From assembly GCF_028736215.1 (NCBI RefSeq), contig NZ_CP117883.1:682001-746000 (forward strand): a DNA stretch of 64,000 bases. Direction: 5' to 3'. Source of the DNA: Mucilaginibacter sp. KACC 22773 (GTDB taxonomy: Bacteria > Bacteroidota > Bacteroidia > Sphingobacteriales > Sphingobacteriaceae). The notes beneath the pieces are model-generated. The model was not told where the DNA came from, did no database searches, and worked only from the letters and a program-made list of their open reading frames with translations. Shown here piece after piece: positions 1 to 64,000 of this stretch; positions within the stretch are counted from its first letter, which is position 1; every line of letters starts with the position of its first letter. The translations under genes were made by a program, and so were the position numbers.

Positions 1-1
1 C

Positions 2-1144
2 GGCTACGTTAAAAGTCACGAAAAGTTATCATTTTATGATAAACTTTTCCGGCTTAAAGACCTGGCCGGAAGGAATTTCCGGACTAAAACAAATACGGTC
101 CATCTTTCACTAAACTTTGATGTAAGCGAGCAAATTGATGATGATAAATTGACAGCCATCGCCGATGTATACATGAAAAAGATCGGGTTTGAATGGCAGC
201 CCTATTTGATCTATAAACATTTCGATGCCGGTCATCCGCACATACATATTATTACGACAAACATTGAAGCCGATGGAAGCCGCATCAGTCTGCATAATAT
301 CGGCCGCTTAGTTTCAGAACCTGCAAGAAAGGAAATCGAGTTAGAATTTGGATTGATCCAGGCCGACTCCAAAAAAGACCTTAATAAGCAAATCGAACGC
401 GCTCTGGTAAAACCATTAGTATATGGTTCAACTGATACCAAACGAGCTATGACAAATATTGTGAACGAAGTAATTCAACAATACAAATTCACGAGCCTCC
501 CCGAGTTTAATGCCATATTGAAACTATACAATATAGAAGCCGACCGAGGAACCAAAGAATCTGTCATGTTTGATAAAGCGGGGCTGCGTTATTGGGCTTT
601 AGATAACCATGGAATAAGGGTCGGTGTGCCAATTAAGGCAAGTGCAATTTATAGGAAACCAACGCTTAAATTATTGGAAGACCAGTTCCGGTTAGGAGAA
701 TACTTAAGAAAGCCCTTTAAAGATAAGGTCAAGTCCAGAATTGACAGTGCCATTTCGAAGGCATCCACTAAAGATAAGTTCATTGATGAATTGAAACGGC
801 GCGGTATTAAAGGTATGTTCCGCGAAAATGCAGAAGGCAGGATTTACGGTGTGACCTATGTTGACCTTGAAAACAAGGTCGTTTTTAACGGCAGTGATCT
901 TGGAAAGAATTACAGTGCCGGTTCTACTATTAACATGATACAAAATAACGACGAAGCAACCAGCCAGTATTATGGAAGCATAGGCGATCAAGAAAAAGAT
1001 CTACAAATTGAAAATTCTCTTGATTCAAATAGCAAATTCTCACGATCAATTTTGGATGAGCTGCTTAGCCCAACGGATCTATCTGGTAGCGAAAACCTTT
1101 TCGAACGCCGGAAAAAGAAAAAACGCAGGAAGTTGAACCTTTAA
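2..1144 (+). CDS. mobB: Relaxase / mobilization nuclease, 5' end cut by window edge
   Basis: The reading frame is open from base 2, so the true start lies outside the window. The visible part begins with a relaxase-like beta strand (VHLSLNFD) and continues to the HUH motif HPHIHII near base 235, which binds the metal for single-strand nicking at oriT. The nicking tyrosine should lie in the missing N-terminus. The C-terminus is lysine/arginine-rich and ends in a basic tail. The coupling protein gene follows after 9 bases in the same direction, the usual mobB-mobC order of Bacteroidetes conjugative elements. Family assignment is firm. The symbol is by analogy with CTnDOT-type elements. Confidence 0.85.
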   Translation, partial: GYVKSHEKLSFYDKLFRLKDLAGRNFRTKTNTVHLSLNFDVSEQIDDDKLTAIADVYMKKIGFEWQPYLIYKHFDAGHPHIHIITTNIEADGSRISLHNIGRLVSEPARKEIELEFGLIQADSKKDLNKQIERALVKPLVYGSTDTKRAMTNIVNEVIQQYKFTSLPEFNAILKLYNIEADRGTKESVMFDKAGLRYWALDNHGIRVGVPIKASAIYRKPTLKLLEDQFRLGEYLRKPFKDKVKSRIDSAISKASTKDKFIDELKRRGIKGMFRENAEGRIYGVTYVDLENKVVFNGSDLGKNYSAGSTINMIQNNDEATSQYYGSIGDQEKDLQIENSLDSNSKFSRSILDELLSPTDLSGSENLFERRKKKKRRKLNL

Positions 1145-1153
1145 TTAAAAGTT

Positions 1154-3100
1154 ATGCAAACTGGTGAAAATGAACAAGCGCTCAGAAAGATCATGGACTT
1201 TACCAGATATTTAGGTATACTGATATTGATCCTTCATTTTTATTTTAGCTGTTATGGTGCATTTGAACAAATGCACTTGACATACCCGATTGTCAATCGA
1301 ATATTAGTCAACATTTATAAGCTTCCTGTCTTTAGAAATTCACTGCTGACAAAATCGCTTGCTATCGTCTTTTTGATTGCCTCGCTGATTGGTAGTAAGG
1401 GAAAGAAAGATCAAAAGGTTCGTTTAGTCAATGCTATAACCTATATAATACTCGGATTATTGTTTTATTATTTAAGTGGAATTTTATTTAGCCTCCGTTT
1501 GTCGATTTTGGCAATTGGGATCATTTATATCAGCGTAACAAGCCTGGGGTTCCTTCTTTTCATTTCTGGGGTCAGCTTATTGTTCAGGATCATTAATATC
1601 AATTTAACGGGAGACATTTTTAATAAGGAAAACGAAACGTTTCCACAGGAGGAGCGCCTGCTGGAAAATGAATATTCAGTAAACCTGCCTGCTGAATATC
1701 ACCTCAAAAATAAGAAAAGGCAGAGCTGGATAAACGTGATCAACCCGTTCAGATCACTGCTTGTTTGCGGGGGACCTGGAGCGGGCAAATCGTATTTTGT
1801 AATTCGGCATGTAATTACACAGCACATTAAAAAGGGTTTTAGCATGCTGATCTACGATTTTAAATTCCCTGATCTTTCAATCATTGCCTATAATGCCTTA
1901 CTAAAGCATGCAGGAAATTATAAGAAAAAGCCCAGTATTTGGTTTATCGATTTTGATAAGATCAAACACCGCTGCAATCCATTGGAGCCGGGAAGCATGA
2001 CAGACATCACAGATGCGATGGAATCATCCCGTACTTTTATGCTCGGGTTGAATCGCGAATGGATCAAAAAGCAAGGTGACTTCTTCGTAGAATCTCCGAT
2101 CAATTTTGTCACTGCACTTATTTGGTTTTTGAAAAAGTATCAGGATGGTAAATATTGTACGCTGCCTCACGCGATTGAATTAGCTCAGGTAGATTATAAA
2201 TACCTGTTTGCGTTGCTGAAAATGGAACCTGAAATTGAAGTGTTGATCAATCCATTTATATCTGCCTGGCAAAACGAGGCGTATGATCAGTTGGAGGGGC
2301 AGGTAGCCAGCGCAAAGATCAGCATGGCCCGCCTGGTTTCGCCGGCACTATATTACGTGTTGTCGGGAAATGATTTCAACCTGGATCTAAATAACCCGGA
2401 AGATCCAAAAATCATTTGCATGGGTAATAACCCAATGAAACAGCAAGTTTACGGTGCGGTATTATCTCTCTATATTTCAAGAACGATAAAGCTGGTGAAT
2501 CAAAAAAACAGGCTGAAGTGCAACTTGGTTTTTGATGAGTTTCCTACCATATACTTTAACAATATGGATAGCCTTATCGCTACAGCACGTTCTAATAAGG
2601 TTGCTACCACGCTCGCCGTACAAGATTATAGCCAGCTCAAAAAGGACTATGGTCGCGAACAGGCGGAGGTGATCATGAATATTGTCGGCAATATTATATC
2701 AGGCCAGGTTACCGGTGATACCGCAAAACAATTGAGTGAACGGTTTGGAAAGATTATGCAGGAGCGTCAAAGTGTAACCATTAATAGTCAGGATACTTCA
2801 ATTAGTAAATCAACACAACTGGATTTTGCCATACCTGCTTCAAAGATAGCTACGTTATCGTCGGGAGAATTTGTCGGGCTGGTTGCTGATAACCCTGATA
2901 ACAAAATAGACTTGAAGGTTTTTCATAGTTCGATCATTAATGATCATGACGCCATTAAGACTGAGGAGAATGGGTATAGGAGCATACCGGAGATTAGAAA
3001 AACGGATAGTGATATGCTCATGGCCAATTACTTGAGTATAAAAAATGATATCCAAAACATCGTGGTTCAGGAACTTACTTCAAAAGAGCCGCGAGCCTAG
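1154..3100 (+). CDS. mobC: Type IV coupling protein (TraG/VirD4-like, MobC)
   Basis: This 648-residue inner-membrane ATPase would bring the relaxase-DNA complex to the conjugation channel. The first ~160 residues hold several hydrophobic segments (roughly 17-35, 65-80, 95-118 and 121-148). A cytoplasmic ATPase follows with Walker A GGPGAGKS near residue 206 and Walker B LVFDEFPTIYF near 457. ARSNKVATTLAVQD and the following ITGQV-like segment match the coupling-protein motor core. It lies 9 bases after the relaxase gene and is probably cotranscribed with it. It differs from the TraG-type VirB4 ATPase at 57.8-60.2 kb, which belongs to the channel itself. Confidence 0.9.
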   Translation: MQTGENEQALRKIMDFTRYLGILILILHFYFSCYGAFEQMHLTYPIVNRILVNIYKLPVFRNSLLTKSLAIVFLIASLIGSKGKKDQKVRLVNAITYIILGLLFYYLSGILFSLRLSILAIGIIYISVTSLGFLLFISGVSLLFRIININLTGDIFNKENETFPQEERLLENEYSVNLPAEYHLKNKKRQSWINVINPFRSLLVCGGPGAGKSYFVIRHVITQHIKKGFSMLIYDFKFPDLSIIAYNALLKHAGNYKKKPSIWFIDFDKIKHRCNPLEPGSMTDITDAMESSRTFMLGLNREWIKKQGDFFVESPINFVTALIWFLKKYQDGKYCTLPHAIELAQVDYKYLFALLKMEPEIEVLINPFISAWQNEAYDQLEGQVASAKISMARLVSPALYYVLSGNDFNLDLNNPEDPKIICMGNNPMKQQVYGAVLSLYISRTIKLVNQKNRLKCNLVFDEFPTIYFNNMDSLIATARSNKVATTLAVQDYSQLKKDYGREQAEVIMNIVGNIISGQVTGDTAKQLSERFGKIMQERQSVTINSQDTSISKSTQLDFAIPASKIATLSSGEFVGLVADNPDNKIDLKVFHSSIINDHDAIKTEENGYRSIPEIRKTDSDMLMANYLSIKNDIQNIVVQELTSKEPRA

Positions 3101-3183
3101 TTTATACAACTTCAGGGCGTAAAGGGTTGCGATAATTTTAATGGCCGATTAGTTGAAATAACTGCATTTATGAATTTTTTCTC

Positions 3184-3200
3184 CTTACGCAATGCGTAAG
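3184..3200. promoter_or_regulatory. 17-bp palindrome upstream of the lanthipeptide-synthetase-like gene
   Basis: CTTACGCA and TGCGTAAG form a perfect 8-bp inverted repeat around one central base, 145 bases before the ATG at 3346. It has no T-tract, so it looks like an operator for a dimeric regulator rather than a terminator. The rest of the 245-base gap (3101-3345) is AT-rich with nothing else recognised. Confidence 0.45.
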
Positions 3201-3345
3201 TGCTGATTAATCAATAGTTAATACTCATAGATTTCTACTACCCTTTTGTCCCTGTTTCGGTCATAATATATGGCGTTATTTTACTTCATATAATTCATTT
3301 AAAGTTTGTGCTGTGTAAGTCATAAACATAAGCGAATACCTACAT

Positions 3346-5964
3346 ATGAAAAGTGAAGTAAATCAGGACAGCGATGTATCAGTTTATACTACGTCACCAG
3401 CAAGTCTTAAAACTGAAGAGTTTTTTGATTATGAGTTATTAATTGCCAACCAAGGCATAACCTATTGTTTTACTAAACCTTATATCGTAGTTGGCAAGCA
3501 TACACTCAAGGAAGGCTGGCTGATTCACGTCTCAATCGTCCGCCAGCAATTTATGCTTGCTGCCCCTCGGATTATCAGTGAATTAATGAATGCTCAGGTA
3601 TCGTTTCTCATGCCGTCTGGGTCGTTACTGCATAACGAAATTCTTGACGGCCGAAGGGGATTAGATCTTGTAGGTAAGGTGATATCGGTAATATCTATGG
3701 ATGTAAACCAGGTAAAACATCTTACCAAAACTTTAATCGGGTTGACGAAGGATTTAAAGGGTCCGGAAGTTCTTGATGCGGCCGGCATTTCTACATGTGT
3801 TTATCTTTCTTATGGAACATTAATCCCCGGGGAATCAAAATTAAGAATCAGGAGAGGTGTACCGGTCAGTGGTACAAATATTCTTATTGATCATTTAAAG
3901 GCGCGAAAAATTGACTGGCCTTTCAATGACCTGTTCCCTCTAAAAAAAGAAAAGACCACCCGGCTCATAGCACGACGTTATCTGCCCCTGCAGCAAATTA
4001 AAAAAGACCCCAAAGGATCAGTTTGGAAATGCATTAAACTAAACCTGATTTATAATAGTGAATTGTGTTTGTTGAAACAGGGCAATCCACACCAATGCTT
4101 TGACGATTCAGGGAGGGACATCCGCGATAGGCTGAATTGGCAGTTCGAGGTGCAGAAAAAACTAACTCGGGCGGTGCCCTTGCCTCAAATAAAGGAGATT
4201 TTTGAGTATGGTCATAGAACTTATTTATCAATGGAGTTTCTTGAAGGAACTTCATTGAGCGATATCGTAACCTCGATCTTCTCAGGCAAAAACTGGATTA
4301 ATCAGGAAGCTCGCCAACAATTCGAATTATTGTCCCTGACGACGAAGGTCATAGACATCATTGCGAATCTCCATCGACAGGAGTTTTTGCATCGGGATTT
4401 GAATCCGGATAATTTTATTGTTTTACCTAATGGAAAAGTATATCTCACAGATCTGGAATTGTGCTACTCAATAGCACATCAACTTCCCAGTCCACCATTT
4501 TTACTTGGAACACCTGGATATATTTCTCCACAACAACAGAATTCTTTGCCCCCGCAACACAGTGATGACATATACAGCCTGGGAGGGATTTTAATCAAAA
4601 TATTTACAGGCTTGCCACCTTTAAAGTTCAGTACGCAATACACCCTGTATTTGGCAGAACAACTTGAATACTTTTTCCCAAATGAAACGATTTGCCGTTT
4701 GATCGAAGCATGCCTGCACCCGGATCCTACAGAAAGGCCAACATTATATTTCATTAATAAAACGATCGAATCGTTTCGATCGGATTTATTATCGACAGAA
4801 AGTTCATCCCAAATATCTATTCATCCAACTTTTAGATCGCAAAACTTAAAAGAGGCTGTTAAAGCTTTGGCCACACCGCTTTTCATTGACGATAAATTAA
4901 ACTGGCTATCAGAAAGTTTTGGTTTAGCTGAAGGCCGGTGGGGTATGATGTATGCCCTTGCTAAATATGCAAGTACAGACCTGTTTGATAGTGAAGATGA
5001 AAGTATGGTGCGACATCACCTGCGCGAAATGCTGCAGTTAGAAAATTTAAAAAAGAACGAGGTTCAGGGCAATTTCTTTCCCGGTAAGATTGACTTAATA
5101 GTGTCAACTGCAGCGCTTTCAGTGGCAAAATTATTGCCAGGAAATTATACTGCTGAATCGGCGCTTGATTTATTAGATGTGTCACCTGTTTACCTGGGGT
5201 TAAAGAATGGATTAGCTGGTCAGGGGCTGGCTATTTTAAATTACCAGTATATAATAAACTCACGCGAAGCCTATGGCCGGTTGAACGATATCATTCAAAC
5301 AATATTAGCTCGGCAAGAGGCCGACGGGTCCTGGCTGCTGGATGACGAGGAAACAAGGAACTCTCGGGTAAAGGTGCCGGGATTATTTCACGGCATTGCA
5401 GGTATTGCTCTTTTTTTGTTTTCCTGTGCGGATAAACTGGATCATCATAAAGCAGGCGAAGCTGCCCGGAAAGCGCTGTCATACCTGGCCGGAGTCAGAA
5501 CGCTGCAAAATGGACATCAGATATGGACGGTAAACCCAAACGTTTCTAACGCTAATCCCTGGGTGGAATGTGGGTTTACGGGAATTGCCTATGTTTTCAT
5601 TGAGGCTTACCGGTATTTTCAGGACCCTTTGTACAAAGAAATCGCGAGTGAAGCGCTGCTGGCACATCCGACATTTATTTCAAGCTATTTTACAAGTTTT
5701 TCCAACGGCTTAGCCGGTCTTGGCGAGGTGTATATTGAAGCCGGCCAGGTATTTAACGAAACGGAATGGCGGGAACGGGCAAACCACATCGCATTGTTCT
5801 TCCATCATACAGGCAACAGGTCTAAAAACGGTTTTCACTATTGGCACCCCGACGATTATTTCGAGCAAAAAGTTGGCCTTTGCGACGGACATGCGGGCAT
5901 ATTGCACTTTTTAATACGCCAGTCAAATCCGGACAAATTTAGTTTCCCACTATTACAAGTTTAA
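3346..5964 (+). CDS. Class III/IV-type lanthipeptide synthetase-like protein (kinase-LanC fusion)
   Basis: The 872 residues read as three parts. Residues 1-200 match the N-terminal region of LanKC/RamC-type enzymes in position, but I see no certain lyase motif. A protein kinase domain spans about 215-490, with HRDLNPDN near 349 and TDLEL in place of DFG near 369. A LanC-like cyclase barrel spans about 530-870, with repeated Gly motifs GLAGQGLAIL, GLFHGIAGIA, ECGFTGIAYV, SNGLAGLGEV and CDGHAGILHF. Such enzymes phosphorylate Ser/Thr, eliminate phosphate and cyclise with Cys. The canonical LanC zinc ligands (WCxG and CHG) are altered to ECGF and CDGH, as expected for zinc-independent class III enzymes. 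A MauE-like gene follows after 11 bases, then a small secreted peptide. Confidence 0.75.
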   Translation: MKSEVNQDSDVSVYTTSPASLKTEEFFDYELLIANQGITYCFTKPYIVVGKHTLKEGWLIHVSIVRQQFMLAAPRIISELMNAQVSFLMPSGSLLHNEILDGRRGLDLVGKVISVISMDVNQVKHLTKTLIGLTKDLKGPEVLDAAGISTCVYLSYGTLIPGESKLRIRRGVPVSGTNILIDHLKARKIDWPFNDLFPLKKEKTTRLIARRYLPLQQIKKDPKGSVWKCIKLNLIYNSELCLLKQGNPHQCFDDSGRDIRDRLNWQFEVQKKLTRAVPLPQIKEIFEYGHRTYLSMEFLEGTSLSDIVTSIFSGKNWINQEARQQFELLSLTTKVIDIIANLHRQEFLHRDLNPDNFIVLPNGKVYLTDLELCYSIAHQLPSPPFLLGTPGYISPQQQNSLPPQHSDDIYSLGGILIKIFTGLPPLKFSTQYTLYLAEQLEYFFPNETICRLIEACLHPDPTERPTLYFINKTIESFRSDLLSTESSSQISIHPTFRSQNLKEAVKALATPLFIDDKLNWLSESFGLAEGRWGMMYALAKYASTDLFDSEDESMVRHHLREMLQLENLKKNEVQGNFFPGKIDLIVSTAALSVAKLLPGNYTAESALDLLDVSPVYLGLKNGLAGQGLAILNYQYIINSREAYGRLNDIIQTILARQEADGSWLLDDEETRNSRVKVPGLFHGIAGIALFLFSCADKLDHHKAGEAARKALSYLAGVRTLQNGHQIWTVNPNVSNANPWVECGFTGIAYVFIEAYRYFQDPLYKEIASEALLAHPTFISSYFTSFSNGLAGLGEVYIEAGQVFNETEWRERANHIALFFHHTGNRSKNGFHYWHPDDYFEQKVGLCDGHAGILHFLIRQSNPDKFSFPLLQV

Positions 5965-5975
5965 TAAAATGAGTC

Positions 5976-6425
5976 ATGAAAAAAGAAGTATTAATTGAGG
6001 TAATCACAGCCCTAATGATCTTATTATTCCTATATGCCAGCTTCAGCAAGTTGGTTAATATATCCGCGTTTGTGCATTCGATGCAGAATCAACCTTTCCC
6101 GAAATGGTTTGCGACATTGATTATTTGGACGCTCCCCGCGACAGAAATCGCCGTTTCGGCAATGCTTGTTTTTGAAAAGACGAGGTTGTTGGGGTTCTAT
6201 TTATTTATCGGACTCATGAGCGCGTTCTCGCTTTACATCGGTGCCATCCTGTTGCATTTCTTTCCTTATGTGCCATGTACCTGCGGCGGCGTTATCCAGT
6301 TACTCGGCTGGTGGCAGCACCTCGTATTTAATTTAGCATTTGTATTCCTGGCGGCATTCGGGATTTACTGCTTAAAAACAACGCAATCAGTCATAAAATC
6401 GAAGTTGCATGGTCTCTCAAATTAA
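5976..6425 (+). CDS. MauE/DoxX-like integral membrane protein
   Basis: This 149-residue protein has four predicted membrane helices, at about 7-26, 42-63, 74-97 and 112-131. The motif CTCGGVIQLLGWWQH lies just before the last helix. Small four-helix MauE/DoxX-family proteins with a CxCGG motif are often redox-associated and sit beside thioredoxin-like genes in Bacteroidetes. It is 11 bases behind the LanKC-like gene and likely cotranscribed with it. Its function here is inferred only: it could handle disulfides or reductant for the neighbouring secreted peptide. Confidence 0.7.
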   Translation: MKKEVLIEVITALMILLFLYASFSKLVNISAFVHSMQNQPFPKWFATLIIWTLPATEIAVSAMLVFEKTRLLGFYLFIGLMSAFSLYIGAILLHFFPYVPCTCGGVIQLLGWWQHLVFNLAFVFLAAFGIYCLKTTQSVIKSKLHGLSN

Positions 6426-6461
6426 CGACTGGTAAACATAAAAATAGTTGAACACTTACCA

Positions 6462-6482
6462 TATGCATCTAAAGGATGCATA
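6462..6482 (+). promoter_or_regulatory. Hairpin in the leader of the small peptide gene
   Basis: TATGCATC and GATGCATA form a perfect 8-bp stem around a 5-base loop, in the 138-base gap between the MauE-like gene and the peptide gene. No T-tract follows, so it is not a standard terminator. It could be a processing site letting the peptide message be made at a different level from the upstream genes. Confidence 0.35.
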
Positions 6483-6563
6483 CCAAGATATTTCACGCGC
6501 GAAATCAGGTTTTAACCGGCACCTGGGTAACAACCGGAAGACTAAATTTAAAACAAAAATTTT

Positions 6564-6866
6564 ATGAAAAAGTTAAAAGTTGGCCTGATGGCCATGGTCT
6601 CAATCACTGGTATCGGCAGTGCCTTTGCGTTCAATGCACCCAAACACCAAGTTGGAACAACGTACTATGCCATCCAAACCACGGGCAACCATGCCAGATG
6701 GACAGCAGTACATCCTACCGGACCTGGTATAGCCTGTAGCACGGCTACGTTGAAATTAAACTGTACTATTACGTCGACCAGTAGCGGTGTCACCAGTTTA
6801 CCGGACGACACCTATCCAGCTCAGTTTAGTAAGGTAAACCCTTCGCAAGAAGCCTATAATAACTAA
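6564..6866 (+). CDS. Small secreted Cys/Ser/Thr-rich peptide (DUF6520-like)
   Basis: A 100-residue product with a clear Sec signal peptide (KVGLMAMVSITGIGSAFA, cleavage expected near residue 22). The mature part is rich in Thr, Ser and Gly and has only two cysteines, in the segment IACSTATLKLNC. It resembles the small uncharacterised DUF6520-type peptides that often neighbour MauE-like genes in Bacteroidetes. It is the last gene of the plus-strand group and is followed by a good terminator. Because the group begins with a lanthipeptide-synthetase-like gene, this peptide is the obvious candidate substrate. A Sec signal is unusual for a lanthipeptide precursor, so the link is speculative. Confidence 0.65.
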   Translation: MKKLKVGLMAMVSITGIGSAFAFNAPKHQVGTTYYAIQTTGNHARWTAVHPTGPGIACSTATLKLNCTITSTSSGVTSLPDDTYPAQFSKVNPSQEAYNN

Positions 6867-6879
6867 TTTTTTGTAGGCT

Positions 6880-6908
6880 ATACGGGCTGTCCGGAGACAA
6901 GCCCGTAT
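6880..6908 (+). terminator. Rho-independent terminator after the peptide gene
   Basis: ATACGGGCT and AGCCCGTAT form a perfect 9-bp stem with an 11-base loop, followed by ATTTTATTTTA on the plus strand. It begins 13 bases after the peptide stop codon. The minus-strand thioredoxin-like gene ends just beyond it, but no T-tract exists for that direction. Confidence 0.8.
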
Positions 6909-6911
6909 ATT

Positions 6912-8351
6912 TTATTTTATCCCATCCTCAATTAATTTAGTCAAATCTTTTCCACCATCTCCCCTGGGATCTGTAGGATTTTGCATCATTCTCCCTTCTT
7001 TATCGATTAATATGAGCGTCGGATAACCAGATGCGGCGACATCATAATGAGTTATGGTTGCATCCTTGTCGCCGCGACCTGCCGTGTATAAATTTGTACG
7101 CGCTTTGGTCGTATAAACACCGGATTGTATGCCTCTCAGCCAACGATCTTTTTCCTTGTCGACGCTGATACTTACGAAAGCAACAGGTTGTCCGGCGAAT
7201 TTTTTTTCGATGACTTTAAGATATGGGAAAATAGCGCGGCAATTACCACAGCCGGTATACCAAAAATCCAGTAAGACTACTTTTCCTTTAAATTCGGATA
7301 GGTAATGTAGTTTCCCACTTGTGTCGGGTAGTTCAAAATTGAAAGCCTGATTTCCAACAGCATGGTTGGCAATTAATTTTTTTAGTGCAATTGTAAGATC
7401 TGCCTCCTCAACATATGTTAATGCATCGTTGGCCAACTGGGTAAAATCAACATTTGATTTTGTATTTCGATAAAGCAATTGCACAATTAACCGATCTCTC
7501 AACATCCCCGAATAACTTGATTTTATGTCATTATACATTTTTATCAAACTAAAAGGTTTATTAGCAACGAAACAAGAATCAAAAGAATACGTGGCGAATA
7601 TTCCAAAAGCAAGATTTAAGCTGTAAGGCGATTCAGGCATTTCATATACTTTGTTTTTTTTGATCAGACTATCAGGAAGACCCGGCCGACACTCCCGGAG
7701 ACTGTCAATAACCTGTTTGATTATATCCTTTTTACTGAACCCCAATACATAATACTTACTCAGATAATCGCCCAGAATATCAGCTTCAAACATTCCTTTA
7801 ATTGCAGGACTTATCAAGTTTTGCTTGCTCTCCAGGTATTTGATTTTTTCCAGGTAAGCAGTATCCGCTTTAAAGGCATATCTGCAAAAACCTTTTGAAC
7901 TTGCGATACTCACCGGAATATCATATTTAAAGTATAGGCTGTCAATGTGATCGGCAACTTTAAATTTGGTAGCTCCTTTCCCGGAAATATTCAGTTTGCC
8001 GTTCGTTTCGGTTAATAAAATATTATCGCCGGCTTCTAAATAATAATTAGAGTTCATACGACGGTACACATCGAGACTCGGAGGGAGATCGATCCGGTTA
8101 AGTCTTAAATGAAATCGCATAGGGAAATTGCCCACCGGTATTTTGAATAGGGTCACATGATTGACCAGGTTTTGCGTGTAGATCTGCTGGATTCCGGGTA
8201 TTGCCGCTGTTCCGTATTTATCACTTACAAGGCTTATAGCCTCATTACTGTTTAAGCTATATAATTTACAGGTTATCGTGGCATATTTTTGTTGCGCTGA
8301 AGCGTACAGCATTAGTAAGCAGCAGCAAGCGGTGTTAAGTATCTTTTTCAT
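6912..8351 (-). CDS. Secreted thioredoxin-like (TlpA/redoxin family) protein
   Basis: A 479-residue protein with an N-terminal signal peptide ending near ASAQQ. About 300 residues of DUF4369-like or unassigned sequence lead to a C-terminal thioredoxin fold: FELPDTSGKLHYLSEFKGK, then VVLLDFWYTGCGNCRAIFPYL with the active-site pair CGNC in place of CGPC. Such TlpA-like periplasmic oxidoreductases are routinely the last gene of SusC/SusD operons in Pedobacter-like genomes. It starts 1 base after the SusD-like gene ends, so translational coupling is likely. The substrate is unknown. Confidence 0.85.
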   Translation of the reverse strand: MKKILNTACCCLLMLYASAQQKYATITCKLYSLNSNEAISLVSDKYGTAAIPGIQQIYTQNLVNHVTLFKIPVGNFPMRFHLRLNRIDLPPSLDVYRRMNSNYYLEAGDNILLTETNGKLNISGKGATKFKVADHIDSLYFKYDIPVSIASSKGFCRYAFKADTAYLEKIKYLESKQNLISPAIKGMFEADILGDYLSKYYVLGFSKKDIIKQVIDSLRECRPGLPDSLIKKNKVYEMPESPYSLNLAFGIFATYSFDSCFVANKPFSLIKMYNDIKSSYSGMLRDRLIVQLLYRNTKSNVDFTQLANDALTYVEEADLTIALKKLIANHAVGNQAFNFELPDTSGKLHYLSEFKGKVVLLDFWYTGCGNCRAIFPYLKVIEKKFAGQPVAFVSISVDKEKDRWLRGIQSGVYTTKARTNLYTAGRGDKDATITHYDVAASGYPTLILIDKEGRMMQNPTDPRGDGGKDLTKLIEDGIK

Positions 8352-8352
8352 C

Positions 8353-9741
8353 TTATCTTTCGTTTTGAGGCATATTGGTTAAGGATATTTCGTTGTCAGG
8401 AATGGGCCAGGCATATCGGTTATCATTGGGTGGCAGCGTGTAAGTCACCCCATTAATGATCCTTTTCAGGGTGATGGCGAACCTTGGGTCTTTGTTCAGC
8501 CTTCTTAAATCTGTCCATCTCAGCCCACGGTAAAGCAGTTCCTTTCGCCGCTCGTTTAAAACCTGAATCAAGGCATCGTCTGAAGAACTTGCTGTATAAG
8601 GAATAAATGTTCCTTTCGCCCAGCGGGTCGCCATGAGGGTATCCAGTGTATTCATCGCATCATCCGGATTACCCAGCCTCGCCTGGCATTCAGCCTTATT
8701 CAGGTATAGTTCATCCGTAGCGACCCCGCTATAGTTGAAGTACTTATAATCATAATTACCGCGAAAATAGGGTGAGCCGTTTTTAATTCGGTAGAACACC
8801 GATTTACGGAGATCATTGGGCGCGTAGGATTTATACAGGAGCGTGTCGGTAATGGACAGATAACTGATAGTGTTAACCGCATGGCTTTGCAGTACGCAAT
8901 GAAAAATATCTTCTGGCAGGTACGTTGAGCTGATATTATACGAGCTGGGCCTGAGGACGTTAAAATCCATTAGCGTTGAATACTGATTTAAGGCCAGGTT
9001 CGCACAATCAAGGGCCTTTTGATAATTACCTAAAGCGAGATATACCCGTGATAGAAAGCCGTTTGCAGCCGCCTGTGAAGGCTGTGTTTTAAATGGCGTA
9101 GTAGTCGGCAGTAAATTAACGGATGCCTGTAGGTCGGAAATGACCTGATTATAGCCTGCCTGAACGCTGGCCCTGACGGATTTCTGGTTGAGATCCGATG
9201 TCAGACGCAATGGGATGCCCAGATCTGACCCCGCTGTCTTACTATCATAGGGTAAAGAAAACGTTTGTAAAAGGGTATAAAACGCTTTACCGCGGAAGAA
9301 CAACGCATCTCCTTTTATTTCATCAGCCAGGGCTTGCTGGTCCCTGGAGACGGAAATAAGCGGCAGGTTGTCTAAGACGGTGTTTGCATAATATACCTGC
9401 GAATAAGTCAGGCTCCAATCTGATACGTTTTGTCCGGCGTCATAAACTTTTTTTGCCCAGATGTAGCCATTCCTGTCGATCGTTGTGCTTAAACCAGTCC
9501 AAACTGCATCAGTTACAAAGAAATCATCCGTTCCTATTTCCCCCAAGCCGGGATCGGTTGTATTGAAAACCTGTTCGTTGTGTACGAGGTTAGCGAGATC
9601 GTTCAACGTGCTTGGAATAAAGAGTTGCTGATCAGGTTTCGCGGCAAGGAAATTGTTTTCTTTCTTGCAGGCTGTTGTAGTAAAGAGCCACCCCGCGAAC
9701 ACTAATATATATATGATGGAAATATTGCTCGAGTTTTTCAT
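8353..9741 (-). CDS. RagB/SusD family outer-membrane nutrient-binding lipoprotein
   Basis: This 462-residue lipoprotein has a signal peptide with a lipobox ending TTTACKKE. SusD hallmarks are an N-terminal helical TPR-like region (ALADEIKGDALFFRGKAFY) and the C-terminal segment LNERRKELLYRGLRWTDLRR. It would form the lid of the SusC channel at the cell surface and set substrate choice. It is one base from the SusC gene and one base from the thioredoxin-like gene. No polysaccharide-degrading enzyme is nearby, so the substrate may be a peptide, metal complex or other compound. Confidence 0.92.
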   Translation of the reverse strand: MKNSSNISIIYILVFAGWLFTTTACKKENNFLAAKPDQQLFIPSTLNDLANLVHNEQVFNTTDPGLGEIGTDDFFVTDAVWTGLSTTIDRNGYIWAKKVYDAGQNVSDWSLTYSQVYYANTVLDNLPLISVSRDQQALADEIKGDALFFRGKAFYTLLQTFSLPYDSKTAGSDLGIPLRLTSDLNQKSVRASVQAGYNQVISDLQASVNLLPTTTPFKTQPSQAAANGFLSRVYLALGNYQKALDCANLALNQYSTLMDFNVLRPSSYNISSTYLPEDIFHCVLQSHAVNTISYLSITDTLLYKSYAPNDLRKSVFYRIKNGSPYFRGNYDYKYFNYSGVATDELYLNKAECQARLGNPDDAMNTLDTLMATRWAKGTFIPYTASSSDDALIQVLNERRKELLYRGLRWTDLRRLNKDPRFAITLKRIINGVTYTLPPNDNRYAWPIPDNEISLTNMPQNER

Positions 9742-9742
9742 T

Positions 9743-12700
9743 TTAAGGGGTTATTTTAAATCCAATCGAAAATGTAGTTGGTAAAGGATACTGCGATAAA
9801 TAGGATCCGACCAGGAGATCCGGATCAAGACCATCATGGTTCGCCCGCCATATAATGCCTATATTGTTGATATAGCCGTATAATTGCAAGTGAGAAAAAG
9901 GCAGGTGCTTAACGCTGGCTTTATCCCAGTCGTAACTTAACGTAAGGTCCTGCAATCTGATGTGATCTCCCCTGTCAATAAGCGCAGATGAATAATAGTA
10001 GAAATCATCACGGGAGTTATCGAAAGGAGGAGGTTGATAGGACGGGACATTTGTGGTTACCTCATCTCCTGGTTTCTGCCAGCGCTTGAAGTAATCTTTG
10101 TTGCCATCATAGGGTAAAGCGGACGAAGTATAGGATTGTCTTCTAAAATAATAATCCAGTTTGTAGGTAAAATTCAGTGATAAGGATAATTGCCGATAAC
10201 TGAAGGTATTCCTAAATGATCCAAAATATAACGGGCGCGCAGAACCGTTATAAACCATATTGCCGAGGGTTGTTCCATTGATAATGGCATTGTAATCGGT
10301 AGTTACCTTTCCTGTAGCGTCATAGCCCTGGGGATCTCCGGTGTCGTGCGTCAATCCTCCCCAACGGTAGCTGTAAATCCCATACAAACTTTTTCCTTCC
10401 AGCGGCGTAACGCTGCTGGCATTGCCAGTGACGACATAGTCGTTACCACTCATCGCTGTACCATAACCGGTTACTTTATCGGTAGCATGGCTGAGCAAGA
10501 ATAATGCGTTCCAGCCGAATGAGCCTTTTTTTAGGTTTGCATTGATCTGGATATCAAAGCCGTGGCCTTCAATGTCCGCGTTATTCCCAAAGAAGGAAGT
10601 TAGACCTGTAGAAGGTGCGAGCGGGCTGTATCCGAAAAGATCATTCCCTTTTTTTAGGTAATATTCCAGGGTTCCACTGATGATATTGTCTTTTAAGGAG
10701 AAGTCCAGTCCGAGATTGATCATCCTGATCTTTTCAAATCGTAATTCAGGGTTACCCGGATTGATGATCAGATCAAATGGTATGGGTGAATAGGGATTCA
10801 GGTTGTAAAACTCCCGGATGGTTGTTTGAGCTGTGGCATTTGTATTCACATTGCCATTCAGCCCGTAGGTGCTTCTGATTTTTAAATATGGCAGGGCCTC
10901 AACATTATAAAAGGGCTCTTTGCTCAGGTTCCAGGAAAAGCCGCCGGAATAAAGCGGTACGGCCTTCTGGTTGGTGTTTACGCCGAAAAGATTCGATTTA
11001 TCAATACGCCCACTCGCTGACAGGGTATATCTGCCAAGATGGGTATAGGCAGCATTGGCATAGTAAGATATATAGCGGTTCGTTATCTGTGAAAGCGATA
11101 AGACCGTTGGTATCATTCCGCCACCGCCATCAGTAAAATTGTAATTTGTGGTGTAGTCAATCGATTGGTTACTGGCTACTGTGGCGGCTTCGTAGCCATA
11201 AATGGTATTGCTATTTCCGGATGTCACCGTACTGCGGATTTCAGCGCCTAAAATCGCGGTCAACTCATTCCCGCGGTTAAACGATCGGTGGTAATTGATT
11301 TGCCCACGCACGGTATTGGTACGCAGCAAACTATTTCCCTGCTCCAATATGCCGTCGGCAGGGATTGGGTACGTCAGGCTACCGCCGCTGCCGATTTGTG
11401 TAAATTGGTTAATCAGGCTGCGCGCGTAATACGTATTCAGGCTATAATCATTTTCGGCGAGGCTGCTTTCCCTTAAATATTGATAGTTGATCGAGGCGCT
11501 TAAGTATTTCAGGAAGTCATATTTTGCCCCAAATTGCAATCTTGCACTGCTCGTCTTCACGGTATTATTAGCCTCGTTTAGTTCGTCCAAAGGCTTGTAA
11601 TTCCAATCCAGCAGTTTTCCTGATCCAACTGTATCCAGAAAGGATTGAGGATATTTGTGAATGATGGCTAAAGGATTACCGCTGGCGTCAGCCAGCTTCG
11701 CATAGGGGTAGATAGTATTGTGATTGCCAAATGTCAGTTGACCGATCGTGTTGTCATTTGTAGATGAGGATTGGACATAGTTAATATTTGAAGAAATTGT
11801 AAGACCGGGCAAAACATAATAATTATAGGTCGTGCTGATCGTTTTCCTGTCATTTTGATTTTTAACTAAATTGCTTAAGCCCTTATCATATCCTGCGCTG
11901 ATAAAATAATCATCGTTGGCTCCCCCGCCTTTCAGGCTTAAAGCATATTGTTGACTGACTGATTTTCGGTAAAAATATTTGCTTAGATCGTTCCGGACGT
12001 CATTCTGTGCGAGTGCTGCTATTTGAGCCTCTTCGGCAGCCTTGTCTATTGTTCCGGAACGCTCGTTCGCCAAAAGCTGAACGACTGGTGAGACCGGCGC
12101 TATCCTGTTCAAGTCGCCATCATAATATCCTGCATTAAAAAGGTTTCGCTCAATAGAAATGAATGTACTAGATGGCAAATAATTCGGATTGTATTTAAGA
12201 TCGGGATTGGTGCTTAGGGTGATTTTGGCGTTGAACTCTGCTTTCAGGGGTTGGTTCCGCGAACCTTTTTTTGTTGTAATAACGATTACACCGTTTCCAG
12301 AACGAACGCCCCATATAGATGCAGCCGCCGCATCTTTCAGGACAGTAATGTTTTCTACGTTGTTTGGATTGATAGTGCTGAGATCACCATCATATGGAAA
12401 GCCGTCCAATACTACCAACGGTTGACTATTCGCAAACAAAGTGCTGTTACCCCTTATGCTAATATCTGCCAGCCCCTTTGAACTATTCGCCGTATTACGG
12501 TTAAATAGCAAACCAGGGACTACTCCCTCAAGCCGACTCAGCAGATCGGGGCTCACACGGCGATTCAGTAATTCATTATCTACGGTTGCAAAACTACCGG
12601 TAGCTCTGTCCTTTGGTATGGTTTGATAGCCTGTAGAAATTACGCTTATCTCTTTTAGTTTAGCAGTACTTGAGCGCAAAATGACCTGCAGGAAGGATTC

Positions 12701-13294
12701 GTCCTTTTCTGCAATAAAGGTAAATGATGCATATCCTATAAACGTGACCTCCACTTCATCACCTTTTACTGCCGCGATCTCGAAGCGGCCATCTGCATCG
12801 GTAAGCGAAGTTTTAGCAGAATTTTTGATTTTGATTGTAGCCCCTGGCAAAGGTGTGCCAGCTGTGTCCATTACCCTGCCTTTTATTTTAATTGGCAGGT
12901 CAATATCATTTTTGTTTTTTGCGGCTGAAGCCGGGGCCTTTTTGGTGACGACCACCATTTTCTCCTGGATGACGAAGGATAGAGGCTGATCTGAAAATAT
13001 AATATCCAGCGCAGCTTTTAAATCTACTTCCTGTACATTGATGGTTACTGATTTTGCTTGTTTGAGGTTCTCAGTAGATACCAGAAAATCATAACCGGTT
13101 TGTTCGCTGATCTTTTCAAAGACTTTGTTCAGGGGAGCATTCTTTTCAGTTAACGAAATCTTCTGTGCATAAGTGCTGGCACTTACCTGCAGAATCACTG
13201 TGATTAAAATGAGCGTCGTTAGCTTCATAATCAACAGAATGTTAGGGGTACAGCCAGGCGGCTGCACCAATTTTTTAGGGTAAAAATTGTACAT
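9743..13294 (-). CDS. SusC/RagA family TonB-dependent receptor with STN signalling domain
   Basis: This 1183-residue outer-membrane transporter carries, in order: an extended N-terminus and signal peptide (second possible start at 13228, MKLTTLILI), an STN domain (about 45-115), a carboxypeptidase-like regulatory domain (VKGRVMDTAGTPLPGATI region, about 135-215), the plug (SISTGYQ to VITTKKG, about 215-345) and a beta barrel ending in SIGFKITP. The STN domain indicates cell-surface signalling to a FecR-type anti-sigma factor, which is encoded just upstream at 13457-14572. The long N-terminal extension before the signal peptide is commonly annotated in this family, so the 13294 start is plausible. 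Confidence 0.92.
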   Translation of the reverse strand: MYNFYPKKLVQPPGCTPNILLIMKLTTLILITVILQVSASTYAQKISLTEKNAPLNKVFEKISEQTGYDFLVSTENLKQAKSVTINVQEVDLKAALDIIFSDQPLSFVIQEKMVVVTKKAPASAAKNKNDIDLPIKIKGRVMDTAGTPLPGATIKIKNSAKTSLTDADGRFEIAAVKGDEVEVTFIGYASFTFIAEKDESFLQVILRSSTAKLKEISVISTGYQTIPKDRATGSFATVDNELLNRRVSPDLLSRLEGVVPGLLFNRNTANSSKGLADISIRGNSTLFANSQPLVVLDGFPYDGDLSTINPNNVENITVLKDAAAASIWGVRSGNGVIVITTKKGSRNQPLKAEFNAKITLSTNPDLKYNPNYLPSSTFISIERNLFNAGYYDGDLNRIAPVSPVVQLLANERSGTIDKAAEEAQIAALAQNDVRNDLSKYFYRKSVSQQYALSLKGGGANDDYFISAGYDKGLSNLVKNQNDRKTISTTYNYYVLPGLTISSNINYVQSSSTNDNTIGQLTFGNHNTIYPYAKLADASGNPLAIIHKYPQSFLDTVGSGKLLDWNYKPLDELNEANNTVKTSSARLQFGAKYDFLKYLSASINYQYLRESSLAENDYSLNTYYARSLINQFTQIGSGGSLTYPIPADGILEQGNSLLRTNTVRGQINYHRSFNRGNELTAILGAEIRSTVTSGNSNTIYGYEAATVASNQSIDYTTNYNFTDGGGGMIPTVLSLSQITNRYISYYANAAYTHLGRYTLSASGRIDKSNLFGVNTNQKAVPLYSGGFSWNLSKEPFYNVEALPYLKIRSTYGLNGNVNTNATAQTTIREFYNLNPYSPIPFDLIINPGNPELRFEKIRMINLGLDFSLKDNIISGTLEYYLKKGNDLFGYSPLAPSTGLTSFFGNNADIEGHGFDIQINANLKKGSFGWNALFLLSHATDKVTGYGTAMSGNDYVVTGNASSVTPLEGKSLYGIYSYRWGGLTHDTGDPQGYDATGKVTTDYNAIINGTTLGNMVYNGSARPLYFGSFRNTFSYRQLSLSLNFTYKLDYYFRRQSYTSSALPYDGNKDYFKRWQKPGDEVTTNVPSYQPPPFDNSRDDFYYYSSALIDRGDHIRLQDLTLSYDWDKASVKHLPFSHLQLYGYINNIGIIWRANHDGLDPDLLVGSYLSQYPLPTTFSIGFKITP

Positions 13295-13394
13295 TTGTTT
13301 TGAGCATGGTTATGCGTCGTGCCATTCATTTTCCAAGATGCGGGGGCACTTCGCGGTTCGTTAATAGTTTAAATAGTATTAAAGAATCAGGCTT

Positions 13395-13432
13395 AAAGCC
13401 AGGTCGCCGACGACAATCGGTTCCCTGGCTTT
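13395..13432. terminator. Hairpin between fecR and susC
   Basis: AAAGCCAGG and CCTGGCTTT form a 9-bp stem with a 20-base loop in the 162-base gap between the FecR gene and the SusC gene. The flanks are AT-rich, and the plus-strand side continues TTTAATT. On the minus strand it could terminate or attenuate transcription after fecR, giving susC its own sigma-dependent promoter. Confidence 0.5.
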
Positions 13433-13456
13433 TAATTAACTAACTGATCTGATCGT

Positions 13457-14572
13457 TTACTTCATTACGGTAACTCTCCTTCCTTCAACTTTAAAATGAA
13501 CTGTTTGGGTTGCTTCAAGGGCCTTCAGCACCTGGCTAATGTTTTTGGATCGGGAAACTTTACCATTAAATCCATCGGTTGGAACGTTCCCGGCGTATTT
13601 AATATCTACATCATACCAGCGCGCAAGTTGTCTCATCACACTCTGGATTTTTTCGTCATTGAAGCGGAAATAACCATTCTTCCAGGCCAATGCTTCTTCG
13701 ACATTTGCGTCAGCTATCGTTAAGCTACCGTTTCTTAAAACAGATTCTTTCCCGGGGACAAGCTGCTTAGTTTCACCGGCTAAGTCTGTAACCTTAATTC
13801 TGCCCTCTGCTAAGGTGGTTTTAACAGCCGGCTCATCGGGATAGGAGTTGATATTGAAATGGGTGCCCAATACCTGGACAGACTCCTTATCTGTTTTGAC
13901 AATAAATGGATGCAGCTTGTCCTTTGCTACCTCAAAGTAAGCCTCACCGCTCAATTGAACTATACGTTCCTTTTGGTTTTCGAATGAAGCCGGAAAGTTA
14001 AAGGATGAAGCCGAATTGAGCCAGACTTTGCTCCCGTCGGGTAACACCACCTGCCATTGCCCGCCTTTGGGAGTAGAAATATTATTTATTGTGTTTGCAT
14101 GACCCCGCTCGCTGTTTCCAACTGTCTTATAGGTAATTTGACCGCTTGTTGTTTTATAGATTCGGATACCTGACTGTGACGCAAGCTGCCCGGTTCCTGC
14201 TTTACTTAAATTGATCCTTTTTCCATTTGACAGCGTCAGTACGGCCGTATTCGTGCCGGGCGCTATATCTCGTCTAGTCAGCATGCTCTCCGGCTTTCCT
14301 ATGGGAAACAAAATTCTTATGGTGAGGGTTATTATTATGCCAATGATTGTTGCGGCGCTTAACAGCCTTACGCCAATTTTTAAAAAAGTGGTATGGTTTC
14401 CTGGCAACTCCCTGAAGATTCTGTTTCCTATGGCTTTTATCCGTTTTGGCGTAATATCCAAATCATGCTCGTTAAATTGCAGGTACCAGGCTTCCAGCAA
14501 AGCTTTTTCTTCTTCGGTACATTTGCCCTCGTGGTACTTTTTGAATAATTCCTTTAATTGTTCCTTTTCCAT
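13457..14572 (-). CDS. FecR-family anti-sigma factor / sigma regulator
   Basis: A 371-residue single-pass membrane protein. The cytoplasmic N-terminus (about 1-75) has the pattern EEKALLEAWY typical of FecR-type anti-sigma factors. One membrane helix lies at about 68-92. The periplasmic FecR domain includes VVLPDGSKVWLNSASSF near residue 180 and a C-terminal DUF4974-type region ending in QTVHFKVEGRRVTV. It would hold an ECF sigma factor until the STN domain of the SusC partner signals substrate. Its expected sigma gene is not adjacent but 2.5 kb away at 17066-17656, across an inserted gene on the other strand. Confidence 0.9.
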   Translation of the reverse strand: MEKEQLKELFKKYHEGKCTEEEKALLEAWYLQFNEHDLDITPKRIKAIGNRIFRELPGNHTTFLKIGVRLLSAATIIGIIITLTIRILFPIGKPESMLTRRDIAPGTNTAVLTLSNGKRINLSKAGTGQLASQSGIRIYKTTSGQITYKTVGNSERGHANTINNISTPKGGQWQVVLPDGSKVWLNSASSFNFPASFENQKERIVQLSGEAYFEVAKDKLHPFIVKTDKESVQVLGTHFNINSYPDEPAVKTTLAEGRIKVTDLAGETKQLVPGKESVLRNGSLTIADANVEEALAWKNGYFRFNDEKIQSVMRQLARWYDVDIKYAGNVPTDGFNGKVSRSKNISQVLKALEATQTVHFKVEGRRVTVMK

Positions 14573-14982
14573 GATTAAGATTGAGAATTGTCATTCTTAA
14601 TACATGACGGTTCAGGCTTTTGAAAAGGAAGAAATTTTGATAAAATCGTTAAAAAGATTTGAAAGTCTGTGTATTTGAATGTAGTTGCTTCTAAGCAGAC
14701 CGTAAACAGGAACTCGTGTTTTTTAAAATTATTTTTTTGAAAACCCTCGTACGCTATGAATTCGTGGCCACGGTATTTTTGAAGGAATAGAAGTTGCTTG
14801 CCCTGTAATTATTTTTCAGACTAACTGGGCTGCTTTAATATAATGCTTTTCAAAGCCTTGAAAGGAATGCACACTGTTTTATTTGCAATAAAAATACGCA
14901 TAATTAACTGTATATTAGATATATAAATACTAAATTTATCATGTATTTGAGTCGCCAAGCCTGACCTGTCTCGTTAATTTTA
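14573..14982. other. Intergenic gap with a short inverted repeat
   Basis: A 410-base gap between the divergent FecR gene and the 593-residue membrane protein gene. ATTAAGA (14574-14580) and TCTTAAT (14595-14601) form a short inverted repeat touching the fecR start. The remainder is AT-rich, presumably holds both promoters, and contains no credible gene. Confidence 0.4.
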
Positions 14983-16764
14983 ATGCTAAAAATGAAAACA
15001 AAAATAAAGTTTGTTTGCTGCTGTGGAATTACAGGGCTTCTGATTTGTCTATTCCAAAGAAGTATGTTTACTCCGGATACTTTAGTGGAAACTTTATTGT
15101 TCATTTGTGCTTCACTATTCCTTGTGGCGAAGTATGCAGCCTCCTCGCTGATTGCAAAAAAAAACACAGCCCCGTTACAATTCGCGTCCTGGCAGCAAAT
15201 CAAAGATAATGCCTGGTTATACCTGAGTTTTGAAGTTGTTCAACCTTTATGCCTGTCTTTTCTGTACGCATGTGCTTTCCTTCTCCTTGTCAAAGTAGGG
15301 CTACTGCTGGGATTCGACCTGTTTTCACAGCCGATATATGACCTAAATGAATTGAATGAACGGTACCTCGCTGGCTTCATATGGGGCTTGGTTTCGCTAG
15401 TTGTTTTCTTTACACTTCTGGATATTGTCTCCATTGGTTTCTCCATCAGAGTTAAAAAATTGACCAGCGGGTTTAGCTATGTTTTTAAAGTAATTGCTAT
15501 CCTCGTTTGCTTTTTACATCTGGACAGCCGTATTGTAAACAAAACCATTGCCTTCAGAATGGACAATGAGCCGATTAAAACAGAAAAAAAGGTGAGCTTC
15601 CGGTACGCGCCGGAACAAGAAAAAATGATCAAAAATATTATCGAAAATTACGTCGTTGTGTTATTGCATCGCGCTTTGATTAACGATCGGGAGTGTCATG
15701 TTCCCACCTCACCAGAAGAAAAAAAACACTTTCATGATCAGATGACTGAAATGTATGAAAATATCAAAAATGTTCAAACGGAAAACGGGCGGGTGGCTAT
15801 CACCAATTTCACCCATAACCGGGTGAACCCGTTCCGAGAGGAATATGATATCGAACTATTTCAAGCTTTTAATAACCAGGAGAAACCAGCTGAAAACCCA
15901 GGTGACGAAATCCCATTTTATAATTCAGCTCATGCTGCAACTTTCGAAAACCTGGCTAATATTCTAAAATTACTGATTGATGAAAGGAAGTCCTTTGCAA
16001 ACGAGGAAGAAAGTTTAAGCGCGGAGCTTTACCGGGATGAGGTCGAAAGCCTGGTCGCGAAAACGTTTGAAGTAGTTGGTATTAAAGACAAGATCCCGTT
16101 TGCCGGTTTTTTTGGTGATATAGTGAATGACCACTTGCATGTATTAGTAACAAAAGGGCTTTATTATCTTTTTAAGCAGGCCAAGGTCTCCGGCAAGCAG
16201 ATTTCCGAAGCGATAAATTACGGTATCAACGAGTGGGAGGTGCCTCTAACTCAACCTGTCCATGCCATTGCAAAATTCATCGTCTCTGTCAATGAATATC
16301 ACAACCGGCTTATAGATATTTGCAGAACGTATAAAATAGAACATGATGCCGTGATCAACGTTGGCGACGAGTCAGCGCTCGCGGCTTATCTTGAAGATTT
16401 TCCAAACGGCGGGGACCAGAAGGTCACAGAGAAGTTCAATGCCTGGATAAAGATGAAAAACGGAAAAGATATATCGGCCGAATTAAAAGAACTAGCTAAC
16501 CAAGCCAAAGGGATAGATAAAGCACAACTCACACCCTTAGCTGCAGATCCCGAACGTTTGAACACATTAGCAAAGCAGTTCAATTTATATAGAATTGCTG
16601 AGAAAGCTTTTGAACGGCACGGCCCGGGGAAAGATTTTATCATACCGGATTATGCTACTATGGAGATGGAAAAAAGATCGCAAGAATGGATGAAACGATC
16701 AGAATCTCACGATCCTGTTAAGGAACGGGAAACAAGGGTAAAATATGAACCTCGTGCGCTCTAA
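14983..16764 (+). CDS. Multi-pass membrane protein of unknown function
   Basis: I do not recognise this 593-residue protein. About five hydrophobic helices occupy the first 190 residues (approximately 8-24, 36-57, 90-110, 127-150 and 163-179). They are followed by a ~400-residue charged, mostly helical soluble part with many Lys and Glu. A second in-frame ATG lies three codons in. The gene sits on the opposite strand between a FecR gene and its probable sigma gene, a place where no gene is normally found, so it looks like an insertion. The layout of a membrane anchor with a large cytoplasmic domain could suit a sensor or effector, but no catalytic motif is visible. Confidence 0.8.
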   Translation: MLKMKTKIKFVCCCGITGLLICLFQRSMFTPDTLVETLLFICASLFLVAKYAASSLIAKKNTAPLQFASWQQIKDNAWLYLSFEVVQPLCLSFLYACAFLLLVKVGLLLGFDLFSQPIYDLNELNERYLAGFIWGLVSLVVFFTLLDIVSIGFSIRVKKLTSGFSYVFKVIAILVCFLHLDSRIVNKTIAFRMDNEPIKTEKKVSFRYAPEQEKMIKNIIENYVVVLLHRALINDRECHVPTSPEEKKHFHDQMTEMYENIKNVQTENGRVAITNFTHNRVNPFREEYDIELFQAFNNQEKPAENPGDEIPFYNSAHAATFENLANILKLLIDERKSFANEEESLSAELYRDEVESLVAKTFEVVGIKDKIPFAGFFGDIVNDHLHVLVTKGLYYLFKQAKVSGKQISEAINYGINEWEVPLTQPVHAIAKFIVSVNEYHNRLIDICRTYKIEHDAVINVGDESALAAYLEDFPNGGDQKVTEKFNAWIKMKNGKDISAELKELANQAKGIDKAQLTPLAADPERLNTLAKQFNLYRIAEKAFERHGPGKDFIIPDYATMEMEKRSQEWMKRSESHDPVKERETRVKYEPRAL

Positions 16765-17065
16765 TACCCGTTGCCAGATTTTTCACCATTCTGTCGATGC
16801 TATTATTAGTAAAGATATCTATGAAAATCAACTGTACTTTATAAATAAACGTTGTCTGTCATATGTAAGAGGCTATATCTATGTTACACATCAGGTTATT
16901 AGTATTCGTTCGTTAATGTTGACCGACTGTTACCAACCCTGGTTGGTTTTTTCTAAATACTGATTAGTCTGTTGTATATACCCGGTCAATATTATCATGT
17001 TACCACTACTTGGTACGCGTCGTTATATCGCATGCAGACACGCGGGGCCTTATGAGACTGCATAT
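16765..17065. other. Intergenic gap, no feature recognised
   Basis: A 301-base AT-rich stretch between the convergent ends of the membrane protein gene and the sigma factor gene. A 72-codon frame overlaps the end of the upstream gene but has no supporting features. No hairpin with a T-tract was found. Confidence 0.3.
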
Positions 17066-17656
17066 TCAACGGAAATATAACTTCAGTAGGAAAAGGATAA
17101 AAATAATGAGGTTCAATTTCGTCTTAAGTACTCTTAGAGCATTATTAACCTGTTTGGAAACATTGTTTTCTGAAACGTTCAGCCTTTCGGCTATCTCTTT
17201 ATACGATAGGTTGGCCTTTCGGCTCATCTCAAATATTTGACGCATTTTGAGCGGCAGCGCCCGGATCTCCTTTTCGATATGGGCTTTCATATCGTTCTCT
17301 CTTACCCGGTGGTCAGTAGGTGCACCAGCATTCCCGTTCAGATAATCTTTAAGGGAATCGATGTGCTTCGTCTTCACGTGCTCATGGGCGAAGAGGTCGA
17401 ATATTCTGTTTCTTACCGCGGTAAATAAATAACCGGCAAGATTGGCCTTTGGCAGGTCGGACTCTCTTTTAAACCAAATGGTGGCAAAAATATCCTGGAC
17501 AATATCCTTTGCTTGCTCTTCATCTCGGAGTTTTTTATAGGCATGGGTGTAGATCAAGTAGAAGTAGCGATGGTAGATTTCGTTATAGGCGGAGTGGTCC
17601 GACTCTTTTATGAGATTGATCAATTCATTATCGGAAAGGCCTGAATAAGTTCCCAT
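17066..17656 (-). CDS. ECF RNA polymerase sigma factor (FecI-like)
   Basis: A 196-residue sigma-70 family protein. Region 2 spans about 25-90 (DEEQAKDIVQDIFATIWFKR) and region 4 about 130-180 (LPLKMRQIFEMSRKANLSYKEIAERLNVS), with a helix-turn-helix for the -35 element. The hydrophobic tail IIFILFLLKLYF is common in Bacteroidetes RpoE/FecI-like factors. It most likely partners the FecR protein at 13457-14572 and activates the susC-susD operon. The separation from fecR by a 593-codon gene on the other strand is abnormal for this gene family. Confidence 0.9.
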   Translation of the reverse strand: MGTYSGLSDNELINLIKESDHSAYNEIYHRYFYLIYTHAYKKLRDEEQAKDIVQDIFATIWFKRESDLPKANLAGYLFTAVRNRIFDLFAHEHVKTKHIDSLKDYLNGNAGAPTDHRVRENDMKAHIEKEIRALPLKMRQIFEMSRKANLSYKEIAERLNVSENNVSKQVNNALRVLKTKLNLIIFILFLLKLYFR

Positions 17657-17698
17657 GCTACCATTTCAAAAGTTCTTGAATGGATATTATTTTTCAAT

Positions 17699-17727
17699 TA
17701 TAGAGAAATAATCTATAAATATAGAGA
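17699..17727. promoter_or_regulatory. Direct repeats before the XRE gene
   Basis: TATAGAGA occurs at 17699-17706 and again at 17720-17727, exactly 21 bases apart, or two helical turns. The XRE gene starts 13 bases later at 17740, and the sigma gene starts divergently at 17656. A regulator bound on one face of the helix, possibly the XRE protein itself, could control both directions. Confidence 0.35.
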
Positions 17728-17739
17728 TAAACCAATCAA

Positions 17740-18039
17740 ATGCAAAAATTCTCTCTATTCATAATTAATCGGAATATTTTTAGGAAAAAGATAGATTTGG
17801 CCAAAGAGACATTGACACGTTTAGGTTTGTATTTAGCTAAGAAAGCTATAAACAAAGCAATACTATCGAAGATGACTGGTATCAGCACATTTCGGTTAAG
17901 CCAATTATCAATTAACTCAAAATCTCATTTAAGGGCTAAAGAGCTTTTTTTAATTGCACTTGCTATAGAAGTGAATCCCTCAGAATTACTTGAATTTGTT
18001 TGTGAGGGTGTAAAACTACCAACGGAAAAGACAAATTAA
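17740..18039 (+). CDS. XRE-like helix-turn-helix regulator
   Basis: A 99-residue protein with the HTH pattern INKAILSKMTGISTFRLSQLS (about 38-58), followed by LRAKELFLIALAIEVNPSELLEFV, the standard fourth and fifth helices of XRE/Cro-like domains. It points toward the MBL/RT/polymerase cassette and ends 435 bases before it, so it is the natural candidate repressor of that cassette. Base composition is as AT-rich as the cassette. No effector or dimerisation domain is present beyond the HTH. Confidence 0.7.
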   Translation: MQKFSLFIINRNIFRKKIDLAKETLTRLGLYLAKKAINKAILSKMTGISTFRLSQLSINSKSHLRAKELFLIALAIEVNPSELLEFVCEGVKLPTEKTN

Positions 18040-18059
18040 CGCCATTTAAATATGCTTTT

Positions 18060-18134
18060 AGCGTTGCCTTCGGCCCAAGCTTTTCGCTACAAGTCCCCTT
18101 TTCGCTGTGGGTTTTTCAATACAGTCCTTAACGC
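18060..18134. repeat. Imperfect palindromic (REP-like) element
   Basis: The element starts AGCGTTGCC and ends CCTTAACGC, roughly mirror-image ends. Inside are two near-repeats, CTTTTCGCTACAAG and CTTTTCGCTGTGGG. It resembles small intergenic repeats I recall from Sphingobacteriaceae genomes, but copy number cannot be tested in this window. Confidence 0.35.
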
Positions 18135-18325
18135 GGTGTTATTAAATTATATGGAAAGGGAAATTTAGAGAGTTTTCCCGTATTATATAGTAATTACATT
18201 GCTTGAAGTTTTATCGGCACCCTCCAAACACGCAATAGGGCAGTCACTCTAACATTTTATAAATATTTCCTTTAGTTAATTCACTCATTGATAATGTTCA
18301 GTTATCTATCATTTATGGAACAATG

Positions 18326-18353
18326 TATAAATATCCGCATGCGGATATTTATA
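18326..18353. promoter_or_regulatory. Perfect 28-bp palindrome upstream of the MBL gene
   Basis: TATAAATATCCGCA is followed directly by its exact reverse complement TGCGGATATTTATA with no spacer, 122 bases before the MBL start codon. With no loop and no T-tract it reads as a protein-binding operator rather than an RNA hairpin. The XRE protein encoded upstream is the likely ligand. Confidence 0.6.
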
Positions 18354-18474
18354 TTAACTTGATTAATAAGGGTTTAAAAAACAACTTCTTAGAACTGCAT
18401 TTCAATGGCCGTCATGTTAATATACCTGATTATTTTTTTAGCTTTATATTTTAATTCAACACAAACCATTATAA

Positions 18475-19554
18475 ATGGCCGGCTCAAATCTTATCATCAA
18501 CGCCTTATTGGCCGGAAACGGAGATTGCCTAATAATTAACTATTATTCGGAGGAATACGGCACTGTCAATATTATGATTGATGGCGGTAACGGTAAGTCT
18601 ATTTACCAGGATCACCTCCAAAAAGTAGTAGAAAAAATCGTTAATAGCGAACAGCTTATTAATTTGGCGATAATTACCCATTTGGATCAAGACCATATTA
18701 AGGGAATAATTTATTTGACACGAGATATACAAGACGCCCAAAGCCCGATCAAAAAAGAAAGCGTTGGCCAATATTGGTTTAACTCTGCCTTTTCTGAAAA
18801 AGTTTATCGCAAAGCACCGGAGCAGTTTGATATCAGTGCGAAAGAAATGAAGGAATTGGAAGAATTTCTTCATAACGAACCCGACCATCGCTGGAATATC
18901 AAAGAAAAAATAACGTTTCCGCTGGTAAAAAATATCTTAGGTGCAGCCATAACCATTTTATCCCCAAATGAGGACATGCTCCGTTTGTTTTCCGATGAAT
19001 ACGCTGATTTGGATGTGGGCGCAACCGGTAACGATTATGGGTATTCCATTAAAGAGCTTTATGATAGTGAGCAAAACAGATTCGATAAGGGTGATGAAGA
19101 CCTGGATATAAAGCTTGAAAATGCCACCAGTATTGCCTTTCTGTTTGAACATGCAGGAAAATCTTTACTTCATATGGGTGATGCCATACCCGTGGTTATT
19201 GATGCAGCGATAGCTCAACTTTTAACAAAACGAAAGATTTCCCCCCTAAAAGTAGATGTGGTTAAATTATCTCACCATGCCAGCCGGAAAAGCATCAGTT
19301 TTAAATTCCTGGACATGGTAAGTACATCAAAATACATTATCTGCGCGAATGGATTGAAGGCCAGATTGCCTAACAAGTCGACTTTTGCGAAAATACTCCT
19401 CCATCCTCAACGCGATATGAGCAAACACATTGAATTTTATTTTAATTATCCTGACTTTTCAAACCGTCTAAATTTTACGGAAGAGGAAAAAACGCTGTAT
19501 AATTTTTCATGCCATGATGCTAACTTCGAACATGGTTATTGTTTACCCTTATAA
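18475..19554 (+). CDS. ComEC/Rec2-type metallo-beta-lactamase-fold hydrolase
   Basis: A 359-residue soluble MBL-fold protein. Metal-binding motifs are THLDQDH (69-74), LLHMGDA near 235 and KLSHHAS near 265-270, the order and spacing of ComEC-type MBL domains. NGDCLIINY near the start is also typical. In this branch the fold is usually a nuclease or phosphodiesterase. There is no membrane segment, unlike ComEC itself. Its 3' end overlaps the start of the protease-RT gene by 16 bases, implying translational coupling. MBL proteins paired with trypsin-like proteases are known in defence systems such as AVAST type 1 (from memory), which supports an effector role. Confidence 0.85.
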   Translation: MAGSNLIINALLAGNGDCLIINYYSEEYGTVNIMIDGGNGKSIYQDHLQKVVEKIVNSEQLINLAIITHLDQDHIKGIIYLTRDIQDAQSPIKKESVGQYWFNSAFSEKVYRKAPEQFDISAKEMKELEEFLHNEPDHRWNIKEKITFPLVKNILGAAITILSPNEDMLRLFSDEYADLDVGATGNDYGYSIKELYDSEQNRFDKGDEDLDIKLENATSIAFLFEHAGKSLLHMGDAIPVVIDAAIAQLLTKRKISPLKVDVVKLSHHASRKSISFKFLDMVSTSKYIICANGLKARLPNKSTFAKILLHPQRDMSKHIEFYFNYPDFSNRLNFTEEEKTLYNFSCHDANFEHGYCLPL

Positions 19555-22034
19555 CCGAACTATTGACGACTACAACTGAATTTCTGCTCAATAATATCGC
19601 TGTACGGCTGACCACCAAAATCCTTGTTGCCGGGCAAGTACGTCCGGATGTGCATGGTAGTGGCGTCATCTATTATACGACAAAGGATTGCGGCTATATG
19701 TATGTATTTACAGCACTTCATTGCGTTCTTGGCAGAAGAACACATTCAGCAGAGGGTAATACTTATGAATATGCTATAAAGGATGTTGACCATGTATTGG
19801 TAGAGCATAATCCCAATCTTGATTCATCTGCCTTTAAAAGCGAAAAAGTGGCGGTGGCGGAGATTATCGTTGACTCCCAGAACGACTTTTGCATCCTGAA
19901 GGTTGAAAAAATGCTGGTTTCCCATATCCCCAATTTCCCAGAAATCGTCATTCATTCAAACAAGCGCAAGGAGGGAACGTTCAGATCGGCCGGGTTCTTA
20001 TCATCAAATGACCGGAAGAACCTGACATTTATCAATTTCAATTATGCGGGCGCATCGCCGGATAAGATGCTCGTCGTTACCACACAGGGTGGCATTGATG
20101 GAGAAGACGCCACTGCAAAAATCGGAGGTTATTCTGGTAGCGGTTTAATGATGAAAAAGGTGCCTGTTTTGTGCGGCCTGGTAACCAAACTCAATGATGA
20201 AACTGCATTTGCCGGAAATGTTCATGTGAAAGACCTGAGCTATTTGCCAATCAACGAATTGCTCAACACACATGATTCGACTAATGAGAAGATCAGGTAT
20301 ACCAGCGATGCTCACCATATTATCATTAATGAAGACGGCGATCTCATCGATTTAAGTAAAGTGGAAGTGAATGGTGTCAAATTGAATATTTGGAAGGCTG
20401 TCGGTAACATCAGGAAAGATCTGGCAGATGATTGGTTTCAGGACCCTTTGCGATTTAAAGACATCCTTTACTCTGCAGATATTTATAAGCTGATCAAAGC
20501 AAACCTGGCTAATGGCAAATACCAGCCAAAAGACCCTGAACTATACGCGATTCCAAAGGAAGGATTTACCACACGAAAGGCGGTACAAACTGCATTTTTA
20601 GACAGGGTGATTTACCAGGCCGCAGTTGACCATCTGGCCAATGAACTGGATAACAAGGTCATCTCCAGTCATGTCTATTCTGTGCGATATAATTATAACG
20701 TCACTAATAATCACGATTACTTTTTTTTTCATACGGTAGAACAGTGGCGAAAATTCCAGTATCAGATACATGATACCATTAATCCAGCTATGCCGTACCT
20801 TGTAGCAACCGATATTACCAATTTTTACGATAACATCGCTGCGCATAGCTTGCAAACAGCCTTAACAGAACACAGGATCAATGTGAGCGATAAATCCGCT
20901 TATGACAGCGCTTGTGCAATTGTTATCGAACAAATCAGAAAATGGCAGAGCAACACCGGGCCGCTGAGTGATGGGATACCGCAAAACCGGGAGCCGTCTG
21001 CATTTTTAGCAAATCTCCTGCTCGCCAATGTGGATAAGCAAATGATAGCGGACTTCCCACACTATTACAGGTATATGGACGATATCCGCATTACTTGTAA
21101 AGATAAGTTTGAGGCCCGGAGAGCCCTGATGTTCCTGATCGACAAATTATCGGAAATAGGTTTAAATTTAAATTCACAAAAGACAAAGATTCTTAATTAT
21201 AATGACGGTGCAGACAGAGGCAAAATTGAAGAATACACCCCGGCGCTGGATAAAGAAATCGAACAAATCTGCAGTCTGATGGATTCGGGAAAATCACGGG
21301 AGGTGCAAATATCAGTGATCATGGTAAATAAAATGTTCCATGAGTCACTATCCGATATTCACGATTTGACCAAACGCAAGAAATTCAAATTCGCGATAGA
21401 GCGCTTACAACGGTTTTCCCGTACCCCATTGTTAAAGGATCTGATCAACTTTTCAGAAATCGTAAAAGCGATCATTGAGCGTTTTGAAGATAATCCCTGG
21501 TACTCTGAAATTTATACCCGCTTTTTGCTGACAGTAGACCGGCAGTACATTACCAATGATTTGCTTGCCATTTTAATCCCGTTAGTAATTAATGCGAGTA
21601 AGAACATCTACACCTGGCAATCTTATTTGATCCTGAAGCTTTTAGCCTTTCACCAGGTTGCCGATACGGAACTTCAACAGTTTGCTCAGAAAATAATCAA
21701 CCATTCACAGGGAGTAGAAAAAGCACCTGTTGTTGCGGGTGCTTGTCTTTACCTGGCATCGGTCGATACGACCTCCATCAATTTAATCAAGTCTTCATTC
21801 AATCGCGGCTATTTTCAAAGCCATCTGTCAAAAAGATGCGCGTTAATATGCCTTCAATCCATTGCCCCGGGTGATCTAAATAATAGCTACCTGGATGCAG
21901 TAGATAAAGAGATTCATTTGAAAGCATATAATAAGTTTACAGAATTCGGGAAACAGTCATTTGTTTACGGTTTGCCAAAATTGAAGGTCAATCAAATATC
22001 CAGGGACTTACCACAAATCATTTCGTTGCTATGA
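19539..22034 (+). CDS. Trypsin-like protease fused to a reverse transcriptase
   Basis: This 831-residue protein carries two catalytic domains. Residues 1-245 form a trypsin-like serine protease with an apparent full triad: H61 in FTALHC, D116 in NDFCIL and S199 in GYSGSG. Residues ~300-560 form a reverse transcriptase: motif A VATDITNFYDN (D425), motif B GIPQNREPSAFLANLLL (~479-495) and YMDD (512-515). The C-terminal 270 residues are helical and unassigned, as in Abi/DRT-type RTs. The start is TTG at 19539 or possibly TTG at 19563; the first ATG comes only at codon 54, inside the protease. It overlaps MBL by 16 bases and the polymerase by 4 (ATGA). It is not a group II intron RT: no maturase or HNH part is seen. 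Confidence 0.85.
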   Translation: MFTLITELLTTTTEFLLNNIAVRLTTKILVAGQVRPDVHGSGVIYYTTKDCGYMYVFTALHCVLGRRTHSAEGNTYEYAIKDVDHVLVEHNPNLDSSAFKSEKVAVAEIIVDSQNDFCILKVEKMLVSHIPNFPEIVIHSNKRKEGTFRSAGFLSSNDRKNLTFINFNYAGASPDKMLVVTTQGGIDGEDATAKIGGYSGSGLMMKKVPVLCGLVTKLNDETAFAGNVHVKDLSYLPINELLNTHDSTNEKIRYTSDAHHIIINEDGDLIDLSKVEVNGVKLNIWKAVGNIRKDLADDWFQDPLRFKDILYSADIYKLIKANLANGKYQPKDPELYAIPKEGFTTRKAVQTAFLDRVIYQAAVDHLANELDNKVISSHVYSVRYNYNVTNNHDYFFFHTVEQWRKFQYQIHDTINPAMPYLVATDITNFYDNIAAHSLQTALTEHRINVSDKSAYDSACAIVIEQIRKWQSNTGPLSDGIPQNREPSAFLANLLLANVDKQMIADFPHYYRYMDDIRITCKDKFEARRALMFLIDKLSEIGLNLNSQKTKILNYNDGADRGKIEEYTPALDKEIEQICSLMDSGKSREVQISVIMVNKMFHESLSDIHDLTKRKKFKFAIERLQRFSRTPLLKDLINFSEIVKAIIERFEDNPWYSEIYTRFLLTVDRQYITNDLLAILIPLVINASKNIYTWQSYLILKLLAFHQVADTELQQFAQKIINHSQGVEKAPVVAGACLYLASVDTTSINLIKSSFNRGYFQSHLSKRCALICLQSIAPGDLNNSYLDAVDKEIHLKAYNKFTEFGKQSFVYGLPKLKVNQISRDLPQIISLL

Positions 22035-23650
22035 ACCAATTTGTCATCAATAATTTATCAGTAGCGAGTGGTGCTGGGCATTCCACCTTTTACGTTTATG
22101 ACGGCTCAGCCTACAAGACAGTAACTTCTATGGCTTTGATAGCAGAAGAAAAGACGAATATTATATCTTTCGATTGGGATAATGTTATTTCCTGGCTAAG
22201 CGCACGCAAAGAGGCGATGCCCAAATACATCATTGATATTGAACAAATTGCAAAACAGTTGTACGGGCAAAAAAAAGCCAGGCAGGATTTATTGCCGTGG
22301 TCCGTTTGGAATATTTTAAGAGCATTCTATAATGAGGATACCGAAAAGGATGATTTTAAAAAAACACAGAAATTGTATCAGGGACTCGCCGATGCGGATG
22401 AACCGGAACGGCAGCGGCTTTTTTATCGAATGCTCTCAGCGATGTACACTTGCTATGAACAGCAACTCAAAGAGTTGAATGCGAAAGGTGAATATGACCG
22501 ATTTTATCATGTTGAACGACCTATACGTGTCATCAACTTAGAGCGTACTTATAAAGGAATTACTATCAATACCGGCAGTGTTTCTAATTGGGTAAGTCAG
22601 CTTAGCCATGAGGTATATAAACTCCGGAACCGGCTTCAATTGGAATTTGATATTGTATCTCCGACGGATGTAAAGACGGTGCTGAGCAAAATTGAAGATA
22701 AAGCGTTGATCCGGGAAGCAAGAGAATTGATAGAAGAAAAAGGCTATTATTTTTTTTTAAAGGACTCAAAATTAAGGCACCCCTTAATAGAGTTGCTGTA
22801 TCAGGAGAAAAAGTCTACTACTGACCTGAACGCTTTATTATCAATAGGTGCGCTAAACCCTACGCAGCAAAAGATATATCCAGTTTACGACTCTTTCGGC
22901 ACCATTACCGCCAGGACAAAAGTAGTAACGCCCAACTTGCAGAACCTGACAAGGAAATTCAGAAGTATTGTAAGCGCCGATAAAAAGAAAGAGTTATTAT
23001 ATATCGATTATGCGCAATTTGAAGCCGGGATACTTGCTGATGATTCAAAGGATGTCGCCTTAATCAATGCATACAATACTTCCTACATTTATGATTCGAT
23101 TGGTGAAAAAATCCAAGTAGAAAAATACATTACAGATAAAGTGGAACAACTTAAATTTTGCAAAAGCTTATTTTATAAGTATTCCTACGGTATGGATATC
23201 AGCAATAACATCGGTATCCTGAAGGACTTTAAATTAGAAGCACATGCCCCGACGCTTTCCAAATTGATTGTTGATGCTTTTAGTTCTTTTACTACATTGG
23301 ATGCCTACAGGACAGCAATTAAAGAAAAAGCATTGACCGAGAATAAAATCGGAACCCGCGACGGAAACTATCGCTATCGACTTGAAAATGAGAAAAACGT
23401 ATCCTGGGCGATGAGCCAACGAATTCAGGGAACCGCTTCCCTAATCATTAAACGAGCAATTATAAAATTGCGTTCCATTGATAACGAAATAGAATTTCTA
23501 ATTCCAATGCATGACGCAGCTTTATTTCAGGTGCCAAAAGAGACTGCGAAAGAAAAGGAAGATACTATTCAACGGATTTTTGAAGAGGAATTTCTAAAAG
23601 AATGTCCTTCATTGAAGGTTTCTGCAAAGTTTAAGAACTTTTGCGATTAG
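22031..23650 (+). CDS. Family A DNA polymerase, short and divergent
   Basis: A 539-residue PolA-like protein. Before the palm lies ITARTKVVTPNLQNL (~292-306), matching the GRLSSxxPNLQNIP segment. Motif A is DYAQFEAGIL (catalytic D326, E331), motif B is KSLFYKYSYG (K378, Y386), and then come RIQGTASLIIKRA (~464-476) and motif C HDA (H494, D495) with Ala replacing the usual Glu. Both catalytic aspartates are present, so activity is plausible. The N-terminal ~270 residues have no recognisable 5' or 3' exonuclease motif, unlike housekeeping Pol I (~900+ residues). Its ATG overlaps the RT stop codon as ATGA, so it belongs to the same unit. It may copy the RT product into a second strand. Confidence 0.85.
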   Translation: MNQFVINNLSVASGAGHSTFYVYDGSAYKTVTSMALIAEEKTNIISFDWDNVISWLSARKEAMPKYIIDIEQIAKQLYGQKKARQDLLPWSVWNILRAFYNEDTEKDDFKKTQKLYQGLADADEPERQRLFYRMLSAMYTCYEQQLKELNAKGEYDRFYHVERPIRVINLERTYKGITINTGSVSNWVSQLSHEVYKLRNRLQLEFDIVSPTDVKTVLSKIEDKALIREARELIEEKGYYFFLKDSKLRHPLIELLYQEKKSTTDLNALLSIGALNPTQQKIYPVYDSFGTITARTKVVTPNLQNLTRKFRSIVSADKKKELLYIDYAQFEAGILADDSKDVALINAYNTSYIYDSIGEKIQVEKYITDKVEQLKFCKSLFYKYSYGMDISNNIGILKDFKLEAHAPTLSKLIVDAFSSFTTLDAYRTAIKEKALTENKIGTRDGNYRYRLENEKNVSWAMSQRIQGTASLIIKRAIIKLRSIDNEIEFLIPMHDAALFQVPKETAKEKEDTIQRIFEEEFLKECPSLKVSAKFKNFCD

Positions 23651-23756
23651 CATACTATTAAATAAACCGTCCTGTTTTCGTCGTTAATGTTGTTTTGAAA
23701 CTCCTAAAAAATACTGATCGAGAACCAGAACTTAATAATATCCTTAATTTAGATGC

Positions 23757-25838
23757 GTGGAAACAGGCTTCAACGTACAGGATCTGGCTATTAAATTTTT
23801 AGAGGATTGCAACGCACCAGTATTCCTGACGGGCAAGGCCGGAACGGGAAAAACGACACTGCTTCACCGGATTAAAACGGCGAACACTAAAAATATGGCT
23901 GTTGTCGCGCCGACAGCGGTGGCTGCGATCAATGCAGGCGGAACGACAATCCATTCTTTTTTCCAGATGCCTATCGGCCCCCTGCCGCCGAACAGCGGCG
24001 AGCCACTGGCGCTGCGGATGAGCCGTGAAAAAACAGTGCTGCTCATTAAGCTTGAACTGCTGATCATTGATGAGATCAGTATGGTCCGGGCCGATACGCT
24101 CGATTACATCGATACGCTGCTTCGCTATGTGAAAGGTTCGGCCCAGCCCTTCGGCGGGGTCCAGGTGCTGATGATCGGCGATCTTTTTCAGTTGCCGCCG
24201 GTATGGGAACGCGACTGGCCGATCCTTGGCCGTTATTACCAGGGCCCTTACTTTTTTAACAGCCTCGTCCTTCAAAAGCATGATTTTTTTACTTTGGAAC
24301 TTAGCCAAGTCTACCGCCAAACTGACCAGGCTTTTATTTCCATCCTCAATGAGATCCGGCATGGCCAGGTGACTGCTGAGCTGTTGGAACCGCTGAACAA
24401 GCATTACCGTTCTGAAGCAGAGATCGGCACCCTCCAGGATTACGTTACCCTTTCGACCCACGTGCAATCGGTCGACCGGATCAATACGCAGCGCCTGGAA
24501 GGCCTGGAGGGCGCTGCGTTCGTCTATAAAGCTGATGTTACCGGGGAGTTTGCCACGGATGCCTACCCGGCCGAAGCAGAACTTGTCCTCAAGGTGGGTG
24601 CGCAGGTCATGTTCGTCAAGAACGACCTGTCGGGAAAAAAGCAATATTTTAACGGGCGTACGGCGCGGGTCACCGGGCTGCAGGAAACGAGCATCCAGGT
24701 GGCCTTTCTCGATGACCACAGCGAATTCGAAGTGCTCAAAGAAACCTGGCAAAACGTAAAATTCGCCTTGTCGGCTTCAGAAAAGAAGATTAATGAGACC
24801 AGCGCCGGCTCATTTACGCAGTATCCCTTGCGGCTGGCCTGGGCGATCACGATCCATAAAAGCCAGGGCCTGACCTTCGATAAAGCGGTCATAGACGTTA
24901 CCTCGGCTTTTGCAGCGGGACAAACCTATGTCGCACTCAGTCGCTGCCGGACGCTGGAAGGGATCGTATTGCGTTCCCCGATCAGGCCTGAAAATGTAAA
25001 GACCGCACCGGCCATCGTGGACTTCATGACAGCGGCGACATCAGGTTCGCCGGACCTGGCCACCTTAGCCGTAGCCAAAAAAATATCGGAATTTAACGTG
25101 ATCAGCGACGCCTTCAATTTCGGAGTGCTGTCAGATGCCTGGACAGGCTTTAAAGACCAGCTGGAAAAACAAGCCGGGGACGCCGGGACGATCAATGCGC
25201 AGGAAGCCGTCGCGATGACCAAAGTATTCGGCAGCGAGCTCAGGGCCGTTGGTGACCGTTTTATTCAAAAAGAGCTGCGGCAGGGCCTGCCGCGGGCCGT
25301 GCTCCAGGAGCGCATCAATGCGGCGGCGGCGTTTTTCCAGCCCAAGCTATCAGGCCTGCAAGCGCAATTGGAGCATATCCTGCTGCAATTGCCTGGCAGC
25401 GAGCTGGAGTCCGAATTTTATAACCGCTATAATTACCTGCAGGCGAACATCCGGCAAAAACTGGCGATGCTGCATGGGGCCGTTCACTTTTCTACCGGGG
25501 CAGATATCTTACTTTATGCGCGGGATGCACTGGTCGGCTATAAACCTGTCTTTAAGAATTGGCGGCCCAAGACAACGGCTAAAGATGCCGACGTGGAAAA
25601 CCCCGCGCTATACAAAGCACTGCTGGATTGGCGCGGGGAAACGGCGCAGCAGAAAGGCACGCCTGAATATTCACTGATCTCGGAGAAAATCTTGCGGGAG
25701 ATCGCCAAGAAGCTACCAAAGACCTTCAGCCAGTTATCCGCGATCAAGAATTTCGGGGAGCAGCGCGCGCAGGAATATGGTGAGGCGATCCTCCGGATGG
25801 TCAGGGAATTCCTGGGGGAAGGCGATAGACTATTTTGA
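23757..25838 (+). CDS. Pif1-like superfamily 1 helicase with HRDC-type C-terminus
   Basis: A 693-residue helicase with a probable GTG start. Motifs in order: Walker A GKAGTGKTT (~25-33), APTAVAAINAGGTTIHSFF, Walker B LLIIDEISMV (~102-111), GDLFQLPPV, and C-terminal WAITIHKSQGLTFDKAVID and TYVALSRCRTLEGI. The last ~80 residues (EKILREIAKKLPKTFSQLS to GEAILRMV) match an HRDC nucleic-acid-binding domain. This architecture is common as a chromosomal gene in Bacteroidetes. Codon use is clearly GC-richer than the cassette to the left, so a new composition block starts here. Its end overlaps the convergent HExxH gene by 9 bases. Confidence 0.88.
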   Translation: METGFNVQDLAIKFLEDCNAPVFLTGKAGTGKTTLLHRIKTANTKNMAVVAPTAVAAINAGGTTIHSFFQMPIGPLPPNSGEPLALRMSREKTVLLIKLELLIIDEISMVRADTLDYIDTLLRYVKGSAQPFGGVQVLMIGDLFQLPPVWERDWPILGRYYQGPYFFNSLVLQKHDFFTLELSQVYRQTDQAFISILNEIRHGQVTAELLEPLNKHYRSEAEIGTLQDYVTLSTHVQSVDRINTQRLEGLEGAAFVYKADVTGEFATDAYPAEAELVLKVGAQVMFVKNDLSGKKQYFNGRTARVTGLQETSIQVAFLDDHSEFEVLKETWQNVKFALSASEKKINETSAGSFTQYPLRLAWAITIHKSQGLTFDKAVIDVTSAFAAGQTYVALSRCRTLEGIVLRSPIRPENVKTAPAIVDFMTAATSGSPDLATLAVAKKISEFNVISDAFNFGVLSDAWTGFKDQLEKQAGDAGTINAQEAVAMTKVFGSELRAVGDRFIQKELRQGLPRAVLQERINAAAAFFQPKLSGLQAQLEHILLQLPGSELESEFYNRYNYLQANIRQKLAMLHGAVHFSTGADILLYARDALVGYKPVFKNWRPKTTAKDADVENPALYKALLDWRGETAQQKGTPEYSLISEKILREIAKKLPKTFSQLSAIKNFGEQRAQEYGEAILRMVREFLGEGDRLF

Positions 25839-26978
25839 GCCGGCTGTGTTCAGGCCGAACTGTGCTTTCAACCCGTTGATCACGTCGGTCTCATGTTGAT
25901 AGAAGTTTAGCGGGTCGGTCTGGGCAGTTTGCCAGGCGGCCGACAGTAATTCAGACACAGACTTATTCTGCGCGCCCAGAAGTTCTGTGCAGGGCGCCAG
26001 GTCGGCGTTATCATAAAAGCCGATGAACTCGTCAATGATCAGCTTGAACAGCTTATCCGGGTAGATCAGTTTATAGGCGGACGGCCGGAAGATCTCCGCT
26101 TCGCTCAGAAAGCGCTGCCAGGTCTCCTCGATCTGCTTTTTCTCTTCGGCGAGGCCCAGTTTTTCGAGCATCAGCAGGATGATCCGCATCCTGGCCTCAT
26201 TGGCCGGGTGGGTATCGTTATATTCAAAGATCTTGGAGGAGCCGTGATCCGCGGAGATCAGTTTGAGGTTCGTCCAGGCGTAGGCCGCACCGGTCATATA
26301 GGTACCGGCTAGGTCACAGGAAAACTCCTCCAGCCAGGATACCTGCCAGAGGTATTTCGCGCGCTCCACTTCCGCTCCAAAATGGGCGTGCTGCTTTTTA
26401 TCATGCAGGGTCGCGATCTCTCGTTTGAAGTGCTTTTCGATCTCCGGGGCGGAAAGCTCACAACTGCGGCCTTCGTACATCGAGTACAGCAAATGGCCGA
26501 TCTCGTGGTACATGTCGGGCAGGTTCAGCAAACTGTTCTCCTCACCCGAAGGGATGGCGATGATCTCGAGCATGGGTACGGCCCAGTAATAATAGTCATG
26601 GTTACTGATCGTCGAAACGATGGGCGGCACGGAAGTGATGCGGTGCTCTTTGTAGATCTTCTTGATCAGCCGGTAAAAAAAGATCTCCGGGTCGCCGTAG
26701 TTCTTGATCGCCAGGAAGCGGTAAGTATGGTACGCGTTGAATTCCCGGTTCAGCCGGTTGTACTGAAACAGGTAATTCCCCGAAAGGTTATCATACTCCA
26801 GGCCGCCGATCTCCAGCGCCTGCTGGATGGGCTTACGGATCTCCCGGATCTTTAAAAGCGTGCTTTCGATGAAGCGGGTGCGGTAATCTTCATGATGCTC
26901 CATCCCGTTGATCTCAGCGATCACCAGGTCGATGCGGTGCAGCAGGTCGGCATATAAGGCTTTGACGAAATTCTTCAT
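25830..26978 (-). CDS. HExxH zinc metallopeptidase-like protein
   Basis: I do not recognise the family of this 382-residue protein, but it contains MYHEIGHLLY with a canonical HExxH site (H158, E159, H162). WLEEFSCDLAGTY follows about 57 residues later, and its E217 or E218 could be the third zinc ligand, as in gluzincins. No signal peptide or membrane helix is visible, so it should act in the cytoplasm. It is the last gene of the sigma-Argonaute operon and overlaps the preceding gene by 4 bases (ATGA). A role in cleaving a regulator or activating a partner is an inference from other defence loci. Confidence 0.7.
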   Translation of the reverse strand: MKNFVKALYADLLHRIDLVIAEINGMEHHEDYRTRFIESTLLKIREIRKPIQQALEIGGLEYDNLSGNYLFQYNRLNREFNAYHTYRFLAIKNYGDPEIFFYRLIKKIYKEHRITSVPPIVSTISNHDYYYWAVPMLEIIAIPSGEENSLLNLPDMYHEIGHLLYSMYEGRSCELSAPEIEKHFKREIATLHDKKQHAHFGAEVERAKYLWQVSWLEEFSCDLAGTYMTGAAYAWTNLKLISADHGSSKIFEYNDTHPANEARMRIILLMLEKLGLAEEKKQIEETWQRFLSEAEIFRPSAYKLIYPDKLFKLIIDEFIGFYDNADLAPCTELLGAQNKSVSELLSAAWQTAQTDPLNFYQHETDVINGLKAQFGLNTAGSK

Positions 26979-27418
26979 CCCCGCGATGATCTTAGTTTGC
27001 GGTAAAGCACGGAGGCTTCATTATCCAGGATTGAAATAAACCGGTCGATATCGCCCAGGTCCTTATTCGTCAGATGCTGATGGTTACGCAGCTTGGCCGC
27101 GGCCTGCTTCACCTGCTCGCGGTACTCCACGTTCTCCAAGATATACTTACGGAATAGCTGGTTCTCCGATAACTGGTATAGCGAACTCGATGACTCCTGC
27201 TTATCGTAGAAAGCCTCCAGCGTGGCTAGAATATTCAGCAGTTCCCGGTTAGCTTTGGCGACCTCCTCATCAGCGACCTGGAGCCGCGGATGCGTTTCCA
27301 GGATCTTTTTATTGGCGGCCATATTCCGCCTTTTCAGCACGATCACAGAGCCGTTGAGCTCGTTCGTCAGGCTGGAGACCGAACTGTATTTTTTATATAA
27401 TAAAGTGAAATCACTCAT
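26975..27418 (-). CDS. Small helical protein of unknown function in the Argonaute operon
   Basis: A 147-residue, highly charged and apparently all-helical protein, probably coiled coil around residues 50-75 and 100-140. It has no membrane segment, cysteine pair or catalytic motif that I can see. It begins 3 bases after the Argonaute stop codon and overlaps the HExxH gene by 4 bases, so it is certainly part of the operon. It could be an adaptor between Argonaute and the metallopeptidase-like protein; that is a guess from position only. Confidence 0.65.
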   Translation of the reverse strand: MSDFTLLYKKYSSVSSLTNELNGSVIVLKRRNMAANKKILETHPRLQVADEEVAKANRELLNILATLEAFYDKQESSSSLYQLSENQLFRKYILENVEYREQVKQAAAKLRNHQHLTNKDLGDIDRFISILDNEASVLYRKLRSSRG

Positions 27419-27421
27419 CGC

Positions 27422-29809
27422 TTATTCCTCCATCGTATCCTGCAACAGTTTATATTCCTTGGCCTGTACGTTCGCATAGGTGTACTCATGGGCCACATCA
27501 CGGATGATCAGGTCGATCAGTTTCAGCGGCAACGGTAATGAGCTGGCCCGGTCCGGCGCCGTGAAATTGAGCTGGGTCATCGCGAAAACATCATCGACGG
27601 CTTTATCGAAATCAATGTCGCCCCAGGCCAGGCTGACGCGGATCGGGTTGGATGAGCCGGGTATCTTATAGGGAAAGCCAGTGTTGAAGATATAACATTC
27701 TTTTCCCTCACGGATCGGCACGACCGTACCGGCATCCGCGTTGTCCAGCATATTGTTCTGATCGGGGACGGCGGCACGGATCGGGATGGCCGAAGACTTG
27801 GCGACATCGAGCACGGCCAGTTTAACTTCCGACTGGTCGATCTTGCCGTCCTCCCGCAGTTTATCAATGGCCGCCATCAGGGCCTTTTGCTCTTCTCCCC
27901 AGGAGGTCCCGTCACGCAGCACGACGATGCTTTTCGGAAACTCCTCCCCTGCATCCAGGTGGCGACTGAGCACCTCAACGATCTTATCCCGGATCAGGCC
28001 GGAATTGACCTTTTCGGTCCGGAAGGTATTTCCGGCCTTCTTAGCGGTCTTTTCGATATCGAAGACGATCTTTTCACCGTTCTTGAACAGAAAGCAGAAG
28101 CCCGCATAAAATTCATGCGCGTCGATCCCGATGTACAGATCGTAGTTCAGGTTCTTGGCCAGGGCATACGGCCATTTCCTGTTCACCACCAGGTATTTGA
28201 ACAGCGTATTGACCTGGTACGATTTAAAATCCTGCATCTTATGGTCAGGCACATCGTAGATCTTGGCGCCACGGGCATCCATCGCCGAGCGCATATATCG
28301 CTTCAAACTTTTTTCACTGATACACTTGAGGTTGATCGTATCGAACAGCTCTTTCTTGACCAGCTTATGCAGGTTCTGGCTGAACCAGTTATTGCCTTCC
28401 AGCTGCGGCAGCACGAACAACCCGTAACTGCCGTTCAGTTGTTTGGCGTTGACCATGGCCTCAAATTCACGGCAGACCTTTTCTGCAAAGGGCCGCTGCT
28501 TCATCGGATAGGTCATCAGTTCAAAGCCGCGGAATGTTTTATCCAATTGCATCATCGCCCGGTTGAAGTAATATTTGATGCTCTTTTGCATAGCGAAAGG
28601 CATGGTATCAGGCACGAAGATGTACTGGCTCATGTATTCGTCTTCGTTCAGCAGGCCATAATCATAGGTGAACTTCCGGCGCCTTTTCGGAAAAAGGTAA
28701 AGTTCGGCACCGTGAACGCCGGAGGCGGCCTGGTAGGGATCGAGGATATGGCCGTTCGCATATTTCAGGGCCGGGAAATCGATGATCCGGCATTGCTGGA
28801 TAAACGGCACTGTAGCGATCGCTAATTTGATCCCGGCAAAGCTAAAGTTCTGGAAATACTTTTGAACGAAGAACTCGGCGCTGGCGAAGCGGCGGTGCGG
28901 CTGATTGATCGAAAGGCGGTGCAGGCCGTCCTCGGCCAGCGTGATCGGCTTGGCCAGGTCCGCGGCACCTTCCATTTTCTTATCGCTGTCCTTGGTATAG
29001 GTATGATAAAAAGTCAGGGAATCCTTGCTCAGCTTCGGCGGTTCCGCAGCATTGGCATACAAACCCTTGGTCGTAATATAGTCGTAGATCGTACCGGAGA
29101 AATCATCCTTGGTAAAAGGCTGCTCGCCGATCTTCCCGCCGATGGCGCTGCCTTTGACGGTATACCATTCGTCACCGTTCAGATAAAGGAACGATTGGCC
29201 GAGCACATAGCCGGCCCACTGCTCCTTCGGCAGGGTTTTTAGGATCTCGGTGAGTGTATTTTTATCGGCGTAGCGGTATGCCAGGTCAACGCAGACGAAG
29301 AACTCCCCGTTCTGCTGGTGCACGCGGTATTTGAAGCCCTGGTAGATATCCGTTTGAATATCTACCGAATTGCTGGTCGGGTTCTTTTTGAGGAAGGAAT
29401 TATTCCCGCCGCTCCATAAACCTTTTTTGCGCTTCAGCTGAAATTCGATGGCATTCTCCAGGAACCGCACGGCCAGGGCCATATTCTCGTAGGAACGGTC
29501 TTCCGGATCGAACTGAAAGACCTGCTCGACCGGTTCCAGGTAAACGTCCAGCGGCGTACCGACCAGGGTGATCGCGCAAAGCTCCGCGTCCGAACGGACA
29601 GCGATATATTTTTTATGGTCGTACCAGGCTTCCGATACCACGCCACGGGTCACCGAGGCCATGTGTTTGATCGCGTTGTTGAACGAGGTATTGTAATCTT
29701 TACCCTCGGTTTTTCCGCCCTCCACAGACACGGCCATCAGCCGGTAGCTAAACCGTAACTGGCTGCAATTGCTGATGCTGAACCAATTGAGTGTATTGTC
29801 CTTCGTCAT
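27422..29809 (-). CDS. Long prokaryotic Argonaute with an apparently intact DEDD site
   Basis: A 795-residue protein of full pAgo length. The N-terminal half (1-430) is divergent and should hold the N and PAZ lobes. The MID domain lies around 430-555, and PIWI covers 556-795. The four catalytic residues can be placed: D563 in YIGIDAHEF, E599 in FRTEKVN, D633 in VVLRDGTSW and D766 in PLPLKLIDLI. The spacings 36 and 70 equal those of CbAgo as I recall them (D541, E577, D611), so a cleaving enzyme is likely. Related long pAgos from Mucilaginibacter and Pedobacter use DNA guides against RNA; whether this one does is untested. The start overlaps the nuclease gene by 62 bases; an alternative start at codon 25 would remove the overlap. 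Confidence 0.9.
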   Translation of the reverse strand: MTKDNTLNWFSISNCSQLRFSYRLMAVSVEGGKTEGKDYNTSFNNAIKHMASVTRGVVSEAWYDHKKYIAVRSDAELCAITLVGTPLDVYLEPVEQVFQFDPEDRSYENMALAVRFLENAIEFQLKRKKGLWSGGNNSFLKKNPTSNSVDIQTDIYQGFKYRVHQQNGEFFVCVDLAYRYADKNTLTEILKTLPKEQWAGYVLGQSFLYLNGDEWYTVKGSAIGGKIGEQPFTKDDFSGTIYDYITTKGLYANAAEPPKLSKDSLTFYHTYTKDSDKKMEGAADLAKPITLAEDGLHRLSINQPHRRFASAEFFVQKYFQNFSFAGIKLAIATVPFIQQCRIIDFPALKYANGHILDPYQAASGVHGAELYLFPKRRRKFTYDYGLLNEDEYMSQYIFVPDTMPFAMQKSIKYYFNRAMMQLDKTFRGFELMTYPMKQRPFAEKVCREFEAMVNAKQLNGSYGLFVLPQLEGNNWFSQNLHKLVKKELFDTINLKCISEKSLKRYMRSAMDARGAKIYDVPDHKMQDFKSYQVNTLFKYLVVNRKWPYALAKNLNYDLYIGIDAHEFYAGFCFLFKNGEKIVFDIEKTAKKAGNTFRTEKVNSGLIRDKIVEVLSRHLDAGEEFPKSIVVLRDGTSWGEEQKALMAAIDKLREDGKIDQSEVKLAVLDVAKSSAIPIRAAVPDQNNMLDNADAGTVVPIREGKECYIFNTGFPYKIPGSSNPIRVSLAWGDIDFDKAVDDVFAMTQLNFTAPDRASSLPLPLKLIDLIIRDVAHEYTYANVQAKEYKLLQDTMEE

Positions 29810-30785
29810 AATTTAAATCATTTAGGATAATTTGTTTACACAGGAACCTGAAATTGCATATCGCGCAGGTTGCCGCTTTGTCCGTACGTTCATAATCTTC
29901 GATGTCCAGTTCGTCCCAGGGCCTAGATTGGGAAAGTTCCTCTTGCTCGTCGCTGAGCAGGAACACCCCGTCCAGCGCGTTGGCGGCCGAGTCCTTGTTG
30001 ATCACATGCTCTTTGAATTTGCCATTGAGCAGGTTGAATTCGAAAAGGCGCACATCCTCCAGGGCGGGCAGCGGCTTCCACTGCTCCTTTTTATAACGCT
30101 CCCTCGAAAAATGGAGCGCTACGATACCGCCCAGCAGCAGCTGGCGCGAGTAGTCGGCGTCGGCTTTTTCCACGACCTTCCAGTCGATGACATGCATGGA
30201 TTTACCCATATAGCTGATCAAATCGATCTGCGGCTGGATCTTGATACCCTCATATTCGTATTTCAGCGTCTTGGCGTCAGGGCGCAGAAAGCGGGCGGAA
30301 AGCAGGTACTGTTCCATGTTCCTGCCCGGCACCGGGCTTTGAAAATTCGGAAAGGCCAGCAGGATCTCTTCGATGGTCTGGTAGACGCCCTGTAGCTCTG
30401 CTTCCGTATAAGGCATATTGGACTCATGGACATCGAGGATCGCGTAATCGGTACCGGATTCCGTTTTAGAGATCTCCGGGTCGTGATAGAACCTGTTAGC
30501 GGAGAACTCGAATTGCTTTTTAGCCATATCGACCCCTTTTTTGGCGATCGCAGCATAATCGGGGACCTCGCGTTCCTGGTAATAGGGCAGGATCTCGTTG
30601 GTGATCATCCAATCGACGATAGTCCCCTGCCACATTTTCAAGTTCTTCATTTTGGACAGCTCATGCGCTTTGCGCCGGAAGGGATCGGCAAAACTGCGCG
30701 ATGCCAGCTCGTACGCGAAGTAGAACTTGCGGTGGCACTGCCGCAGCACCTGCAATTTACTGATATTCCAATCCCTGTTCGCCAT
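29748..30785 (-). CDS. Cas4/RecB-like PD-(D/E)XK nuclease with Fe-S cysteines
   Basis: A 345-residue nuclease. The PD-(D/E)XK core is visible as QPQIDLI (D188) and HVIDWKVV (D201, K203), the latter with Asp in the place of the usual Glu. Four cysteines fit a Cas4/AddB iron-sulfur cluster: C17 in RQCHRKF and C307, C310, C316 in CAICNFRFLC. Cas4-like genes next to long pAgos have been reported, and such nucleases may trim DNA into guides. The start codon shares one base with the stop of the upstream gene (TAATG), and the end overlaps the Argonaute gene by 62 bases. Confidence 0.85.
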   Translation of the reverse strand: MANRDWNISKLQVLRQCHRKFYFAYELASRSFADPFRRKAHELSKMKNLKMWQGTIVDWMITNEILPYYQEREVPDYAAIAKKGVDMAKKQFEFSANRFYHDPEISKTESGTDYAILDVHESNMPYTEAELQGVYQTIEEILLAFPNFQSPVPGRNMEQYLLSARFLRPDAKTLKYEYEGIKIQPQIDLISYMGKSMHVIDWKVVEKADADYSRQLLLGGIVALHFSRERYKKEQWKPLPALEDVRLFEFNLLNGKFKEHVINKDSAANALDGVFLLSDEQEELSQSRPWDELDIEDYERTDKAATCAICNFRFLCKQIILNDLNYDEGQYTQLVQHQQLQPVTV

Positions 30786-31387
30786 TACAAAGTATGATAA
30801 AGTTCTGTTAAACGATCTGTATAATTCTTCAGTGCCTCTTCGTTCTGGTACAAAAAGCTCTCGTCCGACTTGATGCCCGAAAGGTCCTTGCCCAGTTCAC
30901 CGCGGATCATCCCTTTCCGGTAAGACGGCTGGAAACTGCCGGATGGCATGACCATATTCCGGGCTTCCGTCTGCAGGCGGTCAAAGGTGACCTGGATCGC
31001 ATCCATCGCGCTGTCTATGCCCAGGCCCAGCAGTTTCAGGAGTTTGACCAGCGACTTGACAGGCACGCTGTTGGTAAACACGCGGTCTGCCTGGATCGCT
31101 TCGATCAGCGATGGGGTCAAGCCTGTTTTTTCCTGCAGTTCCAGGCTGGTCAGCTGTTTGACGGCGACACTTTGGGTCACCATGCTGCCCAATGAAGCTT
31201 TGCTGAGCTCTGCTGTCAATGCGTCCAGCATCCGGCCGGCCTTTTCCTCGGGCAGATGTACATCCACGGCCCGCTGGAATACAAAGGCGGCTTCTGCTTC
31301 CGGAGAAACAGCCGAGGCCTGGTCCGTCCGGCTGGCGTAAGCGGTCAGTATATGCTCGAACGGCAATAATTGCTTATCTTTTTTCAT
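30785..31387 (-). CDS. HTH-like cytoplasmic protein paired with the sigma factor
   Basis: A 200-residue protein without membrane helices or zinc-binding cysteines. The segment LQEKTGLTPSLIEAIQADRV, followed by PVKSLVKLLKLLGLGID (~85-130), resembles an XRE-type helix-turn-helix. The gene overlaps the sigma gene by 4 bases (ATGA) and shares a base with the nuclease start. By position it would be the sigma factor's regulator, but it is not a classical membrane or ZAS-type anti-sigma factor. It could alternatively be a second DNA-binding regulator. The family is unrecognised. Confidence 0.65.
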   Translation of the reverse strand: MKKDKQLLPFEHILTAYASRTDQASAVSPEAEAAFVFQRAVDVHLPEEKAGRMLDALTAELSKASLGSMVTQSVAVKQLTSLELQEKTGLTPSLIEAIQADRVFTNSVPVKSLVKLLKLLGLGIDSAMDAIQVTFDRLQTEARNMVMPSGSFQPSYRKGMIRGELGKDLSGIKSDESFLYQNEEALKNYTDRLTELYHTL

Positions 31388-32013
31388 GACATGTTTTCTT
31401 TTATAATGCCCAATGTTTTCTTTTCTACTTTCGCTTTAGCCCGCAGGAAACGTACTTTCAGTTGATTGTTCTCGATCCCCAGCATGGCGGCGATGTCATC
31501 ATAACTGTAGTTATTCATCCGCAGCAATAAAATATCTCGGTCCGTCTCACTGATCTCCTGCAGCGCTTTTTCGAGGGCTAGGAATAAGGGGCTTTGTGAT
31601 GTTTCCTCTTCATAAACCTCGGTGCTGCCCATGTTCAATACCGGGCTATGCTCAAATTCGAGCCCCTCGCTATCCTCTTCCGTTGCGGCGAACTCATCCT
31701 GCCAGTCAACCAGCTTGAATTCGATCTGCTCTTTCGCCATTTTTGCCCGGACCGCCATCAGCGTATTGTTCCGGTGGATCTTAAAGAGCCAGTTCTGGAA
31801 ATGCCTTTCGGAATCGAACTCGTTCCGGAGGATCACTTTGCCGACCGTTTCCAAGGTCTTATAAAGCACCTCATAACATTCCTCCTCATCCAGCGCCCAG
31901 TTCTTTAAGGAATACTGGTACAAGGAGCGCCCGTATAACTCATACAGGAGCGAAAGGCCTCCTTTGAGGTCTTCCTGGTACTTGGCGATGACTTGAAGAT
32001 ACTTTGCTTCCAT
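31384..32013 (-). CDS. ECF-type RNA polymerase sigma factor heading the Argonaute operon
   Basis: A 209-residue sigma-70 family protein. Region 2 spans about 25-100, with a divergent DEEECYEVLYKTLETVGKVI and the RHFQNWLFKIHRNNT segment. Region 4 spans about 150-200, with ISETDRDILLLRMNNYSYDDIAAMLGI as its HTH. It is the first gene of a six-gene leftward operon that includes an Argonaute. The upstream gap carries two mirrored 13-nt sites, consistent with autoregulation and with shared control of the divergent hydrolase gene. Confidence 0.85.
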   Translation of the reverse strand: MEAKYLQVIAKYQEDLKGGLSLLYELYGRSLYQYSLKNWALDEEECYEVLYKTLETVGKVILRNEFDSERHFQNWLFKIHRNNTLMAVRAKMAKEQIEFKLVDWQDEFAATEEDSEGLEFEHSPVLNMGSTEVYEEETSQSPLFLALEKALQEISETDRDILLLRMNNYSYDDIAAMLGIENNQLKVRFLRAKAKVEKKTLGIIKENMS

Positions 32014-32034
32014 GCGTTACTTATCTATATGTAT

Positions 32035-32118
32035 TGAGGTTACCAAAAATGGCAGCCGGCACAAATAAATATTAAAATTAATTTATTCCGTTGATTAAAA
32101 ATACCTTCGGTAACCTGA
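32035..32118. promoter_or_regulatory. Mirrored 13-nt sites in the divergent sigma/hydrolase promoter region
   Basis: TGAGGTTACCAAA lies on the plus strand at 32035-32047 and TCAGGTTACCGAA on the minus strand at 32106-32118, sharing the core AGGTTACC. They sit in the 166-base gap between the divergent starts at 32013 and 32180. Each site faces the gene it could drive across the other site. The core resembles a -35 element of ECF promoters, but no matching -10 was identified with confidence, so operator sites are an alternative. Confidence 0.5.
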
Positions 32119-32179
32119 AATCATAGGATGTTAGTAAGTAGCTGATATTTGCTAATTTTAATGAACTAACCCGTTACGC

Positions 32180-33646
32180 ATGAACTACCGCATTTACTTC
32201 GAATTCAAGGCCGTTGAGCGCCAGCTGATCGGCGTGTCGCTGAATGGGGAAAATGTCGGTTTGCAGACCGAAGTGGTGGCAGGTCACCGCATCTATGTCT
32301 ATGAATTGCGTAATTACCAGGAAAGGTCCATCGCGCTCCGCATCCAAAACCTATCCGAAGCAGTGACGGTGATCATTTCCGTTCATAGTGATGCCGGACA
32401 GAATATCCTGTCTGACTGGCAAACACTGGAGCAACCGGACGAAGCCGCTGAGCTGCGGATCGACCTGCTGGAGAGCCGGATCGAGCGGATAACCGATAGC
32501 GGCCGGTTAATGCCGAATATGGTACCGGTCAGGCGGCCGAGCCGGAATGAGATCAAAGAGATCAGGGCGAAAATCCAGTTCGTCGAGCAGAAATATTCGG
32601 CCAATCAATCGTTCGCCCAGCCGACGCGGGATGAGTTGCTGACCGCCAGGGCCGATGAACCGCAGAACACCCTGGTGGATGTATTCTACGCGACCGATCG
32701 CGCCAGGCAACAAAATAAAAGCGGTGAAATTGCCTATACGAACAAGCGGGGTGACCTGGAATTAGGGGTATGCCAGGTCAACGTGCCGGGTAACCGCAAA
32801 AAGGGCGAATTGCCGCTTCCGCCTTGGTATCTTTTCGGCCTGTATACGAACGATGCTTTGCATATGTCCGTCAAGCGTACCGACCAGCTCCGGCCCGATG
32901 ACTTTTTCGCGCAGGTCACCGCAAAGGTCGGCGGCTCGCCGGAGAAGGACGCCCTGCTGTTCATCCACGGCTTCAATGTCGGATTTACCGAGAGCGTGCT
33001 GCGTACCGCGCAGATCACCGCGGACATCGGTTTCCGGGGAGCGCCTATCGTTTATAGCTGGCCCTCGCGTAAAAGCGTTTTCAAGTACGCAGCCGACGAA
33101 GCGACGTCCACAGGTTATTCCATCGATAATATTATTGAATTGATCAAGACCATTAGAACCAGGACAGGCGCCGAGCGTGTTCACCTGATCGCGCATAGCA
33201 TGGGCAACCGGTTTTTGACCGACGCTCTGAAAACACTTGGCGACCAGGGATTCACCCAAGAGTTCCAATTCAACCAGATCATCCTGGCAGCGCCGGATAT
33301 CGATGCGGAAGTTTTTGTCAAAAATATCGCGCCGAAGATCGCCCATGCTGGCGAGCAGGTCACCTTGTACACCTCGCTTCACGACAAAGCACTCCGGCTT
33401 TCCAATACCATTCATGGGGACATCCAGCGGGCCGGGTTCGCCGGAAAACTGCTGGCCGTTTTTCCAGGGATCGATACCGTCGATGCTTCTAAAGAGAGCA
33501 CAGATTTTTTAGGGCATGGCTATTTTGCGCAGAGTAAAACATTGATCAACGATATTTTTGCGGCGACAAGGCACGGGCATGGTCCCGAAGCCAGGAATTT
33601 GCGCCGACGGGTCTCCGGCGAACGTTTTTATTGGGATTTTCAATAA
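32180..33646 (+). CDS. DUF900-type alpha/beta hydrolase
   Basis: A 488-residue protein. The first ~150 residues are unassigned and beta-rich. From about 165 the DUF900 hallmark VDVFYATDRARQ appears, followed by LLFIHGFNVGF (oxyanion region, ~257), PIVYSWPSRKS and the nucleophile elbow LIAHSMGNRF with Ser near 340. An Asp (APDIDAEVF, ~374) and a late His would complete the triad. Substrate unknown; DUF900 members are predicted esterases or lipases. The gene is divergent from the sigma-Argonaute operon, shares its mirrored promoter sites and its GC-rich composition. It may therefore be a regulated partner, for example a membrane-damaging effector; this is inference. Confidence 0.8.
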   Translation: MNYRIYFEFKAVERQLIGVSLNGENVGLQTEVVAGHRIYVYELRNYQERSIALRIQNLSEAVTVIISVHSDAGQNILSDWQTLEQPDEAAELRIDLLESRIERITDSGRLMPNMVPVRRPSRNEIKEIRAKIQFVEQKYSANQSFAQPTRDELLTARADEPQNTLVDVFYATDRARQQNKSGEIAYTNKRGDLELGVCQVNVPGNRKKGELPLPPWYLFGLYTNDALHMSVKRTDQLRPDDFFAQVTAKVGGSPEKDALLFIHGFNVGFTESVLRTAQITADIGFRGAPIVYSWPSRKSVFKYAADEATSTGYSIDNIIELIKTIRTRTGAERVHLIAHSMGNRFLTDALKTLGDQGFTQEFQFNQIILAAPDIDAEVFVKNIAPKIAHAGEQVTLYTSLHDKALRLSNTIHGDIQRAGFAGKLLAVFPGIDTVDASKESTDFLGHGYFAQSKTLINDIFAATRHGHGPEARNLRRRVSGERFYWDFQ

Positions 33647-33714
33647 ATTTTTACGTAGGCTCATGTTAATGGCATAATTACTACATTTAATTTTTATTAA
33701 AGCCTTATAGTTTT

Positions 33715-34584
33715 ATGCCTACTCCACAAGATATTCTAATCGGCAAGCATCCCGCAAAAGGTAACTTTTTTGCCGAGTGGCTGGACTTTCTGGATGAAGC
33801 TGTTCCGGCTGCCGATCCCAACAAAAAACATCGTAAACTCAGCGAAATTGCTGGAAAAAGGGGCATAGCAATAAAGGGCATTGCCCAGTACCTATTAGAC
33901 CATCATGTAGATCCTAAAAAGCTTGCAAGGGCAAAAAAACGAAAAGAGGAGATATTAAAAAAATACAAGCTAAAATCCTTTGAAGAATATTTAGACACGC
34001 AAACTTATTTTCCCAAAGCAAAAAATACAAGAAACGGGAACACTGCGGAGGTTATCTTATCGAACTATTTACAGGTTACAAGTGGTTTATCCTTGCTGGC
34101 TTTTAAACTCACTTATAACCCAAATGTCGACCAAGCTATCAAGGGTGACGATTGCCTGCTTTTTGACGTAAAAGACCTTACACGCAAAGTTATAGTAGGA
34201 GAAGCAAAATTCCGTGGCAGATCGCCGGATAATAAAGCCATTAAGGAGATGATCAAAAATCTGGAGGGCGCAAAGAAATTACCTATTTCTCTCCCTTTTA
34301 TTTCGCAGCATTTTACAGCCATTGGAGATGAGGAAATGGCAGCGCAAATTGATGATTTGTTATACGAGCTTACCACGGGAAAAGTAAACGTGGTCAACGT
34401 TGGCCTGATTATAAGCACCAAATCCGCTAATAGAGGCCAGGACGCGGGGCAACAGCTGGATCATTATTTAAAAACTAATAATCCCCAACTGGTGGCCTTA
34501 TCGCTGGGAATAGACGATCCTGACGAGATCGTTGATAAAACTTTTGATGAGGCTTATAAATTCCTTAAAGCTTCTGTCAAATGA
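33715..34584 (+). CDS. hamA: Hachiman nuclease subunit HamA (DUF1837)
   Basis: A 289-residue protein with the DUF1837 pattern: GNTAEVILSNYLQ (~107-119), then NPNVDQAIKGDDCLLFD (~135-151) and KVIVGEAKFRG (~158-168), a D...ExK PD-(D/E)XK-like nuclease site. It overlaps the helicase gene by 4 bases (ATGA). HamA with HamB forms the Hachiman anti-phage system, in which the helicase senses damaged or foreign DNA and releases HamA to degrade DNA. Composition returns to AT-rich here, marking a boundary from the Argonaute block. Confidence 0.85.
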   Translation: MPTPQDILIGKHPAKGNFFAEWLDFLDEAVPAADPNKKHRKLSEIAGKRGIAIKGIAQYLLDHHVDPKKLARAKKRKEEILKKYKLKSFEEYLDTQTYFPKAKNTRNGNTAEVILSNYLQVTSGLSLLAFKLTYNPNVDQAIKGDDCLLFDVKDLTRKVIVGEAKFRGRSPDNKAIKEMIKNLEGAKKLPISLPFISQHFTAIGDEEMAAQIDDLLYELTTGKVNVVNVGLIISTKSANRGQDAGQQLDHYLKTNNPQLVALSLGIDDPDEIVDKTFDEAYKFLKASVK

Positions 34585-37500
34585 ATCCTGAAAGAGCAAT
34601 AGAAAATTTTGACCGTCTTGAAAAAGATGGCGATGCGCAGAACCTTTTTGCACGGGCAAACGCTCGTTACATACTACTTGGGGTTAATGAACCACGTGAA
34701 AACTTTCCACGGACGTTAGAGACGAACCTGACTCTTGGTTCAGACAGCCTGGCATTTTATTATTTAAACATTGGCTGCACCCTTTATGAAAATATTTCTC
34801 AATCGGAAATTATTGGCAGGTGCCTGGAGAAGGGGGCGGAATTCCTTGAATATAACCACTCGCCTGAAGCGAACAGGTCTCAACTGAGTCCTTATTGCAT
34901 CTTAACCTGCGGATTGGCGTACTACGCATCAGGCCAATATTCAAAGGCTTTTATTATTCTCCAGGGCATTGAAGGATACAAAACCGATGTTTCGGTTATG
35001 GTCAGCGCCTTTTTAAGGAAACGGTTTGATGAGGTAGGCATCATTTTGAACCGCATCCTTATCAACTCCAGGGCGTACTCTGAATCTTTTGAGGAGGAAG
35101 ATCGCGAAAACTCCCTTGCAATAATTCTTTTCGCCAAGTCTATTGCAATGTTGATGGATTATCTTTTTTCCGGTCATATCGATAGCCTTGAAAAGGCAAT
35201 CGATATTCAAAAGGACTTATTGGAATTACTAAGCATCGAACGAGAGCCATCACTTTGGTGGGTGGTCAGATTGTTCCGGATCATTTCGACCGGGTTTGAA
35301 ACAAATTCCTTGTGGGCCACTATTCATGAGCAGATTACTGATGACCTTGAAAGCACAAAGGAAAGTTACATACATAATTTACTGTTTGCTAAAAACCCTG
35401 TTGTAGAACTTTTTAACGCACAGATAGCGGCATTGCCAAAGATCCTGTCTCCGCAGGGTGCAGTTGTCAGTTTACCCACGAGTTCCGGAAAAACACAGAT
35501 CGCAGCGATAGCTGCGCTGGAGACCCTTTCCCAGGATGCCAATGCAAAGGTGCTTTATCTTGCACCGTACAGGTCTTTGGCCTATGAGGTGGAAGTGTCG
35601 CTCAAAACCCTTTTCGGGCCGTTGAATTTTTCGGTCTCGCAATTATATGGCACCGGACAATTCAGCAAGGTTGACCAATTGGTATTGGACGAGGCCAGTA
35701 TTCTTATCGCTACGCCCGAAAAGGCCAAGGTCATATTAAGAGGGAATGAGCATATTTTTGATGCGGTGAAATTAGTCATTATCGATGAAGGTCATTTGTT
35801 AGGTAAACAACGACGGAACGTTATTAATGAATTTTTCATCGAGGAAATCAGATTGTTACTATCTCGTAACGGCGGCAAGTTAGTTTTGCTATCAGCTGTA
35901 CTACCTAATGCCGATACCATAGCGAAGTGGCTTTGTGGCGATGAAAAAGCTTGTGCCGAGGGAAAAGAGCGGCTGGCAAGGCAACGCCTCGGTTTGATGA
36001 TCTTTCGTAATCATAGTGTTAACTTGGAATGGTTTGGCGAAGAAAAAAGTTTTAACCCAGGGTTTATCCGGCCTATTCCTTCAACGCGGAAAGGAGGTTT
36101 AACACAGCCAAATGACAAAGCATTGGCCGTGGCCCTGACGGCCCTCAAGCTGAGTGACAATAAACAGTCCGTACTCCTTTTTACAGCGCGGGCAATCAGT
36201 GTGTACACTTATGCCAAAGCTTTATTAAAAGGGATAAAACTAACCGATGATGAAGAACTTTTCGACTGGCAGGATTGCCCGGAATGGCAGGAGTTGAAAC
36301 TTGTTTGTCAAGAATATGAATCACCCGAAAACAGTCAGATCATGGAATATGCGAAACATGGAATTTTGTGCCATAAAGGGGATTTAAACAAGGAATTACG
36401 GTTGGTGTTGGAAAGGCTGATGCGGAATGCCAAACCCAGAATTATTGTGGCGACTACAACGTTGGGGCAAGGGGTAAATCTTGGCGTCAGCACGGTTATT
36501 ATGGCTGACATCGAATATTATGATGCTGTTCGTAAAAAACAAACAAAGCTTACCAATAGCGAAGTTTGGAACGTCCTTGGGAGGGCTGGCAGGGCGTTCC
36601 AAGATGTTGAAGGAAAAATATTATTTGCGGTAGAAACTTTGGATGACCGCAAGCAAGCTGAGATTTATATAAAAAATGAACCCCATAACGCCCAAAGTGG
36701 TGTACTCAGCCAAATTAAAAGGGTCAAGGACCTTGCTAAAGCTGCCGATGTCGATTTTGACACGTTGTTGGGCCTGATCGCGGAAAACAAATTTAATGTT
36801 TTCAGAAAGAGAAAACTGGTTGCCACACAGGTGCGGCTTGACCATGAATTCTTAGAAATAATGGATTGGCTGGATGACACATTACTTTCCCTTGATATCC
36901 GCCTGGGAGGTGATGAGGACGACTTCGATGATCACCTGCGAAATACGCTGGCTTACATCCAGGCTGAAGATGTCGAAGGAATAAGCCAGGATAATGTCTT
37001 TGATTTTTTAAAGGCGCGTTTAAAATCACTTAAGGAAGTTGTGGTGCCAGAAGAAGGGCGCAGATTGGGGCTTGTTTCCTCAGGGCTGCCGCTTGCAGCA
37101 GCTATTAAACTGGATGAGGTGTTTGAAGACGCGCTGAAACTGTGCGATCTTTATCTGTCATCCGAAATGGAAATTGATGATAAGCTTGAATTGCTGAAGG
37201 CATTAGAGCATATCGTTGTCGGCTTTCCATCCTCTCCTTTTGAACCACTTCGAAAGTCAAATGGAACGCCCAAATTTACAGAAGCAGAATACGACGTGAT
37301 CCGGTCTGTATGGATTGGCGGAAAATCACTCTCGCTTTTGAAAGTGATTGATGATGCGGTCAAAGCGTGCAACAATTATTATGCTTATACTATTACCTGG
37401 GTAATGGGAGCCTTTGCCAATAAATGCAAGAGCAGGGATGATGACGAGCATGCCAGCTTATTCGAGGAGCTGGCTATTTCCGCTGAAATGGGACTGCCTG

Positions 37501-37952
37501 ATCTGGTAACCTCAAAAATTTACTTAAGCGGCCTGCGTTCGCGGACGGCAGCCATGGAGATTAAAGACACAGAAGTACTGTCGAATATTTCCGATGAGAT
37601 CAAAGTCAATGAGTTGCGTGAATTTTTGCTGGAAAATATAGAAGAACTTATTGATGAAACTAAAAAGCCCTTGACCCATGCATGGCTTATTAATTTCGCG
37701 AATGAAGCGCAAAATTATAAGCCACGCAGAAGGGAGAAAATTAAAAACCTCAAACTGCGTAAGGAATTTGAAACCGATGTGTTATTGGTCAGATCAGTTG
37801 ACGACCAAACCTTATACCTGGTTTCCCCTGATTATAGTGAGCGGGTTTCACTACTGACTACAAAAGATAGTACGTTGTGGTCGGTAGCAAATAGGTTTGA
37901 CGGTTATTATTACCGAAGAAAAGACCTATGGGTGTATAGACACAAACGATGA
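34581..37952 (+). CDS. hamB: Hachiman helicase subunit HamB
   Basis: A 1123-residue superfamily 2 helicase. After a ~285-residue helical N-terminal region come Walker A SLPTSSGKT (~297-305), APYRSLAYEV, DEGH box LVIIDEGHLLG (~402), LLSAVLPNA, IIVATTTLGQGVNLG and motif VI VLGRAGRAF (~664-670). The C-terminal 430 residues are unassigned. Length and partner match HamB. Both helicase lobes look complete with no frameshift, so the system is likely functional. Confidence 0.87.
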   Translation: MNPERAIENFDRLEKDGDAQNLFARANARYILLGVNEPRENFPRTLETNLTLGSDSLAFYYLNIGCTLYENISQSEIIGRCLEKGAEFLEYNHSPEANRSQLSPYCILTCGLAYYASGQYSKAFIILQGIEGYKTDVSVMVSAFLRKRFDEVGIILNRILINSRAYSESFEEEDRENSLAIILFAKSIAMLMDYLFSGHIDSLEKAIDIQKDLLELLSIEREPSLWWVVRLFRIISTGFETNSLWATIHEQITDDLESTKESYIHNLLFAKNPVVELFNAQIAALPKILSPQGAVVSLPTSSGKTQIAAIAALETLSQDANAKVLYLAPYRSLAYEVEVSLKTLFGPLNFSVSQLYGTGQFSKVDQLVLDEASILIATPEKAKVILRGNEHIFDAVKLVIIDEGHLLGKQRRNVINEFFIEEIRLLLSRNGGKLVLLSAVLPNADTIAKWLCGDEKACAEGKERLARQRLGLMIFRNHSVNLEWFGEEKSFNPGFIRPIPSTRKGGLTQPNDKALAVALTALKLSDNKQSVLLFTARAISVYTYAKALLKGIKLTDDEELFDWQDCPEWQELKLVCQEYESPENSQIMEYAKHGILCHKGDLNKELRLVLERLMRNAKPRIIVATTTLGQGVNLGVSTVIMADIEYYDAVRKKQTKLTNSEVWNVLGRAGRAFQDVEGKILFAVETLDDRKQAEIYIKNEPHNAQSGVLSQIKRVKDLAKAADVDFDTLLGLIAENKFNVFRKRKLVATQVRLDHEFLEIMDWLDDTLLSLDIRLGGDEDDFDDHLRNTLAYIQAEDVEGISQDNVFDFLKARLKSLKEVVVPEEGRRLGLVSSGLPLAAAIKLDEVFEDALKLCDLYLSSEMEIDDKLELLKALEHIVVGFPSSPFEPLRKSNGTPKFTEAEYDVIRSVWIGGKSLSLLKVIDDAVKACNNYYAYTITWVMGAFANKCKSRDDDEHASLFEELAISAEMGLPDLVTSKIYLSGLRSRTAAMEIKDTEVLSNISDEIKVNELREFLLENIEELIDETKKPLTHAWLINFANEAQNYKPRRREKIKNLKLRKEFETDVLLVRSVDDQTLYLVSPDYSERVSLLTTKDSTLWSVANRFDGYYYRRKDLWVYRHKR

Positions 37953-38189
37953 TCGTGTATTCTGCAACGCCACGAGCTTCAATTCGTTATCCTATTAACG
38001 CCATTGATTTACTTATAAGGCGCATAGCTGGTTGATGTATCAAAATCGACAATAGATAACTATTTACTATCATTCGTTGGTTTGACCGAACAGGATAATA
38101 TGCCAATCTTTAACCTTCAGGGTCGCTTGACAAACTCAAGTCTAAAAAGAACAGGGCTGGTAAAACCCCATCCAAATATCAGTTATCTA

Positions 38190-38558
38190 AAATTTCAAAC
38201 CGTCATTTTACGCTTGTTAACCTGCTTTTTGCTGGAGCGTCCTCCTTTTGCTGCTCACCTTGCTTTTTGCCGGTGGTTTGTTTTTGTTCCGGTTTTAGCA
38301 ATTCTTCTCGTTTGATCTTTTTCATTTGGTGATCCAAAACATCGACGGTTTTAAATTGAGGATTTGCTGATATGAAATATTTCTGTTCCTTGCCATCCCT
38401 TTCTACTGTGACTTGCTGGGAGTTTCCTTTTTTTAAGGAGCGAAAAAAGATTTTCCTTGGTTTTTGGATCGGCCATTTCCTTAATACCTTTTCCTTCAAG
38501 GGTCTGCTCCAGGTCATAGCCATAATTTTCGGTGAACTTTTTGATTTCCTTGTGCCCA
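38190..38558 (-). pseudogene. Decayed 3' fragment of a DUF3945-like gene
   Basis: Read leftward, this stretch encodes the tail of the DUF3945-like protein found intact at 49726-50979: KGNSQQVTVERDGKEQKYFI here against KGNTQQITVERNGEEKKYFI there, continuing through FKTVDVLDH and KIKREELLKPEQK. A one-base insertion in a T-run near 38447 breaks the frame. The upstream part (EIKKFTENYGYDLEQTLEG) is readable only in the other frame, and nothing homologous is seen beyond about 38560. It is a relic of a second copy, probably left by recombination between elements. The gap around it (37953-38667) holds no other gene. Confidence 0.8.
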
Positions 38559-38667
38559 GGATAATCTCTGTCGCTAATATTTCATTAACACAGCTGGCGA
38601 AGAATAGCTATACCAACTGGATTATAATGTTAATACTTTGTTGAATGTCGTCTTACTATGCTCCGAC

Positions 38668-39441
38668 TCATTCAAATAATTGTTGGCCTTCGGTGTAGTA
38701 CGTTTTTCGCGAAGCGATCTCTGCTACGAGAATAGCTTCGCCATTTGGTGTCAGCTTTTGTTTAGGCAGGTGGACCTTTAGAAAATCCCGTTCCTTCTCA
38801 GTAATGGTATCCGGGAAGTTTTTGAGGATATGTGCCTCAGCATCCATTAACACTTGTTTGATCGCATAGGTCAGGATATTAATTTTCTCTTCAGGGATTT
38901 TGTTGGCTATGGAAAACGGCGAGATTTTCGCGGCGTAAAGAATCTCGTCAACATAAGCATTACCGATACCCTGAACTACCTTTCCATCGGTCAGTACCGT
39001 TTTGATCGGGCGGCCAATTTTCTTCAGCGCTGTTTCCAAATAGTTTGCAGGTAGCTCCATGGCGTCAGGTACCTTTGATATCTCCGGGTCGAGCATCAGC
39101 ATCACTGATTTCTGCCAATCCGTAATGGCAAGGCCCGTTCCATCCGAAAACAGCAATTCGGCGATGGTAAACTTGTTTTCGTTTTTGCTCTCATACCAAT
39201 GCATCGACCCGTAAAGCATCAGATGAAGGCCCAAGACGTGCCTATTGCCGAAAGCAAAATACAATTGCTTGCCAACCCGGTTGATCGCCGTCAGTTGCAA
39301 TCCTTCAAGGGCTGCCTTAAAAGCAGCCTCGGGTTCTTTGAGTTTTCGGGGAACCAGGATGCCGATAGTGGTTAGCGTCTTGCCAACAAGCCGCTTGGCA
39401 AGGTTGCTGCTGAATATATTTAGGTCGGGTATTTCAGGCAT
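38668..39441 (-). CDS. Fpg/Nei-family DNA glycosylase without zinc-finger cysteines
   Basis: A 257-residue base-excision repair enzyme. It begins MPEIPDL, giving the catalytic Pro2 and Glu3 of Fpg/Nei proteins. The helix-two-turn-helix is VVQGIGNAYVDEILYAAKISP (~148-168). The C-terminal finger keeps its general shape (TPNGEAILVAEIASRKTYYTEGQQ) but the four zinc cysteines are absent, so it would be a zincless finger as in some eukaryotic or viral relatives. It sits in a repair-rich segment with DUF72, SRAP, DinB and DnaE genes. Confidence 0.85.
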   Translation of the reverse strand: MPEIPDLNIFSSNLAKRLVGKTLTTIGILVPRKLKEPEAAFKAALEGLQLTAINRVGKQLYFAFGNRHVLGLHLMLYGSMHWYESKNENKFTIAELLFSDGTGLAITDWQKSVMLMLDPEISKVPDAMELPANYLETALKKIGRPIKTVLTDGKVVQGIGNAYVDEILYAAKISPFSIANKIPEEKINILTYAIKQVLMDAEAHILKNFPDTITEKERDFLKVHLPKQKLTPNGEAILVAEIASRKTYYTEGQQLFE

Positions 39442-39455
39442 ATCTTTTTTGGTAG

Positions 39456-39704
39456 TTATTGGTAATGACTTTCTATTCTTAAACCGATTTCGGCGATAAT
39501 ATCCTCAGTCAGGATCACACCGGATGCCTGCATCCAGTCCCAGTCATCATTATGCGCAATAGATGCCACCCAAAGACCGTCGAACAGAATGTCATATTGA
39601 TTATCTTTCATCACGGCTTCACAATAGATCAATTGGTTACCATAGGCTAAGCCGAACCCGATCACTGGGTGTTCCATGTCATCCATCGTTACAAAATAAA
39701 ACAT
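39456..39704 (-). CDS. Small hypothetical protein
   Basis: An 82-residue acidic protein with no recognised domain (starts MFYFVTMDDMEHPVIGFG, ends EIGLRIESHYQ). It lies 14 bases upstream of the glycosylase gene on the same strand, so both are probably expressed together. Good start, full-length frame and spacing support it as real. Confidence 0.55.
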   Translation of the reverse strand: MFYFVTMDDMEHPVIGFGLAYGNQLIYCEAVMKDNQYDILFDGLWVASIAHNDDWDWMQASGVILTEDIIAEIGLRIESHYQ

Positions 39705-39755
39705 TTAAAATAAGAAGTTGTGCTAAAGAACTGCCTTAATCTTTAATTTTACGAA

Positions 39756-40658
39756 ATGGAATTTGGACACGTTCAAGACGCAATTGCCGATATTGATTTT
39801 TCATTGCCCCCGGATACAGCAAGAACAAAGCGCACACTTAAAGCAGCCAGCCCTAATGACGAACTACAGGTATTTATAGGTGCCTCGAAGTGGGGTGAGA
39901 AAAGCTGGATCGGCAAAATCTATCCTAAAAAAACGCCCGACAATGCCCTTCTTCCCTTCTATAGTCAGAACTTTAATACCGTTGAATTTGGTCCCACTTT
40001 CTATAATATCTACACCGCAGATGAACTTACACGGTGGGTGCAGCAGGTAAATGATTCGCCGGCTTTTAAGTTTTGTCCGAAGTTTCCGCAGAACATCACT
40101 CATATACGCAGGCTATCCAATGCGGAAGAACAAACGGCTAAGTTTTATCAAAGCCTGGCAGGCTTCGGGAACCACCTGGGACCCTTGCTGCTGCAGTTGG
40201 GGGAGAATTTCTCGCCGAAAAGCTTACCAAACCTCAAAGCTTACCTGGAGGCATTACCGCCGTCTATTAAAGTCAGTGTAGAAGTACGTCATAAAGATTG
40301 GTTTAGCATCGAGTCAAGCCGTAACGATTTGTTTCAATTGCTCCATAACCTGAACATAGGCACGGTCATATCGGACACATCCGGAAGAAGGGATGTTGTA
40401 CATATGGAACTGACCACCAACGAAGCCTTCATACGTTTTGTCGGCAACGATCTGGCGCCAAGCGATTACACCAGAATGGATGAGTGGGTGGAAAGACTAA
40501 AAGTCTGGAAATCCATGGGTCTGAAAGCGGTGTGGTTCTTTATGCATCAGAACAACGAAAGATTTGTGCCTGAAGCGTGCGATTATCTGATCAAACAACT
40601 GAACGATAAGTTAGGAACAACTATTGCCAGGCCCAGGTTTCTGACGGAAAATTTATAA
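39756..40658 (+). CDS. DUF72 family protein (YecE-like)
   Basis: A 300-residue TIM-barrel-like protein with the DUF72 signature GASKWGEKSWIGKIYP (~40-55), FNTVEFGPTFYN (~73-84), FKFCPKFPQNITH (~108-120) and SVEVRHKDWF (~178-187). Its biochemical function is not established. It is divergent from the small protein and glycosylase genes, with a 51-base gap that must hold both promoters. DUF72 genes often occur near DNA repair genes in Bacteroidetes elements. Confidence 0.88.
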   Translation: MEFGHVQDAIADIDFSLPPDTARTKRTLKAASPNDELQVFIGASKWGEKSWIGKIYPKKTPDNALLPFYSQNFNTVEFGPTFYNIYTADELTRWVQQVNDSPAFKFCPKFPQNITHIRRLSNAEEQTAKFYQSLAGFGNHLGPLLLQLGENFSPKSLPNLKAYLEALPPSIKVSVEVRHKDWFSIESSRNDLFQLLHNLNIGTVISDTSGRRDVVHMELTTNEAFIRFVGNDLAPSDYTRMDEWVERLKVWKSMGLKAVWFFMHQNNERFVPEACDYLIKQLNDKLGTTIARPRFLTENL

Positions 40659-40704
40659 CGGGCGGATATAGCGCTAGTCTATCTCTCCTAAAATACTTGA
40701 GCTG

Positions 40705-40767
40705 ATGAACAAAACCCGTGCGCAAAAGGGTTTACCACCGCTAACCGAAGAAGAAGCTTTAAAATAG
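40705..40767 (+). CDS. Possible 20-codon peptide or coding remnant
   Basis: In the 204-base gap before the Septu-like pair, an ATG opens 20 codons (MNKTRAQKGLPPLTEEEALK). The preceding in-frame bases also look coding-like. It could be the tail of a lost gene rather than a real peptide; nothing else supports it. Confidence 0.2.
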   Translation: MNKTRAQKGLPPLTEEEALK

Positions 40768-40862
40768 TCAGCCCTTTAAATAAACAGAGATTCACTACGG
40801 ATTCATAGTTTTATAAATCGGTTTTTTGCTGTTATCTTGGCGCTGGTAATGTACCTCAAACC

Positions 40863-42800
40863 ATGAATCACGATTTTAAAATTATTGCTATCCGACCGGG
40901 GCTGAAATGCAATCAGAAATTCCTTAAAACACTGATCGGCGGTAAAATCTACCAGCTCTGTAAGGATTTTGAACTCGGTGACGGGCAGATCACTTTTACA
41001 CCAACTTATCCCCAGGAACTTTTTAATGCCGGCGGCCTGGCCGTCCATGTATCAGCCATTGCCGGCAGGAACGGCTCAGGCAAGAGTACCTTATTCGACC
41101 TGCTGTTTGCCGGGCTGTACAATCTTTCCGTTTCAGAAAATATTCTCAAACAACCGGAAGACGAGATACCTGAACCGCCTGAAGGGGTCATATTCGACCT
41201 ATGGTATAAACTGGACCAGCATATTTTCCTGGTGCAGTTCAAGGGCCAGGAGATAACCGCCCGCCGTTATTCGCCGGTCGCTGACGGGGCGTTGATCTTT
41301 ATATTGGAAGCGGAGCCGATCGCGCTAAAAGACATCACCCTCTTTTATTCCATCATTATCAATTATTCGCTGTATGCATTGAATACCAAAGACCAGGGCG
41401 AGTGGCTGGGGGCCTTATTTCACAAGAACGATAATTACCAGACACCGGTAGTGATCAACCCGTTCCGCGACCGGGGCATCATTGATATCAATATTGAGGA
41501 TGACCTAGTGCAGTCACGGCTTTTATATAGTCTGCTCAGGCGCTCTAAAAAAGACCCTGAACATCGGCTGCGCACGCTTGCACCTAATAAAACGGCCCGG
41601 CACCTGGAGCTTCAGCTGAATGAATCCAAGTTTCAGAAGTCTGGCGAGGGATGGAGCCAGCCGGTGGACCCGGGTTTTGAAGATGTGCAGTTCTTGGATG
41701 AGGTATACGAGTTTTTGCTTGATGACCGATATTTTGTGCCGGAGGAGAAACCTTGGAACCAGGTTGCCCAACGGTATATTATGGGTAAACTGCGGAACAT
41801 CACCCGTACTTACGCCCGCTATTATAAATATAGCCAGGCCTTTATCGATGATACGGCACTAAACTCGCCGCTCACCGTTAGCGCTAATGAAAGAAGGCGA
41901 CTGATCCTGCGGGACTACCTGAATGATCTTCAAACAGATACCAGCCATATCACATTCAAATTACGGAGGGCAGTAAATTTCCTGACCTATAATTTCCTGC
42001 CAAAAGAAGGTGGTGCGCAGGAGATAAGTATAGAACAGCTGAGTATCGACATTATTAACTGGAGCAATCTCTATAAAAAAGACGTCATGGACCTGCTGCC
42101 TCCGTCATTTTTGAAAACCGACATTTATTTCGATAACGGTAGCTTCAACGAGCTTAGTTCCGGCGAAAAGCAAAAGATCTACAGCACTTATTCGGTTGTA
42201 TACCATCTACTCAACCTGGATTCTGTGGCTGATACGGTCGAATACAAATACAGGCATATCAACTGCCTGATGGATGAGATCGAACTTTACTACCATCCTG
42301 AATTGCAGCGAACCTATGTGAATGACATGTTGGAGATCATCGAGAAAACCGAACTGGAGAACATCAAGTGTATCAATTTTACATTTATTACCCATTCGCC
42401 GTTCATCCTTTCCGATATACCGCGTGCCAACATTCTTTACATGAAGACAAATGCCAATAATAAAGCGGAACCGCAGGAGGTTGATCTGCCGACCTTTGGG
42501 GCAAATATCTACGACCTGCTGAACGACAGCTTCTTTTTTGATAAGGGGTTCATCGGTGAGTTTGCCGCCCGGAAAATTGAGAATGTAATCAATATCCTTA
42601 ATGGCGCACCCGGTGAGCCGCCGATGGAGCCGGGGGCCATAAGGGAGCTGATCGCGAATGTGGGCGAACCCTTCCTACGGGAAAAGCTGGCCGATCTATA
42701 CGAGGAAAAAATGAACGATGATACCCTGCGCCGGAGGCGGCTGGCGGAACTGCAGCAGGAAATGGATCGTTTAAACAATAAGGGCAATGATCGGAATTAA
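40863..42800 (+). CDS. Septu-like AAA/ABC-type ATPase (PtuA-like)
   Basis: A 645-residue ATPase of the ABC/SMC-like fold: Walker A AIAGRNGSGKST (~66-77), signature LSSGEKQKIYS (~430-440) and Walker B INCLMDEIELYYHPE (~465-479), followed by the H-loop region FITHSPFIL (~508-516). The long middle part is inserted between the two half motifs, as in PtuA and other OLD-like defence ATPases. It overlaps the HNH gene by 14 bases. ATPase plus HNH nuclease is the core of Septu and is also used by some retrons, but no RT is adjacent here. Confidence 0.85.
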   Translation: MNHDFKIIAIRPGLKCNQKFLKTLIGGKIYQLCKDFELGDGQITFTPTYPQELFNAGGLAVHVSAIAGRNGSGKSTLFDLLFAGLYNLSVSENILKQPEDEIPEPPEGVIFDLWYKLDQHIFLVQFKGQEITARRYSPVADGALIFILEAEPIALKDITLFYSIIINYSLYALNTKDQGEWLGALFHKNDNYQTPVVINPFRDRGIIDINIEDDLVQSRLLYSLLRRSKKDPEHRLRTLAPNKTARHLELQLNESKFQKSGEGWSQPVDPGFEDVQFLDEVYEFLLDDRYFVPEEKPWNQVAQRYIMGKLRNITRTYARYYKYSQAFIDDTALNSPLTVSANERRRLILRDYLNDLQTDTSHITFKLRRAVNFLTYNFLPKEGGAQEISIEQLSIDIINWSNLYKKDVMDLLPPSFLKTDIYFDNGSFNELSSGEKQKIYSTYSVVYHLLNLDSVADTVEYKYRHINCLMDEIELYYHPELQRTYVNDMLEIIEKTELENIKCINFTFITHSPFILSDIPRANILYMKTNANNKAEPQEVDLPTFGANIYDLLNDSFFFDKGFIGEFAARKIENVINILNGAPGEPPMEPGAIRELIANVGEPFLREKLADLYEEKMNDDTLRRRRLAELQQEMDRLNNKGNDRN

Positions 42801-43752
42801 ACGGGACGATACCCTGGCCGGGCAGCATTACGACCAGATCAGCACTAAACTTTCCGCCGAGATCAGCCGCATCGTCAATGCCGGGGGCCTGCCTAAACAC
42901 GGGCGCAGGCGGCGACGCAAAATAGAGCCGGACCTGCTGACCTTTTTAAAAAAACTACAGCAGCCGGGTGAGCTGAAGAAATACATCATTACCCCGGCCG
43001 ATGAGTTGGAAGACCTGATCAAAGACTTTAAAAAAGATGTCGGCAGTTTCCGAAACAAAAGGAAGAGCACGCACCGGATCATTAAATACATCTTTTTGGA
43101 AAGAGGCTATACGCCTTTTGATAAACTTAAATTTATTAAAAGGCTGAACCTCGATACCTGCGTTTACTGTAACCGTAATTATATCTACGCGGTCGATAAA
43201 TCCGGGATCGTTAAACCGCAGATCGATCACTTCTATCCGCAGCATCTTTACCCGTTCCTGGGACTTAATTATTACAACTTGATCCCGGCCTGCCAGACCT
43301 GCAACGGTTTCGACTGCAAGAGCAAAAGCGATCCGCTGGACGCCAAAACAGCACTGATCAATCCTTACCAGATCGAGGATCAGCATTTTCAGTTTACCTA
43401 TGGCATTAACCCGGCGCATATCGGAAAAGCTTTAGCAAAAGGTGCTTATACGCTGAGTTTCGCCAGGCAGGAAAAAGAGCATTTATCGGTTTTTAAACTG
43501 GAAGAATTCTATTCCCTGCATACCGACCATGTTGCCGAACTGGTTTATAAAGACAAAACAAAATATCCACCGCACTATAAACGGTCCCTGGAGAAAAGGT
43601 ACAAAGGGTTGGGGCTGGCGGAAGACGAGATCGACCGTATGATCCTGGGTGCCTATGCAGGGAACGATGAACTCCACAAGCGCCCGCTGTCCAAACTTTA
43701 CCGGGATATCGGCTTGGAGCTTGGCCTGATCAAAAAGAAGCCGACACCATAA
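42787..43752 (+). CDS. HNH endonuclease (PtuB-like)
   Basis: A 321-residue protein with a central HNH fold: zinc-binding CVYCNRNY (~124-131), catalytic region PQIDHFYPQHLYP (~147-159), NYYNLIPACQTCNGFDCKS (~162-180) and a C-terminal helical part. The paired CxxC motifs hold the structural zinc of HNH enzymes. It is translationally coupled to the ATPase (14-base overlap). Together they match the two-gene Septu organisation, in which the nuclease acts on invading or host nucleic acid when the ATPase is triggered. Confidence 0.85.
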   Translation: MIGIKRDDTLAGQHYDQISTKLSAEISRIVNAGGLPKHGRRRRRKIEPDLLTFLKKLQQPGELKKYIITPADELEDLIKDFKKDVGSFRNKRKSTHRIIKYIFLERGYTPFDKLKFIKRLNLDTCVYCNRNYIYAVDKSGIVKPQIDHFYPQHLYPFLGLNYYNLIPACQTCNGFDCKSKSDPLDAKTALINPYQIEDQHFQFTYGINPAHIGKALAKGAYTLSFARQEKEHLSVFKLEEFYSLHTDHVAELVYKDKTKYPPHYKRSLEKRYKGLGLAEDEIDRMILGAYAGNDELHKRPLSKLYRDIGLELGLIKKKPTP

Positions 43753-43788
43753 TTGAGCGAATAGCTATTGTTATAAAGTGTTTTTAAA

Positions 43789-44592
43789 CTAAAAAAGGCT
43801 CACTTGTTCGGCTGGCGGTTCTTCCTGACCATACACCGGCAACTTTTTGCCCCAGTCATAATAAGCGTCCGGTACTATGCCTTCAGGTACCGGTTTACGG
43901 CTGCGAATGGAATATACCGGGTAATGCGCGATGTTATCCGAAGGCATTTCAAAATGAAAAAACTCCTCCATATCATCGTCACTCAGATCATCCAGTACCC
44001 ACGCATGTTCCATTTCCGGCGTCAGGAACAGCGGCATTCGATGCTTATTGTCACCGGAATTGTGTATCCACATCATTTTATCGTTAGCATGGCGAGTAAT
44101 CATAGTAAATGAGGCAAAATTAAATATCTCGCCGGTGTCCTGGTCCACTTCCTGGCTGACCTGGTAGAGTGCCGGAACATAAAAACCCTTGCGGCCTTCC
44201 AGGCTGATATGATACGGGATCTTATTCCTAAAGCCTTTTACTTCCCTGTGTTCATAGATCCCGGTAGCAGGTATCAGGCAACGATTGTTGCGCAACCTGT
44301 ACCAATACGATTTTTTATCGCCGATGATTCTTTCCGAGCGCGCATTGACCATATTGGATCGCTGTAACTGCCGTTCTCGCGGATCATCGATATAAGTAGG
44401 AACTACCCCCCAGCTCATATTGGCGAGTACTAATGCTTTCCTGTTAACCACAATCGGGTGTGTAGGCAATATCTCACAGGTCACGTGCACCATATTATTA
44501 GGATAATGAGCCAGATTCGGGGCAAGTTGGATGCCTTTAAAGTCCTGCGTTACGATTTGAATTTCTGAATGAAAGCTGATATCTCTGCACAT
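43789..44592 (-). CDS. SRAP/YedK-family protein (abasic-site DNA crosslinker)
   Basis: A 267-residue SOS-response-associated peptidase (HMCES/YedK) protein. It begins MCRDI, giving the catalytic Cys2 after Met removal. VNARSERI (~100), RCLIPATGIYEHREV (~124-138) and the late HRMPLFLTPEMEHAW (~192-206) are the family motifs. These proteins form a protective thiazolidine crosslink with abasic sites in single-stranded DNA. It follows a hypothetical gene by 3 bases and both are divergent from dinB-dnaE, suggesting a common damage response. Confidence 0.9.
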   Translation of the reverse strand: MCRDISFHSEIQIVTQDFKGIQLAPNLAHYPNNMVHVTCEILPTHPIVVNRKALVLANMSWGVVPTYIDDPRERQLQRSNMVNARSERIIGDKKSYWYRLRNNRCLIPATGIYEHREVKGFRNKIPYHISLEGRKGFYVPALYQVSQEVDQDTGEIFNFASFTMITRHANDKMMWIHNSGDNKHRMPLFLTPEMEHAWVLDDLSDDDMEEFFHFEMPSDNIAHYPVYSIRSRKPVPEGIVPDAYYDWGKKLPVYGQEEPPAEQVSLF

Positions 44593-44595
44593 AAG

Positions 44596-45084
44596 CTATT
44601 TGATCATATCATAAAAAAGGGCGGTATGGCTTTGTTCACCGGAGGTGATCTCTGCTTTTAAACGCCCATGCTCCACAAATATACGCACATCATAGTGATC
44701 TTCTTTTTTCATGCGGATATAGTGAATATACGCAGAAACACTTTTGACATAGGCTTTTTGAAGCCTTTTTTCGTGACGGGCATCTATTGTTCCATTAAAG
44801 AACATCGTTATGCCGGATTCGTTTTTTAAGAGTTTAACAATCGCTTGGTACTGGTTCAGATCAAGCAGGTTCTGCGCTTTACCCTCGTTGGGCCGTAATT
44901 CCTGTTCATGGTGACGTGCTTCCTGTTGATCAGCATAAGCAGACAGTAAAAAGGTTTTCTGTAATGGCTGGCCCGGCCATTGAAAGCGCTGGATAACCAC
45001 AAAAGGCTTGCCTACCCCCATGAGTTTCTTCAGGGTGTCTTCCTTTATGCGCAGAAATGGGTTATAAAACAAGCTATCAGTCAT
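44596..45084 (-). CDS. Hypothetical protein in the SRAP operon
   Basis: A 162-residue protein of unrecognised family, mixed charge, with no membrane segment. It starts the leftward two-gene unit with the SRAP gene and is divergent from dinB. In the mutagenesis cassettes of other bacteria this position is often filled by an ImuA-like or accessory protein. No RecA-like motif is visible, so I do not call it ImuA. Confidence 0.6.
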   Translation of the reverse strand: MTDSLFYNPFLRIKEDTLKKLMGVGKPFVVIQRFQWPGQPLQKTFLLSAYADQQEARHHEQELRPNEGKAQNLLDLNQYQAIVKLLKNESGITMFFNGTIDARHEKRLQKAYVKSVSAYIHYIRMKKEDHYDVRIFVEHGRLKAEITSGEQSHTALFYDMIK

Positions 45085-45117
45085 TTAGCTCTGCTCTAAA
45101 ATTATTTTCAAATATAA

Positions 45118-45150
45118 ACAAAATGCTAATATTTTTAGTATTAGTTTTGT
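45118..45150. promoter_or_regulatory. Dyad-symmetric operator candidate between SRAP and dinB operons
   Basis: Inner arms CTAATA (45126-45131) and TATTAG (45139-45144) and outer arms ACAAAA (45118-45123) and TTTTGT (45145-45150) give a near-symmetric site in the 145-base divergent gap. A single repressor site here could control both damage-response operons. The sequence does not match the E. coli or Bacillus LexA box. Confidence 0.45.
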
Positions 45151-45229
45151 TATCCGTTTTCTGAACGAATAAAAGCAAAAAATGATGAGATAAAAAATTG
45201 TTCATTTTACTAATTAATCCGAAGGCATA

Positions 45230-46387
45230 ATGAGCGCAGACCGCCAGATCATTCACATGGATCAGGACGCATTTTTTGTATCCGTTGAAGTCCGTAAAAA
45301 CTCGGAACTAACTGGAAAGCCAGTGATCATAGGCAGCCTGTCGGATCGCGGGGTGGTGGCGTCATGCAGTTACGAGGCGCGTAAATTCGGTGTTCATTCT
45401 GCTATGCCAGCCCGTATGGCGCGTATGCTTTGCCCGCACGGCATTTGGATCAGGGGCAACATGGATGAATATTCCAAGGCTTCGCACGAGATCACGGAAA
45501 TCCTGAAAGAAAATGTGCCGCTCATTGAAAAGGCCAGCATCGATGAACACTATATTGATATGTCAGGCATGGATAAACATTTTGGTACGCTGCTTTATGC
45601 CAGGGAATTGCGAGCCAAAGTCATGCGGGAAACGGCGTTGCCAATTTCATTCGGTCTTTCGGTCAATAAAACGGTTTCCAAAATGGCGACTAACGAATGT
45701 AAACCAAATGGCGAACTGAATATCGAAAAAGCGGTTGTACAGCCCTTCCTGAACCCCTTGTCTATTCGCAAAATTCCCGGCTTAGGAGAGAAAACTTTTA
45801 TCAAGCTGAGCGACATGGGCATTAAGAAGATCTATGAACTTTCACAGGTTCACCCTGAATATATGAACAGTATTCTTGGGAAGAATGGAATCTGGCTGCT
45901 ACAAAAAGCCAAAGGAATAGATGATTCGCCGATTATTCCCTATCAGGAGCAAAAATCCATTGGTACACAAACAACTTTCAAAAATGACAGCATTGATCTC
46001 GTAGCCATCAATTACTTATTAACTTCCATGGTCATGGAGCTGGCCTTTGAACTGCGCCAAAAAAAGAAACAAACAGCCTGTATCACCGTGACGGTCCGCT
46101 ATTCCACCAGGGAAGACGTTACTAAACAGGCTGTTATTCCTTATACGGCTTTAGATGGACCGCTCATTAAAAAGGTCAAAGAATTATTCAAGGCGGCTTA
46201 TCAAAAAAGATTACTGATCCGATTGGTGGGCGTTCGCTTATCCAACCTGGTCAATGGTTTTGAGCAGATCGACCTTTATGCGGAATCCGAGGAGCAATAC
46301 AGTCTTTGCCAGGCAATGGATAAAATACGTCGGCGCTTCGGCCCTGATTCCATTAAACTGGCTTCCGGTATCAATCTTAATCTTTAA
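45230..46387 (+). CDS. dinB: Y-family translesion DNA polymerase (DinB/ImuB-like)
   Basis: A 385-residue Y-family polymerase. Catalytic carboxylates are in HMDQDAFFVSVE (~9-20) and KASIDEHYIDMS (~101-112). The DNA-binding helix-hairpin region is IRKIPGLGEKT (~181-191). A little-finger domain follows, and the C-terminus has no clear clamp-binding box. Because the carboxylates are intact it should polymerise, unlike catalytically dead ImuB. It is followed after 4 bases by a short DnaE gene, forming a mutagenic polymerase pair. Confidence 0.9.
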   Translation: MSADRQIIHMDQDAFFVSVEVRKNSELTGKPVIIGSLSDRGVVASCSYEARKFGVHSAMPARMARMLCPHGIWIRGNMDEYSKASHEITEILKENVPLIEKASIDEHYIDMSGMDKHFGTLLYARELRAKVMRETALPISFGLSVNKTVSKMATNECKPNGELNIEKAVVQPFLNPLSIRKIPGLGEKTFIKLSDMGIKKIYELSQVHPEYMNSILGKNGIWLLQKAKGIDDSPIIPYQEQKSIGTQTTFKNDSIDLVAINYLLTSMVMELAFELRQKKKQTACITVTVRYSTREDVTKQAVIPYTALDGPLIKKVKELFKAAYQKRLLIRLVGVRLSNLVNGFEQIDLYAESEEQYSLCQAMDKIRRRFGPDSIKLASGINLNL

Positions 46388-46391
46388 TGCC

Positions 46392-49334
46392 ATGTACCTC
46401 AACGTTCACTCCCAATATAGCCTTCGCTTTGGCACCATGTCAATCCCGGCATTGGTGGAGGAAGCTATTGCCTGCGGTGTAACCCAGATGGTACTCACGG
46501 ATATCAACAATTCCACCGGCATCATGGAATTTATGCGGGAGTGCGACGAAAAAGGTATTAAGCCCATTGCAGGCCTGGAATTCAGACGGGATAAACGCTT
46601 GCTTTACTTTGGCATCGCCCGCAATAAGGAGGGCATGAAGGAATTAAATGATTTCCTGACGGAGCATAACCTGGAACAAAAGCCATTACCTGATCTCGCG
46701 CCGGCTTTTGCAAATGCTTTTATTGTTTATCCCTACGGGCATGAGCCGCCGCTGAAGGAAAACGAATACCTGGGCATCCGTTATGGTCAGCTTAACAGCT
46801 TATTTAACAAAGACCTTAGCGCTGTCAGGGAAAAACTGCTGGCTTTGCAGCCGGTCTTTATCGCTGATAAAATTGAATACCGCTTACATGAATATTTGCG
46901 GGGCATTGATCTGAACGTGGTACTGACAGAAGTAACCACTGAAGATAAATGTGCCTCCACCGATAAATTTTTAGCACCCGGCCAACTGGAAGCTAAATTT
47001 TCCAGGTATGCCTTTATACTGGACAATACCCGGAACCTGATGAACCGCTGTGTGATGGATTATCCCAAAGGCAGGGTTAATTTAAACCGCAAAACCTTTA
47101 CCGGCAATAAGAAAAATGACCGGGAGCTTTTGGAAAAACTGGCTATCAGCGGTATGGAGTATCGCTACGGCAAATCCAATAAAGAAGCGCTGCGCCGGGT
47201 TAAACATGAACTTAAAGTTATTTGCGAACTCGATTTCTGTGCTTATTTCCTGATTACCTGGGATATTATCCGCTACTCCAGCTCGCAAGGCTATTATCAT
47301 GTGGGCCGGGGTTCCGGGGCGAACAGCATTGTGGCCTACTGTCTGAAAATAACGGATGTTGACCCTATTGAACTGGACTTATATTTTGAAAGGTTCCTGA
47401 ATGCACAGCGAACTTCACCGCCCGATTTCGATATTGATTATTCCTGGGATGAGCGGGAAGATGTGCAGGATTATATTTTTAAACGCTACGGCAGTCAACA
47501 CACCGCTTTGCTGGGAACCATGTCTACCTTTAAGGATCGCAGCATTATTCGCGAGATCGGTAAGGTCATGGGGTTGCCTAAGTCCGAGATCGACGGCTTT
47601 ACTGATCAGACGCGGGCGGCGGTTAATCAAAACAACGATACATTCAGAAAGATCGTCGCCATCCATGAACGAATGGCGAATATGCCGAACCAACGCTCCA
47701 TCCACGCCGGTGGAGTATTGATAACCGAAGACCCGATCACTTATTATACAGCACTTGATCTGCCGCCAAAGGGAATGGCGACCGTACAGTGGGATATGTA
47801 TGAAGCCGAAAAGATCGGCTTTGATAAATACGATATTCTTAGCCAGCGGGGTATTGGACATATCAAGATGGCGGTAAAGTTGGTCGAAGAAAACCAGCAG
47901 CGCAAGATCGATATCCACCAGGTCAAGAACTTCATGAAAGACCCGGCGGTCAATGCCAATCTAAGGATAGGGAATACAAAGGGTTGCTTTTACATCGAAT
48001 CGCCGGCAATGATCCAGCTCAACCGGAAACTGGGTTGCGATAACTACCTGATACTTGTCGCCGCCAGTTCTATCATCCGGCCCGGTGTGGCCAGTTCCGG
48101 AATGATGGGCACTTATATCAAATATCACCATGCCCCGGATACCGTGCAATACCTGCACCCGGTCATGGAAGAAATATTAAAGGAAACTTATGGCGTGATG
48201 GTTTACCAGGAAGATGTGATCAAAGTTTGTATCCATTTTGCGGGAATGGATGGAACGGACGCCGATATTTTACGGCGGGGCATGAGCGGCAAGTACCGCT
48301 CAAAAAAGGAATTTGAGAGACTGGTGGAAAGATTCCATCAGGAAGCGATTGCATTAGGTCGTCCGGAAGATATCGTGAAGGAAGTATGGCGTCAGGTGTC
48401 TTCCTTTGCGGGTTACAGTTTCTCCAAAGCGCATTCTGCCAGCTTCGCGGTGGAAAGCTACCAAAGTCTGTACCTGAAAACCTACTTCCCACGGGAATTT
48501 ATGGTGGCAGTGTTAAACAATTACGGGGGATTTTATAACCGGGCGCTATATGTGCAGGAGTTGCAGCGCTCAGGGGGAATCGTACATCTGCCATGTGTGA
48601 ACAACAGCGATAGCATTGTTAATATCATTGGCGTAGATGTTTACCTCGGCTTCGTGGGTATTCATGGTTTAAATGAAACTTTCATTGAACTGATCCCTGA
48701 AGAACGCCGAAAGAACGGTATTTACCATAGCCTGGAGGATTTTATCAAAAGAACCGGCATTGGTTTGGAGCAGGCCATCACGCTTATTCGCGTGGGTGCA
48801 CTGCGGTTTACCGGAAAGAGCAAAAAGGAATTATTGTGGGGCATACATCTTTTATTCGGAGCTAAGGCAAAGCCCAACAATAATGCGGAACTATTTTGCC
48901 TGGAGGCAAAGAACTATTCCCTGCCTGTACTGGTCAATACCCAATTGGAGAATGCCTACCATGAACTGGAATTGCTCGGCTTTCCCTTAAGTATGACTAT
49001 GTTCGAACTGTTGCAAACCGATTATCGCGGCGAAGTGGGTGCCAATGACCTGATCAATCATGTGGGACAAGTGGTTAGGATGGTCGGACAGTATGTATGC
49101 GAGAAGACAGTACTTACCAAAAACAATCAAAAGATGTGGTTCGGCAATTTCTTGGATGTCGAAGGCAATACTTTTGATACGGTACATTTTCCCAATAACA
49201 CACCCATGTATCCTTTCCGTGGCGCAGGCTGCTACCTGATACTCGGTAAGGTTGTCGCCGAGTTCGGTTTTGCCAGCCTTGAAGTTCTTAAGTTTGCTAA
49301 GCTGCCAATCTTACCAAATCCCGTAATTTCTTAA
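46392..49334 (+). CDS. dnaE: DNA polymerase III alpha subunit, short DnaE-type (980 residues)
   Basis: The start is taken at ATG 46392 (MYLNVHSQYSLRFG), 4 bases after the dinB stop. The frame is open upstream but overlaps dinB. The PHP domain is degenerate: VHSQYSL is kept but the TDH signature reads TDINN. Catalytic Asp residues are in PPDFDIDYSW (~342-351) and in FDKYDILSQRGI (~476-487). At 980 residues it is much shorter than replicative DnaE and resembles the error-prone DnaE2/ImuC class. With DinB and SRAP it makes up a mobile damage-tolerance cassette. Confidence 0.88.
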   Translation: MYLNVHSQYSLRFGTMSIPALVEEAIACGVTQMVLTDINNSTGIMEFMRECDEKGIKPIAGLEFRRDKRLLYFGIARNKEGMKELNDFLTEHNLEQKPLPDLAPAFANAFIVYPYGHEPPLKENEYLGIRYGQLNSLFNKDLSAVREKLLALQPVFIADKIEYRLHEYLRGIDLNVVLTEVTTEDKCASTDKFLAPGQLEAKFSRYAFILDNTRNLMNRCVMDYPKGRVNLNRKTFTGNKKNDRELLEKLAISGMEYRYGKSNKEALRRVKHELKVICELDFCAYFLITWDIIRYSSSQGYYHVGRGSGANSIVAYCLKITDVDPIELDLYFERFLNAQRTSPPDFDIDYSWDEREDVQDYIFKRYGSQHTALLGTMSTFKDRSIIREIGKVMGLPKSEIDGFTDQTRAAVNQNNDTFRKIVAIHERMANMPNQRSIHAGGVLITEDPITYYTALDLPPKGMATVQWDMYEAEKIGFDKYDILSQRGIGHIKMAVKLVEENQQRKIDIHQVKNFMKDPAVNANLRIGNTKGCFYIESPAMIQLNRKLGCDNYLILVAASSIIRPGVASSGMMGTYIKYHHAPDTVQYLHPVMEEILKETYGVMVYQEDVIKVCIHFAGMDGTDADILRRGMSGKYRSKKEFERLVERFHQEAIALGRPEDIVKEVWRQVSSFAGYSFSKAHSASFAVESYQSLYLKTYFPREFMVAVLNNYGGFYNRALYVQELQRSGGIVHLPCVNNSDSIVNIIGVDVYLGFVGIHGLNETFIELIPEERRKNGIYHSLEDFIKRTGIGLEQAITLIRVGALRFTGKSKKELLWGIHLLFGAKAKPNNNAELFCLEAKNYSLPVLVNTQLENAYHELELLGFPLSMTMFELLQTDYRGEVGANDLINHVGQVVRMVGQYVCEKTVLTKNNQKMWFGNFLDVEGNTFDTVHFPNNTPMYPFRGAGCYLILGKVVAEFGFASLEVLKFAKLPILPNPVIS

Positions 49335-49345
49335 ACCTCTAAAAC

Positions 49346-49579
49346 ATGGATAGAATCAATATTAAATGCGCGGTTGAGGGCCAGGAACTGGACCTGCAAT
49401 TTGACAAAAAAGCCATGCCCGGTGAAGCCGGGCCGTGTTTTATGATATCCGCTTATGGCTGCTTTAAAGGCTATATAGCCAGGCAAAAGAATGGTGGTTA
49501 TCAGCCAATAGGCACCTCTTATTATAACGCAGAGGATCTGCAGGTGATCGCCGAACATTTGAGAAAACAAGTCATGTGA
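49346..49579 (+). CDS. Small hypothetical protein after dnaE
   Basis: A 77-residue protein (MDRINIKCAVEGQELDL start) with no recognised domain, beginning 12 bases after the dnaE stop, so probably in the same transcript. Its pattern of alternating polar and hydrophobic residues suggests a small beta sheet plus a C-terminal helix. No motif visible. Confidence 0.55.
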   Translation: MDRINIKCAVEGQELDLQFDKKAMPGEAGPCFMISAYGCFKGYIARQKNGGYQPIGTSYYNAEDLQVIAEHLRKQVM

Positions 49580-49615
49580 TATTTCGGCAGTCTTAATAAT
49601 ACATTGGAAATGGCA

Positions 49616-49656
49616 TTAAAAAAGGAGTCCCCTCGCACTTGCTGCAAGAGGACTCC
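49616..49656 (-). terminator. Rho-independent terminator of the tra/DUF3945 operon
   Basis: On the minus strand, GGAGTCC pairs with GGACTCC (49624-49630 and 49650-49656) and the hairpin is followed by TTTTTTAA. It lies 70 bases after the stop of the DUF3945-like gene. The plus strand has no T-tract here, so it serves the leftward operon. Confidence 0.7.
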
Positions 49657-49725
49657 AAACTAAACCTTATCACCATGGCAGATAAGAATATGAACTATTT
49701 GAGGTATTTAGGTATTAATTTCATT

Positions 49726-50979
49726 TTAGACGGTCATTTTACGTTTACTCCCTTGCTTTTTTCCGGGCAGCTCCTCCTTTTGCTGCTTTCCTTGTTTTTG
49801 GTTATCATTCTGCTTTTGACTGCTACTTTGTTTCTGTTCCGGGTTGAGCAGCTCTTCCCGTTTGATCTTTTTCTGCTGATGATCAAAAAGGTCAACGGTT
49901 TTGAATTGCGGGCTGGCGGCAATAAAATATTTCTTTTCCTCACCGTTACGCTCAACCGTGATCTGTTGGGTATTACCTTTTTTTAAAGAGCGGAACAGAC
50001 TTTCGGTACCTTCCGGGGTATTTAGTTCTTTAATGCCTTTGCCAGCAAGCACATCTTCCAGCTTAAACCCATAGTTTTCGCTGAATCGTTTGATCTCCTT
50101 GTTGCCGTTTTGGGTCAGGTTATCGTTATCCAGTTGCAGCCAGGCCTGGTATTTCTCACCATCCTTGTTAAACAGCTGTTTATGTACGGCGCGCCCTTCC
50201 ATCAGGTTGAAAGCTTCTTTCGCGGTGATCCCATTGCCTTTATTAATATAAAAGGTTTGATTCATTTCTTTTTCTTTTCCCTTATTCATGGTGGCGTCGA
50301 ACTTGTTGAAGAAATACATATCCTGGTTATCCCCGGCTTTAAAATGCAAGTTGTAATCCACCTTTTGCTGGTTAAACTCATGCTTGGCCATCAGGTTGAA
50401 TTCCGGTACTTTTTTATTGATGTTTTTTTCTAACGCTTCATTTACCTGTTCGCCAAATCCAAGATTCAGCAGGCTTTTCTTTAAGAAATCTAAATTCTGT
50501 GTGTTCATATTATTGAAATTTAATTGATTGAAAAAATCGATTTGCTGAGGATTATTTTCGGTCAGGTATGCAACAGCCGATACTTTATCAAGCGTCCAGG
50601 GTATAGTCATGCTTCCCGGTAATTGTTGGGCCAGCTGTTTTGCCAGTACCTGGCAGGCTATTTCTTTAGGGATATCCGGCTCAAAAGCGCGGTAGCTGAT
50701 GTTCATCGTACCTTGTTGATATAAAGCGGTGTCATAGTGATCGAGCACGATGGGTCCATCAGCGTCCTTACGATACAGGCTGAACCAGCTGTCAAGCGCA
50801 AGACGCTCGAAAACTTCGCGGTACTGAATAGAAAATTGTGACCGGTCACTTAGGACAATTTCCCGCAGACGGTCCACGAGTTCCGGTTTGACAAAGCCAA
50901 GATCAGCTAGCTGGGTTTTCAATTCATAGAAGTTAATGCCTGCATCCCTGCTTGCCGGCCGGTTATTGATGCTGTCCAT
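49726..50979 (-). CDS. DUF3945/DUF4099-like element protein
   Basis: A 417-residue protein from ATG 50979, which has a good GGAGG Shine-Dalgarno. The frame is open up to a TTG at 51048 but that would overlap the previous gene further. The N-terminal ~120 residues resemble DUF4099-type domains and the C-terminal half has DUF3945-like repeats (LMEGRAVHKQLFNKDGE, then DNDNLTQNGNKEIK). The tail is very Lys/Gln-rich. Such proteins are frequent in Bacteroidetes conjugative elements, with unknown function. It overlaps the preceding paralogue by 17 bases. A decayed copy lies at 38190-38558. Confidence 0.75.
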   Translation of the reverse strand: MDSINNRPASRDAGINFYELKTQLADLGFVKPELVDRLREIVLSDRSQFSIQYREVFERLALDSWFSLYRKDADGPIVLDHYDTALYQQGTMNISYRAFEPDIPKEIACQVLAKQLAQQLPGSMTIPWTLDKVSAVAYLTENNPQQIDFFNQLNFNNMNTQNLDFLKKSLLNLGFGEQVNEALEKNINKKVPEFNLMAKHEFNQQKVDYNLHFKAGDNQDMYFFNKFDATMNKGKEKEMNQTFYINKGNGITAKEAFNLMEGRAVHKQLFNKDGEKYQAWLQLDNDNLTQNGNKEIKRFSENYGFKLEDVLAGKGIKELNTPEGTESLFRSLKKGNTQQITVERNGEEKKYFIAASPQFKTVDLFDHQQKKIKREELLNPEQKQSSSQKQNDNQKQGKQQKEELPGKKQGSKRKMTV

Positions 50980-51994
50980 TTTTGACCCTCCTTCTTGTTT
51001 TTTGCGCGGTTGTGTCCAGCGTCTTGACTTTGAACCCTTGCCTTGCAAGGTTCTGATTCAGCTTTTCAGCGGTGATCGGACGCAGCTTATCATCCAGCAA
51101 TTTGATGCAACGGTTGGCAGGATCAGCCTGGACATAAATATTTTGATATTGTTTACCCTGCTTCCAATAGGTCGGGATTTGCTGGCCGTTTTCCAGGTAG
51201 CGGGTGAGCTCTTCCTTGTTGCGGATGATAGCTGGCATACCGGCCAGCGCGGTTTTAATGTCAAAAGCGTGTGCCGGGTCGTAGTGCTGTACCCCGTTTG
51301 GACCGAGTTCAACCCACCTGTGGTTTTCGTGCCCGGAGGCGTCGGTGTATTGCTGCTTCATCGCACGTCCTTCCAGCAGGCTCCAGATCTGGTTGGTTTT
51401 AAGGTTGGGCCAGTCGCTGAGTTCAAATTCCTGGGCTTTGGTAATTTTGCCGTTCTGCACCAAACTTCCCCCAATACGGTTCAGCTGAAAATTACCATAA
51501 GGGTCCTTTTCAAAATGAAGATCGAGACTCACCCGCTTTTCCGGCCCAAGCTGGCAATCCAGTGGTACGCGGATATTCTTTTGATCCTGGTCAAGGTGTT
51601 GCTCCAGCCGCCCGGCGAAGGAACCGAGTCCGGCTTCCTTCAACTGTACTTTGAGAGTTGCCATATTGTTGTCCCGCTGCAGCTGATCTTTCTTTAGGTA
51701 AGCCGGGCCGTCAAAAAGCCGGTCTTTCAGTTGAGAAAAGATCCTCCGTAACAGGTTGGGAAATAACTGCTTTTCAAGCCTGATAATCTGGTTGTTCAGC
51801 AATAGCATAAATGGCTTTTCATCGGGTCTAGCAGTTGAGCGTAAACGATGGGCGGCAAGCCGCAAGTGGTCAAGCTGCAGGCGTGATAATACAGTTACAT
51901 CGATTGTGCCCGCCTTGAGCAGGGGTTCGATTTCTTTTTTGCGGTCTTCCCAGCTTTTAAATGCCAGGAGAACACGGTTCGCTGCTTTTTCCAT
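50963..51994 (-). CDS. DUF3945-like element protein, paralogue of the next gene
   Basis: A 343-residue protein with the same element order as the 417-residue protein downstream: QIWSLLEGRAMKQQYTDASG here against AFNLMEGRAVHKQLFNKDGE there. The N-terminus has a basic helical region, then a ~100-residue segment rich in Leu and Lys. It begins 5 bases after traM ends. Function unknown; association with the transfer operon suggests a role in element maintenance or DNA processing. Confidence 0.7.
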   Translation of the reverse strand: MEKAANRVLLAFKSWEDRKKEIEPLLKAGTIDVTVLSRLQLDHLRLAAHRLRSTARPDEKPFMLLLNNQIIRLEKQLFPNLLRRIFSQLKDRLFDGPAYLKKDQLQRDNNMATLKVQLKEAGLGSFAGRLEQHLDQDQKNIRVPLDCQLGPEKRVSLDLHFEKDPYGNFQLNRIGGSLVQNGKITKAQEFELSDWPNLKTNQIWSLLEGRAMKQQYTDASGHENHRWVELGPNGVQHYDPAHAFDIKTALAGMPAIIRNKEELTRYLENGQQIPTYWKQGKQYQNIYVQADPANRCIKLLDDKLRPITAEKLNQNLARQGFKVKTLDTTAQKTRRRVKNGQHQ

Positions 51995-51999
51995 GACTG

Positions 52000-53109
52000 T
52001 TATCGTTTACGGGTATTATCTCGCAGGAGCACAGCAAAATTATCCTTCAGCTTAACTCTGATCTTTTTTACTTTTTTACTAAACAGTTCCTTTGCGGCAT
52101 TGATGCCACCCGTCGCCGCTTGTGTGCCCAGCGATTGGTCCATACTCAAAAACTGCATGCTTTCAACCGCTGAGTTTGCACCATCGCCCGCCGCACCCGA
52201 TAGCTCCGCCTCTGGCGCAGGGATACCCGGCATCCCGTCCAAACTGAAAACCGTCAAGTCGGCCGGCAGGATGTCCTTACCGATCCTGATGTTCTGGATA
52301 TTCAGCAATAGCCGCTGGTTGGTGACCTGGCAGGCTCCAAACAACAACTGTCCTTTAGGAAGGGTGACGCCTCTTAATATCACCGAATCGGTTAGTTTAA
52401 GCCGAACCGTTCCGCCGTTCATTACTTTTTGCCTGCCGTCAATGATTGCAGGGATTGCTTTGAAAGCAGTGTCTTCGGTTTTATTTTTAGGTTTTTCTTT
52501 AACTGATTGCGGGTTTTGAATGGCCTGGATCTTCGTCAGCATATCATTCAACTGTTTCATCTCGGGATCATTTCCGCCCGAAGAATTCATCGCCTGCATC
52601 ATTTTATTCAGCCTTTTCACCTCCGGATCCGGCGGGGCCGGTGTATAGCTTTGCGGTTGCGGCTGACTGATCTGCCGGTTGATTAGTGCCAGCTTCTCCT
52701 GTATCTTGGCGGATTGCTGATCGGCGTTATTGGCGTATCGAGGTGTCGCCGGCTTTCTCACCTGTGCGGAATCTCTATCTGCCTTGTTAGGGTCAAAGCC
52801 CATGGCCTGCATGAATGATTTGCTCACACCATCTTTGGTATGGGTGCTGTCTTTCTTTTCAGATTGATAAATGCCCATTTTATCTGGTGCCGTTTTTTCC
52901 TTGAACTGGGCAGAAGGCAACGCCAGGTTGATTCCTTTCTGCGGTGCTGCAGCGACGGCCTTTGACCCGTCTTTACCTCCGCCTAACGCCCAAAAAGCCA
53001 TAGTCAGAAATGGAATGATTAGAACGGGAATGGCCATATAGAACTTCCTTTTCTTCTGAAATTCGGGTGAATGTTGCGGGAATTGTCCGCCTTGGTTTTG
53101 ATTTTCCAT
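52000..53109 (-). CDS. traM: Conjugative transposon protein TraM
   Basis: A 369-residue protein with one N-terminal membrane helix (~25-44), a long Pro/Gln-rich linker with QPQPQSYTPAPPDPE and RLNKMMQAM-like repeats, and a C-terminal beta-rich domain containing RLKLTDSVILRGVTLPKGQLLFG. This matches TraM of Bacteroidetes elements, a VirB10-like channel scaffold. It starts 5 bases after the TraL-like gene stop. The usual traN gene does not follow it. Confidence 0.85.
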   Translation of the reverse strand: MENQNQGGQFPQHSPEFQKKRKFYMAIPVLIIPFLTMAFWALGGGKDGSKAVAAAPQKGINLALPSAQFKEKTAPDKMGIYQSEKKDSTHTKDGVSKSFMQAMGFDPNKADRDSAQVRKPATPRYANNADQQSAKIQEKLALINRQISQPQPQSYTPAPPDPEVKRLNKMMQAMNSSGGNDPEMKQLNDMLTKIQAIQNPQSVKEKPKNKTEDTAFKAIPAIIDGRQKVMNGGTVRLKLTDSVILRGVTLPKGQLLFGACQVTNQRLLLNIQNIRIGKDILPADLTVFSLDGMPGIPAPEAELSGAAGDGANSAVESMQFLSMDQSLGTQAATGGINAAKELFSKKVKKIRVKLKDNFAVLLRDNTRKR

Positions 53110-53114
53110 TGTAT

Positions 53115-53456
53115 TTACTTTTTAATGGTTAATGAATCTGTTCTTAGGATAGGTTTTTTGTCCGGTTCAGGTATATCGGATGGTTGCCCGATATGAATCG
53201 GCAGGTAATCTGGTCTCACTTTGCCTATCGTTGTTGTTTGCTGTGCATGAAAGAAGTTGAAGCAGATGACCGCTATCCATACCGCGCAAAACATCCAAAG
53301 GAATTTTCGTTGCCCGGCTTTGGTATACCGGTTTACCCTGCGGTTGATTGTTGTGACAACAGAAATTTGCCACCTGATGATCTGCGCAGCAATGCGGGCG
53401 GCGATTCGTTCTGCGCCCGGATCACCCTCTTCTCGTTTTTTGTTTAGGAATTGCAT
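53115..53456 (-). CDS. traL: TraL-like small inner-membrane transfer protein
   Basis: A 113-residue protein from ATG 53456, 4 bases after the traK stop. An ATG at 53522 would overlap traK by 62 bases and is less likely. One membrane helix (FLWMFCAVWIAVICFNFF) is flanked by a basic N-terminus and a short periplasmic tail. Position between TraK and TraM and size fit TraL, but sequence evidence alone is weak. Confidence 0.6.
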   Translation of the reverse strand: MQFLNKKREEGDPGAERIAARIAAQIIRWQISVVTTINRRVNRYTKAGQRKFLWMFCAVWIAVICFNFFHAQQTTTIGKVRPDYLPIHIGQPSDIPEPDKKPILRTDSLTIKK

Positions 53457-53460
53457 AACC

Positions 53461-54078
53461 TTATTTTTGAACGACGGTATCACGGTTTGCCAATATTTCC
53501 CAATGCTGGATGAGGAATCCATGTGGATTATTGTCGGTTTGTATCGCTATATCCCTTACCTCTCCCTGGGTTACCAGTTTCCGGTAAACCGTTCCGCTGG
53601 AGCGCACCAGTTTTTCGGTCGCATAACAGGTAAAAATATAGGGCCATTGATTTCCTTCCAGTCGTGTGCTATCCACGGAAATCTCCTGAGAGATGTTTGC
53701 GGAGATCAGGTTGTTATAGTACCCCGATTCCCGCAAATTATCATATTGCCTTTTCGCGGACTCATCTGCGAGATAAAGCGCCTTGCCAACATTGGCCTGG
53801 ATAGCTTTATCATCCGGACTCAGGTCGAAAAAATCCTCATGGAACGTTTTAATATGATCCCGTAATTCTACCGGCAGATTTGTTTTACGTTCAGCGGCAA
53901 TCGCTTCCAGTAGTTTTCCGTTATATAGGATGTGTACCTGGTTATGTGCCAGGCTAACTGCCTGGGTACTTTTGTAAATGCAAAAGCACATCGTCAGCAC
54001 ATTGCCGATAATAAGAAAAATGCTGAACTGTTTGATATGCTTAAATGCAGTGTCTATGTTTTTAAGTTGTGTGAACAT
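53461..54078 (-). CDS. traK: Conjugative transposon protein TraK (VirB8-like)
   Basis: A 205-residue protein with a short cytoplasmic N-terminus containing NIDTAFKHIKQFS, a single membrane helix (~18-38) and a periplasmic domain with ETKxxHxxxFHEDFFDL-like sequence (DHIKTFHEDFFDLSPDD). This is the standard TraK arrangement and corresponds to VirB8 in the channel assembly. It starts 21 bases after traJ ends. Confidence 0.88.
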   Translation of the reverse strand: MFTQLKNIDTAFKHIKQFSIFLIIGNVLTMCFCIYKSTQAVSLAHNQVHILYNGKLLEAIAAERKTNLPVELRDHIKTFHEDFFDLSPDDKAIQANVGKALYLADESAKRQYDNLRESGYYNNLISANISQEISVDSTRLEGNQWPYIFTCYATEKLVRSSGTVYRKLVTQGEVRDIAIQTDNNPHGFLIQHWEILANRDTVVQK

Positions 54079-54099
54079 GTTCTTCGTTTTAATAAATGT

Positions 54100-55287
54100 T
54101 TATTTTCCTGATAATTTCTTTTCCTGGTAATCTGCGGATTTACCGGCTCCATTGTAACCGGCCATGAAGTCGGATGGCATATTCCGGATATTCGATGCAC
54201 CTTGTTCCATCCGGCCACCTACAGTTGAAGCGGCGTTCATTGTCGTATTCCCTGTGCTGATGACCATTGTATTTACTTTCTGAAGTAAGCCATGGCCGCC
54301 TCCGGCGTTAACGATATAATTGGCAACGCTCGGCACCGTGAAATAGCCGATAATGCCGATAATCAGGAATATGAGATAAGCTGTGTCTGTGGAATTGAAA
54401 AAAGTATCGCCAGAATTCTGAACCTGAGAGATGTCGATCTTCAGCATGTTCTCTTGCACCTTTCCGATGATGGCTCCAAAGATGTTTGCTACCGGAAGCC
54501 AGAGAAAGACATTGATATACTTGGCCAGCCAGGAAGTCAACGTGTGCTGGAAGCCGTCGAATACGGAAAGACCGATTACCAGCGGCCCGAGAATAGCCAG
54601 CACGATCAGGTAGAATGTCCGGATGGTGTTGATACAAAGTGCTGCCGCTTCGTAACAAACCTGTAATACTTCTGACATCCATTGCTTTACCGTATTGCGA
54701 AAATTATAGGAAGCCTTGGCCATGGCAAATTTCATATCGTTACCCACGCTGGCCAGCATGCCTTCCTTGTCACCTGTAGGATCATTCGGGTGGGTATATT
54801 TGTACCATTTTTCACGATCGCCATCACCATCTGCCCCCTGGTACATTTGCCAGGTATCGGTTTTTTCAACAGCCGCTTCCTTAGCCTGTAATAACCGGGC
54901 GATGGCCGCATCAGAATTTTGGACCATTCCGCCCGTAGCGCTTACCGTCGGTTGCATGACGCCGTTGATCACGGAGATAACCGTTGGAAATAATAAAATG
55001 GCAAGGCCTAAACCAAAGGGACGCATCAACGGGTAAAAATCGATGGGTTCTGCACTGGCGATCTGGCGGTAAACCCTTACTGCTATATACCATAGCGCCC
55101 CAAAACCGGCGATACCCTGTCCGACACCAATCAACTGGCTGCACATGGGCAGCATGTCGTTGTATACCCCATCCAATGTGCCTTGTAGCCCTTTAATATC
55201 GTCAGCCAGTCCCGCGGCATGAGATAACGACGGGATAAATGCGATCGCCAGCATTAAAATCGTAGTCTTGATGAATTGTATTTTCAT
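54100..55287 (-). CDS. traJ: Conjugative transposon protein TraJ (VirB6-like)
   Basis: A 395-residue polytopic membrane protein with an N-terminal signal sequence (MKIQFIKTTILMLAIAFIP) and about six helices: the segment VCYEAAALCINTIRTFYLIVLAILGPLVIGLSVFDGF carries two and LIFLIIGIIGYFTVPSVANYIV one. TraJ proteins correspond to VirB6 in the inner-membrane channel. A Gly/Ser-rich tail follows. It begins 10 bases after the third TraI-like gene stop. Confidence 0.88.
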   Translation of the reverse strand: MKIQFIKTTILMLAIAFIPSLSHAAGLADDIKGLQGTLDGVYNDMLPMCSQLIGVGQGIAGFGALWYIAVRVYRQIASAEPIDFYPLMRPFGLGLAILLFPTVISVINGVMQPTVSATGGMVQNSDAAIARLLQAKEAAVEKTDTWQMYQGADGDGDREKWYKYTHPNDPTGDKEGMLASVGNDMKFAMAKASYNFRNTVKQWMSEVLQVCYEAAALCINTIRTFYLIVLAILGPLVIGLSVFDGFQHTLTSWLAKYINVFLWLPVANIFGAIIGKVQENMLKIDISQVQNSGDTFFNSTDTAYLIFLIIGIIGYFTVPSVANYIVNAGGGHGLLQKVNTMVISTGNTTMNAASTVGGRMEQGASNIRNMPSDFMAGYNGAGKSADYQEKKLSGK

Positions 55288-55297
55288 AGCAGTTGTT

Positions 55298-55942
55298 TTA
55301 ATTTATTCCATAGAGTTGTTTAAGTGTTTGGGTGTTTGCAGCGTCTTTACTGCGTTGCAGGGACAGGGTGATACCCTGGTTACCGAAGGATTGCAGAAAC
55401 TGTAACCGATCTGAACTGCTCGAATAGATCCGGTCTATGCCTTTAATGCGGTCCGCATCCGACATTCGCAGTTTACCTGCCGTTATAATATTGGTCAGGT
55501 CCCCGATATCATCCAGCGTCTGACTGACCAGCCTGGTATAAACGTCGCTCATGTAGCTTAGCTCTGCAACGGAAAAGCTGCCACTCTGGTGAAAGAGGCT
55601 GGTTTGAGTTTTGTATTGTTTAATCAAACTCGCCTGCATCAGGAGGATATCGGCAATACGTCCGTAGTCGCGTACAGCTGGGCTTACGGCCAGCAACCCG
55701 GTCAGGTATAAATCATGCAGGTCAAAATTACCTTTTGATAAAGATGAGATGCTGCCATATCCCTGCTGGTAGATCTGGTACCCGGTCTTCATATCGGTGA
55801 GGATACTTTTCATTTGGGTCAGTTTCTCAATATCCAGGATAAGCTGCTGCATTTCCTGCGCTTGTGCCTTGCAGGAAACAGTTTTCAAAAGGCCCCCTAC
55901 GGATAGAGCGGCGATCAGTAATAATCTGGAGGCAGTTTTCAT
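55298..55942 (-). CDS. traI: TraI-like protein, copy 3
   Basis: A 214-residue exported protein with a signal peptide and mostly alpha-helical body, ending in LSLQRSKDAANTQTLKQLYGIN. The C-terminal block SDADRIKGIDRI is shared with the two neighbouring genes upstream. Only one traI-type gene is usual in CTnDOT-like operons. Secreted to the periplasm; exact channel role unknown. The copy nearest to traJ is taken as the canonical one, which is an assumption. Confidence 0.7.
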   Translation of the reverse strand: MKTASRLLLIAALSVGGLLKTVSCKAQAQEMQQLILDIEKLTQMKSILTDMKTGYQIYQQGYGSISSLSKGNFDLHDLYLTGLLAVSPAVRDYGRIADILLMQASLIKQYKTQTSLFHQSGSFSVAELSYMSDVYTRLVSQTLDDIGDLTNIITAGKLRMSDADRIKGIDRIYSSSSDRLQFLQSFGNQGITLSLQRSKDAANTQTLKQLYGIN

Positions 55943-55952
55943 AACATCCTAT

Positions 55953-56645
55953 TTAATTAACTCCGTTCATTTGTTTGGCGACCAAAACGTCTTTTTGTTC
56001 CTGTTTTCGCTGTAGAGCGTAAGCTTTGGCCTGTTTGGTAAACCCGGTAGCGAAATGATAATTCTCCTGCATGGCGGCGTGTATCTTACCGATCAGGACG
56101 ATGCGGTCTGCATCGCTCATTTTTACTTTGCCATCAGTGACCACGCTTTGAAGCGTGCTGATCTGCTGGTCACAATCCTTCAATACCGCGCTGCGAACAC
56201 CGGACAGGTATCTTTTTTCCTCATTGGTCAGGCCATCGATCTGGTCTATGACCTCCAGTATAGTCAGGATATCTTTTTGCCAGCTGAGTATCTCTTTTAC
56301 CTGTCCGTCATTTTTTACCGGTGCGCCGGCAATTTCCATACGGTTATAATAAGCGGCATGCAGGCTGTTTTCAGAACCTAAAGAACCGGAGATCGAGCCC
56401 AGCCCGTTATGGGCAACCCTGTAACCCTGTTTCAGATAGGTAGAAAAGACCTGTAAAGCGGCGATCTGCTGTAAAAGGTATTTTTTTTGCGTACTGTTTT
56501 GCTGGAACCATTCGCCAAAAGTTTGTGCTTTGACGGTTGCCGCCATTCCGGAATAGATCGCAGTAAAAAGTGCAAACACCAGCAACGATCTCGACCTGCC
56601 CTTCAGCCAGCAGGAATTTCTGAGTGATTGATCAATTGATTCCAT
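55953..56645 (-). CDS. TraI-like protein, copy 2
   Basis: A 230-residue exported helical protein (signal segment SLLVFALFTAIYSGMAATVKA) with SDADRIVLIGKIH and the tail YALQRKQEQKDVLVAKQMNGVN, more divergent than copies 1 and 3. It overlaps copy 1 by 14 bases and is 10 bases before copy 3. It keeps the pattern of membrane export followed by a coiled helical region. Confidence 0.65.
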   Translation of the reverse strand: MESIDQSLRNSCWLKGRSRSLLVFALFTAIYSGMAATVKAQTFGEWFQQNSTQKKYLLQQIAALQVFSTYLKQGYRVAHNGLGSISGSLGSENSLHAAYYNRMEIAGAPVKNDGQVKEILSWQKDILTILEVIDQIDGLTNEEKRYLSGVRSAVLKDCDQQISTLQSVVTDGKVKMSDADRIVLIGKIHAAMQENYHFATGFTKQAKAYALQRKQEQKDVLVAKQMNGVN

Positions 56646-57315
56646 ATAATGCTTTTGTGGTTTGTGTATCTCCTAAATCTTTACTGCGCTGTAGGCTCAG
56701 CATTTCGTTCTCTGTATTGTACCGGCGCATATCACTGTAATTGTCATCCAGCTTGTCCCCGGCACGGTTGATGAGTTCCAGGCGCTGCTCATCGGACATC
56801 TGGGTTTGGTTACTGCTCACGATCATCATGATCTGATCGAGGTTCTTCGCGCTTGCCGTAAGTATGCCCGTATATACAGATTCCATCTGGAGCAGCTCAG
56901 CAGCAGAGAAGTGCTGATCCTGTTTCATCAGCGACCATGCCTGTTGATATTCCGTGACAAGTGCGACTTGTTTTACCGTTAGATCCTTAATTCGCTGGTA
57001 ATAGACAATCGTTGATTTGATTTTCCATAACTCGTCGTAATAGCTGCCGAAAAGCTGGCGCTGTTGACCTGACCAGCTGGATATCTCCGACAGTTTCAAT
57101 TTAGACAGTTCGTTTTCCAGCGCCTTTTGTGCATTCTGCAACCAGATGGTTTGATTTTGCATCCGCTGTACCTTGAGGTCAATCGCCTTGATTACCTTGG
57201 TCACCGTTAGCTTGATGATGTCGCCAACCACAAACTGAGCCTTGGCTTGTTGCGGATGAATACTCATGACCAAAAACAAGATCATTACAGGCAGTATTAG
57301 CTTTATTTTTTTCAT
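56632..57315 (-). CDS. TraI-like protein, copy 1
   Basis: A 227-residue exported helical protein with signal peptide MKKIKLILPVMILFLVMSI. The C-terminal block SDEQRLELINRAG and ending LSLQRSKDLGDTQTTKALYGIN are nearly those of copy 3. It overlaps copy 2 by 14 bases. A lipoprotein gene lies upstream, 62 bases away. Confidence 0.7.
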   Translation of the reverse strand: MKKIKLILPVMILFLVMSIHPQQAKAQFVVGDIIKLTVTKVIKAIDLKVQRMQNQTIWLQNAQKALENELSKLKLSEISSWSGQQRQLFGSYYDELWKIKSTIVYYQRIKDLTVKQVALVTEYQQAWSLMKQDQHFSAAELLQMESVYTGILTASAKNLDQIMMIVSSNQTQMSDEQRLELINRAGDKLDDNYSDMRRYNTENEMLSLQRSKDLGDTQTTKALYGIN

Positions 57316-57377
57316 AATAATCTCCCTTCTCCCGCTAAAAAGCGGAAGTCAATCCAAATAAAATTTACGATTAAGAC

Positions 57378-57752
57378 TTACCGGATCTTCCGGAACAGGG
57401 TCTTTTTTATTAATACTCCGGGTGTATCCGGTGACAAACGGATCTGCCTGCCATATTCACCTTCCGACAGCATTTGTTGTTCTGAATTCCAGACTGCCTG
57501 CCAGGTTTCCTTCTTGAACTGCATGGGCAGTTTTTGACCGTTCCTGATCTTTTGAAACCCAGTTCTGGATTCAATACTATACGTTTTGGCAGTGAGATTT
57601 ACCGCATCAATGATCAGTGTGTCAAAGGCCATGCTATATTCACTTTGAGACTGATTAATATAAACGCCAGATAAAGCGGGGTTTTTACTGTTATTGCAGG
57701 CAGTATCGATTGCTGCACAGCAAATAAGAATGAGCAATTTGATAGTTTTCAT
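57378..57752 (-). CDS. Small lipoprotein in the tra operon (TraH-position)
   Basis: A 124-residue product with a short signal peptide and lipobox IDTAC, followed by a beta-rich domain. It sits between the VirB4-like traG and the TraI-like genes, the place of traH/DUF3876-type proteins in related elements. The assignment rests on position, size and the lipobox rather than on sequence similarity I can prove. The signal sequence is distinctive. Confidence 0.55.
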   Translation of the reverse strand: MKTIKLLILICCAAIDTACNNSKNPALSGVYINQSQSEYSMAFDTLIIDAVNLTAKTYSIESRTGFQKIRNGQKLPMQFKKETWQAVWNSEQQMLSEGEYGRQIRLSPDTPGVLIKKTLFRKIR

Positions 57753-57765
57753 GTTATGTGATTTA

Positions 57766-60219
57766 TTAAGCTACTTTTTCTTTTAATTCCTGGACCAGTG
57801 CGGCAATGCCTTTTTCCACGCTGCCGAACTTGTCGGCATATTCCTGAACTTTGACCCGCTCTTTTCCTTCAGTCGTATAGGCATAATATTCCTCCGGGCA
57901 AAGTTCATTTTTAACGACTTTCATAACCTGACCTCCGAGGTCGATATAGATCTCCCGGTTGTCCTTGTTCACGGACAAGACCTGTGTTTTTCCCTTATCA
58001 GACATCCCAAGTGCATCCTGCAGCTTATCGAACTTATTCATGAACTTGCGCATGTCCATCAGGATCTTGATGTCCGCGTTGTTAATAATAGCGTCCTTGA
58101 TTACAGGCGAACTGATCAGATCGTCCAGTTCCTGGCTAACTACATTAGGTATACCATTGAATTTCCGGATAGTCTTAAAGGCATACTGGATAAATCCGGC
58201 CATCCCAGAGTTTGCAATCGCTTTCCATGCTTCGTCAATCGTCAGCACTTTTCTGATGCCTTTTAATTTCCTGATCTTGGAAAGAAAAAGTTCTGCAATC
58301 AAAAGCGTAATTACCGGGAAAAGTATGGGATGGTCTTTAATATTGTCCAACTCTATGACCACGAATCGCTGCTCCAGGATGTTCAGGTTGTCCGTGGCAT
58401 TCAATAAATAGTCAAACTCACCTCCTTTGTAGTAGGGCCGCAGGACATATAAGAAGTTATCGATGTCAAAATCCTTGTCCTTTACGTTATGGTTCTTCAG
58501 GATCTGTACATATTCTTTTTGCAGGTATTCATAAAAGGAATTAAAGCAGGCGAAAACCTTACGGTTGGTCTCCAGGAATTGGAAATACCCCTGTAATGCA
58601 TTGGAAAGCGCGACGTACTCACTGCGCATAAAGCTTTCGTTTTCCTGTTTCCAGAGTGTGACCAGCAGTGCCTTCAGGCTTTCCTTTTTTTCCGTATCTA
58701 AAGATTGTCCCGCTGGCAGGTAAAAAGGGTTAAATCGGATAGGATTGCTTTCCTCATAGGTAAAATAATAACCGCCAACCAGTTCACATAAACCCTTGTA
58801 GCTGCCGCCTATATCCACGGTGACACAGTGCGCACCCTGGTCATATAATGTTCTTAAGATATGGTTTACCGTCATGCTTTTACCGCCACCTGAGGTGCCG
58901 CAAACCAGCATGCCCATATTGGAGGTGATCCCTGTTTTCCGGGGTGCGTCAAAGAGGTCTATAAAAACCGGTTTTCCCGTAAGCCGGTCACAGAATCGGA
59001 TGCCCTCCGCAGGTGGATCACTTCGATAGTTCCCCTCCAGGTTTAAAAAGCAAGCGGCCTGTTCCAAAAAAGTATCGAAGGTGTCATTTTCCGGAAAATC
59101 TGCGGCATTGCCCGGTATGCCCGCCCACCATACCTGTGCGGCCCCGTCCGACTCCTGTTTGCAACTCGCGCCGATTTGTGCCATTGCGGAACCTACCTGG
59201 TTTTTGATGTCCTGTAATTCATCTTTATCGTCCGTCCAGGCCAGTACATTGAAATGGGCTTTTATGGGCAGCCTTTGCTGGCTTATCGCTTCATTCAGAA
59301 AATCATTGGTTGCGTCACGGCTGATTGCATTTTCCCGGCTATAGGCGGATAGGGATTGCAGCCGGAGCTTTTTGGCCTCCAGGGCTTTCAGGGTTTTCCC
59401 GGTATCGCTTATAAAAAGATATTGATTGTAGATATGATTGCAATTCAATAACAGATTCAGCTGTGTGGTGAAACCTATTGGAAATTTAGTCTTATCCGAA
59501 CTGTATTTGTCGTAGGTCATCCGGCTGCCGCAAAGCGCCGGCAGATCTTCCGTATCGCCAAGCGAAAACAGCTGGGCGTGCTGGTCACCAACCTGGATTC
59601 TGTCTTTCAGATGGATATCCTTGATCATCGGACGATCTTTGGCAGATAGCAAAAAACAGTACTGTTCCAAAATGCCAGGTCTAACTTCGGTACCGGCCAG
59701 TTCATCATTTTTTAGGCGGCTTAATTTGATCAGTCCGCAATCGCCCAGGATCCTTTCGAACTGCCCGACTTTTTCAAGGAACTCAGGTAACATCCGTTCA
59801 TCGGTAGTTTGCTTTGGAGCCACGTTCTTCCGGAGAATACCCGAAAAGGCGCTGCTGGCTTGTTTCCGGTCAGCTGCCTTTTGCGTGAGCATCAGGTAGC
59901 AGGAATGATCAAGGAAGGGGCGGCCACGGAAATGCCGGTCTGCCGCTGCCGTCAAAAAATTCTCGGGCAGTCCACCTGCGCCCTTATAGGAATTACGGAT
60001 GAATATATCCTGTTTATGTAAGATACTATGCTTGGGTAAAACCCTGATCGCGCGTACCCAGGATTGATGATAAACTTCATAATCCTCCTCTGATAAAGTA
60101 AATATCTCCGGTAAGAAAACCTGATAAGCTACAGTAAGATCTCCGTGGACCGAAACCATGCAATCATGTTCAACTTTGTAGATCGGGAAAATTTTTTCCG
60201 CGTTACTGAATACTGACAT
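57766..60219 (-). CDS. traG: Conjugation ATPase TraG (VirB4-like)
   Basis: An 817-residue VirB4-class ATPase. The N-terminal ~400 residues carry the CagE/TrbE-like domain. Walker A is VCGTSGGGKSMTVNHIL (~436-452) and Walker B is RKVLTIDEAWKAI (~652-664). No membrane helices were noted, so it would dock on the membrane through the other Tra proteins. It powers assembly of the channel and is the most conserved gene of the operon. It lies 2 bases from traF on one side and 13 bases from the small lipoprotein gene on the other. Confidence 0.93.
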   Translation of the reverse strand: MSVFSNAEKIFPIYKVEHDCMVSVHGDLTVAYQVFLPEIFTLSEEDYEVYHQSWVRAIRVLPKHSILHKQDIFIRNSYKGAGGLPENFLTAAADRHFRGRPFLDHSCYLMLTQKAADRKQASSAFSGILRKNVAPKQTTDERMLPEFLEKVGQFERILGDCGLIKLSRLKNDELAGTEVRPGILEQYCFLLSAKDRPMIKDIHLKDRIQVGDQHAQLFSLGDTEDLPALCGSRMTYDKYSSDKTKFPIGFTTQLNLLLNCNHIYNQYLFISDTGKTLKALEAKKLRLQSLSAYSRENAISRDATNDFLNEAISQQRLPIKAHFNVLAWTDDKDELQDIKNQVGSAMAQIGASCKQESDGAAQVWWAGIPGNAADFPENDTFDTFLEQAACFLNLEGNYRSDPPAEGIRFCDRLTGKPVFIDLFDAPRKTGITSNMGMLVCGTSGGGKSMTVNHILRTLYDQGAHCVTVDIGGSYKGLCELVGGYYFTYEESNPIRFNPFYLPAGQSLDTEKKESLKALLVTLWKQENESFMRSEYVALSNALQGYFQFLETNRKVFACFNSFYEYLQKEYVQILKNHNVKDKDFDIDNFLYVLRPYYKGGEFDYLLNATDNLNILEQRFVVIELDNIKDHPILFPVITLLIAELFLSKIRKLKGIRKVLTIDEAWKAIANSGMAGFIQYAFKTIRKFNGIPNVVSQELDDLISSPVIKDAIINNADIKILMDMRKFMNKFDKLQDALGMSDKGKTQVLSVNKDNREIYIDLGGQVMKVVKNELCPEEYYAYTTEGKERVKVQEYADKFGSVEKGIAALVQELKEKVA

Positions 60220-60221
60220 CT

Positions 60222-60536
60222 TTATTTAATTAATCGGGTGAACAATTTGCGTGAACGGAATTTTAGGTAACCCGGCAGGTAATTTTTCGCACCGCGCTTC
60301 ATCAAACCGTATTGGCCGTATTTATGGCTGAGTTTATAGACCTGCATAAACAGGCCAGTGCCAAGGAGGCTGATGATGATAATGCAGAGATAGACCGGAA
60401 AACCGATGATATAAATGATTGCGAACAGGACGAGCAATCCAACCAATCCACCGGCGAGGTAGCCGATATATTGTGCTTTAAGGCCCTTAAACTCTATTGG
60501 TTTATTGATCCCTTTATTGATTTGATATACCGGCAT
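60222..60536 (-). CDS. traF: TraF-like (DUF4133) small membrane protein
   Basis: A 104-residue protein with the DUF4133 opening VYQINKGINKPIEFKGLKAQY, two close membrane helices (~27-47 and 50-67) and a basic tail ending LFTRLIK. VirB3-like in position, just before the VirB4-like traG. Its start codon shares one base with the upstream gene's stop. Confidence 0.85.
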   Translation of the reverse strand: MPVYQINKGINKPIEFKGLKAQYIGYLAGGLVGLLVLFAIIYIIGFPVYLCIIIISLLGTGLFMQVYKLSHKYGQYGLMKRGAKNYLPGYLKFRSRKLFTRLIK

Positions 60537-60949
60537 TACTTGACCCCCCTTCCATTTTTTCGTGTCCTGGTATTTTGCTGCAAACCGATTAACTGTTCCG
60601 ACAAAGTCTTTTCCCGGTTTTCCTTTGAAATGAAGGTTCCATCAGGCAGGTTATAGTGGCGGGCCAAGCCGATCGGGTCCAGTTCGATGATCGGTGGAAC
60701 AGTAACTATTTCGACGTTTTCGGGACGTTCGCCGGCTTTTATATTACCGTCGTAAATATTCTTTTTCTCTTTATCGAAAGGAATAACCGTAGAATCATCT
60801 TCCCAAAAATCCTTCATAGATATTATATTCCAGGGAGCTGCTGTTTCCCGGAACTCGTAAATACGTGCATCCACAGTGAACAGTGTACCGCCGATTACAT
60901 ATTCAGGCAGCTTGCGCGCCATGCCTTTTGATGTTTTGTGATCCGCCAT
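60536..60949 (-). CDS. Hypothetical protein between TraE and TraF
   Basis: A 137-residue soluble protein, no signal or membrane segment. Pro/Glu-rich middle (IVTVPPIIELDPIGL) and basic C-terminus. TraE and TraF are usually adjacent, so this gene is an insertion specific to this kind of element. Function unknown. It is tightly packed, ending on the traF start and starting 10 bases after traE. Confidence 0.6.
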   Translation of the reverse strand: MADHKTSKGMARKLPEYVIGGTLFTVDARIYEFRETAAPWNIISMKDFWEDDSTVIPFDKEKKNIYDGNIKAGERPENVEIVTVPPIIELDPIGLARHYNLPDGTFISKENREKTLSEQLIGLQQNTRTRKNGRGVK

Positions 60950-60959
60950 GATTTAATTT

Positions 60960-61301
60960 TTATACTCCAAAAAATGATTTTAAGACAGTGGCAACCACTA
61001 CCAGGAAGATGCAGCTGCCGAACCAGCTGGATGCGACCTTGCCCGTATCATGTTCTCCATCGTTCCATTTCTTAAATACTTTGATTGCACCCACCAGTCC
61101 CACAATTGCCCCGATGGCATACATCAGGTTCGTCCCGGTATCGAAATAACTCTTTACCTGTGAGGTTGCCTGGTTGATCCCGGCATTGCCATCCTGTGCC
61201 TGTGCGGACTGTAGGTTCCATATCAGCAAGCTGATTACCGCTGAGATCCACTTTGCCTGTTTTGTCCAAAGTGTTTTGAATTTTAATAGGTTCGTTTTCA
61301 T
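60960..61301 (-). CDS. traE: TraE-like (DUF4134) pilin-like protein
   Basis: A 113-residue VirB2-like protein with a long signal peptide (cleavage after SAQAQ, ~36). Then comes DGNAGINQATSQVKSYFDTGTNLMYAIGAIVGLVGAIKVF with the first helix, a short charged loop and a second helix (FLVVVATVLKSFFG). Sequence and order fit DUF4134/TraE, the likely pilus or channel subunit. Confidence 0.88.
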   Translation of the reverse strand: MKTNLLKFKTLWTKQAKWISAVISLLIWNLQSAQAQDGNAGINQATSQVKSYFDTGTNLMYAIGAIVGLVGAIKVFKKWNDGEHDTGKVASSWFGSCIFLVVVATVLKSFFGV

Positions 61302-61308
61302 ATCCGTT

Positions 61309-61884
61309 TTATTTATCGTTGTCGTTATTCCAGTAAGATTGCAGTTCGGTTAAAGCCAGGGGAAAAGGGAACTCATCAGCACCTTCGTTGATCAGGTAAT
61401 CGTTGATCTGGTTTTCATACATGGATCCCGTCAGCGAAGCGTATTTTTGGACGATCAGCCGAAAAAGCATTTCAAAATTTTCCTTTGATTCGCTGGATTC
61501 ATTGATGACGCGGATCAACGTTTTAACCTCAGAGATCATTTCTGAAAAATCACCAAGCAGATGGGTATCCGTTGGATTGCTGCTAATAGTTGCTGAGGGA
61601 TGAGGTATTACAGGCGACTCATTTTCATCCGTCGGGCCAAAAGATAATTCTTCCTGCGCCACGAAATCTATGCCTTCCGGTTTTATTGACCCTGTTATCG
61701 AGTAATCCGGTAGCTGGAAATCTCCGCCGGCAAATTGATTTACTGCGGGCTTTTTTCCTGTCAGGCGGTAGATCGCTGCCTGAAGTTCCGATCTGTAAAA
61801 GGTCAGGCCTACATAACCATAGTAGGCGATCGCTATAAAAATTACTGCTGACCCATAATTGAACCATGAAATTGAATGAAGCAT
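61309..61884 (-). CDS. Hypothetical single-pass membrane protein, first gene of the tra operon
   Basis: A 191-residue protein if it starts at ATG 61884 (MLHSISWFNYGSAVIF). A TTG at 61953 would add 23 residues but would abut the inverted repeat at 61957-61981. One helix (VIFIAIAYYGYVGLTF) is followed by a low-complexity polar region and a charged helical C-terminus. It is 7 bases upstream of traE. Similar small membrane proteins begin the tra operons of related elements, without known function. Confidence 0.55.
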   Translation of the reverse strand: MLHSISWFNYGSAVIFIAIAYYGYVGLTFYRSELQAAIYRLTGKKPAVNQFAGGDFQLPDYSITGSIKPEGIDFVAQEELSFGPTDENESPVIPHPSATISSNPTDTHLLGDFSEMISEVKTLIRVINESSESKENFEMLFRLIVQKYASLTGSMYENQINDYLINEGADEFPFPLALTELQSYWNNDNDK

Positions 61885-61956
61885 AATCTTTAATTTATCC
61901 GCCTGCTTAATTACTGACGGCGACAGGACAAAATTCCGAAGATGGGCTTTCAATCT

Positions 61957-61981
61957 TATCCGAGTTTGTCCGACTCGGATA
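61957..61981. promoter_or_regulatory. 25-bp inverted repeat at the head of the tra operon
   Basis: TATCCGAGT and ACTCGGATA form a perfect 9-bp inverted repeat around TTGTCCG, 73 bases before the likely first start codon of the tra operon and 25 bases from the RteC-gene terminator. No T-tract follows on the minus strand, so it reads as an operator or an RNA-level control element for transfer genes. Confidence 0.5.
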
Positions 61982-62005
61982 GCAACTTTTTTTATAAAAA
62001 TGAAA

Positions 62006-62026
62006 AAAGCGGCGTTTAGCCGCTTT
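62006..62026 (-). terminator. Rho-independent terminator after the RteC-like gene
   Basis: On the minus strand AAAGCGGC, a 5-base loop and GCCGCTTT are followed by TTTTCATTTTTATA. It begins 11 bases after the RteC stop codon, so the tra operon must have its own promoter downstream of it. Confidence 0.85.
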
Positions 62027-62037
62027 AAACAAAGTTT

Positions 62038-62871
62038 CTACCTGAGCTTTTTTTGAATCCGGAGTAAAAAGGCGCTTTTCATTTCGTCAATATAAACCGT
62101 CGGACTGGGGCGGCCGCAAAGCCAGTCGTAGGTATCATAGAAATTCCCAAGGGAAATATTAAAGGACTTTTCAATGAATTTGACGATGCTTTTCAGGTTT
62201 TTTTTGCCGAACGCTTCTGTGGCATGCCAGCAATAGATCAGCTCGATCAGGGCGCATTTGGTTTGTTTCCAGTCAAAATCCCGGAACTCAGTATCAATTT
62301 GTATAATGGCGTCTCTCTGACTGATCTTCTGAATAGCGTGTTCCAGGTGTTCCTGCATCAGTTCGCTGGCTAATACCTGGGCAAGTTTATGATCATGCGT
62401 GGTACTAAAAGTTGGATCAAAGTCAATGACGCATTGATCCGGGTCAAGATGTACATCGTAGTTGCCCCGGACAAAATAGTATTCATCAAGGTAGGTTGCC
62501 TGGGTACGTACATACTGGTAAAAGGAGAGATTACTTTCAAAAAAATGATAAAGGATCTTAATTTCATTGGCGAAATAATCCGATACCACTTTGCCGTCAC
62601 CAATAGGCTTCCTGATCTCCATATTCAGCAGCGATTGGTAAAAAATGAGTTGTGACTTAAATTTGGGTTTGATGTGCTTAAAAAAAACAATTTCTTCAGC
62701 TGGTGTGCCAGGATCATTAAGCTTGCAATAGTCTTTTAATTTCCGGAGGTATTTCAAGCAGGCGTGAATGGATTTTTCCAGCCTTTTTATTACCTGATCT
62801 TCTTCGAGCGTCAGTGCGTTAAGATCTTTGTTAAGGTCCGCGTATAGCCGGTCGCTAAATTTAGTTATCAT
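62038..62871 (-). CDS. rteC: RteC-like regulatory protein
   Basis: A 277-residue protein from ATG 62871 (MITKFSDRLYADL); the frame is open to a TTG at 62928 but the upstream part would run through a strong hairpin. The segments LSFYQYVRTQATYLDEYYFVRGNYDVHL and FSTTHDHKLAQVLASELM match RteC, which in CTnDOT activates excision genes. A C-terminal helical DNA-binding part ends LLRIQKKLR. It has its own terminator before the tra operon. The upstream leader contains a two-part hairpin. Confidence 0.8.
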   Translation of the reverse strand: MITKFSDRLYADLNKDLNALTLEEDQVIKRLEKSIHACLKYLRKLKDYCKLNDPGTPAEEIVFFKHIKPKFKSQLIFYQSLLNMEIRKPIGDGKVVSDYFANEIKILYHFFESNLSFYQYVRTQATYLDEYYFVRGNYDVHLDPDQCVIDFDPTFSTTHDHKLAQVLASELMQEHLEHAIQKISQRDAIIQIDTEFRDFDWKQTKCALIELIYCWHATEAFGKKNLKSIVKFIEKSFNISLGNFYDTYDWLCGRPSPTVYIDEMKSAFLLRIQKKLR

Positions 62872-62892
62872 CTTGTTACCTTTTTGATAAAT

Positions 62893-62936
62893 GGCTTTGC
62901 CACCGGTTAGCCGAAACCGGTGTCGCAAACAAAGCC
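62893..62936. promoter_or_regulatory. Two-part hairpin in the rteC leader
   Basis: An inner stem CACCGGTT/AACCGGTG (62901-62908 and 62915-62922) is enclosed by outer arms GGCTTTG and CAAAGCC (62893-62899 and 62930-62936). On the minus strand it stands just before AAAAGGTAACAAG and the rteC ATG. No T-tract follows, so it may control translation of rteC or end the upstream transcript weakly. Confidence 0.45.
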
Positions 62937-62978
62937 TTAATTGTATCAGTTTTTCATAGCAGCCCTTTCGGTTTTAGT

Positions 62979-64000
62979 TCAGGGAAAATAGGTTTTATTG
63001 AGATAGTTGATCATCTTTTGCAGGTAGTCTCTTACGATTGCTGCCGTTGCCTGATCGAGACTGTAAAAGGCCTTTCTAAAGCTTTCACGTGAAATATGGA
63101 TTTGTTTTTTAGTGGTAAAGTATTGAGTAAAGAACCTGGTGATCTTCGAGACATTCGTATCCGGGAAACATCCTGCCTTTGAAAAGATGCGGATAAACAA
63201 GGCAAATTGTGGTACGGAAAGATTAAGCGGAAGCTGGATCGGAATATTGGATTTGTTGATTGCCCGTATAGTTTTATCCTGGTTCCCGCTTTTTTCATAG
63301 AGCCAGGGCAGCAATACAAGATCGGCAGAAGGAAGTTCCGGTTCAAATGCTTTTTCAGGGTCCACAAACATCCCTGTGAACATTTTAATTTGCTGACTGA
63401 TAAAAATTGTCTGTTCCCGTTTACCGGATATTTTATTGAATTGAAGCAGGATATGCTCACGATACCAGTTTAAAAACCACTTCGTGTTCAGGTTTTGCCG
63501 GTAAAGTGCCTGGGCTAAACGATTCGTTGTTATACCATGAATCGTATACATAAGCTGCTGTACCATTCGAAGCAGGTTCAGTGTTTGTTCCGTCTGCCGG
63601 TATGATATCCCGGATTGTACAGCGTCATCGGTCATTTCCTGTACGGAAATACCGATCACTTCTACCAGCGGGATTGCTATCTCTTTACCTGAATAGGAGA
63701 GCAATTCCTTCCTGAATTCGTCTATTTGGGCGCACTGCCGGCGGCAGGAATGGATAGTTATTTTGTAATCCAGATCAAAATAATGGTAGCATTGATGGCG
63801 GAGGAAATTCAAAAGCTGCTCAAGCTCGCTTAAAATTTGCTCAAAAGGATCTGGGCCGGTTGCGTTCTTCGAATGAGCACCACCAACCGGTATGATTCGG
63901 CTGATTTGATTAGATAGCTGAGTGATACCGGCCTGGTGGTATTGTACATACCTTGTGATTACATGTTCTTTGGCGGAGCTGAAAAGCTCGTGCACCCATT
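62979..64000 (-). CDS. Hypothetical element protein, 5' end cut by window edge
   Basis: The frame is open to the right edge; the first in-window start (GTG at 63995) may not be the true start. At least 338 residues, alpha-helical, with no membrane segment. The C-terminal stretch FFTTKKQIHISRESFRKAF resembles the end region of RteC-type element proteins by eye. It lies upstream of rteC in the same direction, separated by 107 bases containing the two-part hairpin. Function unknown; a regulatory or helper role in element excision is plausible only from position. Confidence 0.6.
   Translation of the reverse strand, partial: WVHELFSSAKEHVITRYVQYHQAGITQLSNQISRIIPVGGAHSKNATGPDPFEQILSELEQLLNFLRHQCYHYFDLDYKITIHSCRRQCAQIDEFRKELLSYSGKEIAIPLVEVIGISVQEMTDDAVQSGISYRQTEQTLNLLRMVQQLMYTIHGITTNRLAQALYRQNLNTKWFLNWYREHILLQFNKISGKREQTIFISQQIKMFTGMFVDPEKAFEPELPSADLVLLPWLYEKSGNQDKTIRAINKSNIPIQLPLNLSVPQFALFIRIFSKAGCFPDTNVSKITRFFTQYFTTKKQIHISRESFRKAFYSLDQATAAIVRDYLQKMINYLNKTYFP

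Follow-up and report, generated by a model that had tools for sequence, protein, structure and literature searches.

Within the window, i.e. the whole 64,000-nucleotide stretch of Mucilaginibacter sp. KACC 22773 DNA analysed here, six genes follow one another closely on the minus strand. The preliminary description of a six-gene leftward operon proved exact with respect to span, strand, order and overlaps. The genes are, in the direction of reading:

31384-32013, (-) strand: ECF sigma factor, 209 aa, with regions 2 and 4
30785-31387, (-) strand: Xre-like HTH protein (P5), 200 aa, with extra helices
29748-30785, (-) strand: Cas4-like PD-(D/E)XK nuclease, 345 aa, with a four-cysteine (Fe-S type) signature
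27422-29809, (-) strand: long pAgo of the PnyAgo group, 795 aa, predicted DNA-guided RNA nuclease
26975-27418, (-) strand: small all-helical protein, 147 aa, constant partner of the HExxH protein
25830-26978, (-) strand: HExxH zincin-like protein, 382 aa, with an M48-like signature

Specifically, the sigma and HTH-like ORFs overlap by 4 nt, the HTH-like and nuclease ORFs by 1 nt, and the nuclease and Argonaute ORFs by 62 nt, counting the Argonaute from its first ATG. A 3-nt gap separates the Argonaute and helical ORFs, and the helical and HExxH ORFs overlap by 4 nt.

The operon was analysed within a set of 27 related loci, 17 with the sigma factor and 10 sigma-less. The preliminary description had made its proposal depend on the sigma, HTH and HExxH genes recurring beside related Argonautes in other genomes, and they do: the identical six-gene order is found in 16 loci, the window included, and its recurrence in 15 further loci indicates that the arrangement is not due to chance. 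In addition, a core composed of nuclease, Argonaute, small protein and HExxH protein is shared by 26 loci, belonging to Bacteroidota, one cyanobacterium and one alphaproteobacterium. A search of viral contigs and phage records returned no relatives, hence no sign of phage-borne copies.

The Argonaute is recognised by PADLOC as pAgo_II with 1093 bits. The PIWI tetrad proposed earlier (D563/E599/D633/D766) is exactly placed and is invariant in 26 of 26 homologs. Long-B abortive-infection pAgos likewise lie in operons with extra proteins but lack the catalytic tetrad, as outlined in PMC10620215, and with its tetrad intact the present Argonaute was rejected as a member of that class. The nuclease matches PDDEXK_1 (E 6e-8) and the PADLOC model Aga_Cas4-like_Nuc (E 2e-52); D188, the D201-x-K203 motif and four cysteines (C17, C307, C310 and C316) are invariant in 16 homologs.

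A PnyAgo group of long Argonautes, with a sigma factor and a Cas4-like nuclease in the operon, was reported in 2022 by Lisitskaya et al. (PMC9360449), and DNA-guided RNA cleavage has been published for PnyAgo and HpeAgo (PMC9360449). The present operon shares with this group, as described there, a long pAgo with a DEDD tetrad, a sigma70-family factor (here TIGR02937, E 6e-15) and a PD-(D/E)XK Cas4-like nuclease directly upstream, as well as the clade. In the pAgo tree, the sigma-bearing loci form a single clade (support 100) in which our Argonaute sits, with RslAgo (L026), which belongs to the sister PliAgo group, as outgroup. Judged by sequence, the operon is thus a member of the published PnyAgo group, whose long Argonautes are guided by DNA and cleave RNA (D-R), a placement made through the RslAgo outgroup and the operon content. 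By this relationship, we infer that the Argonaute uses DNA guides to cleave RNA. The MID pocket reads HKKK (H481, K485 and K545 present, K495 replacing Q) in contrast to the HKQK given for the PnyAgo group; HKKK is common to the nearest relatives of the Argonaute, while other branches of the sigma clade have HKQ. The guide preference of the HKKK Argonaute may therefore differ from that of the PnyAgo group.

An Argonaute-Cas4 pair with a sigma factor of its own, initially taken to be unreported, was already described for the PnyAgo group (PMC9360449). What stands of the claimed novelty is the metallopeptidase-like protein, since the Xre-like, helical and HExxH proteins are unmentioned in the main text of that paper, figure and supplements aside.

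The sigma factor is of the ECF type, as indicated by a TIGR02937 match above cut-off over residues 23-199 and by Sigma70_r4_2 (E 1.5e-9), and has homologs in 16 other loci. For the Xre-like protein, HTH_19 matches with E 0.044, the AF2 model reaches a pLDDT of 80-93 over about residues 61-140, and the nearest Foldseek structures (SinR, HipB, ClgR, DdrO and Stl) are all weak matches. The two proteins invariably co-occur. We considered whether sigma factor and HTH protein were borrowed from general defence regulation; for the Xre-like protein this was rejected, as its profile matches in 5 of 395 Bacteroidia genomes, every one at a pAgo locus. Among the sigma-less loci that could be read, all but the cyanobacterial one have an Xre HTH gene in the equivalent place, so that the combination of HTH and HExxH proteins is the general rule. 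The Xre-like protein is a candidate anti-sigma factor, co-regulator or repressor. As a separate observation, locus L063 indicates that the sigma/HTH module can operate without a pAgo.

Inspection of the DNA upstream of the operon revealed the following features:

32028-32043, (-) strand: promoter element GTAACC-N6-CATA ahead of the operon, at 30 nt from the sigma ATG
32110-32125, (+) strand: divergently oriented second copy of this element, 70 nt upstream of the DUF900 hydrolase gene
32180-33646, (+) strand: DUF900 alpha/beta-hydrolase gene (DUF900, E 5e-51)

Each of the 17 loci with a sigma factor has TGTAACC-N6-CAT at the start of the sigma gene, and none of the 10 without it does; the background is about 0.001 per 150 nt. 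This distribution makes it very probable that the operon is autoregulated by its sigma factor, and it supports the earlier proposal that the sigma factor amplifies its own expression. Within the window, two elements were found versus 0.10 expected, the divergent copy being the only other match. Similar divergent pairs occur at L063 and L025, and the back-to-back copies face neighbouring genes, here the DUF900 hydrolase gene and elsewhere a ubiquitin-like operon. The sigma factor may accordingly also act on the DUF900 gene, as a second target; the Hachiman gene hamA begins 68 nt beyond this gene, HamA and HamB being identified by PADLOC. Across the 7.5-Mb genome there are 21 exact matches versus 24 for the reversed control, and only the two intergenic copies stand out, so that no large regulon can be claimed.

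The geometry of the element leaves its recognition by the sigma factor short of certain, because the 6-nt spacing between the halves is about 10 nt below that of a usual ECF -35/-10 pair; a canonical -35/-10 reading disagrees with this spacing and was rejected. The element could instead be an operator of the Xre-like protein, acting as repressor or activator, with the sigma factor working elsewhere. The odd spacing would suit such an operator, as would the start codon of L063, only 27 nt off, and the inseparability of the two proteins means that the element correlates with both. However, the element is non-palindromic, unlike usual Xre operators, it is absent from loci with a plain Xre HTH, and it has the AAC core commonly seen in ECF -35 boxes. 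We consider an operator the less probable reading, and continue with the element as a putative sigma-dependent promoter.

The HExxH protein carries H158, E159 and H162, invariant in 16 homologs, within a longer signature of invariant columns, H158ExxH162 - E218 - C221D222 - H257P258 - R263. The M48-like spacing HExxH-x54-ExxxCD-x34-HPxxxxR is reproduced here as HEIGH-x54-EEFSCD-x34-HPANEAR, so that by motif (HExxH, a downstream E with D, then HPxxxxR) the protein resembles M48 peptidases. In addition, its profile aligns at the three motifs with an M48 paralog from the same genome, with a weak score. The M48 assignment as a whole is weak, with an hhalign probability of 5-39%. Pfam PF01435 (M48) matches 1 of 16 members, weakly (E 0.011), and for this reason the protein is termed M48-like and not filed as M48. 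The AF2 model, built from five close sequences, has a mean pLDDT of 42.7. An ImmA/M78 identity was rejected, with no Pfam M78 match to the protein and no PF06114 match anywhere in the genome. The small helical protein has a C-terminal LDxExxxLFRKLR motif (alignment A8, 16 loci) and no family in Pfam, NCBIfam or PADLOC scans.

The HExxH protein accompanies the pAgo in 26 of 26 loci from three phyla, together with the small gene wherever this was read, and its matches on plasmids fall in the same five records as those of the pAgo. The helical protein and the HExxH protein constantly accompany the Argonaute, an association newly described here. Also new are the sigma-linked element, its back-to-back copies towards neighbours, the M48-like signature and a variant locus that retains the sigma factor and the HTH, helical and HExxH proteins and has a GIY-YIG nuclease in place of nuclease and Argonaute. 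This variant rests on one locus: no second case was found in 20 relatives of its host, and neither of the two plasmid relatives that were inspected lies in such an operon, so that the idea of a widespread variant was rejected.

These constant partners could be the effector of the system, with target recognition by the Argonaute setting the protease free to attack proteins of host or phage in an abortive infection, and sigma factor and HTH protein only setting expression. They accompany every pAgo, even in the cyanobacterial locus, which has neither sigma factor nor HTH protein, so that their role cannot be regulatory alone in every locus, and they may be effectors; they persist beside the GIY-YIG nuclease; and effector coupling is known in short and long-B pAgos, as outlined in PMC10620215. 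On the other hand, persistence where the Argonaute is replaced is also as expected of a control module, and the intact tetrad means that, unlike in long-B systems, a separate killer is not needed. Moreover, an HTH or sigma-HTH regulator is found in 25 of 27 loci (the exceptions being the cyanobacterial locus, which has none, and one cut contig), which agrees with the pairing of HTH protein and zincin in ImmR/ImmA and DdrO/PprI. We regard an effector role as doubtful. That the locus is an ordinary D-R pAgo, in which Argonaute and nuclease defend and the remaining genes are incidental neighbours, agrees with the group, sigma factor and nuclease being already described (PMC9360449), but is highly improbable given the constancy of the HExxH protein across loci and plasmid records.

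We propose instead that this PnyAgo-group operon is an inducible defence system, with a DNA-guided Argonaute, a self-driving sigma factor and an Xre-like check relieved by the HExxH protein, a model whose chances we judge about evenly balanced. At low expression, the Argonaute would take up short pieces of DNA as guides, which the Cas4-like nuclease may make or trim, and would cleave matching invader transcripts. The sigma factor would act on its own operon through TGTAACC-N6-CAT, in a positive feedback, and in some genomes also on a divergent neighbouring defence gene. The Xre-like protein, encoded directly after the sigma factor, would restrain it or its promoter until the M48-like protein and its small helical partner provide proteolytic relief, once Argonaute or invader DNA signals infection. 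Operon anatomy and precedent together suggest an inhibitory role of the Xre-like protein, the cleavage of this protein by the HExxH protein and the trigger.

The precedent is type III-E CASP/Craspase (Csx30, CASP-sigma), in which a protease, activated by a guided RNase, cuts an inhibitor of the sigma factor, and sigma motifs lie in the system's own locus (PMC10028731). Each system has a guided RNA nuclease together with an ECF sigma factor, a protease-like protein and a putative inhibitor, and candidate sigma-type sites lie within each locus. However, the proteins are all unrelated, with Argonaute in place of Cas7-11 (gRAMP), an HExxH zincin in place of TPR-CHAT and the Xre-like protein in place of Csx30; neither the TPR-CHAT protease nor Csx30 was found in Pfam, NCBIfam or PADLOC scans of the locus, and the protease role here is a predicted one. 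The likeness is one of analogy and not of membership. That a protease relieves sigma inhibition in a comparable way is a tentative suggestion. Slightly more speculative is a full Argonaute counterpart of Craspase, in which guide-directed recognition of invader RNA would lead the M48-like protease to cut the Xre-like inhibitor and the freed, dedicated ECF sigma factor to amplify the operon and neighbouring defence genes, the sensor-switch half being modular and able to couple to other nucleases such as GIY-YIG.

The natural role of D-R Argonautes was left open by their discoverers, and the present comparison supplies the missing parts list: the protease-like and helical proteins constant with the Argonaute, and an element telling what turns the operon on, and when. 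Should a sigma inhibitor indeed be cut by the protease, Argonautes and CRISPR would have independently reached the same design, from a guided RNA sensor to proteolysis and a transcriptional response.

A further parallel in gene content is offered by the ImmR/ImmA, DdrO/PprI and CapH/CapP pairs, in which an Xre-type regulator is likewise encoded in one operon with an HExxH protein. They differ in that the HExxH protein here, of 382 aa, is M48-like by motif and not M78, and in that three genes lie between the HTH and HExxH genes. In fold, the Xre-like protein weakly resembles both DdrO and Stl.

The six ORFs reported on the minus strand at 25830-32013, in a 7.54 Mb single-contig Bacteroidota genome (window at 682001-746000), were all found at the positions assigned to them, adjoining one another through overlaps of 1-62 nt and a single 3-nt gap. 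By family scans the sigma factor is of the ECF type (TIGR02937, E 6e-15, the match spanning nearly the whole protein), and a Cas4-like PD-(D/E)XK nuclease and a long pAgo (PADLOC pAgo_II, 1093 bits) were identified beside it. The HTH-like protein gave a weak HTH_19 match (E 0.044), and the same scans returned no convincing family for the helical and HExxH proteins. The PIWI residues proposed in the preliminary description (D563/E599/D633/D766) proved exact and are invariant in 26/26 homologs examined; D188, D201-x-K203 and four cysteines of the nuclease are kept in all 16 aligned homologs.

Relatives were searched for in whole genomes, a species-genome collection and plasmids. A strong HExxH homolog was found in 27 loci, window included, and 26 of them preserve the arrangement nuclease - pAgo - (small protein) - HExxH (the L087 contig stops short of the nuclease; in a number of sigma-less loci the small gene either diverges too far for a profile match and was identified from its position, or was not inspected). 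The hosts include Cyclobacteriaceae, Emticicia, Spirosoma and Runella plasmids, a cyanobacterial plasmid and a Rhizobium plasmid. Among 395 Bacteroidota genomes, the pAgo query matched seven and the HExxH profile the same seven, plus one strong and two weak pAgo-less loci; on plasmids, the two matched exactly the same five records. Since the order is kept in 26 loci and pAgo and HExxH co-occur, the non-recurrence named beforehand as grounds for rejecting the association was not what we observed. L064, L065, L089 and L090 contain distant HExxH relatives (E ~1e-7 to 1e-9) and lack any detected Argonaute of this kind; these relatives may belong to a wider zincin family.

The D-R pAgos, which use DNA guides and cleave RNA, were defined by Lisitskaya et al. 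2022 (PMC9360449), who noted that a PD-(D/E)XK nuclease accompanies both groups, and that the PliAgo group has an HTH regulator and the PnyAgo group a sigma70 factor. For this last reason, the dedicated sigma factor cannot count as an unreported partner of the Argonaute-Cas4 pair, as had been supposed; the main text of that paper mentions neither a protease-like nor a helical protein. Surveys of 2009 and 2018 listed Cas4-like partners, and their main texts mention neither sigma factor nor protease.

Two regulatory forms were distinguished. Sigma factor and Xre-like protein occur together in 16 pAgo loci, and a short Xre HTH gene overlaps the nuclease gene in 8/10 sigma-less loci; the remaining two are a cyanobacterial locus with neither sigma nor HTH and a cut contig. 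In the maximum-likelihood pAgo tree, a single branch with support 100 sets all sigma loci on one side, and the characterised PliAgo-group protein RslAgo (Runella, L026) falls on the other. The MID pocket splits alike, H-K-Q/K being present in sigma loci and absent from sigma-less ones except the cyanobacterium (H-K-Q). The operon very probably belongs to the D-R PnyAgo group. HKKK is the pocket of the window and of its closest relatives (L008-L011, L079, L081), lysine K495 (28325-28327) replacing the glutamine of HKQK. In L010 the Xre-like gene is broken, possibly by a frameshift, into two ORFs of 172 and 87 aa that overlap (L010:8240-9018); the near-identical L011 has it intact.

A promoter element, TGTAACC-N6-(C/G)AT(A/T), lies at the sigma start in 17/17 sigma loci (16 with pAgo plus the pAgo-less L063) and at the corresponding place in none of the 10 sigma-less loci. 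Its half-site spacing is fixed at 6 nt, less than ECF -35/-10 pairs normally have. With close relatives removed, 14 loci remain, and GTAACC and the second half's AT are fully conserved among them; the window has G in place of the first T. The background is ~0.001 per 150 nt, and the window contains 2 elements against 0.10 expected from window shuffles. L063, L021 and the window have just 27-30 nt between element and ATG; the earliest candidate start codon of L083 is overlapped by the element, so that the true start must lie further down. The distribution of the element is strong evidence that the sigma factor, the Xre-like protein or both control the operon, and makes autoregulation likely.

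The Xre-like gene lies directly 3' of sigma, the usual position of an anti-sigma gene. The model of its product, confident over ~residues 61-140, resembles the Xre HTH domains of SinR, HipB, ClgR, DdrO and Stl, every Foldseek E being above 0.05, and among the 395 genomes its profile matches are confined to pAgo loci. In the HExxH protein the invariant residues include H158, E159, H162, E218, C221, D222, H257, P258 and R263, and the motif order HExxH - x54 - ExxxCD - x34 - HPxxxxR agrees with M48 peptidases; a clear M48 paralog encoded by this genome reads HEIGH...EADR...STHPADATR. Because statistical support is weak, we call the protein M48-like.

In the favoured model, the D-R Argonaute defence operon would amplify itself, the HExxH protease relieving inhibition of the sigma factor; the proteolytic trigger itself is less likely than not. 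The main rival is that the HExxH and helical proteins are the effector. For the protease-driven switch, the closest working precedent is CASP/Craspase, in which RNA recognition activates a protease that cuts Csx30, the inhibitor of an ECF sigma factor having motifs in its own locus (PMC10028731). This is an analogy and not membership, since effector, protease and inhibitor belong to families unrelated to their CASP/Craspase counterparts. In L063 (genome G391), the only locus of its kind found, the sigma, Xre-like, helical and HExxH genes are present in order, and a gene for a 136-aa protein (L063:9824-10234), whose plasmid relatives are annotated as GIY-YIG nucleases, replaces nuclease and pAgo between the Xre-like and helical genes. 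This suggests that the four form a unit able to serve another nuclease.

Features around the operon are as follows.

Defence-related features of the window
19539-23650, UG9-type reverse transcriptase, then family A DNA polymerase (PADLOC RT_UG9_large, E 2e-175; RTasPolA, E 5e-112)
32110-32125, opposite direction to the sigma operon, second, divergent element copy, 70 nt before the DUF900 hydrolase gene
32180-37952, DUF900 hydrolase gene and Hachiman, hamA beginning 68 nt after the DUF900 gene
33715-34584 and 34581-37952, hamA and hamB, a complete Hachiman system
40863-43752, Septu-like ATPase and HNH pair (PADLOC candidate PDC-M62A/B), downstream of Hachiman

As the divergent element faces the DUF900 gene directly before Hachiman, this system may share the Argonaute's switch. 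In L063 a multiubiquitin - ThiF - DUF6527 operon is preceded at ~67 nt by a divergent element, and in L025 the divergent element lies ~300 nt ahead of an operon of the same kind. Judging from the sequences of these three loci, neighbouring defence systems may be co-regulated through the element; genome-wide, the element does not outnumber its reversed control. The multiubiquitin - ThiF - DUF6527 operon adjoins a system of the present kind in L025, L026 and L063, three different hosts. The UG9-type reverse transcriptase and family A polymerase constitute a DRT defence pair and share an island with the Argonaute operon.
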